From contig WPIO01000105.1 in assembly GCA_009760855.2 (NCBI GenBank), positions 966,501 through 1,030,500 of the forward strand: 64,000 nucleotides of DNA, given 5' to 3'. The notes under the pieces were generated by a model, which ran no database searches, was not told the DNA's origin, and saw nothing but the letters and a program-made list of their open reading frames with translations. Position 1 is the stretch's first letter. The number at the start of each line of letters is the position of its first letter. This document shows positions 1 to 64,000 of the stretch, in pieces. This stretch comes from Cristatella mucedo (Eukaryota; Bryozoa; Phylactolaemata; Cristatellidae). The translations under genes were made by a program, and so were the position numbers.

Positions 1-2340
1 ACGAACTAAATGCACGGTCTCCAAAGGATTTGAGGTTTGTACGAGGTATTGGTAAACTGTTATATTCCGAAAAGCATACGATGCTTGGCCTGGTGGGGGA
101 GTAGATCTGAGAGATAGGCTGGAGCCAAATAATGAAGTGACCTCAAAGTGAGCGACAAAACCTTGAAGTCGATCCGTTGCTTGATCGGGAGCCAGTGCAG
201 ATCGGTGAGAAGTCGTGTGATGTGGCAACTGCAACGCTCACGACAGACAAGTCTAGCAGCATTTGATTTTTCACCAGCTGTAAGCGCCTGATTCCACATG
301 CCGATAGGCCAGCAAGCAGAGACTTACAGAAGTCAAGACGGGATGTCACAAATGCATGGACCAACTTAGACGTGGTATCCTTATCTAAACAAGCCCGAAT
401 AGCAATGTTATGTAGCTGAAAGTAGGCAGGCTTGACTGTGGACCTGATGTGGTCGTCTAACGAAAGGTCACTTTGGAATGTGACACCTAGATTTCGTACA
501 GATTCAACAGGAAATATGCTGGCAGAGCCGATTTTGAGCGTCAGCCTTTCCAATTTTTAAATCACACTAGGTTTGCCCATAACTAGTAAGTTAGTTTTAT
601 CGTCATTTAATTTAAGAAAATTTGCTGCCATCCATGCGCGGATGTCATCAATACATCCAGCAAGGGAGCTGAGAGAATTCGAGTTGCTCGAAGGCTGGGA
701 GGGATCAAAGCAAAGGTGCAACTGAATGTTATTCACATAGAAGTGAAAGCCTAGATAGTGCTTCGCAATCATATAGGCAAGAGGAAGCCTATAAGCCGTG
801 AAAAGATCAGGACCAAGCACGAAAACCTGGGATACCCCATATTTCAGAGGTTTTTCGGATGATCTTGGTCACATCACGTCAACACTTTGGAGTTTTTCAC
901 TGAGATAGAACCTGAAGCATTGCAGAGCTTTCCTGTGACGCCCAGGCGAGATGAGAGGCGTTCTAGAAGAACTTGGGGATCGATAGTATCAAAAGCTGCC
1001 GAAAGATTAAGAAAAACAAGCAGAGCTGCTTTACCGCGTCTGCATTCCTAAGTAGGTCGTTGTACGCCCTAAGCAATGCTGACTCTGTGGAGTGATTAGC
1101 TCTAAAGCCAGACTGGAACTTACTAACAAGGTTTGAACTTTCAATATATGAGTTCAGCTGGTCCGCCACGACCCGTTCCAGTGTCTTTGATAGGAATGGT
1201 AAAAGGGAGACTTGGCGGTAGTCGCTCACGTTCTCTTGGTCTAGTTTTGCTTTCTTGAGAAGTGGCCTGACTACAGCTTTTTTGAAAGGTGCTGGGACAT
1301 GACCTGAGGCTACTGACATATTAATTATGTTAGTTATGCATGGCAGCAGCAGATCAATGCATCGTAGAAGCAGGGCAGTGGGAATAGGGTCCAAAGGACT
1401 TGTTGTCTTCTTTGACTGGGATATTAACTTCAGGACGAGATCACCAGTGACCTGCTTAAATGTAGACATTGAGGTGCAGCCACGAATCGAGGGATAGCAT
1501 TTTAGGGGGTGGGGTGCTGCTATCGCAGGGATGGACTCCTCGATCTTGTCTATCTTCTGGACAAAGAGTCGAGAGAAGCGATCGGCTAGATCATCACAAG
1601 GATCGTCATGTAAGGAGCTAATCTGGGAGCGGTTGAGGAGATGGTTTATCGTCGACATCAGCATTTTCGGATTGTGCATCTGTAATTCAACAACGTTTTT
1701 ATAGAAGCTAGACTTGGCCTTTGCTAGGATCGATTGGTATGACCTACACTAGTCCTCGTATGCCTTTCGATGAAAGTCAGTCCTGATCTTTTGTATGTTT
1801 TTTCAAGCTTGTGCTTAGTAGACCCAGTAGACTTAGTAGACCTTAATGTCTGCCTGTAAACCATAGGCCGTCTGGGCGAGGGCGCATAGTGTGCTTAGTC
1901 AGAGGTGCAAACTCGTCGAGCGTGTCAGCTCGTGTCGTGTTGTGGCTATCTACCAATGATGACAGATCGGAGGGAAGACTGAGCAGCAGAGGCGAAGCAG
2001 ATATTCTCGCACGGACAGCATCAATGTCAAGGATCTTGAGGTTTCGTGATTCACCGGTGATTTTAGAGGAGGAGGAAGCAGGCACACACTGTAGACTGAA
2101 TGAGATCTGCATGTGGTCAGATAAGCAGGATTTGGTAATAATTGGTGATGACAAAGTGCAGTTGTATGAGAAAATCTGGTCGAGTGTGTGACCCTTGATG
2201 TGAGTAGGGCCGTGCACATGAGCCACACGAGACAATGAGTCAGCCAGTGCATGAAATTCAGTGCTGAAGGCATCAGATAAGTTATCAAAGTGAATGTTGA
2301 AATCGCCCATAACGAGGAAAACTTGTTTAGAAGCATTATG
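1..2340 (-). mobile_element. L2/CR1-like LINE fragment (endonuclease C-terminus to ORF2 C-terminus), degraded
   Basis: Read on the minus strand, the pieces run in normal LINE order. The endonuclease end (GDFNIHFDN, LDQIFSYN, LSDHMQISF) lies at about 1850-2335. The reverse transcriptase start (VVRPLLKK, FQSGFRANHSTESALL) lies at 963-1679. The catalytic region is at 557-820 and the C-terminal region at 60-553. The catalytic box that is normally YADD reads YVNN (in GFHFYVNNIQLH), so the enzyme is dead; several frame changes separate the pieces. The left window edge cuts the element before its 3' untranslated end. It lies downstream of the last recognised MPPED-like exon, in that gene's possible last intron or 3' flank. 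Family assignment rests on recognisable L2/CR1 motifs, not on a database search. Confidence 0.88.
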
Positions 2341-3679
2341 TTGCCGAGAAACAGGTATTAGGCCAACTTTGTAGAATTGATGTGGTCTGTAACCATCAAT
2401 TTAAGAGCTGCAGGCTGCTGCCAGTATGAATGACGATTTCACTTGCAGTACACGTGCCAAGTGTGGGTTCGGTATCAGCATAAATCGCTGATTTATTAAT
2501 AGCAGCACTGCAAAGAACCAGTACCTGCCATGTAGCATTGCAGCATGAGGACTCCGAGCCCTGTCCTAGGTGGACAGGAGTGCAGGCACTGCAGCGGAGT
2601 CATGAAGGGCAAGCAACTTAGTGATGGTCTAAGATCTCGAGGCTAAGACTTAATTTCTCCGTCTTTCATTTCAATAGCCGCCATCATGGCATTGAAGCTG
2701 ATGAATCAGCAACTCTGCACTTTGTTTCTTTATTGAAGAGGTGCTCGAAGACAACGGTCGTCGTCTTGTTTTCTTAGCTCGGCGAAGTGCTGTGGAGATC
2801 AGCTGCTATAGCAACGTTGCACTGGTCAACAGGGATGGCAAAGATATTGAACCTCATGCTCAAAATCTGACTCTGAAAAGAGCCCTTGGACGAAGTTTTC
2901 ACATTTGAGGAAAATCTTTTTTCAGCACTTTAACAGTACTGCTGTTATATAACTCCCACTCCTGGCGACAGAATTTCGTGTCAGGTACTGGTTCACATTG
3001 CATTTCGTCATATCCGATGATTGAATCTGACGAGCTAGCTAGGAACCATCCAGTGCACAGCTGACTGATTGATCAGGTTATAACCAGTATTGACGTCGGC
3101 ACAAGATGGGGCAGTAGGCCTGCCGATGGCCTGCCAGAGCTTCACGATATCGGACACTGACCTACTTTCCTCTTCTAGGTGGCCATGTCATAGATATTCC
3201 CACAGCCATAGATACACATACGAGCTTTTAATAGGTATTAAAACCATGCTCAGCCGATTAAAGTGAAGTACTTAACAGTCACATGTGAAAGTATTCATAC
3301 ATTTCGTGTACGAAAATTCGCTTGATTGCATACACTAACGCACTAGTTATTGCCAATTGCACAGGGTGCTATCAAGGATGGTGGAAAACCTTGCTGCCGT
3401 GCCACGGAGTGAGTGGTAGTTGCCCTTTGTGTCTCCCGTCTTTGCAAAATATTTTAGGCTAGCTACGACTAAGCTAATCGCACTACTGCTGGTACAGAAC
3501 ATCAATATAACGCCTTAAGACAGAAGCTAAGTAACTTATATGTATGCATATTCATTCTTTTGCACATACTGAGCTAGAAAAACACATCCATCGATAGAGG
3601 AAACATCCACTAGAGCCTAGACACGGAAGGCTTCATTAGCATCACTGTGAATACTGCCCTGTTGCTATAGAAGGACATG
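2341..3679. other. No assigned gene; short open stretches on both strands
   Basis: No transposon or gene could be named here. On the minus strand an open stretch at about 3066-2905 contains the residues CTGWFLASSSDS. A second one at about 2885-2782 follows a good acceptor (CTCTTTTCAG) and is followed within about 60 bp by AATAAA. The plus strand is also open at 2702-2910. The last exon of the MPPED-like gene could lie here, but no piece with the family's conserved C-terminus was found in the right splice phase. Confidence 0.4.
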
Positions 3680-3908
<229 letters not shown>

Positions 3909-4020
3909 TCACTAGACAGCAATGATGCCTAGCAATGCTAGCAATCGAGACGCCTAGCCTCATACGGCCACTGGGCTGCAGCAGTACGGTAAACGGCAGC
4001 AAACAAGCACGACACTTGAC

Positions 4021-18373
<14,353 letters not shown>

Positions 18374-19275
18374 CACCCACTTAACGGCGGCACCTCCTCT
18401 GGCGTTTTGAGGGCAAGCACCACAATCGACCGACAGATCACAGACGCACGGGCTACGTACCAGTGTCGAACCTGTCACGTGTCTTTACAGCCTGCAATAA
18501 CGAGCTGTAAAGGCTCCGTCATACTCGCTCGAGTAAGGATAGCATAAAGCAAATAGAAAACCGAGAGCACTTGGCGTGCCGAAAATCTCAAGAAAAACGT
18601 GAAATGAGAGCAGTCATGTATCACAGAAACTTGACAGGATGCAGAGGGTAACCTTGCCCCTAGGTCAACCGGGCTTAGCATGAACAGCTTTGCAATAACA
18701 CAGTGAGTGGCAAGCAACTATTTTCAAACCATATTAATATCTAAACATGGATCAGGGCCAGTTCTTACGCTGTCAAGCTAGCTAAACTTCCAGCAAGCCG
18801 CTCACAGTCATCATTTACACAGCTTCACGACAGCTGAACCCCGAACATTCACAGTAGCTAGTACAAAAGCGAAAGCCTTCCGGAAGTTGACAACGGTATC
18901 CGTAACTACTGTTTGTCGTTGTCAAGGCCGATAACATCGTCGTGTCGCCCTAGTTATTTTCAGTCCAGCTCGTTAAGGCCATAGGTGCTAAGGCTGTTTC
19001 AAGGCACCCGACGGTGTCTTCTTAGCGTCTCCAGCTGCGGCGACTTGCAGCGACGAAGTACGACCGCCGCATACCTACTTCCCTACAGCTGCGGCGTTTC
19101 TGCTCGACTCCATCACGTGTCCCAAGGTTTCTCTGAGCTCTTTCGGCGTCTCAAGGTTAAAATGTGAAAACCCTGCAATTCTCCTCTAGGAGTTCGCGAG
19201 CGGTTCTTAACGGGCCCCTGTAGTTCCATGTCGAACAAACAGGCCTGACTGGCTTCACCTCGTCGCTAGACGACT
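18374..19275. other. Sequence upstream of the first MPPED-like coding exon
   Basis: This stretch should contain the 5' UTR or promoter of the gene if exon 1 is correct. No TATA box or other clear element was identified. Confidence 0.35.
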
Positions 19276-19355
19276 GGGCGGCGGGGGGGTGGGGTGGGGT
19301 GGGTGGGGGCAGGGGGGTTGGGGGCAGGGGGGTTGGGGACAGGGGGCGGAAGGGG
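19276..19355 (+). repeat. G-rich tract with G-quadruplex potential
   Basis: At least eight runs of four or more G are separated by one to three bases (GGGGTGGGGTGGG, CAGGGGGGTTGGGGG twice). This satisfies the usual G4 pattern on the plus strand. Confidence 0.85.
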
Positions 19356-19437
19356 TCATTCAGACGCCATTGCGATGACTCATGACGAGTTTGCTAGACT
19401 ACGCAGTAGTCTGTGTCAATGCAGCAGCCGCTAGCGT

Positions 19438-19680
19438 AATAATAATAAATTTGATAAAGCGCCGTCAGAGACCTCGATGTCTTTCTAGGCGCTTTACATG
19501 TGTTGCAAAGGAAACGCGATCGAATGGCGAGTGAAAATATGGTGCTTGATAAATAACATGAATAACATGGTTAGGGTGACGTCTACAGGGTCAGCATGCA
19601 AGTGTGGCTCGTGGCAGCATGCAGCGATGTCAGCATGCATAAGCACATACAGGAAGAATCACAGGGACCTCATCTAAGTA
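19438..19680 (-). mobile_element. L2-like LINE 3' UTR fragment
   Basis: The minus-strand 3' end carries the TTATTATTA tail, the hairpin (CAAATTTATT side: GATAAAGCGCC...GGCGCTTTACA) and the TGCATGCTGACCCTGTAGA type UTR. It has no coding part left. Confidence 0.88.
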
Positions 19681-19838
19681 GCTCAGTCCACAAAAGCTGC
19701 AGATCGCTTAACAAGTGCAGCGGAAGGAATAGCGCTCGAATACCGACATTGCATCGCCAATCGATAAGCATAGCGATGAGCACACCGCACATCTTCCGAT
19801 CGAGACGAGCCGAAAGACTCGCGCCACGCCTTCGGTGT

Positions 19839-19912
19839 ATTAATAATAATAACCCACTTTATATATCACCCTCAGAGAACTCGATCTTTTTCGCCTTGCA
19901 TTTGCTGCAAGC
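19839..19912 (-). mobile_element. L2-like LINE 3' tail remnant
   Basis: Only about 75 bp remain: TTAATAATAATAA, then TCACCCTCAGAGAACTCGAT and GCATTTGCTGCAA. The hairpin is incomplete. Confidence 0.75.
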
Positions 19913-20148
19913 TCGAAACGTACCCCGGTCACTCTGTAATGGTTGGCGGAGTTGCGTTTTTACCTCAGCCGCCGTTCCTCTAAGCTCCGCAAAATCCGCG
20001 CGAGCGTTCGCCTTGTGGTATTATGGTTTATTGCAGGTTTATGGTGTTATTGGGTGTAACGATAAGACGCATCGCGAGGAACAGGTCACGTTTATTGGCA
20101 ACCGTCCTATGTCCGCTCCAGGACCGCACCGCGAGCGAGGCCTCTCCT

Positions 20149-20251
20149 GATTGGTCACGTTGCTGTGGCTCCGCCCGATAGCTCTGTTATCGCACTGGGT
20201 TGTGTGTTTAATAGGGGATTATTATTGCAAGATTTAACGTTTTATAAAAGG
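20149..20251 (+). promoter_or_regulatory. RNA polymerase II promoter-like cluster (CCAAT, GC box, TATA)
   Basis: A reversed CCAAT box (GATTGGTC, 20149-20156), a GC box (GCTCCGCCCG, 20168-20177) and a strong TATA box (TTTATAAAAG, 20241-20250) occur in the usual order. Transcription would start near 20275 on the plus strand. No clear coding exon follows. A weakly similar sequence occurs at about 16930-17000, so it may belong to a dispersed element and not to a host gene. Confidence 0.45.
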
Positions 20252-21518
20252 GATGAGTCGCCGCCTCGACGAGGAGCTTTGGGAAACAGGACGGAAGGGG
20301 AGAGCGGCTGTGCGGTGTAGCAGCTGCGAGCGTTGACGAAGTCAAATGTGTACCGCCGAAGGCTCAATGGAGTAGGCGTAACCTGCCGCTTACCGTGCGG
20401 CGAAACCTACTGCCGAATGCGGTTCGGTGCGCGCATACGCGCAATAAGCAGGCCGCCACGAAATGAGTGTCTCTGGCGCCGACCCACTTATCTTTACTAC
20501 GGGGGTCGTGAGCCTGCGGTGTGAATTAGAAAGCGAGGCGCACACAAATAGGGGATTTTACTGAGCTTTATTCGCAAGCGCACATTGTCGCTGCGCGTCT
20601 ACTTCAGTTTTATACTCCACACTCCTCGCAGGCTCACAGCAGCATAACAGCACGCTTGCGGGGAAATACGTCCACGCACTTAGGCTACCTACGTCGATTG
20701 TGGGAAACGACCTAAATAGACGGAGGAGCCCGAACCACCGATTTATCTCACACACCGTACCGAACTACTTCGACTTGGCATCGGAAAATCCTTATGCCGA
20801 GACCAAGTTCGCGCGCACAAACACAAAACACAAAAGAAACACAAAATAAGAGCTCGGGCGCTATACTACCGTATTCCTTGGCGTCCACCGAATCCTCCTG
20901 GCGCTGTGTCGTCCTGTCCCTCAATCGCCGGCGAACAGCCCGCCATCATCCCTCGCTTTCAGAGAAACGAGTCCGGCAACTACCGGCGACGGTGTCGAAA
21001 CGCAGCCGAAGACAAAGAAGGAACCTCAAGCGAGCATGGAAGCGCCAACAACGCTGTTCCGACCCAGCCGGTCTCACACCACTCCGCCCGGCCAACGGGC
21101 GTGCTGAGAACCTTCATTAGGCGCTGCAAATGGACAGTATCGGCTGACTAAGCTGGACTTAATAAATAAATATAATTCATTTATATAATTCATTTGCAAC
21201 GGGCCAGCTGTGGTCGCGCGACCCTCTAGTCCTGCAGCGAGAGCTTTCTACTTGTCCACTAGCCTTTGAGAACGCGGTCCACTCGCTCTCCCTCCTTCGT
21301 GCTCTCTCTACTCTCTTTCTCTTCTCTCTACTGGTGCTTTCGGATCTGCTTCCACGATGGCTACTGCATCTGTATGTACGCTCGCACGCTTGCGTTGCCT
21401 GTTTATAATGCAATACAGACGCCTTCGTCGTCATACCACGACCAGCCTGTGGAGGGGGCTTAGTTTTTAGTCGCGCCGACATCGTGCTCACGAGCCCCTA
21501 CAGCCCTACCATTATATA
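20252..21518. other. No assigned gene
   Basis: AATAAA is present on the minus strand near 20570 (GCGAATAAAGCTCAGTAA), and a run AATAAATAAATA occurs on the plus strand at about 21161. Open frames carry no recognised domain. Confidence 0.4.
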
Positions 21519-21800
21519 ACTAGCCGGGAAAATGGGGTTGACCAGCCAATATCGATCACCTCACGATCCTACTGTGACCTCTGCGTCCTCTTGCTCACAG
21601 CTCGAGAGCGCAGGTGCTCTTCAGCCACCACTCTCGTTCTCACGGAAACCCGTTCAGCAACTCTAGGACGGATGGCGGCGACAGCGACATTGGGCAAACG
21701 TTGCCCTATTTTTAAATTGCTAGCCGGGACTATAGGGTTGACAGGCCAGCCGATATCGATCACCTCATGATCCTACTACGATGGCTGCGTCCTCTTGCTC
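21519..21800 (+). repeat. Two direct copies of an about 80-bp sequence
   Basis: Copies at 21519-21603 and 21719-21800 share CTAGCCGGGA, GGGTTGAC, ATATCGATCACCTCA, GATCCTACT and TGCGTCCTCTTGCTC. A further shared block, CTCTAGGACGGA, follows each. It is a local segmental duplication of about 200 bp with moderate divergence. Confidence 0.8.
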
Positions 21801-21813
21801 GAGACTCTAGGAC

Positions 21814-21935
21814 GGAGGAGCCGATTTTGAGCGTTAGCCTTTCCGATTTCTGAATAGCACTTGGTTTGACCATAGTTGGTAGGTTGGTTTTATCATCACT
21901 CAATTTGAAAATTTGATGCCATCCGTATGCGTATG
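21814..21935 (-). mobile_element. L2-like LINE short internal fragment
   Basis: The sequence aligns with 522-645 of the window (CCGATTTTGAGCGT, AGCCTTTCC, TTTTATC, AAAATTTG). It represents the minus-strand region just after the catalytic box. Both ends are truncated. Confidence 0.8.
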
Positions 21936-22073
21936 TCACACAGTTTATTTAGTACATGTTTGTAGATTACATTTGGTTTTGGTCCGCGGACGATACCCGG
22001 GGGCGACCTACACTTAGCTGGGACGGGCAGCCTATCCACTACTGCTGTAGACGAGCGGCTTGTTTCGCCGAGT

Positions 22074-22560
22074 CTACGCTGCCTGCGCTAGGGCATTCAG
22101 CCACTCTGGCACCACTACGCTTTCGCTGCCACCGGGTGCCGGCCCTACTAACTCATTGCAATCGGCACCTCCAGAGACTGCCGACTGTACTCGCAGCTGT
22201 TCGCCTCCGTTGCCACGTGCGGGCGCCAGAGCGAAGCAGCTCACCACCAGGCCCATCTTCTGGTCGGCTGCTTGATCAAGTGCGTCGGCATCATTGTCAA
22301 ATGGTACCGCAACGTCAGCCACGACCGCATAACGGCCATTGTCGGCAACCAAGTCAGGGTGACGTAGCGGCACCGGATCAAGTTCGTGATGTTGACCCAC
22401 TTGAGCGTATCACCGTAGTGACCTGGGTGAGGGCGTTGACGAGGTGATCGAGGATGGCATCATGCCCCTTCGTGATGGTAGGCATTAGTCCTGGGCAGTG
22501 GTTCAGGGCATGCCAAAACGCCTCCACTTTGCCACAGCCTCTCTTGCACTGAGTCGGGAG
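22074..22560 (-). mobile_element. Remnant of a LINE with restriction-like endonuclease (R2/NeSL type C-terminus)
   Basis: The minus strand encodes GCGKVEAFWHALNHCPGL and MPTITKGHDAILDHLVNAL. After a frame change it encodes DPVPLRHPDLV and VADVAVPFDNDADALDQAAD. The order is a zinc-knuckle-like C...C...H...C, an H-D-x-I-x(3)-L block, then PD...VVDVAVPF. This is the C-terminal signature of non-LTR elements that use a restriction-like endonuclease instead of an APE-type one. It differs clearly from the L2-like LINEs that dominate the window. Reverse transcriptase was not found upstream. The call is from motif recognition only. Confidence 0.65.
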
Positions 22561-22722
22561 GGCCGGATTCGACCTCTCGAGGGTAACGGCACACGAAAGG
22601 AGGTTCAGCTATGTACTAAGGACGAAGCGCCACGATGCAAAAGAGGCACCAAAGAGGCCAGACAAGGCGAAATGGGAGCGGTTAGCGTTCGTGCCCGTTG
22701 CCAGACAGCGAGCTACTTTTCC

Positions 22723-23136
22723 TTAGTCCGGCTTGGCACCCCAACCAGCCGCCCAGCCTGCCACGACAGCCTTTCGGATGACCCACACCGTTGACCTCGC
22801 ATCGAACTTCGGGCATCCGTGGTCGCCCTCATTCCCGTTGAGCTCAAACGTGCGGTTGGAGAGCACCGCCGAGACACCCAGTCTCTCGAGCGCTTGGCGG
22901 GCCTCCGACCAGAGCGAACGAGAACTTGCGTGACCTCTATCCTCAAAAGATCCCCCGGAGAGGAAGATCGTACGAGCCTCGTCTGAGAGGGTATCTCTGA
23001 GTAGTTCAAGAGCGTCACCGAGCCCTTTCATGGCAACAGTAACGACAAGCGTGTCGCCTGAGGTCAACATTCTGCATGCCTCAGTGGCCCGGAGACTATC
23101 CACCTGCTGGCTGGACGCGGGACGAATCCCAGACCG
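22723..23136 (-). CDS. Candidate terminal exon, unassigned; weak resemblance to an ILEI/FAM3-type domain
   Basis: The minus strand has a splice acceptor preceded by a C16 tract (CCCCCCACTTAAGCAG|CGG). An open frame of 137 codons follows, ending at a stop at 22723. The readable core is LTSGDTLVVTVAMKGL, DALELLRDTLSDEARTIFL, LWSEARQALERLGVSAV and STVWVIRKAVV. The alternation of a hydrophobic strand, an amphipathic helix, T-I-x-L and an EAR...LG helix recalls the ILEI domain of FAM3-like secreted proteins, but several key residues cannot be checked by eye. The frame extends further upstream through the C tract, which is probably not coding. It could also be a chance GC-rich frame. Confidence 0.35.
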   Translation of the reverse strand, partial: RSGIRPASSQQVDSLRATEACRMLTSGDTLVVTVAMKGLGDALELLRDTLSDEARTIFLSGGSFEDRGHASSRSLWSEARQALERLGVSAVLSNRTFELNGNEGDHGCPKFDARSTVWVIRKAVVAGWAAGWGAKPD

Positions 23137-23146
23137 CTGCTTAAGT

Positions 23147-23162
23147 GGGGGGGGGGGGGGGG
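23147..23162. repeat. G16 homopolymer
   Basis: An unbroken run of 16 G is followed by further G-rich sequence (GGAGGGGGCGGGGCGGGAGG). On the minus strand it forms the polypyrimidine tract in front of the candidate exon. Confidence 0.97.
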
Positions 23163-23861
23163 AGGGGGCGGGGCGGGAGGGCGTGGAAAAAGTCAGTCGT
23201 AGCACGTAGAGGAAGGCAGCACGCCGACCTGCAGAGTTCCCTAGAGGTTCTATCCATAGGGAGCAGAGATTTTTTTCTGAAGGCATTTGGCACGACAGAG
23301 GTACTCTAGGCGGCGCATCAAATGAAGGTACGGAGGGCGTCGAGTTTCTTTCCGGGCGAGAGTTTCGGAGTGTTTGAGGAGGGCCATATCGCGAGTGAGG
23401 AGTGACACAGCAGTGACACCTCAATCTCCGCCCCTGGGTTACTTAAAGCCTCCGAGATAGAGATGCGACTCGTCAACTCCCAAAAGCGGGATCGCAGCGT
23501 CAGCGATGGCGAACGGGAGGCGGTCTGCTTCCGCCACACTTTAAAAGAGGAGTCCGTAAGGACTCTCCGGGCGAAAGGATAGGCCAGCTCGGGCCGCTAA
23601 ATACTGCACTCAATCAAGGAGGCGTTTTAGGGAGGCCAGGGATTCTGCAAATACAGCCAGATCGTCAGCTGAAGCACACCGAGGTGTTTCAGGGATACAA
23701 AAAGGGCCTCACGCGCGACACTGGGGAAATGCGTTTTGAAGGTCGCGCATACTACTAACAGAGGGTCATACTAACCAGCGGTCGTGGAAATCTTTTGCGT
23801 GTTTTGCTTTAATGTCTACGCATCATGCATTGCTTGCTGTTAGCTCTAGTTTATTGCTTCT
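23163..23861. other. No assigned gene
   Basis: This is GC-rich sequence with open frames on the minus strand but no recognised domain or repeat. Confidence 0.4.
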
Positions 23862-23952
23862 TTTGTAACGAGTTGTAAAGCGCCTGAACAGACATTCGGT
23901 TTTCTTAAATGGCTGTACACAAGACTTATTACTGTCATTATTATTATTGCGA
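23862..23952 (+). mobile_element. LINE/SINE 3' tail fragment
   Basis: GTAAAGCGCCTGAACAGACA is followed by a GGTTTTCTTAAATGGCTGTA block and a TTATTATTATTG tail. The inner arms (GAACA) are closer to SINE family B than to the L2-like LINE, but no tRNA-like head is attached. Confidence 0.65.
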
Positions 23953-24811
23953 TTGCGATTACGGGTTCGAGAAAGGCACTCCAATGTGGAGCCTAATTTC
24001 AAGATTTATTCGCTCATAGGATTTTAGAGGAGTTATAATGAAACGGATACTTGTCCTTGTAACTTTAGACCCTGACCCGTACGCCTGACCCCGGCCAACT
24101 TTACCCTTGCTTACCCTTGCATACTCACGACTCTGGTCGTAAGTTCCGGGAGCTTGCTCTCCTGCAACAGTCTGAGAATGCTACGACAGCCGCCGCTTTC
24201 AATAGCAGTAGAAAAGCTCTAAGCCTCGTGACATGCAGACGTGCCTTAGCGATCCATCGGATCCTGTCGCAAAAGCTCGTTCTCCACCATCCTTTCGTGA
24301 CAGCGGAAGGTGGAGAGCGAGTGGCGTGCAGCTTAGCACTGCAGTACGGCAGTCGCACTTGCTCGGGGCACCCCATCCATCTCCGCAGCCTCCACCGATG
24401 TTCTCCCGGCCGCTTCTGTACAGAATTCGCTACTCTAAAAGCTACTTGTAGTTACTCCTAAAACCGCTCTTGGCGTACACACAGCCCGATCTCCGTGCAA
24501 CTACGGCAAACTTCCCTCGGCCGCTCCCCACAGCCCCTGCGAATCCAAATACCGAAAGTTTCCTGCGTCAGCGACTCGCCCTGGCCTCAATTTACCCAGG
24601 TGCCTCATCGAGGCGACATGTGTCTGTATCTTCTTTCGCTGAGCCCCCCCCCCCTGCAGAGAGGCTAATCTCCCGCTAAACTTCTGAGAGGCGACAGAAC
24701 TGGACCCCAAGAGACTACCTCATTTAAGCGTAGACCAGTCCGCCGCGCAGTCCGTTGTTTGCCTACTTCTAAAGAGGTGCAAGCCAGAAATATGTAAATA
24801 TATGTATTTAT
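23953..24811. other. No assigned gene
   Basis: Open frames on both strands show no recognised domain. A C10 run lies at about 24646-24655. Confidence 0.4.
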
Positions 24812-24910
24812 TTGTGTATATATTTAATTCATTTGTATAGATCCCTAAGTAAACTAAATCTCTACTCAGGCGCTTCACCTTTGCCGCAGGGCTAGAGCCT
24901 GGGCTCATAA
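24812..24910 (-). mobile_element. tRNA-derived SINE, family B, partial
   Basis: The minus strand shows the LINE-like tail (GGTGAAGCGCCTGAGTAGAG, then GATCTATACAAATGAATTAA) preceded by a remnant of the B box (GCTCTAGCCCTGCGGCAAAG). The A-box half is missing. Confidence 0.65.
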
Positions 24911-25647
24911 TACAAACCCATAAACATAGTCTATAGAATAATATTATATATAACAAAATAATAAATTTGAATAAGTCGTAATACAAACCCGTCCAATAAT
25001 CTTCACGACAAAATTAAACGCAAAACAATGGAATATGTAGCGTATCGCCACGTGGGCGGAGGTTTTTTTAGATGAGTCACAGCTTGGTTTTGATTGCAGG
25101 TAATCACTTTGGCACATCTGTGCCTTGGGTTGATGTTTATTGTTTTGATCCGTGCATTCCGATTTATTTAACCGATCGTTTCAACCAATCAATTCAACCA
25201 ATCGGGTCGCGTCGCAGCAAGCGATGAAATACCGAAAAGGACGACATAGCAACAGATTTACATAGCAACAGAGCACACTCCTTTGCTACTGGTCACGACA
25301 GGTCTTTCGCTAGGTTTTTGGGCTAAATTATTCCTTTTACGTCAGTGTTTTACATAGTTTTTGCTCTGAAAAATGCAAATGGTTGATTTTTTAATGAGCC
25401 CGCACGGTTTTCACCGTTGCGTTGTAAAGCCGTGTCCTCCGATCTCTGCTCGAAATCGCTGAAAGTCAGTCTGAAGGATGCGCTAAGCTTTCCCGCCTAT
25501 CTAACGCTTCAGTGACGAATTCTAAAGTTCGCAGTTCCTTTCCAGTTTCATACAAGTTTAAGACACCGCAAAGATCCGGTGCGGGACCAAGCCGCCGAAT
25601 CTCGCTGAGATGTATCCAATGCTTTGCAATTCCTACTTGCTATAATG
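24911..25647. other. AT-rich stretch with promoter-like motifs, no gene recognised
   Basis: It contains two CCAAT-type sites close together (AACCAATCAATTCAACCAAT, about 25184-25203), ACATAGCAACAGA direct repeats (about 25246-25270), TTACGTCA (about 25338) and an octamer ATGCAAAT (about 25373). These could form a promoter, but no transcript start or coding exon was recognised. Confidence 0.35.
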
Positions 25648-25806
25648 TGGCCGTGATAGCCCAGGAGATAAGGTGTTCGCTCTTCACTGCCGAATCGTGG
25701 ATTCGAATCATGCAGTGCGCGATCGTGTTTATTCAAATGCAAGCGGCAATGATAGCCGTTAACGGTCTTTTCCAGCTAAACAAAATGAGTTTGTTAAATC
25801 AGCTAT
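25648..25806 (+). mobile_element. tRNA-derived SINE, family A, copy 6
   Basis: The plus strand starts GTGGCCGTGATAGCCCAGGA and contains the B-box region GTGGATTCGAATCATGCAGT. It ends with a tail like TGAGTTTGTTAAATCAGC. The order matches family A; divergence is moderate. Confidence 0.75.
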
Positions 25807-25944
25807 AGCTTATTTATTTCCCGTTGTTGCCATTGGTTGAATATTTTTATTTAGCATTAAGAGACATTCATAAGTAAAATACCGCCTGCTGATACGCTTG
25901 CAGCAGCTTTGTAAATTCATACGCCTCAAACGACCGAGTTCAAC

Positions 25945-26052
25945 GTGCTTAGCTTGACGACCGAGGTCACGGGGTCGAGCCCTGCGGCAAATGTGAAGCG
26001 CCTAGTTAGAGAATCAGTTCTCATGGGGCACTATACAAATGGTTTATATAGG
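25945..26052 (+). mobile_element. tRNA-derived SINE, family B, partial
   Basis: The plus strand carries GACCGAGGTCACGGGGTCGA (B-box region), GGCAAATGTGAAGCGCCTAG, then TTCTCATGGGGCACTATACA. The 5' head before the B box is degraded. Confidence 0.72.
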
Positions 26053-26286
26053 CCAACGCCAAGAATGCCATTACCGATCTCGTTGAAAGTTACTACTGCG
26101 TAAAGTTGGTCTGATTTAACAAGCTCATTTATACAGCGACAAAATGTCCGTAGCGGCTAACACACCGCTTGAAGCAGTGCGGAAAGTGAGCAGTGCGGAC
26201 TCGAATGCACGACCAGGGTCGTAGCGCCGTAGGGTCAATGAACCAGAAGTTTCAAGCAACTCAACGAAGCCACCGGGGTGACAGGT

Positions 26287-26430
26287 AATATATATAACTC
26301 ATTTGCATAGCGCCCTAAGAGAACTTAATCACTGTTCAGGCGCTTCACATATGCCTCGGGGCTCGAGCCCGCGACCTCAGGCAGGCCTACGTCGGACGAG
26401 CACCTTAACCGCTGCACCAAAACAGCTTCG
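26287..26430 (-). mobile_element. tRNA-derived SINE, family B, best copy
   Basis: On the minus strand the order is A-box-like TTTTGGTGCAGCGGTTAAGG, B box CGGGCTCGAGCCC, then the tail GTGAAGCGCCTGAACAGTGA, TTAAGTTCTCTTAGGGCGCT and ATGCAAATGAG. The tail can form the same stem as the L2-like LINE 3' end (AGCGCC with GGCGCT). The TATATATA stretch at the 3' end is a short simple tail. Confidence 0.82.
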
Positions 26431-27298
26431 GCAAGATTCCGAGCGAATGCCAACCAAAAATACGCTACTACCAATCTCAAACGACGCCTCGGTACCTGTC
26501 AAGTCTGTATAGGAAGTTTGGCGCCAGCCAAAAGAGAGAAGGCAAACGTGTCGCAAACGCCGGACAGAACTCGGCCAAGAAAAGCGCAGCGCTCGTAGTG
26601 GTGCTAGTCCCAGCTTATGCACGACGACTACCGGCGACGCAATGAGCCTTGGAAGCGCGGTCCGAGAGCTGTTGATGCAGCGCCAATGCGCGCCAGCGTA
26701 GCTACTGTATTAGAGCACGGTGGTAACTAAGGCGGCCCTAATACTTTAAGATAGCGATGCCATCGATCCGTAGCCTAGAGAAGTCTATTCGACTGCAATG
26801 GAAGATTACCGGCGCTCAATAATAGCCACTGCGAACAACAAAACTCACGCGGCTTGGTGGCCTAGACCACAACCCAGATCGGATACCAAGGAACTAACTC
26901 TCTGTCGCATGGCTTCGGCTTGTGTGCTGCCTTGTGAGACGATAGATTGCAGCACAATCTGTTTCTAGCTGTTATAATTCAGGAACTCAAATCGTGAGTG
27001 TTAGTTCTAATCATGCCGATTTAGCATGACGCCGTTTCAGAAGCCCAGTCCGCCAAATCGAGACCTAGGCTACGACGCAGATTCTTCCGATCGAAATGCA
27101 TTGACCAGTCGGCGCGGCCGACAATTCGCAGGGGAAGACTGGCGAGATTGCGATCCGCTCATATGACGACAAGGCACTTCAGGCTCCGACAGGAGGCTTC
27201 GCGGTCTAAGTCGAAGGTCAAATTGTCGCATGCCAGTGAAGCAACCGCACGAAGACGATCTGTCGATGCGATTCTTACCAATATCAATACTAATACGC
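26431..27298. other. No assigned gene
   Basis: A segment at about 26935-27000 (CTGTTTCTAGCTGTTATAAT) resembles the sequence just right of the snoRNA array (about 48005-48070). Nothing else was recognised. Confidence 0.4.
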
Positions 27299-27440
27299 CG
27301 AGCTGGATTGGTCCAGCGGTTAAAGTGCTCGCCCCCGACCGAGGTCTGACTGAGATCGTGGGCTAAAGCCCCGAGGCATATGTGAAGCGCCTGAATAGTG
27401 ATTAGGTTCTCTTGGGGCGCTATTTAAATGAATCATATTG
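27299..27440 (+). mobile_element. tRNA-derived SINE, family B
   Basis: The plus strand shows GGATTGGTCCAGCGGTTAAA (A box), GATCGTGGGCTAAAGCCCCG (B box), GTGAAGCGCCTGAATAGTGA and GTTCTCTTGGGGCGCTATTT. A TTATTATATAAA-type tail follows. Head and tail are both present. Confidence 0.82.
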
Positions 27441-28418
27441 TTATTATATAAATACCATATTAACAATTAATTAATACTATATTATTAATATTATATAATA
27501 CTATATCAATATACTAATATTAATACTACATTAATACCAATACCGACATCGCGTTCCGATAGACACTTGTGCGGGCAATCTTCTCTTACCTCTAACTGTT
27601 CGGCAAATGCGACTAGCGCTCGATTCTCGATTCTCGGCTCTTCTTTATAGACAGAGATTCAAGCTGCCGCATATGCTGCGGCCACAGGCACCATTGCTGC
27701 CATCCGGACCTGGCATCTTTGATGCTGGCTAGCTGGCTGTGCGATGCGCATGAATCGGGTGCTCGATATTCGGGCAGCATTTGAACCCAAGACGAACATT
27801 CGGCGCCGTCGCTGTTTTGGCATCGGCGAGCGGTTTCCAACGCTAGAGAACAGGCCGCCGCCACCACAGAAAGCCTCGCTACCTGGCTCGCGTGAAGCCA
27901 CCGCTTGCACTAACCGAGCTCGGTTCAGCCAGAACGAAGTCTTGCGCTTTTCACAGCCATTTCGCGTCTTCGCCGGCTACCTAGCTCGCGCGGGGTAGGC
28001 CGCAGGACAACATCCGGAACTCGGACAACATCCGGGTGGTGGGCAACCGTCGGCCAGTATCCGCGGTGTGAGAGCCTAGCGAGCTTCTCTGTCTGCGACG
28101 CCCTGCTCGATATCTGCCTGCCTCGTCGACAGACGGATACTGCAGAGACGGTCGCCCGTGTCATCGAGTCCGACCTCGAAAACGTCTACGCGCACTCCTT
28201 GACTTGTACCCAATCGCAATCGGCCTCGGGATCTCCGCGGCCTCGACCCAAGAGGTAACGTTCGGAGATCTACAGTATCGGCGCTATCCGCCTAGAGACG
28301 ATTAGCGCTGGGACAGAGTTACTCAGCTCGTAAGTCCAGACGCAATCATCAGCCGTTGACGTTACGCGCTTTCAACCGGCGACCCGCAACAGCATGATGT
28401 CATTGCCGCTTGGCTGGC
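27441..28418. other. AT-rich tail and unassigned sequence before the array
   Basis: About 27440-27545 is an AT-rich tract of ATATTA-type repeats following the SINE. The rest up to the array has open frames without recognised domains. Confidence 0.45.
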
Positions 28419-28990
28419 TCCGGTGCGATGCCGGGAAAAATCAGTTGCCGCCTACGTGCGGCTGAGGCAGGCAATAGTGACGCAGCGCGGTGCTACCTGC
28501 TTTTCTGTAGCTTTCTGGAGCTTTTCTGTACACTGTAAGCGACGTTGGTGGAATACTGTGGAACTAGTATCGACGGACATTTCTCGCGTGCCCTCAGGAC
28601 CTAGACAGCCGAAGCCCAAGGCTGGCTATATAGCGGCGCCGTTCGTCAGTATCAGAAGATCAGTGATACTGATATGCTGAGAACACTGATTGAATGCCAT
28701 TCTCGGATGACAGCAGAACGCCAGCTCTAAAAAGACCTGTCTTTACTTGCACTTAAAAAGCCTACTGCAAACACATGTCCAGAAGGATTATCTCCGCCAG
28801 TTAATAAAGCCTCCTAGTAACTGAAAGAATACGCCGTACGCTTCTATGTGTTTATTTGTTTATGTATATAACGTTTAATAAAGATCACAGTTTACTTCAC
28901 GATGCGATTTCTTTCATTTAAATATCTCGCAATCCACGTTCAGCATAAGGGAACAACGTACACACTCACTGCCAACTGTCACCAAGTACG

Positions 28991-29000
28991 TTTAATATGA
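28991..29000 (+). promoter_or_regulatory. TATA-like box 31 bp upstream of U3 copy 1
   Basis: TTTAATATGA lies at -31 to -22 relative to the U3 start and is identical in all seven copies. Its position fits a snRNA-type core promoter; a proximal sequence element was not identified with confidence. The T run after U3 is TTTT in type A and TTTCC in type B units, so a pol III terminator is not conserved, which favours pol II. Confidence 0.4.
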
Positions 29001-29021
29001 GAACTTTACGATTTGTACTCT

Positions 29022-29237
29022 AAGATCATACTTTTAGGGATCATTTCTAAAGTATGCATCGCCAGGACTTCAGCTAAAACTGAGTCCAGATCGCAAACCA
29101 TGATGAGGATCGGAAGCGATCTCCTCTGAGCGCGAAGCGGGCAAGCGAGACCGCCGCAAGGTGGTCTTGCTAGCCATTGAGGACCGTTCCCGCTGGGACT
29201 TGTTCCCAGCAGGAGGGGGAGGTCGTAATCTGAGTGG
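29022..29237 (+). ncRNA. U3 small nucleolar RNA gene, copy 1
   Basis: The sequence follows vertebrate U3 from end to end. The 5' domain AAGATCATACTTTTAGGGAT then CATTTCT (human AAGACTATACTTTCAGGGAT then CATTTCT) pairs with the 5' external transcribed spacer and 18S rRNA. Box C' is in ACCATGATGAGG and box B in CTGAGCGCGAAGCGGG (human CTGAGCGTGAAGCCGG). Box C is in AGCCATTGAGGACCGTTC (human AGCCATTGATGATCGTTC) and box D in AATCTGAGTGG. A GC stem loop, CTGGGACTTGTTCCCAG, precedes box D. The length of about 216 nt equals the animal norm of about 217. U3 acts in the nucleolus in the small-subunit processome for early pre-rRNA cleavages. The exact 3' end is inferred from human U3. Confidence 0.94.
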
Positions 29238-30269
29238 TTTGCACTCTTTTCTAATAACTAAGATACCAACGCACATCGACATGTCTTAAACGAACGAGTC
29301 GTCGACTGTCGTCTCACGCGCCTCTGTCTGTCCGCGCTCGTGCCGATCCGCGTCCATCTGTGGTGCGTGCGCCCCGCAGCAGCCACGCCGTACGAGCCGC
29401 AGTTAGCAGCAGAGCGTGTGCAAGCCTGTGCACGCCGCTCACGCTAGCCGTCGACAGCTGCCCGCCCGCTGCGTGCGTCGACGTCGGCACCCCTATGCGA
29501 CGAGCGCCAGCTACAAGTCGCGCCTAGTCGCTCCTCGACTGCCGGCACAGCCGTCGACGTGCTGCCTTATTTACCTTTCCACAACTAGTAGCATCCTTCG
29601 TTGGCGCACGCGTTTCTAGATGCCCCTCGCGACGTCGGCTGCTTCCCAATCGCGACCATTTAGCATCGTTGTTGCGCGCCGTAAGCAAATCGATGTCGCA
29701 GCCCACACCCTTTTCTACCGGCATTGCCACTTTGCTGCGGTGAAACTTTGCTTTCGCCGGTAGCGGAAAAAACGGCGCAACACTTGACGCTGCGTCATCA
29801 TTCCGCAGACGCGTAAATACTTTTTCGGGTCGCCGCTGAACGTTTGCGTGATTATCGACTTGCCACTGTTAGTACAGGTAAGTCGAGTGCTGCGTACCAA
29901 ATTTGAAAGCTCAATTAAATGCTATTCATTTTATCGCCAGCATAACCATCCTTCATACTGCCAAAGTAAGTTACAGCGATGGATTCTGCGATCCTCCGGC
30001 TGCCATCCAGTCGTGACCGAACCGGATTCCGGCGGGTGCGGGGCTCGGTGGCCACGGCGCTGGCCCCGACGAGGCGGACCGTGCCGTCAGTCGATACCTA
30101 TCCGCGGACCTTCTTCGGCGGGTCGCTACGAACCTGTCTGCATCCTGCACCGGTCCTGTCACAAGTTCGGTTATCAATCTTGCCACGCGCAATTCAAAAG
30201 CAGCTCTGACTGGCACTACTAGTCTGCGTTGCTCGGCGTGCCTCAGCATGTTTTCCAAAGTCGACAGTT

Positions 30270-31500
30270 GGCTGTGACTAAGGTTCCATCAAATAACCGC
30301 TCGCTAAAGTTCAAGGAGTTATTTATCCGCATTCAGGCTGTCCAGGAGGTGCTGCCTGTATTTTCGCTGACCGAACGGACGCGGATGACGCCCTGCTCTC
30401 GTGAATGTGTACTTGAAGAGACCCTACTCGGGCTCTCATTCTGTTTGATCCACGCGGTTTAACAAGGCGGTTGCACGGACAGCTATTTTCCGTGGGAATC
30501 GTTTGTCTAGAGGAAATGCGGATTTCCGCATTGACCATCGTTTGAATCAGTCGCAGCCAGAATTTCGTCACAGGCCAAACGAAGTCAGCGTATGATGACG
30601 ATGTAGGCCATTTCAAAGACTTCCTTTGATTGTACGCTCGGCAGCTTAGCAAAGCCTCGGGCTCATGTTTCAGTCGAAAACTGACGTCCTGGTATGTCGG
30701 ATCGAAAGCAGATTTATAACACAGTGACGAATTCGCTTGCCATTTCCGAGAGCTCTCATTGCCCAGATACTAGCCGCTCAGCCGATACGTTTTCAGCCTT
30801 CATTGAAAAATACGTGCGCATTCGTGCCTCCATAAAACACCACCCTGCTACAAGGTATTGTTGAATCGACTCTTTGGACCGGCCTTCAAACAAGATTTTC
30901 TGAGCTTCCTTCGTTGGATAAGGCCGCCTTTTATTAGGAAGTCGCCTCGTGAAAAGAGCTATTCTCCCGAACAGACTATAAGAACCCTCCCTGCGGTCAC
31001 CGCTGGCCGGAAAACTTAACCGAGCCATAAGTGTGACTTTCAATGGCAAGCGGAAAAAAAAACCGTTTCGTAACACAGTCCTGTAAATCGGCAATCGTTA
31101 GAGCGATACTTAAATTGGCTGCGCAAGAGTCCAAGGTTGTGGAAAACTTCTGCATATTTTACCTCCTTCCATTTTCAAAAGAGATTTACGATGGAAAAAA
31201 ACCGCAGGGCACCGGCTTACAGTGCAGACTACAACGCACGAGTTATCATTCAATTTTTAGTCGGGGCTTCAGCGGCAGCACTCCACTTAAACTGGTCTGC
31301 TCAGTGTAACAAACGAAACAATATGAAGCATAAAACGCCGACGGGAATGTCACTGCCCTAGCACTGCTGCTACATCTATCAGCTGCCTTCGACACCTATA
31401 TGGATTCATTATTTATTGACCGCGATATCCTTCTTGAACGACTGAGAACAACGACCGGTGTGGCAGACGAGGCAACGGCATGGTCCGAATCGGACTTGTC
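30270..31500 (+). mobile_element. Degraded LINE segment within the array unit (shown for unit 1)
   Basis: The plus strand keeps the endonuclease start (NNRSLKFKELFIRIQAV, then LTERTRMTPC where intact LINEs have LTETW). It also keeps the pre-RT region (SADTFSAFIEKYVRIRASI, about 30772-30834) and reverse transcriptase motif A (LHLSAAFDT, then ILLERLRTTTGVADEATAW, about 31375-31485). Many stops interrupt it. It ends before the catalytic box, so the 3' half and tail are absent. Its closest relative in the window is the LINE at 54255-55930. The same segment lies at the matching offset in units 2 to 6. Confidence 0.75.
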
Positions 31501-31513
31501 CGATCGTGTCCGA

Positions 31514-34500
31514 TCCGGTGCCGATGCCGGGAAAAATCCGTCGCCGCCTACGTGCGGCTGAGGCGGGCAATAGTGACGCAGCGCGGTGCTACCTGCTTTT
31601 CTGTAGCTTTCTGGAGCTTTTCTGTACACTGTAAGCGACGTTGGTGGAATACTGTGGAACTAGTATCGACGGACATTTCTCGCGTGCCCTCAGGACCTAG
31701 ACAGCCGAAGCCCAAGGCTGGCTATATAGCGGCGCCGTTCGTCAGTATCAGAAGATCAGTGATACTGATATGCTGAGAACACTGATTGAATGCCATTCTC
31801 GGATGACAGCAGAACGCCAGCTCTAAAAAGACCTGTCTTTACTTGCACTTAAAAAGCCTACTGCAAACACATGTCCAGAAGGATTATCTCCGCCAGTTAA
31901 TAAAGCCTCCTAGTAACTGAAAGAATACGCCGTACGCTTCTATGTGTTTATTTGTTTATGTATATAACGTTTAATAAAGATCACAGTTTACTTCACGATG
32001 CGATTTCTTTCATTTAAATATCTCGCAATCCACGTTCAGCATAAGGGAACAACGTACACACTCACTGCCAACTGTCACCAAGTACGTTTAATATGAGAAC
32101 TTTACGATTTGTACTCTAAGATCATACTTTTTAGGGATCATTTCTAAAGTATGCATCGCCAGGACTTCAGCTAAAACTGAGTCCAGATCGCAAACCATGA
32201 TGAGGATCGGAAGCGATCTCCTCTGAGCGCGAAGCGGGCAAGCGAGACCGCCGCAAGGTGGTCTTGCTAGCCATTGAGGACCGTTCCCGCTGGGACTTGT
32301 TCCCAGCAGGAGGGTGAGGTCGTAATCTGAGTGGTTTGCACTCTTTCCTAATAACTACGATACCAACGCACATCGACATGTCTTAAACGAACGAGTCGTC
32401 GACTGTCGTCTCACGCGCCTCTGTCTGTCCGCGCTCGTGCCGATCCGCGTCCATCTGTGGTGCGTGCGCCCCGCAGCAGCCACGCCGTACGAGCCGCAGT
32501 TAGCAGCAGAGCGTGTGCAAGCCTGTGCACGCCGCTCACGCTAGCCGTCGACAGCTGCCCGCCCGCTGCGTGCGTCGACGTCGGCACCCCTATGCGACGA
32601 GCGCCAGCTACAAGTCGCGCCTAGTCGCTCCTCGACTGCCGGCACAGCCGTCGACGTGCTGCCTTATTTACCTTTCCACAACTAGTAGCATCCTTCGTTG
32701 GCGCACGCGTTTCTAGATGCCCCTCGCGACGTCGGCTGCTTCCCAATCGCGACCATTTAGCATCGTTGTTGCGCGCCGTAAGCAAATCGATGTCGCAGCC
32801 CACACCCTTTTCTACCGGCATTGCCACTTTGCTGCGGTGAAACTTTGCTTTCGCCGGTAGCGGAAAAAACGGCGCAACACTTGACGCTGCGTCATCATTC
32901 CGCAGACGCGTAAATACTTTTTCGGGTCGCCGCTGAACGTTTGCGTGATTATCGACTTGCCACTGTTAGTACAGGTAAGTCGAGTGCTGCGTACCAAATT
33001 TGAAAGCTCAATTAAATGCTATTCATTTTATCGCCAGCATAACCATCCTTCATACTGCCAAAGTAAGTTACAGCGATGGATTCTGCGATCCTCCGGCTGC
33101 CATCCAGTCGTGACCGAACCGGATTCCGGCGGGTGCGGGGCTCGGTGGCCACGGCGCTGGCCCCGACGAGGCGGACCGTGCCGTCAGTCGATACCTATCC
33201 GCGGACCTTCTTCGGCGGGTCGCTACGAACCTGTCTGCATCCTGCACCGGTCCTGTCACAAGTTCGGTTATCAATCTTGCCACGCGCAATTCAAAAGCAG
33301 CTCTGACTGGCACTACTAGTCTGCGTTGCTCGGCGTGCCTCAGCATGTTTTCCAAAGTCGACAGTTGGCTGTGACTAAGGTTCCATCAAATAACCGCTCG
33401 CTAAAGTTCAAGGAGTTATTTATCCGCATTCAGGCTGTCCAGGAGGTGCTGCCTGTATTTTCGCTGACCGAACGGACGCGGATGACGCCCTGCTCTCGTG
33501 AATGTGTACTTGAAGAGACCCTACTCGGGCTCTCATTCTGTTTGATCCACGCGGTTTAACAAGGCGGTTGCACGGACAGCTATTTTCCGTGGGAATCGTT
33601 TGTCTAGAGGAAATGCGGATTTCCGCATTGACCATCGTTTGAATCAGTCGCAGCCAGAATTTCGTCACAGGCCAAACGAAGTCAGCGTATGATGACGATG
33701 TAGGCCATTTCAAAGACTTCCTTTGATTGTACGCTCGGCAGCTTAGCAAAGCCTCGGGCTCATGTTTCAGTCGAAAACTGACGTCCTGGTATGTCGGATC
33801 GAAAGCAGATTTATAACACAGTGACGAATTCGCTTGCCATTTCCGAGAGCTCTCATTGCCCAGATACTAGCCGCTCAGCCGATACGTTTTCAGCCTTCAT
33901 TGAAAAATACGTGCGCATTCGTGCCTCCATAAAACACCACCCTGCTACAAGGTATTGTTGAATCGACTCTTTGGACCGGCCTTCAAACAAGATTTTCTGA
34001 GCTTCCTTCGTTGGATAAGGCCGCCTTTTATTAGGAAGTCGCCTCGTGAAAAGAGCTATTCTCCCGAACAGACTATAAGAACCCTCCCTGCGGTCACCGC
34101 TGGCCGGAAAACTTAACCGAGCCATAAGTGTGACTTTCAATGGCAAGCGGAAAAAACCGTTTCGTAACACAGTCCTGTAAATCGGCAATCGTTAGAGCGA
34201 ATGGAAAAACCGCAGGGCACCGGCTTACAGTGCAGACTACAACGCACGAGTTATCATTCAATTTTTAGTCGGGGCTTCAGCGGCAGCACTCCACTTAAAC
34301 TGGTCTGCTCAGTGTAACAAACGAAACAATATGAAGCATAAAACGCCGACGGGAATGTCACTGCCCTAGCACTGCTGCTACATCTATCAGCTGCCTTCGA
34401 CACCTATATGGATTCATTATTTATTGACCGCGATATCCTTCTTGAACGACTGAGAACAACGACCGGTGTGGCAGACGAGGCAACGGCATGGTCCGAATCG

Positions 34501-34521
34501 GACTTGTCCGATCGTGTCCGA
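31514..34521 (+). repeat. U3 array unit 2, with internal deletion
   Basis: The unit is 3008 bp, short by about 88 bp at 34200, where GTTAGAGCGA joins ATGGAAAAACCG directly. The missing segment begins GATACTT and ends TTTACG in other units. Its U3 gene differs from the other six at two places. The downstream variant is TTTCCTAATAACTACGA (type B). Confidence 0.95.
32118..32334 (+). ncRNA. U3 small nucleolar RNA gene, copy 2 (variant)
   Basis: The overall structure matches copy 1, but there are two differences. The 5' domain reads ATACTTTTTAGGG with one extra T, and the stem before box D reads GGAGGGTGAGG instead of GGAGGGGGAGG. The extra T falls inside the box A/A' pairing region, so function could be altered; it could also be an inactive copy. 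Confidence 0.9.
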
Positions 34522-37500
34522 TCCGGTGCCGATGCCGGGAAAAATCCGTCGCCGCCTACGTGCGGCTGAGGCGGGCAATAGTGACGCAGCGCGGTGCTAC
34601 CTGCTTTTCTGTAGCTTTCTGGAGCTTTTCTGTACACTGTAAGCGACGTTGGTGGAATACTGTGGAACTAGTATCGACGGACATTTCTCGCGTGCCCTCA
34701 GGACCTAGACAGCCGAAGCCCAAGGCTGGCTATATAGCGGCGCCGTTCGTCAGTATCAGAAGATCAGTGATACTGATATGCTGAGAACACTGATTGAATG
34801 CCATTCTCGGATGACAGCAGAACGCCAGCTCTAAAAAGACCTGTCTTTACTTGCACTTAAAAAGCCTACTGCAAACACATGTCCAGAAGGATTATCTCCG
34901 CCAGTTAATAAAGCCTCCTAGTAACTGAAAGAATACGCCGTACGCTTCTATGTGTTTATTTGTTTATGTATATAACGTTTAATAAAGATCACAGTTTACT
35001 TCACGATGCGATTTCTTTCATTTAATATCTCGCAATCCACGTTCAGCATAAGGGAACAACGTACACACTCACTGCCAACTGTCACCAAGTACGTTTAATA
35101 TGAGAACTTTACGATTTGTACTCTAAGATCATACTTTTAGGGATCATTTCTAAAGTATGCATCGCCAGGACTTCAGCTAAAACTGAGTCCAGATCGCAAA
35201 CCATGATGAGGATCGGAAGCGATCTCCTCTGAGCGCGAAGCGGGCAAGCGAGACCGCCGCAAGGTGGTCTTGCTAGCCATTGAGGACCGTTCCCGCTGGG
35301 ACTTGTTCCCAGCAGGAGGGGGAGGTCGTAATCTGAGTGGTTTGCACTCTTTCCTAATAACTACGATACCAACGCACATCGACATGTCTTAAACGAACGA
35401 GTCGTCGACTGTCGTCTCACGCGCCTCTGTCTGTCCGCGCTCGTGCCGATCCGCGTCCATCTGTGGTGCGTGCGCCCCGCAGCAGCCACGCCGTACGAGC
35501 CGCAGTTAGCAGCAGAGCGTGTGTGCAAGCCTGTGCACGCCGCTCACGCTAGCCGTCGACAGCTGCCCGCCCGCTGCGTGCGTCGACGTCGGCACCCCTA
35601 TGCGACGAGCGCCAGCTACAAGTCGCGCCTAGTCGCTCCTCGACTGCCGGCACAGCCGTCGACGTGCTGCCTTATTTACCTTTCCACAACTAGTAGCATC
35701 CTTCGTTGGCGCACGCGTTTCTAGATGCCCCTCGCGACGTCGGCTGCTTCCCAATCGCGACCATTTAGCATCGTTGTTGCGCGCCGTAAGCAAATCGATG
35801 TCGCAGCCCACACCCTTTTCTACCGGCATTGCCACTTTGCTGCGGTGAAACTTTGCTTTCGCCGGTAGCGGAAAAAAAAACGGCGCAACACTTGACGCTG
35901 CGTCATCATTCCGCAGACGCGTAAATACTTTTTCGGGTCGCCGCTGAACGTTTGCGTGATTATCGACTTGCCACTGTTAGTACAGGTAAGTCGAGTGCTG
36001 CGTACCAAATTTGAAAGCTCAATTAAATGCTATTCATTTTATCGCCAGCATAACCATCCTTCATACTGCCAAAGTAAGTTACAGCGATGGATTCTGCGAT
36101 CCTCCGGCTGCCATCCAGTCGTGACCGAACCGGATTCCGGCGGGTGCGGGGCTCGGTGGCCACGGCGCTGGCCCCGACGAGGCGGACCGTGCCGTCAGTC
36201 GATACCTATCCGCGGACCTTCTTCGGCGGGTCGCTACGAACCTGTCTGCATCCTGCACCGGTCCTGTCACAAGTTCGGTTATCAATCTTGCCACGCGCAA
36301 TTCAAAAGCAGCTCTGACTGGCACTACTAGTCTGCGTTGCTCGGCGTGCCTCAGCATGTTTTCCAAAGTCGACAGTTGGCTGTGACTAAGGTTCCATCAA
36401 ATAACCGCTCGCTAAAGTTCAAGGAGTTATTTATCCGCATTCAGGCTGTCCAGGAGGTGCTGCCTGTATTTTCGCTGACCGAACGGACGCGGATGACGCC
36501 CTGCTCTCGTGAATGTGTACTTGAAGAGACCCTACTCGGGCTCTCATTCTGTTTGATCCACGCGGTTTAACAAGGCGGTTGCACGGACAGCTATTTTCCG
36601 TGGGAATCGTTTGTCTAGAGGAAATGCGGATTTCCGCATTGACCATCGTTTGAATCAGTCGCAGCCAGAATTTCGTCACAGGCCAAACGAAGTCAGCGTA
36701 TGATGACGATGTAGGCCATTTCAAAGACTTCCTTTGATTGTACGCTCGGCAGCTTAGCAAAGCCTCGGGCTCATGTTTCAGTCGAAAACTGACGTCCTGG
36801 TATGTCGGATCGAAAGCAGATTTATAACACAGTGACGAATTCGCTTGCCATTTCCGAGAGCTCTCATTGCCCAGATACTAGCCGCTCAGCCGATACGTTT
36901 TCAGCCTTCATTGAAAAATACGTGCGCATTCGTGCCTCCATAAAACACCACCCTGCTACAAGGTATTGTTGAATCGACTCTTTGGACCGGCCTTCAAACA
37001 AGATTTTCTGAGCTTCCTTCGTTGGATAAGGCCGCCTTTTATTAGGAAGTCGCCTCGTGAAAAGAGCTATTCTCCCGAACAGACTATAAGAACCCTCCCT
37101 GCGGTCACCGCTGGCCGGAAAACTTAACCGAGCCATAAGTGTGACTTTCAATGGCAAGCGGAAAAAACCGTTTCGTAACACAGTCCTGTAAATCGGCAAT
37201 CGTTAGAGCGATACTTTAAATTGGCTGCGCAAGAGTCCAAGGTTGTGGAAAACTTCTGCATATTTTACCTCCTTCCATTTTCAAAAGAGATTTACGATGG
37301 AAAAACCGCAGGGCACCGGCTTACAGTGCAGACTACAACGCACGAGTTATCATTCAATTTTTAGTCGGGGCTTCAGCGGCAGCACTCCACTTAAACTGGT
37401 CTGCTCAGTGTAACAAACGAAACAATATGAAGCATAAAACGCCGACGGGAATGTCACTGCCCTAGCACTGCTGCTACATCTATCAGCTGCCTTCGACACC

Positions 37501-37617
37501 TATATGGATTCATTATTTATTGACCGCGATATCCTTCTTGAACGACTGAGAACAACGACCGGTGTGGCAGACGAGGCAACGGCATGGTCCGAATCGGACT
37601 TGTCCGATCGTGTCCGA
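34522..37617 (+). repeat. U3 array unit 3
   Basis: Full unit of 3096 bp, type B downstream of U3. It has a GTGTGTGC dinucleotide expansion at about 35521 and a run of nine A near 35872. Confidence 0.95.
35125..35340 (+). ncRNA. U3 small nucleolar RNA gene, copy 3
   Basis: No difference from copy 1 was seen over the 216 bp. The upstream TATA-like box is also unchanged. Confidence 0.93.
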
Positions 37618-40600
37618 TCCGGTGCCGATGCCGGGAAAAATCCGTCGCCGCCTACGTGCGGCTGAGGCGGGCAATAGTGACGCAGCGCGGTGCTACCTGC
37701 TTTTCTGTAGCTTTCTGGAGCTTTTCTGTACACTGTAAGCGACGTTGGTGGAATACTGTGGAACTAGTATCGACGGACATTTCTCGCGTGCCCTCAGGAC
37801 CTAGACAGCCGAAGCCCAAGGCTGGCTATATAGCGGCGCCGTTCGTCAGTATCAGAAGATCAGTGATACTGATATGCTGAGAACACTGATTGAATGCCAT
37901 TCTCGGATGACAGCAGAACGCCAGCTCTAAAAAGACCTGTCTTTACTTGCACTTAAAAAGCCTACTGCAAACACATGTCCAGAAGGATTATCTCCGCCAG
38001 TTAATAAAGCCTCCTAGTAACTGAAAGAATACGCCGTACGCTTCTATGTGTTTATTTGTTTATGTATATAACGTTTAATAAAGATCACAGTTTACTTCAC
38101 GATGCGATTTCTTTCATTTAAATATCTCGCAATCCACGTTCAGCATAAGGGAACAACGTACACACTCACTGCCAACTGTCACCAAGTACGTTTAATATGA
38201 GAACTTTACGATTTGTACTCTAAGATCATACTTTTAGGGATCATTTCTAAAGTATGCATCGCCAGGACTTCAGCTAAAACTGAGTCCAGATCGCAAACCA
38301 TGATGAGGATCGGAAGCGATCTCCTCTGAGCGCGAAGCGGGCAAGCGAGACCGCCGCAAGGTGGTCTTGCTAGCCATTGAGGACCGTTCCCGCTGGGACT
38401 TGTTCCCAGCAGGAGGGGGAGGTCGTAATCTGAGTGGTTTGCACTCTTTTCTAATAACTAAGATACCAACGCACATCGACATGTCTTAAACGAACGAGTC
38501 GTCGACTGTCGTCTCACGCGCCTCTGTCTGTCCGCGCTCGTGCCGATCCGCGTCCATCTGTGGTGCGTGCGCCCCGCAGCAGCCACGCCGTACGAGCCGC
38601 AGTTAGCAGCAGAGCGTGTGCAAGCCTGTGCACGCCGCTCACGCTAGCCGTCGACAGCTGCCCGCCCGCTGCGTGCGTCGACGTCGGCACCCCTATGCGA
38701 CGAGCGCCAGCTACAAGTCGCGCCTAGTCGCTCCTCGACTGCCGGCACAGCCGTCGACGTGCTGCCTTATTTACCTTTCCACAACTAGTAGCATCCTTCG
38801 TTGGCGCACGCGTTTCTAGATGCCCCTCGCGACGTCGGCTGCTTCCCAATCGCGACCATTTAGCATCGTTGTTGCGCGCCGTAAGCAAATCGATGTCGCA
38901 GCCCACACCCTTTTCTACCGGCATTGCCACTTTGCTGCGGTGAAACTTTGCTTTCGCCGGTAGCGGAAAAAACGGCGCAACACTTGACGCTGCGTCATCA
39001 TTCCGCAGACGCGTAAATACTTTTTCGGGTCGCCGCTGAACGTTTGCGTGATTATCGACTTGCCACTGTTAGTACAGGTAAGTCGAGTGCTGCGTACCAA
39101 ATTTGAAAGCTCAATTAAATGCTATTCATTTTATCGCCAGCATAACCATCCTTCATACTGCCAAAGTAAGTTACAGCGATGGATTCTGCGATCCTCCGGC
39201 TGCCATCCAGTCGTGACCGAACCGGATTCCGGCGGGTGCGGGGCTCGGTGGCCACGGCGCTGGCCCCGACGAGGCGGACCGTGCCGTCAGTCGATACCTA
39301 TCCGCGGACCTTCTTCGGCGGGTCGCTACGAACCTGTCTGCATCCTGCACCGGTCCTGTCACAAGTTCGGTTATCAATCTTGCCACGCGCAATTCAAAAG
39401 CAGCTCTGACTGGCACTACTAGTCTGCGTTGCTCGGCGTGCCTCAGCATGTTTTCCAAAGTCGACAGTTGGCTGTGACTAAGGTTCCATCAAATAACCGC
39501 TCGCTAAAGTTAGGAGGAGTTATTTATCCGCATTCAGGCTGTCCAGGAGGTGCTGCCTGTATTTTCGCTGACCGAACGGACGCGGATGACGCCCTGCTCT
39601 CGTGAATGTGTACTTGAAGAGACCCTACTCGGGCTCTCATTCTGTTTGATCCACGCGGTTTAACAAGGCGGTTGCACGGACAGCTATTTTCCGTGGGAAT
39701 CGTTTGTCTAGAGGAAATGCGGATTTCCGCATTGACCATCGTTTGAATCAGTCGCAGCCAGAATTTCGTCACAGGCCAAACGAAGTCAGCGTATGATGAC
39801 GATGTAGGCCATTTCAAAGACTTCCTTTGATTGTACGCTCGGCAGCTTAGCAAAGCCTCGGGCTCATGTTTCAGTCGAAAACTGACGTCCTGGTATGTCG
39901 GATCGAAAGCAGATTTATAACACAGTGACGAATTCGCTTGCCATTTCCGAGAGCTCTCATTGCCCAGATACTAGCCGCTCAGCCGATACGTTTTCAGCCT
40001 TCATTGAAAAATACGTGCGCATTCGTGCCTCCATAAAACACCACCCTGCTACAAGGTATTGTTGAATCGACTCTTTGGACCGGCCTTCAAACAAGATTTT
40101 CTGAGCTTCCTTCGTTGGATATGGCCGGCTTTTATTAGGAAGTCGCCTCGTGAAAAGAGCTATTCTCCCGAACAGACTATAAGAACCCTCCCTGCGGTCA
40201 CCGCTGGCCGGAAAACTTAACCGAGCCATAAGTGTGACTTTCAATGGCAAGCGGAAAAAACCGTTTCGCAACACAGTCCTGTAAAACGGCAATCGTTAGA
40301 GCGATACTTTAATTGGCTGCGCAAGAGTCCAAGGTCGTGGAAAACTTCTGCATATTTTACCTCCTTCCATTTTCAAAAGAGATTTACGATGGAAAAACCG
40401 CAGGGCACCGGCTTACAGTGCAGACTACAACGCACGAGTTATCATTCAATTTTTAGTCGGGGCTTCAGCGGCAGCACTCCACTTAAACTGGTCTGCTCAG
40501 TGTAACAAACGAAACAATATGAAGCATAAAACGCCGACGGGAATGTCACTGCCCTAGCACTGCTGCTACATCTATCAGCTGCCTTCGACACCTATATGGA

Positions 40601-40709
40601 TTCATTATTTATTGACCGCGATATCCTTCTTGAACGACTGAGAACAACGACCGGTGTGGCAGACGAGGCAACGGCATGGTCCGAATCGGACTTGTCCGAT
40701 CGTGTCCGA
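37618..40709 (+). repeat. U3 array unit 4
   Basis: Full unit of 3092 bp, type A downstream of U3. Private changes include AAAGTTAGGAGGAG at about 39508 and GGATATGGCCGGC at about 40118. Confidence 0.95.
38222..38437 (+). ncRNA. U3 small nucleolar RNA gene, copy 4
   Basis: No difference from copy 1 was seen over the 216 bp. Confidence 0.93.
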
Positions 40710-43700
40710 TCCGGTGCCGATGCCGGGAAAAATCCGTCGCCGCCTACGTGCGGCTGAGGCGGGCAATAGTGACGCAGCGCGGTGCTACCTGCTTTTCTGT
40801 AGCTTTCTGGAGCTTTTCTGTACACTGTAAGCGACGTTGGTGGAATACTGTGGAACTAGTATCGACGGACATTTCTCGCGTGCCCTCAGGACCTAGACAG
40901 CCGAAGCCCAAGGCTGGCTATATAGCGGCGCCGTTCGTCAGTATCAGAAGATCAGTGATACTGATATGCTGAGAACACTGATTGAATGCCATTCTCGGAT
41001 GACAGCAGAACGCCAGCTCTAAAAAGACCTGTCTTTACTTGCACTTAAAAAGCCTACTGCAAACACATGTCCAGAAGGATTATCTCCGCCAGTTAATAAA
41101 GCCTCCTAGTAACTGAAAGAATACGCCGTACGCTTCTATGTGTTTATTTGTTTATGTATATAACGTTTAATAAAGATCACAGTTTACTTCACGATGCGAT
41201 TTCTTTCATTTAAATATCTCGCAATCCACGTTCAGCATAAGGGAACAACGTACACACTCACTGCCAACTGTCACCAAGTACGTTTAATATGAGAACTTTA
41301 CGATTTGTACTCTAAGATCATACTTTTAGGGATCATTTCTAAAGTATGCATCGCCAGGACTTCAGCTAAAACTGAGTCCAGATCGCAAACCATGATGAGG
41401 ATCGGAAGCGATCTCCTCTGAGCGCGAAGCGGGCAAGCGAGACCGCCGCAAGGTGGTCTTGCTAGCCATTGAGGACCGTTCCCGCTGGGACTTGTTCCCA
41501 GCAGGAGGGGGAGGTCGTAATCTGAGTGGTTTGCACTCTTTCCTAATAACTACGATACCAACGCACATCGACATGTCTTAAACGAACGAGTCGTCGACTG
41601 TCGTCTCACGCGCCTCTGTCTGTCCGCGCTCGTGCCGATCCGCGTCCATCTGTGGTGCGTGCGCCCCGCAGCAGCCACGCCGTACGAGCCGCAGTTAGCA
41701 GCAGAGCGTGTGCAAGCCTGTGCACGCCGCTCACGCTAGCCGTCGACAGCTGCCCGCCCGCTGCGTGCGTCGACGTCGGCACCCCTATGCGACGAGCGCC
41801 AGCTACAAGTCGCGCCTAGTCGCTCCTCGACTGCCGGCACAGCCGTCGACGTGCTGCCTTATTTACCTTTCCACAACTAGTAGCATCCTTCGTTGGCGCA
41901 CGCGTTTCTAGATGCCCCTCGCGACGTCGGCTGCTTCCCAATCGCGACCATTTAGCATCGTTGTTGCGCGCCGTAAGCAAATCGATGTCGCAGCCCACAC
42001 CCTTTTCTACCGGCATTGCCACTTTGCTGCGGTGAAACTTTGCTTTCGCCGGTAGCGAAAAAACGGCGCAACACTTGACGCTGCGTCATCATTCCGCAGA
42101 CGCGTAAATACTTTTTCGGGTCGCCGCTGAACGTTTGCGTGATTATCGACTTGCCACTGTTAGTACAGGTAAGTCGAGTGCTGCGTACCAAATTTGAAAG
42201 CTCAATTAAATGCTATTCATTTTATCGCCAGCATAACCATCCTTCATACTGCCAAAGTAAGTTACAGCGATGGATTCTGCGATCCTCCGGCTGCCATCCA
42301 GTCGTGACCGAACCGGATTCCGGCGGGTGCGGGGCTCGGTGGCCACGGCGCTGGCCCCGACGAGGCGGACCGTGCCGTCAGTCGATACCTATCCGCGGAC
42401 CTTCTTCGGCGGGTCGCTACGAACCTGTCTGCATCCTGCACCGGTCCTGTCACAAGTTCGGTTATCAATCTTGCCACGCGCAATTCAAAAGCAGCTCTGA
42501 CTGCACTACTAGTCTGCGTTGCTCGGCGTGCCTCAGCATGTTTTCCAAAGTCGACAGTTGGCTGTGACTAAGGTTCCATCAAATAACCGCTCGCTAAAGT
42601 TCAAGGAGTTATTTATCCGCATTCAGGCTGTCCAGGAGGTGCTGCCTGTATTTTCGCTGACCGAACGGACGCGGATGACGCCCTGCTCTCGTGAATGTGT
42701 ACTTGAAGAGACCCTACTCGGGCTCTCATTCTGTTTGATCCACGCGGTTTAACAAGGCGGTTGCACGGACAGCTATTTTCCGTGGGAATCGTTTGTCTAG
42801 AGGAAATGCGGATTTCCGCATTGACCATCGTTTGAATCAGTCGCAGCCAGAATTTCGTCACAGGCCAAACGAAGTCAGCGTATGATGACGATGTAGGCCA
42901 TTTCAAAGACTTCCTTTGATTGTACGCTCGGCAGCTTAGCAAAGCCTCGGGCTCATGTTTCAGTCGAAAACTGACGTCCTGGTATGTCGGATCGAAAGCA
43001 GATTTATAACACAGTGACGAATTCGCTTGCCATTTCCGAGAGCTCTCATTGCCCAGATACTAGCCGCTCAGCCGATACGTTTTCAGCCTTCATTGAAAAA
43101 TACGTGCGCATTCGTGCCTCCATAAAACACCACCCTGCTACAAGGTATTGTTGAATCGACTCTTTGGACCGGCCTTCAAACAAGATTTTCTGAGCTTCCT
43201 TCGTTGGATAAGGCCGCCTTTTATTAGGAAGTCGCCTCGTGAAAAGAGCTATTCTCCCGAACAGACTATAAGAACCCTCCCTGCGGTCAACGCTGGCCGG
43301 AAAACTTAACCGAGCCATAACTGTGACTTTCAATGCCAAGCGGAATAAACCGTTTCGTAACACAGTCCTGTAAATCGGCAATCGTTAGAGCGATACTTTA
43401 ATTGGCTGCGCAAGAGTCCAAGGTCGTGGAAAACTTCTGCATATTTTACCTCCTTCCATTTTCAAAAGAGATTTACGATGGAAAAACCGCAGGGCACCGG
43501 CTTACAGTGCAGACTACAACGCACGAGTTATCATTCAATTTTTAGTCGGGGCTTCAGCGGCAGCACTCCACTTAAACTGGTCTGCTCAGTGTAACAAACG
43601 AAACAATATGAAGCATAAAACGCCGACGGGAATGTCACTGCCCTAGCACTGCTGCTACATCTATCAGCTGCCTTCGACACCTATATGGATTCATTATTTA

Positions 43701-43798
43701 TTGACCGCGATATCCTTCTTGAACGACTGAGAACAACGACCGGTGTGGCAGACGAGGCAACGGCATGGTCCGAATCGGACTTGTCCGATCGTGTCCGA
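40710..43798 (+). repeat. U3 array unit 5
   Basis: Full unit of 3089 bp, type B downstream of U3. A cluster of private base changes lies near 43288-43346 (CGGTCAACGC, ATAACTGTGA, GGAATAAACC). Confidence 0.95.
41314..41529 (+). ncRNA. U3 small nucleolar RNA gene, copy 5
   Basis: No difference from copy 1 was seen over the 216 bp; the 3' flank is of type B. Confidence 0.93.
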
Positions 43799-46700
43799 TC
43801 CGGTGCCGATGCCGGGAAAAATCCGTCGCCGCCTACGTGCGGCTGAGGCGGGCAATAGTGACGCAGCGCGGTGCTACCTGCTTTTCTGTAGCTTTCTGGA
43901 GCTTTTCTGTACACTGTAAGCGACGTTGGTGGAATACTGTGGAACTAGTATCGACGGACATTTCTCGCGTGCCCTCAGGACCTAGACAGCCGAAGCCCAA
44001 GGCTGGCTATATAGCGGCGCCGTTCGTCAGTATCAGAAGATCAGTGATACTGATATGCTGAGAACACTGATTGAATGCCATTCTCGGATGACAGCAGAAC
44101 GCCAGCTCTAAAAAGACCTGTCTTTACTTGCACTTAAAAAGCCTACTGCAAACACATGTCCAGAAGGATTATCTCCGCCAGTTAATAAAGCCTCCTAGTA
44201 ACTGAAAGAATACGCCGTACGCTTCTATGTGTTTATTTGTTTATGTATATAACGTTTAATAAAGATCACAGTTTACTTCACGATGCGATTTCTTTCATTT
44301 AAATATCTCGCAATCCACGTTCAGCATAAGGGAACAACGTACACACTCACTGCCAACTGTCACCAAGTACGTTTAATATGAGAACTTTACGATTTGTACT
44401 CTAAGATCATACTTTTAGGGATCATTTCTAAAGTATGCATCGCCAGGACTTCAGCTAAAACTGAGTCCAGATCGCAAACCATGATGAGGATCGGAAGCGA
44501 TCTCCTCTGAGCGCGAAGCGGGCAAGCGAGACCGCCGCAAGGTGGTCTTGCTAGCCATTGAGGACCGTTCCCGCTGGGACTTGTTCCCAGCAGGAGGGGG
44601 AGGTCGTAATCTGAGTGGTTTGCACTCTTTTCTAATAACTAAGATACCAACGCACATCGACATGTCTTAAACGAACGAGTCGTCGACTGTCGTCTCACGC
44701 GCCTCTGTCTGTCCGCGCTCGTGCCGATCCGCGTCCATCTGTGGTGCGTGCGCCCCGCAGCAGCCACGCCGTACGAGCCGCAGTTAGCAGCAGAGCGTGT
44801 GCAAGCCTGTGCACGCCGCTCACGCTAGCCGTCGACAGCTGCCCGCCCGCTGCGTGCGTCGACGTCGGCACCCCTATGCGACGAGCGCCAGCTACAAGTC
44901 GCGCCTAGTCGCTCCTCGACTGCCGGCACAGCCGTCGACGTGCTGCCTTATTTACCTTTCCACAACTAGTAGCATCCTTCGTTGGCGCACGCGTTTCTAT
45001 GCCCCCCTCGCGACGTCGGCTGCTTCCCAATCGCGACCATTTAGCATCGTTGTTGCGCGCCGTAAGCAAATCGATGTCGCAGCCCACACCCTTTTCTACC
45101 GGCATTGCCACTTTGCTGCGGTGAAACTTTGCTTTCGCCGGAAAAAAAAAAAAAAAACGGCGCAACACTTGACGCTGCGTCATCATTCCGCAGACGCGTA
45201 AATACTTTTTCGGGTCGCCGCTGAACGTTTGCGTGATTATCGACTTGCCACTGTTAGTACAGGTAAGTCGAGTGCTGCGTACCAAATTTGAAAGCTCAAT
45301 TAAATGCTATTCATTTTATCGCCAGCATAACCATCCTTCATACTGCCAAAGTAAGTTACAGCGATGGATTCTGCGATCCTCCGGCTGCCATCCAGTCGTG
45401 ACCGAACCGGATTCCGGCGGGTGCGGGGCTCGGTGGCCACGGCGCTGGCCCCGACGAGGCGGACCGTGCCGTCAGTCGATACCTATCCGCGGACCTTCTT
45501 CGGCGGGTCGCTACGAACCTGTCTGCATCCTGCACCGGTCCTGTCACAAGTTCGGTTATCAATCTTGCCACGCGCAATTCAAAAGCAGCTCTGACTGGCA
45601 CTACTAGTCTGCGTTGCTCGGCGTGCCTCAGCATGTTTTCCAAAGTCGACAGTTGGCTGTGACTAAGGTTCCATCAAATAACCGCTCGCTAAAGTTCAAG
45701 GAGTTATTTATCCGCATTCAGGCTGTCCAGGAGGTGCTGCCTGTATTTTCGCTGACCGAACGGACGCGGATGACGCCCTGCTCTCGTGAATGTGTACTTG
45801 AAGAGACCCTACTCGGGCTCTCATTCTGTTTGATCCACGCGGTTTAACAAGGCGGTTGCACGGACAGCTATTTTCCGTGGGAATCGTTTGTCTAGAGGAA
45901 ATGCGGATTTCCGCATTGACCATCGTTTGAATCAGTCGCAGCCAGAATTTCGTCACAGGCCAAACGAAGTCAGCGTATGATGACGATGTAGGCCATTTCA
46001 AAGACTTCCTTTGATTGTACGCTCGGCAGCTTAGCAAAGCCTCGGGCTCATGTTTCAGTCGAAAACTGACGTCCTGGTATGTCGGATCGAAAGCAGATTT
46101 ATAACACAGTGACGAATTCGCTTGCCATTTCCGAGAGCTCTCATTGCCCAGATACTAGCCGCTCAGCCGATACGTTTTCAGCCTTCATTGAAAAATACGT
46201 GCGCATTCGTGCCTCCATAAAACACCACCCTGCTACAAGGTATTGTTGAATCGACTCTTTGGACCGGCCTTCAAACAAGATTTTCTGAGCTTCCTTCGTT
46301 GGATAAGGCCGCCTTTTATTAGGAAGTCGCCTCGTGAAAAGAGCTATTCTCCCGAACAGACTATAAGAACCCTCCCTGCGGTCACCGCTGGCCGGAAAAC
46401 TTAACCGAGCCATAAGTGTGACTTTCAATGGCAAGCGGAAAAAACCGTTTCGTAACACAGTCCTGTAAATCGGCAATCGTTAGAGCGATACTTAAATTGG
46501 CTGCGCAAGAGTCCAAGGTTGTGGAAAACTTCTGCATATTTTACCTCCTTCCATTTTCAAAAGAGATTTACGATGGAAAAACCGCAGGGCACCGGCTTAC
46601 AGTGCAGACTACAACGCACGAGTTATCATTCAATTTTTAGTCGGGGCTTCAGCGGCAGCACTCCACTTAAACTGGTCTGCTCAGTGTAACAAACGAAACA

Positions 46701-46893
46701 ATATGAAGCATAAAACGCCGACGGGAATGTCACTGCCCTAGCACTGCTGCTACATCTATCAGCTGCCTTCGACACCTATATGGATTCATTATTTATTGAC
46801 CGCGATATCCTTCTTGAACGACTGAGAACAACGACCGGTGTGGCAGACGAGGCAACGGCATGGTCCGAATCGGACTTGTCCGATCGTGTCCGA
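43799..46893 (+). repeat. U3 array unit 6
   Basis: Full unit of 3095 bp, type A downstream of U3. At about 45141 the A run is 16 long and the adjacent TAGC seen in other units is missing. Near 44998 TCTAGATGCCCC is replaced by TCTATGCCCCCC. Confidence 0.95.
44403..44618 (+). ncRNA. U3 small nucleolar RNA gene, copy 6
   Basis: No difference from copy 1 was seen over the 216 bp; the 3' flank is of type A. Confidence 0.93.
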
Positions 46894-47976
46894 TCCGGTG
46901 CCGATGCCGGGAAAAATCCGTCGCCGCCTACGTGCGGCTGAGGCGGGCAATAGTGACGCAGCGCGGTGCTACCTGCTTTTCTGTAGCTTTCTGGAGCTTT
47001 TCTGTACACTGTAAGCGACGTTGGTGGAATACTGTGGAACTAGTATCGACGGACATTTCTCGCGTGCCCTCAGGACCTAGACAGCCGAAGCCCAAGGCTG
47101 GCTATATAGCGGCGCCGTTCGTCAGTATCAGAAGATCAGTGATACTGATATGCTGAGAACACTGATTGAATGCCATTCTCGGATGACAGCAGAACGCCAG
47201 CTCTAAAAAGACCTGTCTTTACTTGCACTTAAAAAGCCTACTGCAAACACATGTCCAGAAGGATTATCTCCGCCAGTTAATAAAGCCTCCTAGTAACTGA
47301 AAGAATACGCCGTACGCTTCTATGTGTTTATTTGTTTATGTATATAACGTTTAATAAAGATCACAGTTTACTTCACGATGCGATTTCTTTCATTTAAATA
47401 TCTCGCAATCCACGTTCAGCATAAGGGAACAACGTACACACTCACTGCCAACTGTCACCAAGTACGTTTAATATGAGAACTTTACGATTTGTACTCTAAG
47501 ATCATACTTTTAGGGATCATTTCTAAAGTATGCATCGCCAGGACTTCAGCTAAAACTGAGTCCAGATCGCAAACCATGATGAGGATCGGAAGCGATCTCC
47601 TCTGAGCGCGAAGCGGGCAAGCGAGACCGCCGCAAGGTGGTCTTGCTAGCCATTGAGGACCGTTCCCGCTGGGACTTGTTCCCAGCAGGAGGGGGAGGTC
47701 GTAATCTGAGTGGTTTGCACTCTTTTCTAATAACTAAGATACCAACGCACATCGACATGTCTTAAACGAACGAGTCGTCGACTGTCGTCTCACGCGCCTC
47801 TGTCTGTCCGCGCTCGTGCCGATCCGCGTCCGTCTGTGGTGCGTGCGCCCCGCAGCAGCCACGCCGTACGAGCCGCAGTTAGCAGCAGAGCGTGTGCAAG
47901 CCTGTGCACGCCGCTCACGCTAGCCGTCGACAGCTGCCCGCCCGCTGCGTGCGTCGACGTCGGCACCCCTATGCGA
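46894..47976 (+). repeat. U3 array unit 7, partial
   Basis: The first 1083 bp of a unit, including the whole U3 gene (type A downstream), then an abrupt change after CACCCCTATGCGA. The LINE-derived second half is absent. Confidence 0.95.
47498..47713 (+). ncRNA. U3 small nucleolar RNA gene, copy 7
   Basis: This complete gene lies in the partial last unit. No difference from copy 1 was seen; the 3' flank is of type A. Confidence 0.93.
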
Positions 47977-49869
47977 TGTCATGAAAGGCACCTCGGCCAT
48001 AGATGGTCTCGCATAATGTGTTTCTAGCAGTTACAATTTGGGAACCACGAATATTGAATGTCAGTTATGTTCTCGCAGCTTCAGCTTGCGCCGGACCGTT
48101 TGAAAGTGCGCCGGGCTTCCAACAGACACCAACTCCTCAAGTGGACACAATGCGAAAGATGGAGCGGCGGCAGCGAGCCGTAATGCAAGCAAAGCTGGAG
48201 AGAGGCGAAATCTCTGGTGGGTTTTGAGTGATTCCTCAACAGCGCTTCGTCACTGACGTACACGTGCGTCACGTCCGAAGACCAACCGACAATGCATCTG
48301 CCCCGACTGCGAGAGACGCGGACCGGTCTAACGCCCTAGCGAACGCAGTTTTCGCATTTCTCAGCTGACACTCTCTTATGCAGAGCTTTTTGGACTCGTT
48401 TAGGTTGATCCAGACACCAAGTCCTACGCTGCAAACAATTGCAAAGTATGCGACAAGCGACGAACGCCGATCGTCTTGAACGTCTTGCCATTCCTCGGAG
48501 GGCTGATCGCGAAGCCCACGCACCGCTCAGTTGCGTTGCGTTGTTGCGTTTTTTTGGCCGCTGTGTAGCGTAGTTGCGATCGCGAGCGTCAGCCCAAGGA
48601 CCTAATTTGTTTGCTTCGCCGAGCACTGCGCTCGTAGCGGCTACTAATCCTCGCAGATGAGCGGGCAATGCTGATGTGGCTGGCGCTGCCTCAAAGCACC
48701 AATCAAGACTCTCGAGAAAGCACCAATCGCGGGTCGGGCAGATAGCGCCAACGCGGGCGCAGGTATGGTGATTTGAGGAGCGCGCTACGGCTCTCGTTAC
48801 TGTCCGCACTCCCGCGAGCAATCGTTCGTTCTTCTATCATAAACCACCGATATTGTTATTATAAGTCCACTTTTTTCTGTCTATGTATGACTCAGTGTGA
48901 GCAACTACCAAAAGCACTGGACTACTGCGCGGTGTTTTTGTTTGCAGACAAATCCATGCTGAAACATTGGCGTGCTACATCAAACATCTTGGGACTGCCG
49001 AGAGGTAATTCGCAAGTCATGAATTATGAAGATTGGGAGCTGGTTATGTCATAACATATGGTTAAGATAGATATAAAGCCCGGGTGATGTCATAATGTGT
49101 CAGCTGTGCTCTAGGCTCGTGCCGGCCATTTGAGTTATGCTAAGGGCTTTCGCGGTGACATTCGATATGGCGGATGCTGGACACGTGTAACCCTGTGCGG
49201 CTGCTGAATGGCCCATTCTGCGTGCAGTGGGCATATGTGGGTACGCTCTCTATTGCTGCTGTGCTCAACTACCGTCAGAATAGCTGCACGTAATGAGGCC
49301 TCAGCCTCTACGACTCAGCTAGCCGTATTTAAGGGCTGAGGTCTAACCGCGATTTGTCACCTGGCATCAACGACAGCGCTGCACCGCTGCATCTGTGCCG
49401 AGAGGACTCGAGAATGCAGAATCCTCTCCAGAGGGCGACTGTAACGCCGCCTACATGAATAGCAAGCTTAGCGGACCTGAGGGCTCGGCCTACCTACAGC
49501 ACGCCAGTATAAATCTCACGAGACTTAAGTGGCCGTTTCGCGCGCTCTCGTTTAAAGATGGCCGCCGGAGCGTGAGGCGCCCGGGCTCGGTGGTCCTGTG
49601 GCGCTGCGGAGCTCAGTTCCAAAGCGTTCGCACGCGTCGTCCGACCGCGGCTCGCTGTCTCGCAATATCCTTCGCCGCCAGCTGTACGCTGCTCGCTCGG
49701 ACGTGGCTCCTCGCGACGTAGCGTCTCGTGGCGTTGCGCCGAGTGCTTCTCGTACGTTCTTTGTCGCCCGATGAAGAACGACCAATTTCGCAGCGACAGC
49801 CGCGAACGCACGCTTGAAGTGCACCGCAGAGGTTGCTCCAGCTTCACGCAGGACATAATCCTGAGTCCT
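47977..49869. other. Unassigned sequence right of the array
   Basis: No named repeat was seen. A plus-strand stretch at 48122-48216 has a good acceptor (GGCTTCCAACAG|ACACC) and encodes VDTMRKMERRQRAVMQAKLE, then RGEIS before a GT. It could be a host exon with a coiled helix. GC-rich frames at 49395-49856 have no recognised domain. Confidence 0.4.
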
Positions 49870-50078
49870 GAGCCGTTAGTTCTATGCTACTCACTACCTC
49901 AACTGCTCTCCTGACTCTGCTATGCTTCCCACTCTCTCTTTGTTACGTGAGACGAAGTCTGTTGGCTACCGAACGCGTACCGAAAGCCGCTTAGGCTGTG
50001 AGTGCGCTATACAAAACTCTCCTGCGTAACACCCACGTGGTCTTTATGACTTTGTGGAGTCACAGACGGAGAGATGGA
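49870..50078 (+). mobile_element. CR1-like LINE 3' end, family 3, plus copy of an inverted pair
   Basis: The plus strand from TTCTATGCTACTCACTACCT to GGAGTCACAGACGGAGAG is the reverse complement of 50175-50372 with a few mismatches. It contains the end of ORF2 and the 3' UTR of a LINE family different from the L2-like one. It is joined tail to tail with the following element. Confidence 0.85.
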
Positions 50079-50162
50079 ATCTGCTTCATTAGCGCCGTAA
50101 ACATTCGCGATTGTGCCACGTTCCGCATCCGCCCGTCTGCAGCTTAGCGCAGTCGCGAGGAT

Positions 50163-50870
50163 GTAATGTAATGGATCTCCGTCTGTGACTCCACAAAGTC
50201 ATAAAGACCACGTGGGTGTTAAGCAGGAGAGTTTTGTATAGCCCACTCACAGCCTAAGCGGCTTTCGGTACGCATTCGGTAGCCAACAGACTTCGTCTCA
50301 CGCAACAAAGAGGAATTGGGAAGCATAGAAGAGTCAGGAGAGCAGTTGAGGTAGTGAGCAGCATGGAAGTAGCAGCTCAGGACCGCTGAAAAAGATGTGC
50401 CATAGTCGGCAGTTGGAGAGTAGATGTCGTTGCGTAAGAATCGTGGAAGCGAGTTCCACAGCCTAGGACCTGCAGTGCTAAAGCTTCTGTCGCCAACGGT
50501 GTTTAAGCAGAATAATGGAACAGCTAATTTATTGTCCATACAGGACCTGATGGCCAAAACCAGAGACCAGGCTGAAACCGATGCAGCAATTCAGCTAGGT
50601 ATGGAGGAAGGAGCCGTGAAGGCCGTGGCCTTCGCCTTGTGGATCAGCGTAAGAACTTTTCTCTGTACCCGTTGGTCAACCGGCAGCCATCTTAGAATAC
50701 GTAGCCGAAGCCCGACAAGCACTCGTCAAGAAGGCTGCAAACGCTTCAATCGATCGCCGGCACCACGTCAGCACCGGCGCAGCGTAGGGCTGCGGCGGTG
50801 CTTCCGCTTAAGCCCCGAGGAGCCAGAGGAGCACGTCGCCCATCTCAATTGGTTGACTTGAACGAGGTCG
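50163..50870 (-). mobile_element. CR1-like LINE 3' end, family 3, minus copy of an inverted pair
   Basis: The minus strand encodes LRWLPVDQRVQRKVLTLIHK, NTVGDRSFSTAGPRLWNSLP and FLRNDIYSPT, a LINE C-terminus. The 3' end is CGGAGATCCATTACATTACA, with no TTATTA tail. Frame breaks are present near 50560-50700. A related copy lies at 53283. Confidence 0.85.
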
Positions 50871-51628
50871 AAGTTCAACGCTCTCATCAGTACGTACGGC
50901 CCCTACCGGTAGGTAGTGCAGTCTCAGCTACGCTCCCGACTTGGGTCTCGAAGCATGAGTGCACCAGTCTACGCTCGCTCGGTCCTTTGCAAAGAGGTCT
51001 GGTCTACGGCCTAAGACCCCTATTGCTGCAGCACGTCGCTGCTGACGCGAGCGATCGTTGGCCGCTTAGCTAGCTGGCGTAAACACTCTTGCTTCTCGGC
51101 AGATTGGGATGCATTCCTTCCGGCTAAAAGAGACACCGCAGCGCTGCAAATCAATCCAGCTTGTTTGCCTGCGGTGCAATCCGGTGCTATTTAATTACGG
51201 CCCTCGCGAGCACGATGGACGGCCGCATCTTGCAAGCAAGCATCTGTTATTACTCTGCTGGAGCGGAGTCTCAACCTGAGGCATAGTCTGAGAATTCGAC
51301 GCCCAAAAAGGCCTTGTGCCAGCATCGCTACATGCATGCGTGCAACAATGTATCCGCCCCCTTCCCGAAGATCCGGTGCAGCCCGCACATTGGCTGTTCG
51401 TCGCGCTAGTGAAGCAAACTTGAGCTAAAATCGCCGCCGCGTTTCTGAGCTCACGTCCGGGAATGACAGGGAGAGGCCTCCGAGAAGCTCCGTAGTTCGA
51501 CTGGCCTACAAGTTGGCGGAAAAGCGATAAATCGGTAAATCGATTTCGCACCAAAACTGACTCGAGTGTGCACGAACTGACGGAGTCGCTTTCGGGTTCT
51601 CTAGTATTCAATCCGCAGCACGGGTATA
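50871..51628. other. Unassigned sequence
   Basis: A minus-strand frame at 51195-51611 is open for 138 codons but has no recognised domain; it might be LINE ORF1-derived. Confidence 0.4.
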
Positions 51629-51735
51629 TAATAATAATAATAATAATAATTCACTTGATAAAGCGCGCTCAGAGAACTTAATCTCTTTCTATGCGCTTTA
51701 CATTCGCTGTAAAGTGAGATGCAATTGTATATTAA
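51629..51735 (-). mobile_element. L2-like LINE 3' tail
   Basis: The minus-strand end has an (ATA)n tail at 51629-51650, the hairpin GATAAAGCGCGCTCAGAGAA...CTATGCGCTTTACATTCGCT, and a little UTR. Confidence 0.85.
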
Positions 51736-51761
51736 CAAGGTATGTCTCCGATTGGCTAGCG

Positions 51762-52055
51762 TTAATAATGATAATAATAATAATAATAATACATTTGATA
51801 CATTGCCCTCAGAGAACTCAATCTCTGTATAGGCACTTTACATTTCTGTAAAAGAAGCACGATCAAATGGTTAGTGGCAAATTGTTCAATAAACAGCAAG
51901 AATAATATGGTTAGGGGTGACATGCACAGGGTCAGCATGCAAGTGTGGTTAGTGGCAGCATGCACAGTGTCTGCAGGGTCAAAAGCACATAAAGAACGAA
52001 TTTCGTGGACCCTCTAAATGCTATGATAAAAAGGTGCGTTTTTAGTTTCATTAAA
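51762..52055 (-). mobile_element. L2-like LINE 3' end
   Basis: The (AAT)n tail is followed by ACATTGCCCTCAGAGAACTC, ATAGGCACTTTACATTTCTG and the long UTR with ACATGCACAGGGTCAGCATG. It ends near the last coding residues (about 52045). It lies just after another tail of the same family, so two copies sit one behind the other. Confidence 0.87.
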
Positions 52056-52489
52056 CAAAAAAACATCAATAGATATCAGAGTAACCGGTGCCGAGTAAGC
52101 CTATCATCGTCGTCTTCTGGATTAGTGCCGCCCAAACATGGCTCTAAAGTTTTGCATCTGATTATGCATCGGTTGTTTAAGTTCGGTCCAGTGAATCCAA
52201 GTCAAGGACTTGTAGCAACAGTGTCTTGTATCAATAAACGAACGTGCCATTCGATACGATCGTGCATGCCTAAAGTTACTTTGCCACTGCCGCTTAAATG
52301 CATTTCTGAATGCCGCCGCTTCAAAGCTCGAGAATCTCCTTCGGGAAGCCCGCGAGAAGAAAGAAGTATGTGCGGGTAAGCGGCTCGCGTCGTGTCAAGT
52401 ATTTCTCGCATTCAATTTCGAGCCACACAGCGCCTAAGCCATCTCGCCAGACCATCGCGGCGAGCCTCTCTCACTGACCACTGAGCCAG
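52056..52489. other. Unassigned sequence
   Basis: No repeat or gene was recognised. Confidence 0.4.
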
Positions 52490-52985
52490 CTATAAATCCG
52501 ATGGCCATGCACAACCTTTGGCTATTGACTGCGTTTTCACCTCAAAAACATCCCGAATAACGTACGATGAGATTGTCGGACACGCCATTGGCCTGTTTGC
52601 TGCGACCGGAGCTTGGATGAATTTGACTAATTGCCCGGGGTTAACTCGTGCCACCCCTGCAGGCATTTCTTTCTTTTGCACCCCGAGGTCAATTTAACTT
52701 ACGATGCGTTAGTCTTTGTCGCTCGTTGCTTCCCCTCAGCAAAGCCGATTGGAGTCACCTCGAGGCGAAATTTCACATCTCTTGTGTCGAGTTCCTCTAA
52801 CAGCAAGCTGATAAAGGCGACAGTAATCTACCACCCGCTCGAACGTACCGAGCTCATCTATATATTTCAGAGTTCTACAGATATTCCATTTCTGTGCTTC
52901 GAAAAAGAATTCCTCCCTCATTCTGAGTGACTTAGCATTCACTTTGACGACCCAACTAGCCCCTAGGTTGCCGAATTTGTGTACG
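52490..52985 (+). mobile_element. LINE endonuclease fragment
   Basis: The plus strand reads TGAWMNLTNCPGLTRATPAG, then ISFFCTPRSI, then RRNFTSLVSSSSNSKLIKAT and VIYHPLERTE. These correspond to TETWL, FSFFHPRS, FDFKPF and VVVYHEPGTK-type blocks of L2/CR1 endonucleases. The catalytic Glu of TETW is replaced (ATGAW). Both ends are truncated. Confidence 0.75.
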
Positions 52986-53282
52986 TTAGTTGGTTAATTT
53001 ACCATTTGGCTCACATGCCATGCTAAACTCCTAACAAAAGTCGAGATACATTAAATCGGACTTTACTCCCTAAATATTTTACAGTCAAGTACCAAATCTG
53101 CACATATTACCACACTTGAATCTCATTCAGTTTGCAGTTTGCGTCTGTTTGTTTTCAAAAAAATCATCTGTGAATCGTGAACACTTTAAGGAGCCTCGAC
53201 ATTGATACTTTAGTCAAATAAACATCATCCCCGCTCCTCCTTACAAACATATGTCCGACTTATACTCACTATTACAATAGAT
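52986..53282. other. AT-rich unassigned sequence
   Basis: No repeat or gene was recognised. Confidence 0.4.
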
Positions 53283-53800
53283 GCAATGTAATGCAACGTA
53301 TCTCGGCCTCGTAACTCGACAAAGCCACAAAGGCAACGTGGGTGCTACGCAACGTGGGCGTTTTCCACAGCAAAGCTCTCGAAGCCTAAGCGGCTTTTGG
53401 TGCTCATTCTATAGCCAACGGACTTTATCGCATGAAAAAATGAGCAAATGAGAAGCAGAGCACAGAGTCAGGAGGGCAGTCGTGGTAGTAAATAGCATGA
53501 AAGTAGAAGCTCAGGAAGTTTGGAAAGGATGTGCCTTCATCGGCTGTAGGACACTAGATGTCTTTGCGTAAGAATTGTGCGACTTCCATTTTCTAGAACC
53601 TGTAGAGCAGAAGCCTCTCTCGCCAACGGCCGTTAAATTATTTAGGACCAATTTAAATTCGAAGGGGCTGCTTCTGACGAGCCGGCTACATGCCGACAAT
53701 AATGCAAGCCACTTAATCGGCGTCACGCAGTTATTGGGCAGCCTCTTAAAATCCCGCCTGTTGAATGCCGGCTCACCAAAAGTCAAAGCGTTAATTATCT
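53283..53800 (-). mobile_element. CR1-like LINE 3' end, family 3, second locus
   Basis: The sequence is homologous to 50163-50600 (GCCTAAGCGGCTTT, TAGCCAACGGACTT, GAGTCAGGAGGGCAGT, GATGTCTTTGCGTAAGAAT). The minus-strand end has the tail ATACGTTGCATTACATTGCA. It is more diverged than the inverted pair at 50 kb. Confidence 0.82.
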
Positions 53801-53834
53801 GAGATCAGGCTGACCAGAAGAAGCTAGATGCGTT

Positions 53835-54235
53835 TCTAGAGACCGAGACGTGGATGACGCCCTGCTCTGGCTAGCTGTATACCAGAGATCACCCCGCTTG
53901 GATTGTCATTCTTTCAGTCTGTGTGATCTGACAAGATTGATGGCGGGCTGCTCTTGTTGTTCATGAATCATTTGGCTTGAAGACATGCGGCTTCTCGCTT
54001 GGGCCATCACTTGAATCGGTTGCAATCGGGCCCTCGTCAAAGACCGTGCCTCTCACTGTTGTGATATAGCGGCCTCATTCTGGCTGTCTAAACTTGTTTA
54101 TAGAGGAGTTTTCTGAGTTCCTCACTAAAAAACGTGCGTGTGATAGACAGTGACTGATTGCAGCAGACTTCAACATTCACGTGGACAACCCTAGTAACCA
54201 TCGAAGCTCTTTCAACAAAGAAGACACATAGTCAA
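53835..54235 (+). mobile_element. LINE endonuclease fragment, same family as in the U3 unit
   Basis: The plus strand has ETETWMTPCSG, then many broken frames to AADFNIHVDNPS (GDFN-like) near 54160-54200. The nucleotide block GGATGACGCCCTGCTCT and the following text align with positions 30385-30560 of the U3 unit. It is therefore another copy of the LINE captured in the array. Confidence 0.72.
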
Positions 54236-54254
54236 ACCTCCAATATTTGCAAAA

Positions 54255-55930
54255 TAGACTTAATACTAATAATTATAATACATTGGGTATAGCGCCCTCA
54301 GAGAAATTACTTCACCAACTGCATGGCGATGTGGCTTTTTTGGTAGCTCAGCCAAAAGGGATTTAATATACTCTAGCCAAGACAGAACCAATAACCTAGT
54401 TAAACTTTTAGCGACCCACCGAAGACAGCCCCTAACCTTTGATAGGGATCGGACATGATGACTAACTGTAGAAGCAGTCTCCATAACGAAGCTTTCTAAC
54501 TTTAGGCAGCTGTAGAAAACGACATCTAAATTCCGAGCACATTGTGACAGTCGCACACAACAGCATCATAAATTAGAAGAGCAAAGTCTATCAGTTCAGC
54601 CACACACCTGGGGTGTCCTATGAGTAGCAGTTTAGTTTTATCGTCGTTTAGTTTAAGGAGATTTGCTAACAACCAGGATCAAATGCCTGCAATGTAAGCA
54701 TTCAGTTTTTCAGTCGCTGCAGCAGATTCCGACGATTTAAACAATAAATATAGCGGAGTATCTTCAGCGTAAGATTGATAGCCGATTCTATAGGCTCGAA
54801 TCACTTTTTCCGGAAGTTGAGTACAAATGGAGCACAGCAACTGGCCGAGAACGGACCCTTGTGGGACTCCACAGGTCACTGGTCTGGTGGATGAGACCTG
54901 ACCCCCATACGACACAGATTGAACATGGCCGGACAAATATGATTTGAACCACGCCAGTGCCAGACCGGTTGTTTTTCTCAATCGTTCAAGTAGAACATCG
55001 TGATCAACGGTGTCAAATGCAGCTGATAAATCTAGCAGCGCCAGGGCACGTGATATTCCCGTCATCGTGGCTGCATACAATGTCATTGGTTGCATGGAGA
55101 AGAGAAGTTTCAGCGAAGTGATGTCACTTGAATCCGGACTGAAATTTCTGAAAATTCCTACGTTTCAGCGTGTGCTACCAGCTGCTTAGCGACAATTTGT
55201 TCAAGAATCTTTGACTCTAAAGGAAGAATGGATACTTGGTGATAGTTTGCTAGGAAATCTTAATCTAATCCAAGATTGTGAAGTACCGGTCTTATTATGG
55301 CCGATTTGAAAGACTTGGGCACAACCCCATTTTGCAGAGAAGCATTAGAAATCCCAGTTATGACTGGACCAAGTTTGTCTGTCAGTGAATAGCAGAGGTT
55401 ATGGTATAGGGTCTTCAGGAGACGAGGTATTTTCACTGGACTTTATTAAGGTAGCCAAATTGCATGCAGAAACCTCGAACAATCTTTTAATGAAGTGATT
55501 CGTCAAAAAACCTTTTACAGGTTGTGACTCAACACTTGCTTTATTCGGAGAAGGCATTCTGGAAGCACGAATGTGCACAATGGTTTCACTCAAGAAGGCT
55601 AAAAACCTAACGGCCGAGCCATTAATATCTGGAGAAATCGAGTCTTCTCAGAATTGGCTAGAAAATTGTTTCCCGTCTCAGACATCTGTCTTGGGTCTGA
55701 CTGGCAGGACTCCAGTTTACGAGTGAAAAAAGAAGCTCTGGCTTTTCCAAGCTTCCGGGTGCAAGCTCTAAGGAAATCTTTGAAATTGGCTAGATCGTCA
55801 TCAGACCCAGACTTCTTTAAAGCGGCATTTAAGCCTGCGCTAAACACTTTTGAAGATTACCATAACTTGATACTAGCCAAGGTTCTGAATTGAGTTTGCT
55901 GGTCTTATAAAGCACGACGCATGGCCTCGC
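54255..55930 (-). mobile_element. CR1/L2-like LINE, family 2, pre-RT region to 3' end
   Basis: The minus strand encodes DDDLANFKDFLRACTRKLGK, ASFFTRKLE, LIKSSENTSSPEDPIP and LLDLSAAFDTVDHDVLLERL. It continues with VTCGVPQGSVLGQLLCSICT and SYAEDTPLYLLF. The catalytic box reads YAED, so the first Asp of YADD is changed to Glu; frames are also broken. The 3' end near 54255 shows ATAGCGCCCTCAGAGAAATT and a short TAATAATTATAATA tail. It is the closest relative of the LINE piece in the U3 units. Confidence 0.87.
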
Positions 55931-57283
<1,353 letters not shown>

Positions 57284-57572
57284 GCACCGGAAAACGCCGC
57301 GCACCGACCGATCGCAATCCGCCGCAATCCCCGAGTCTGCGCTTCTCTCCGCCGTCGCCGCGACCGGAAACACAACGTACTGGAAATTCTGCGAAGTGCC
57401 ATTAGTCGAAGGGAAACGCGTTCGCGCTGCCAAAATATCGCGCGGCACGACGTTGCTTGATATTGAATTAAGACTTTAGTTCGCCTATAAGAACGGGCAC
57501 ATACCTCGTCCCGGACGCGCAACAGCGGCTTCCCAGTATCGCAGTTATCTCTATTATTGCAGTTAGCCCTCA

Positions 57573-57603
57573 CTTCCTCCCTCCCTCCCTCCCTCCCTCC
57601 CGC
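57573..57603. repeat. (CCCT)n microsatellite
   Basis: CTTCCTCCCTCCCTCCCTCC and further units; about seven CCCT repeats. Confidence 0.93.
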
Positions 57604-57619
57604 CCTACGAGCCTCTCGA

Positions 57620-57760
57620 GCCCGCGAAACCCCATGCCAAGCCACGAAACCACACCGGCCTGCTCCGGCGACATTTCACCTTCCACAAATAGCCCACTAA
57701 GGTTGCAAATGCGACTAGTGCCGGGCCAATGACTTCGCCGGGTGTTGCTCGCGGGATCCT
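57620..57760 (+). repeat. Dispersed repeat, copy 2
   Basis: It is related to 56395-56520 (AAGCCACGAAACCACACCGG, CTGCTCCGGCGACATTT, GCGACTAGTGCCGGGCC). Confidence 0.65.
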
Positions 57761-57967
57761 CAGAATACAGAGCGACGGTGCGAAGATCGCTCGGATTATG
57801 ATACCGCAGCCGGTCATTCGCGAGGTTTCGCCTAGAATTTTTATATGAACTACTCGCAGGTCGTTCGGCCTGTGTAAAAAGGCGTTTAGAGCCGGTGCAA
57901 CACTCTTCAGCTAGCCATGTCTGCCGCGAACGTCGCTACGCACCGGCCGCACTGCATCACTTATGTA

Positions 57968-58115
57968 TACACATATAATTCATTTGTATAGCGCCCTAAG
58001 AGAACGGAACCTCCAGGCGCAGGCACTTCTCACATGCCGCAGGACTCGAGCTCGCGACCTCGGTCGTCAAATGTGAGCTTGACCTTGACCCCTGGGCCAA
58101 ACCGCTGGGCGCGGC
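57968..58115 (-). mobile_element. tRNA-derived SINE, family B
   Basis: The minus strand shows GCGGTTTGGCCCAGGGGTCA (A-box region), GAGGTCGCGAGCTCGAGTCC (B box), then the LINE-like tail GTTCTCTTAGGGCGCTATAC and AAATGAATTAT. Part of the tail stem is rearranged (CGCCTGGAGG). Confidence 0.78.
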
Positions 58116-58117
58116 TC

Positions 58118-58345
58118 TCACCTACCGGCACTGGCTCCCGATTAAGCAGTGAGTCGACTCGCAATGTCATGGTCAGTCGCTTTTAGGTCACCTCGTTCTC
58201 TTGCTCTGGCCACCTATCCGAAATGCTGTCGAATCAGGTTTCGCACAGCGTCGGCTGCTCTTGCGACTTGCGAGTCGTTTAGCGGTGCCTCCAACCTCGA
58301 ACCTCAAATCTTCCGGTGACGGAACCAAAGCTATCGCAATACGCG
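58118..58345 (+). mobile_element. L2-like LINE C-terminal fragment, diverged
   Basis: The plus strand reads HWLPIKQ, LASRLAVPPTSNLKSSGDGT and KAIAI, matching LHWLPIKQRIDFKVL and VPRTNLKSFGDRAFS of better copies. It is interrupted by a stop after the KQ. Confidence 0.65.
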
Positions 58346-59264
58346 ACCTTTGCTTTTATTTCTACGCCGTGATACTACTTAGCTCTACCTCAATCTGGGG
58401 CCTCTGGAACATTTTTAAGTGGCCAACCCAATTTAATTCCTATGCCAGCGCCGTTGGTTCAGCTATTACATCGGAAGCCATATTTCAATTATTAACTTTC
58501 TCAGCTATTCTGTCCAACTTCAAATACACTCAGTTCATATTTACCACTTGCGAGAGATGCATGCTACCTTTTGCCCCAAACGGCCGATATGCTTTCTTTT
58601 TGAGCATGCTCGTAGTGCTTAGTGATAGATTTAAGAATCTCTTTAAGCGCTTCAAAAGTGCCGCATTGTTACTGCTTTTGTTCAATTATATTATCTCTGT
58701 TTTACTCGTATCCTGCTCACCAATTACCGTAAGGGCACCGCGTGCACTGTTGAAAAATCTTTCCGTTTATTTAGTGCGTGCACGCACGCTACAGCTGCGT
58801 TACTCGCATACGCGTATTTAATTGAATCCTCACAATGCTACGGAACGACTACCTGTTTAAAGCTTATCTGTTTGTTGTTTGATCGTAACGTGTAAGAAAT
58901 TACGCGGTTCCGGACATTTAAACGCTTATCGCTTCGGGCTGCTGGGTTTGCCAGGCTGGCGGCGGTGCTAGATACGCTGGCGGCTAGTAGCCTGCATAGT
59001 AGTTATGAACATGCATACCTGCTATCTCTTCTTTATCTCAGCTCAAACGCATTCCTAGATGTTATGGTTGTTGCTAAGATCCGTGAATCATGCACTAACA
59101 AAAGAAAAGCGCCCGGAGCCGCCGCCGCTGCGCGGGAACCGCTGAGCTGAGACGCCGCTCGTTTGGTATTCCCTAGAATTGTCTCGAATCACTCAGCGCA
59201 TTCTCCCTCAAGGGTTACGGTGAATCTCTCTAACTAAGTGGTCATCAGGCCTGCTATTACTGCG
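58346..59264. other. Unassigned sequence with a hydrophobic open frame
   Basis: The plus-strand frame running into 58346-58821 stays open after the LINE fragment and is rich in hydrophobic residues (FYFYAVILLSSTSIWGLWNI, ALLLLLFNYIISVLLVSC). It has no start of its own and no recognised family. It may be a chance frame in pyrimidine-rich DNA. Confidence 0.35.
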
Positions 59265-60590
59265 GCGGCCCGCAATTAACGCTTGTCTTTGGAATCCTCG
59301 CTCAATGTTCAATTAAAACCTAATATTAAGCGACCTTCTTACAGAAAAACTTCTCAACCTGCTCGTCTTGACTGAAACTTGGCTAAAATCGTTAAATTGC
59401 CCTACCATTAAAGATGCAACACCGAATAGTTTCTCATTCTTTCACCCTTAGATCAATCAAAACCGGAACTGGAGTCGCTGTTATCAGACGCTCGAAATTC
59501 GACTTCAAGCCGTTTGCAGTTCGTCGAAGCAGTCTTTCGAATCTATTGTCTTGATTTCACCCGAAAACCAGCTACCAACAATGGCAGTAGTCTATTGGCC
59601 ACCAGTTACCAAGTCCACCTTTTCTCAGATTGATCTTATCTCATTTCGATTCTGTGTGCAAGAAATCAATCTTTCCTCCATATGGGTGATTTCAACATTC
59701 ACTTTGATGACTTATGTAATGCCTTAAGCACTGAATATTTTGTGCACTGACTGACTCATTGTCTCTTGCGGCTCATGGGCATGGCCCTACTCACATCAAG
59801 GGTCACACCAAATTTTCTCAGAAGTTTTTCATTTTTCATTTTTTTAGACCAAATTTTTTCATACAACTGCACTTTGTCATCACTAATTATTACTAAATTC
59901 TGCTCATCTGACCACATGCAGATATCATTCAGTATACAATGTATGCCCTCCTCCTCTAAAGTCATCCTCGAATCGCAAAACCTCAAGACCCTTGACATCG
60001 ATGCAGTAAGTGCGGAAATATGTGTTTCGCCTCTGCTTCTCAGTCCCTCTTCCGATTTGGCAACATTGGTAGATGGCTACCACACGACGCTAGCTGACAC
60101 GCTTGACGAGTTTGCACCTCTGAATAAGCCCACTGTGCAGCCTTGCTCAGACGGCCTATGATTTACCGCGTACGTTACACTAGCTAGGTCTACTAAGCCC
60201 AAGCTTGAATAAGCACACACAAGATCTGGGCTGACTGTCCATCGACTGGCAGACAAGGACTACTGTAGATCGTACCAATCGATCCTAGCAAAGACCAAGT
60301 CTTGCTTTTATAAAAATATTGTTGAATCATAGATGAATAATCCAAAAGTGCTAATGTCGACGATCAACTGTCTCCTTACCTACTCCCAGGTTATAGCTCC
60401 TGACCTAGTGATCTCAGTGATAATCTAGGTGATCGCTTCTCTAGCTTCTTCGTCAGCGAGATAGACAAGATCAAGGAGTCAACCCTTGAGATGGCAGCAT
60501 CCCTCTGGAATCCTGTCCTCAATTCCATGCGCCACCTCAATGTCTACATTCAAGGAGGTTACTAGAGACTTCGTCCTGAAGTTTATGTAG
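59265..60590 (+). mobile_element. L2-like LINE fragment, endonuclease to pre-RT
   Basis: The plus strand shows LNLLVLTETWLKSLNCP (TETW motif, about 59345-59400), SIKTGTGVAVI, KFDFKPFAV, MGDFNIHFDDLC (broken), DQIFSYNCTLSSLIITKF and SDHMQISFS. After these come the linker blocks NNPKVLMSTINCLL and TSMSTFKEVTRDFVLKF. It is cut off at about 60590 by the 3' tail of the next, opposite LINE. Several frame breaks are present. Confidence 0.87.
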
Positions 60591-62590
60591 TAATCATAAT
60601 AGTAACACACTTGGTAAAGCGCCCTCGGAGAGCTTAATTTCTTTCTAGGCGCTTTAAATTTAATTTGCCGTACAGGAAACACAATCGGATGGTTAGTTGT
60701 AGCATGCTGGATAAAACACACGAATAGCATGTTTACGGGTGACATGCACATGGTCAGAATGCAAGTGGGATTAGTGGCAGGATGCACAGTGTCAGCATAC
60801 ATAAGCATATAAAGGACGAATCACAGAGACCCACTAAATACTGTCACAAATCCGTGCTTTTTAAATTTCTTTTTTAATGTGGTCAAGTCAGGGTATGTCG
60901 TGACGCAAGTCGGGAGTGAGTTCCGGGCTTTTGGAGCATACTGACTAAAAGCACCGTCTCCAAAGTATTTGACGTTTGTACGAGGTATTGGTAAACAGTT
61001 CCGAAAAGCAGGCTGTAAGATGCTTAGCCGGGTGGAGCCGTAGACCTTAAAGGTGATAGGCTGGAGCCAAAGAATGAAGGAAAGAGCTAAAAGCGAGTAA
61101 CAAAACCTAGAAGCCAATGCGTTGCTTGATTGGTAGCCAGTGCAGGCGGGAAGTGGTGTGATGTGGCAACTGCGACGCTCACGACAGACAAGCCTAGCGG
61201 CAGGTTTTGGCACCAGCAGTAAGCATCGGAGTGCACAGGCCGGTAGACCAGCAAGCAGTGAGTTACAGAAGTCGAGACGAAATGTCACGAATGCATGGAC
61301 CAACTTAGATATGGTAGCCCTGTCTAAACAAGTTCAAATGTTAACAATGTTATAGAGCTGAAAGTAGGCAGACTTGATTGTGTAGCTGATGTGATCATCT
61401 AACGAAAGGTTACTTTGGAACATGACGCCGAGATTTCATGCAGATTCAACAGGAGATATGCTGACAGGGCCAATTTTGAGCGCAAGCCTTTCCAATTTCT
61501 GAATCAAACTCGTTTCGCCCATTACTAGTAAGTTGGTCTTATCATCAATTAATTTAAGAAAATTTGCTGCCATCCATCTGTGGACGTCATCAATACATGC
61601 AGCAAGTGAGTTGAGAGAGTTCGACGTGCTGGAAGGCTGGTAGGGATCAAAGCAAAAGTACAACCGTGCGTCATCCGTATAGAAGTGAAAGCCTAGATAG
61701 TGCTTGGCAATCACATCGGCAAGAGGAAGAGTATAAGTCGTGAAAAGAGCAGGACCAAGCAAGGACATCCGAGGTATTTACCAATATTTCAGAGGTTCCT
61801 CTGACGATCTTTGCCCATTCACATCAATACTCTGGAGTCTCCCACTGAGATTGGACCTGAACAATTGCAATGCAGTGCAAGCAAAGCCCAGGCGACGAGA
61901 TTAGAGGCGCTCAAGAGGGAATTAATTATCAATAGTATCAAAAAGCTGCTAAAAGATCAAGAAAAACAAGCAGAGATACTCTACACATGTCTGCAATTCT
62001 AAGTAAGTCGTTGTACATCCGAAGCACTTTGACACTGTGGAGTGATTAGCTCCAAAAATTAGACTGGAACTTAGTAGCAAGGTTTGAAGTTCCAATATCC
62101 GAGTTCAGCTGGTCTGCCACGACTCGTTCCAAAGTTTTTTATAGGAATGGTAGAAAGGAGACTGGGAGGTAGTTCCTCAATTTATCTTGGTCTTGCGTCA
62201 CCTTTTTGAGTAGTAGCGAGACTACAAACTTTTTTGAAAGGTGCTGGGATATGACTTGAGGCTAATGAAATATTTATTATGTTAGCTATGCATGGCAGCA
62301 GCAGATCCATGCATCGTAGAAGCAGGACCGTGGGGATATGGTCCAAAGGACTAGTTGTCTTCTTTTATTGGGACATGAACTTCAGGATGAGGTCACTAGT
62401 GACCTTGGATGTAGACATTGAGTTGCGGCAAGGAATTGAGGGAGAGCATTCTTGGGGGATGCTGCCATCGTAGGAATTGACTCCCTGATCTTGTCTATCA
62501 TCTGGACCAATAAGCTAGAGAAGCAATAAGCTCAATCACAGTTATCAGTAGGTAGGAGTTAACCTAGGAGCGGTTGAGATGGTTGACCGT
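60591..62590 (-). mobile_element. L2-like LINE, 3' part of a long copy (RT to 3' tail)
   Basis: The minus strand runs from the pre-RT linker near 62590 through the catalytic region at 61436-61768 (GFHFYTDDARLYFCFD) and the C-terminal domain at 60821-61303 to a 3' UTR, hairpin and weak TTA tail at 60591. The catalytic box reads YTDD, so both Asp residues are kept, unlike the other copies here. Frames are broken elsewhere. It continues on the other side of a nested insertion, at 63076-64000. Confidence 0.9.
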
Positions 62591-63075
62591 CGAGCCTATC
62601 TTTCAGATATACCACCCCATCAGGCCAAGCATCGTACCACCCGCTTTTCGGAATCCAACAGTCTGGAAATACCTCGTACAAACCTTAAATCCTTTAGAGA
62701 CCGTGCATTCAGCTCGTATGCTCCCAAAGCCTGGAACTCCCTCCCGACCTGCGTCAGAACATCCCATGACCTGACCACATTTAAAAGAAACTTAAAAACA
62801 CACCTATTTAGGACAGCATTTAGTGGGTCCCTGTGATTCGTCCTTGATGTGCTTATGGGTGCTGACACTGTGCATGCTGCCACTAACCACATTTGCATGC
62901 TGACCCTGTGCATGTCACCCCTAACCATATTATTCATTTTGTTTGTTTTTCAAGCATGATTTTACTTACTATTCAATTGCATATCACTTTGCAGCAAATG
63001 TAAAGCGCCTAGAGAGAGATTAAGTTCTCTGAGGGCGCTTTATCAAGTGAAATATTATTATTATTATTATTATTA
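62591..63075 (+). mobile_element. Young L2-like LINE 3' copy nested in another LINE
   Basis: The plus strand begins within AYLSDIPPHQAKHRTTRFSE and continues through NLKSFRDRAFSSYAPKAWNS to KTHLFRTAFSGSL without a break. A 3' UTR follows, then the hairpin AAAGCGCCTAGAGAGAGATT...GAGGGCGCTTT and (TTA)n up to 63075. The minus-strand LINE text is interrupted at its two ends: GTTGACCGTCGA on the left, GCCTTTTTGGACTGTGCAT on the right. A target-site duplication longer than about 4 bp is not evident. Confidence 0.92.
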
Positions 63076-64000
63076 TTAGCCTTTTTGGACTGTGCATCTT
63101 TTGATTCAACAATGTTTTTTTAGCAGTTATACTTGGCCTTTGCTAGGATCGATTGGTACGACCTACAGTAGACCTCGTGCGCCTGTCGATGGACAGTTAA
63201 CCCTGATCTGTTGTATGCTTTTTCAAGCTTGCGCTTAGTAGCCCTGGCTAGTGTAATGTCTGTGGTAAACCAAAGGCCGTCTGGGCGAGGGCGCACAGTA
63301 CGCTTATTCAGAGGTGCCAACTCGTCGAGCATGTCAGCTTGTGTCATGTTGTAGCAATCTACCAATGATGTCAGGTCGGAATGGGGACTGAGCAGAAGAG
63401 GCGAGGCAGATATTCCCGCACGGACAGCATCGATGTCAAGGGTATTGAGGTTTCGCCATTCACAGGTGACTTTAAAGGAGGAGGGCACTTATTCTTGAGT
63501 GAATGAGATCTGCATGTTGTCAGATCAGCAGGATTTGGTAATACTTGGTGTTGAGAAAGTGCAGTTGTATGAGAAAATTTGGGCGAGTGTGTGACACTCG
63601 ATATGAGTTAGGCTATGCACACGAGCAACAACAGACAATGAGTAAGTCAATGCACAAAATTTAGTGCTAAATGGGTGAGATATATTTTCAAAGGGAATGT
63701 TGAATCACCCATAGCGAGGAATGCTCGACTTCTTTTTGCATACAGAATCAAAATGAGATCAGTTAAGTCTGAGATAAAAGAGGACTTGGTACCTGGTTCG
63801 TGATAGACTACTACCACCGACGGTAGCTTGTTGTTGGGTGAAATCAGGACAATAGATTCGAAATACTGCTTTGGGGGTACTGCGAATGGCTTGAAGTCAA
63901 AGTTCGAGCGCACGATAATAGCAACGCCACATCCAGCTTTGATGGATTTAGGGGCGTGATAGAATAACAAACCAGGTGTTTTCTCTTAAGTGTCGATCAG
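63076..64000 (-). mobile_element. L2-like LINE, 5' part of the long copy (endonuclease and linker)
   Basis: The minus strand encodes the endonuclease: SIKAGCGVAIIVRSNFDFKP, KLPSVVVVYHEPGTKSSF and MGDSTF for MGDFN. At 63120-63488 it encodes LDIDAVRAGISASPLLLSP and RSYQSILAKAKYNC. It is the continuation of 60591-62590 and runs off the right edge of the window. Confidence 0.88.

Follow-up and report, generated by a model that had tools for sequence, protein, structure and literature searches.

What kind of locus is a row of U3 small nucleolar RNA genes in the bryozoan Cristatella mucedo, how did it arise, and what keeps its copies alike? The window analysed here is a stretch of 64,000 nucleotides, positions 966501-1030500 of the 1.45-Mb contig C6. 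A sequence-only reading had proposed that it carries seven complete U3 genes in near-identical units, arranged head to tail from 28419 to 47976. A Rfam covariance search found the U3 family (RF00012) above its cut-off of 34 bits at seven sites in the window, all on the forward strand and each covering model positions 1-219. Genes 1 and 3 to 7 (29022..29238, 35125..35341, 38222..38438, 41314..41530, 44403..44619 and 47498..47714) score 143.6 bits each, and gene 2 (32118..32335) scores 136.8 bits. The Rfam score had been offered as a test of the U3 assignment, and a range of 136.8-143.6 bits against 34 leaves that assignment standing. The genes are 217 nt long, one more than the roughly 216 nt first estimated. 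Six of the seven are identical; gene 2, at 218 nt, has an inserted base near position 10, differs by a substitution at 197, and is possibly weaker or non-functional.

The genes start 3096, 3007, 3097, 3092, 3089 and 3095 bases apart, which gives head-to-tail units of about 3.09 kb. The short interval is the one after gene 2, whose downstream spacer lacks about 85 bases. BLAST with one unit as query confines the repeat within the window to 28419..47976 (+), exactly the coordinates first proposed, and together with the unit alignment it resolves the array into seven cores and six spacers. The core of about 1.08 kb comprises unit bases 2494-3097 followed by 1-481, and the spacer is about 2 kb. 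The array thus runs for about 6.3 periods, from unit base 2494 in the first copy to unit base 481 in the last, where the repeat ends 262 bases downstream of gene 7. Between units, pairwise identity is 99.45-99.91% in the unit alignment, gaps excluded. ARAGORN found no tRNA gene in the window, and when 34500-41700 was searched with Rfam at permissive settings, U3 alone exceeded any cut-off. Two other candidates for unit genes in that interval, Transposase-2 RNA and SNORA44, scored far under their cut-offs and were rejected. Open frames of 130-162 amino acids in the units overlap on both strands.

Such uniformity raises the question of whether the array is real. An assembler could have repeated one or two real units, and there is a precedent in Schistosoma mansoni, where six identical U3 loci were judged by the authors to be one gene. 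In the present array every unit differs from the rest by substitutions or indels of its own, among them the loss of about 85 bases from one unit, and single-copy sequence flanks the array on both sides, within a 1.45-Mb contig. Since the units differ privately, the window has zero N and both array edges pass into non-array sequence, a simple assembly duplication is unlikely, and we consider an artefact of this kind highly improbable. The opposite error would be a collapse, in which the true locus is far longer and macrosatellite-like. Near-identical units often collapse, and 5S copies lie at a contig end in the same assembly; the U3 array, however, is bounded on both sides within its contig, and all 12 U3 candidates in the assembly were scored with no array-type U3 elsewhere. 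A much longer locus is therefore an unlikely reading. Seven copies are also few for the macrosatellite-like or rDNA-like system that had been suggested.

The 12 candidates come from a search of the whole assembly (572 Mb, 688 contigs). With the U3 gene as query, a DNA search gave 12 candidates, all of them scored, and the family search, which scored 57 of 2951 candidates, gave 12 matches at the identical 12 places; more distant copies could have escaped both. Seven are the array genes. Two form a pair in opposite orientations on contig C20 (857554-865064; 148.5 and 145.6 bits), one is an intact gene on C111 (145.1 bits), and two are diverged copies on C110 and C44 (94.8 and 51.3 bits). The C20 pair lies in an inverted repeat with 2.46-kb arms that are 99.35% identical in an alignment of 2467 columns.

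The C20 locus bears on the origin of the array. Compared by BLAST with 45 kb of C20, the window segment 23747..29265 (+) matches C20 868500-863322 in reverse, about 5.5 kb in five pieces at 73-79% identity, and the match ends just past U3 gene 1. The left flank is thus common to both places, which indicates one ancestral locus that gave rise to the direct array in the window and to the inverted pair on C20. The homology takes in kilobases of upstream flank, and amplification of U3 itself as a mobile element was rejected on this ground. Array and C20 are merely 73-79% identical, and homogenisation is therefore local to each locus.

The junction between units suggests how the array may have begun. 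The spacer contains a LINE-like fragment, at 36197..37621 (+) in unit 3 (unit bases 1073-2497), which has dispersed matches at 65-82% identity. The fragment is cut inside its reverse-transcriptase frame at the unit junction, and related copies continue beyond the break; the translation of one copy, inspected by eye, is the basis of the reverse-transcriptase assignment. At the junction, the inside of the fragment abuts the start of the upstream core, and TCCG is shared there. We take this junction, from its sequence, as the probable scar of the first tandem duplication, in which a single U3 locus would have been joined to its copy at a microhomology of 4-5 bases. The right edge appears to have been altered later, because the last unit stops at unit base 481, out of phase. 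A palindrome of about 520 bases at window 49865-50383, 83% self-complementary, has relatives on C111 and C20 and is probably a mobile element. Reverse transcriptase fragments lie on the reverse strand at 963-1748 and 54679-55164 (Pfam RVT_1, two of the six frames tested).

What has kept the units uniform since then can be addressed from the differences among them. The unit alignment holds 25 substitution sites, five of them informative. All four combinations of variants occur at six of the ten pairs of informative sites, and at four of six when site 750, in a run of A, is left out. Sites 229/240 form one block and sites 2094/2120 another, and this speaks against misalignment as the source of the pattern; the private differences are clustered where indels may be misaligned. 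Variants are shuffled among the units, on few sites, at which repeated mutation could also yield four combinations. The homogenisation first proposed for the array is accordingly backed by evidence of exchange, and unequal crossing-over or gene conversion could be the process that keeps the units uniform. Recent amplification may nevertheless explain more of the near identity than ongoing exchange does. A rival view makes the array a recent burst of a mostly redundant or silent locus, with units that are alike because they are young and with C20 or C111 supplying the RNA. Low divergence between units would follow from a burst without any long-term history, and C20 U3 has a better promoter match and scores slightly higher in Rfam (148.5 and 145.6 bits, the array genes 143.6). 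Against it, the four-combination sites point to exchange after the mutations arose, and six of the seven genes share one intact sequence of 217 bases. We regard a silent, recently expanded locus as quite unlikely, and an array of working genes kept alike by exchange as the better account.

A 14-base promoter matrix was trained on four U5 promoters, eight U5 loci having been found, and the first 100 bases upstream of each gene were scanned. The top match lies at -62 in C20 U3 (12.3 bits, per-position p 1.1e-5) and at -62 in C111 U3 (8.3 bits, p 3.4e-4). In the array the top match, at -63, is weak (6.4 bits, p 1.8e-3), and the second best, at -39, has 6.0 bits. The -63 match marks a candidate proximal promoter element at 35062..35075 (+) for gene 3 and at the same place in the other units. 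The diverged C110 and C44 copies have no match near -62, the U5 type L050 is without the motif, and the U1 array has just 3.2 bits at -65. The upstream element is consistent with a snRNA-type promoter, no proof of one, and each unit may carry its own. A Gibbs motif from ten promoters (width 16) reached a score of 110.3, whereas six shuffles gave 90.6-95.4. It was set aside and is not used as proof, because the set contains duplicates (L053 is the same as L054, and the array is paralogous to C20) and fewer restarts were run for the shuffles.

The array, C20 and C111 genes keep all the boxes of U3 and share the same first 35 bases. The box names follow the U3 literature. The conserved 5' domain and the boxes C', B, C and D that had been noted are thus present, with the qualification that box C is a variant, UUGAGGACCG versus UUGAUGAUCG in the Rfam consensus (window 35280-35289 for gene 3). 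This variant is common to the six U3 types aligned, from the array, C20, C111, C110 and C44 loci. In box B, position 112 is C in the array and C111 and U in C20. The likeness to vertebrate U3 holds for the RNA family and does not extend to the host. COX1 on the 21-kb mitochondrial contig C688 reads under table 5, which fits AGA/AGG and ATA, and both this gene and this code rule out a vertebrate. Among the best 120 of 8000 scored COX1 relatives, one protein stands at 96%, followed by molluscs, nemerteans, an annelid and stoneflies at 81-85%, and the host is read as probably a lophotrochozoan. The same contig has a non-coding stretch repeated several times and a block F-nad5-H-nad4-nad4L-T-S-cob-nad6-P-nad1, its genes named by eye, with an order that presumably resembles that of chitons.

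Over 217 bases, the array and C20b genes differ at 28 positions, the array and C111 genes at 25, and C20b and C111 at 41. Positions 89-92, 117-155 and 170-190 distinguish the three types. When four sequences, two of them nearly identical, are placed on the Rfam structure, 91.8% of the 244 cells are paired. In 11 of the 244 both partners have changed, and the covariation score is 0.167; none of 500 shuffles equals either value. Of the five measures, two are less distinctive: 40 of the 500 shuffles have at least the seven pairs with a change on both sides that are seen here, and 430 have at least as many further pair types. The paired changes between paralogues lie in the 3' stems. Between array and C20b, substitutions show no concentration in stems, with 15 at 122 paired and 13 at 95 unpaired positions. 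Three intact U3 lineages, each homogenised within its own locus alone, could represent distinct isoforms that are used differently, for example a bulk form from the array alongside stage-specific forms, coupled with a change in box C throughout the lineage. Going by sequence, we hold this as a tentative and rather doubtful idea.

U3 is not the only small RNA to be arrayed in this genome. A search for U1 (42 of 6948 candidates scored) gave 24 matches, among them eight genes head to tail on C652 (L039-L046; 107125-123261), 2274-2292 bases apart in 2.28-kb units. These units are 98.66-100% identical, with 0-4 mismatches per unit and differences that are mostly indels, and there is no similarity between the U1 and U3 array units. 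More U1 matches are found elsewhere on C652. The 5S search (47 of 18747 candidates scored) gave 13 matches; three of these, with equal scores, follow one another every 3.7 kb close to the beginning of C332 (3657-11193) and are perhaps the edge of a larger array. For U5 (46 of 31119 candidates scored), the eight matches are single or paired, with no array among them. Two opposed U5 genes about 0.5 kb apart on C398 (1008588-1009298) have identical 100-base upstream sequences. Since the same genome arrays U1 and probably 5S, no cause specific to U3 is needed, and the locus is best read as a tandem sn(o)RNA array of the ordinary kind, made up of U3 genes.

Tandem 5S and 45S rDNA units are locally homogenised, as here; the U3 array has far fewer copies and differs from them in polymerase and scale. 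Human U3 genes at 17p11.2 are reportedly clustered, in what the title of a 1997 report by Gao, Frey and Matera calls a complex inverted repeat. That cluster is like the present one in placing several U3 genes together; as an inverted repeat it resembles the C20 pair, whereas the present array is purely head to tail. Because human U3 genes are said to be clustered and king crab U3 is reported as massively proliferated, the claim that such a locus is unusual for animals was overstated. Published accounts describe the king crab proliferation (PMC8086120), at least 14 U3 copies in Euglena, where tandem U3 genes were sought by PCR and not found (PMC2784804), and 147 fungal genomes, most with three U3 copies or fewer and two with 10 and 11 (PMC5832005). 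King crabs, Euglena and the two fungi are like C. mucedo in having many U3 copies per genome. Human RNU1 and RNU2 are termed tandemly repeated gene arrays (PMC4802181). Like the present array, they have head-to-tail units, each with a complete Pol II-type small RNA gene and its promoter (a candidate one in C. mucedo U3), and are homogenised within the locus; the U1 array on C652 belongs to this kind as well. They differ in that the gene here is U3, a nucleolar RNA, and in that there are seven units only. Our literature search, which took in few subscription papers, did not find a direct tandem U3 array in an animal among the papers listed.

In summary, we think it likely that the locus is a tandem array of ordinary U3 genes, each unit with a putative promoter of its own, that grew from a single locus and is kept uniform by exchange. 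The multiple copies would help to provide U3 for early pre-rRNA cleavage, which implies a putative dosage benefit, and the C20 and C111 genes would contribute minor U3 forms. The style of the array is what would be expected from U1, U2 and 5S loci. The finding is a small natural example of how a single ancestral small-RNA locus gave rise to a direct array and an inverted pair, homogenised within and not between loci. With three intact U3 types in one genome, the use of U3 isoforms becomes testable in this bryozoan.
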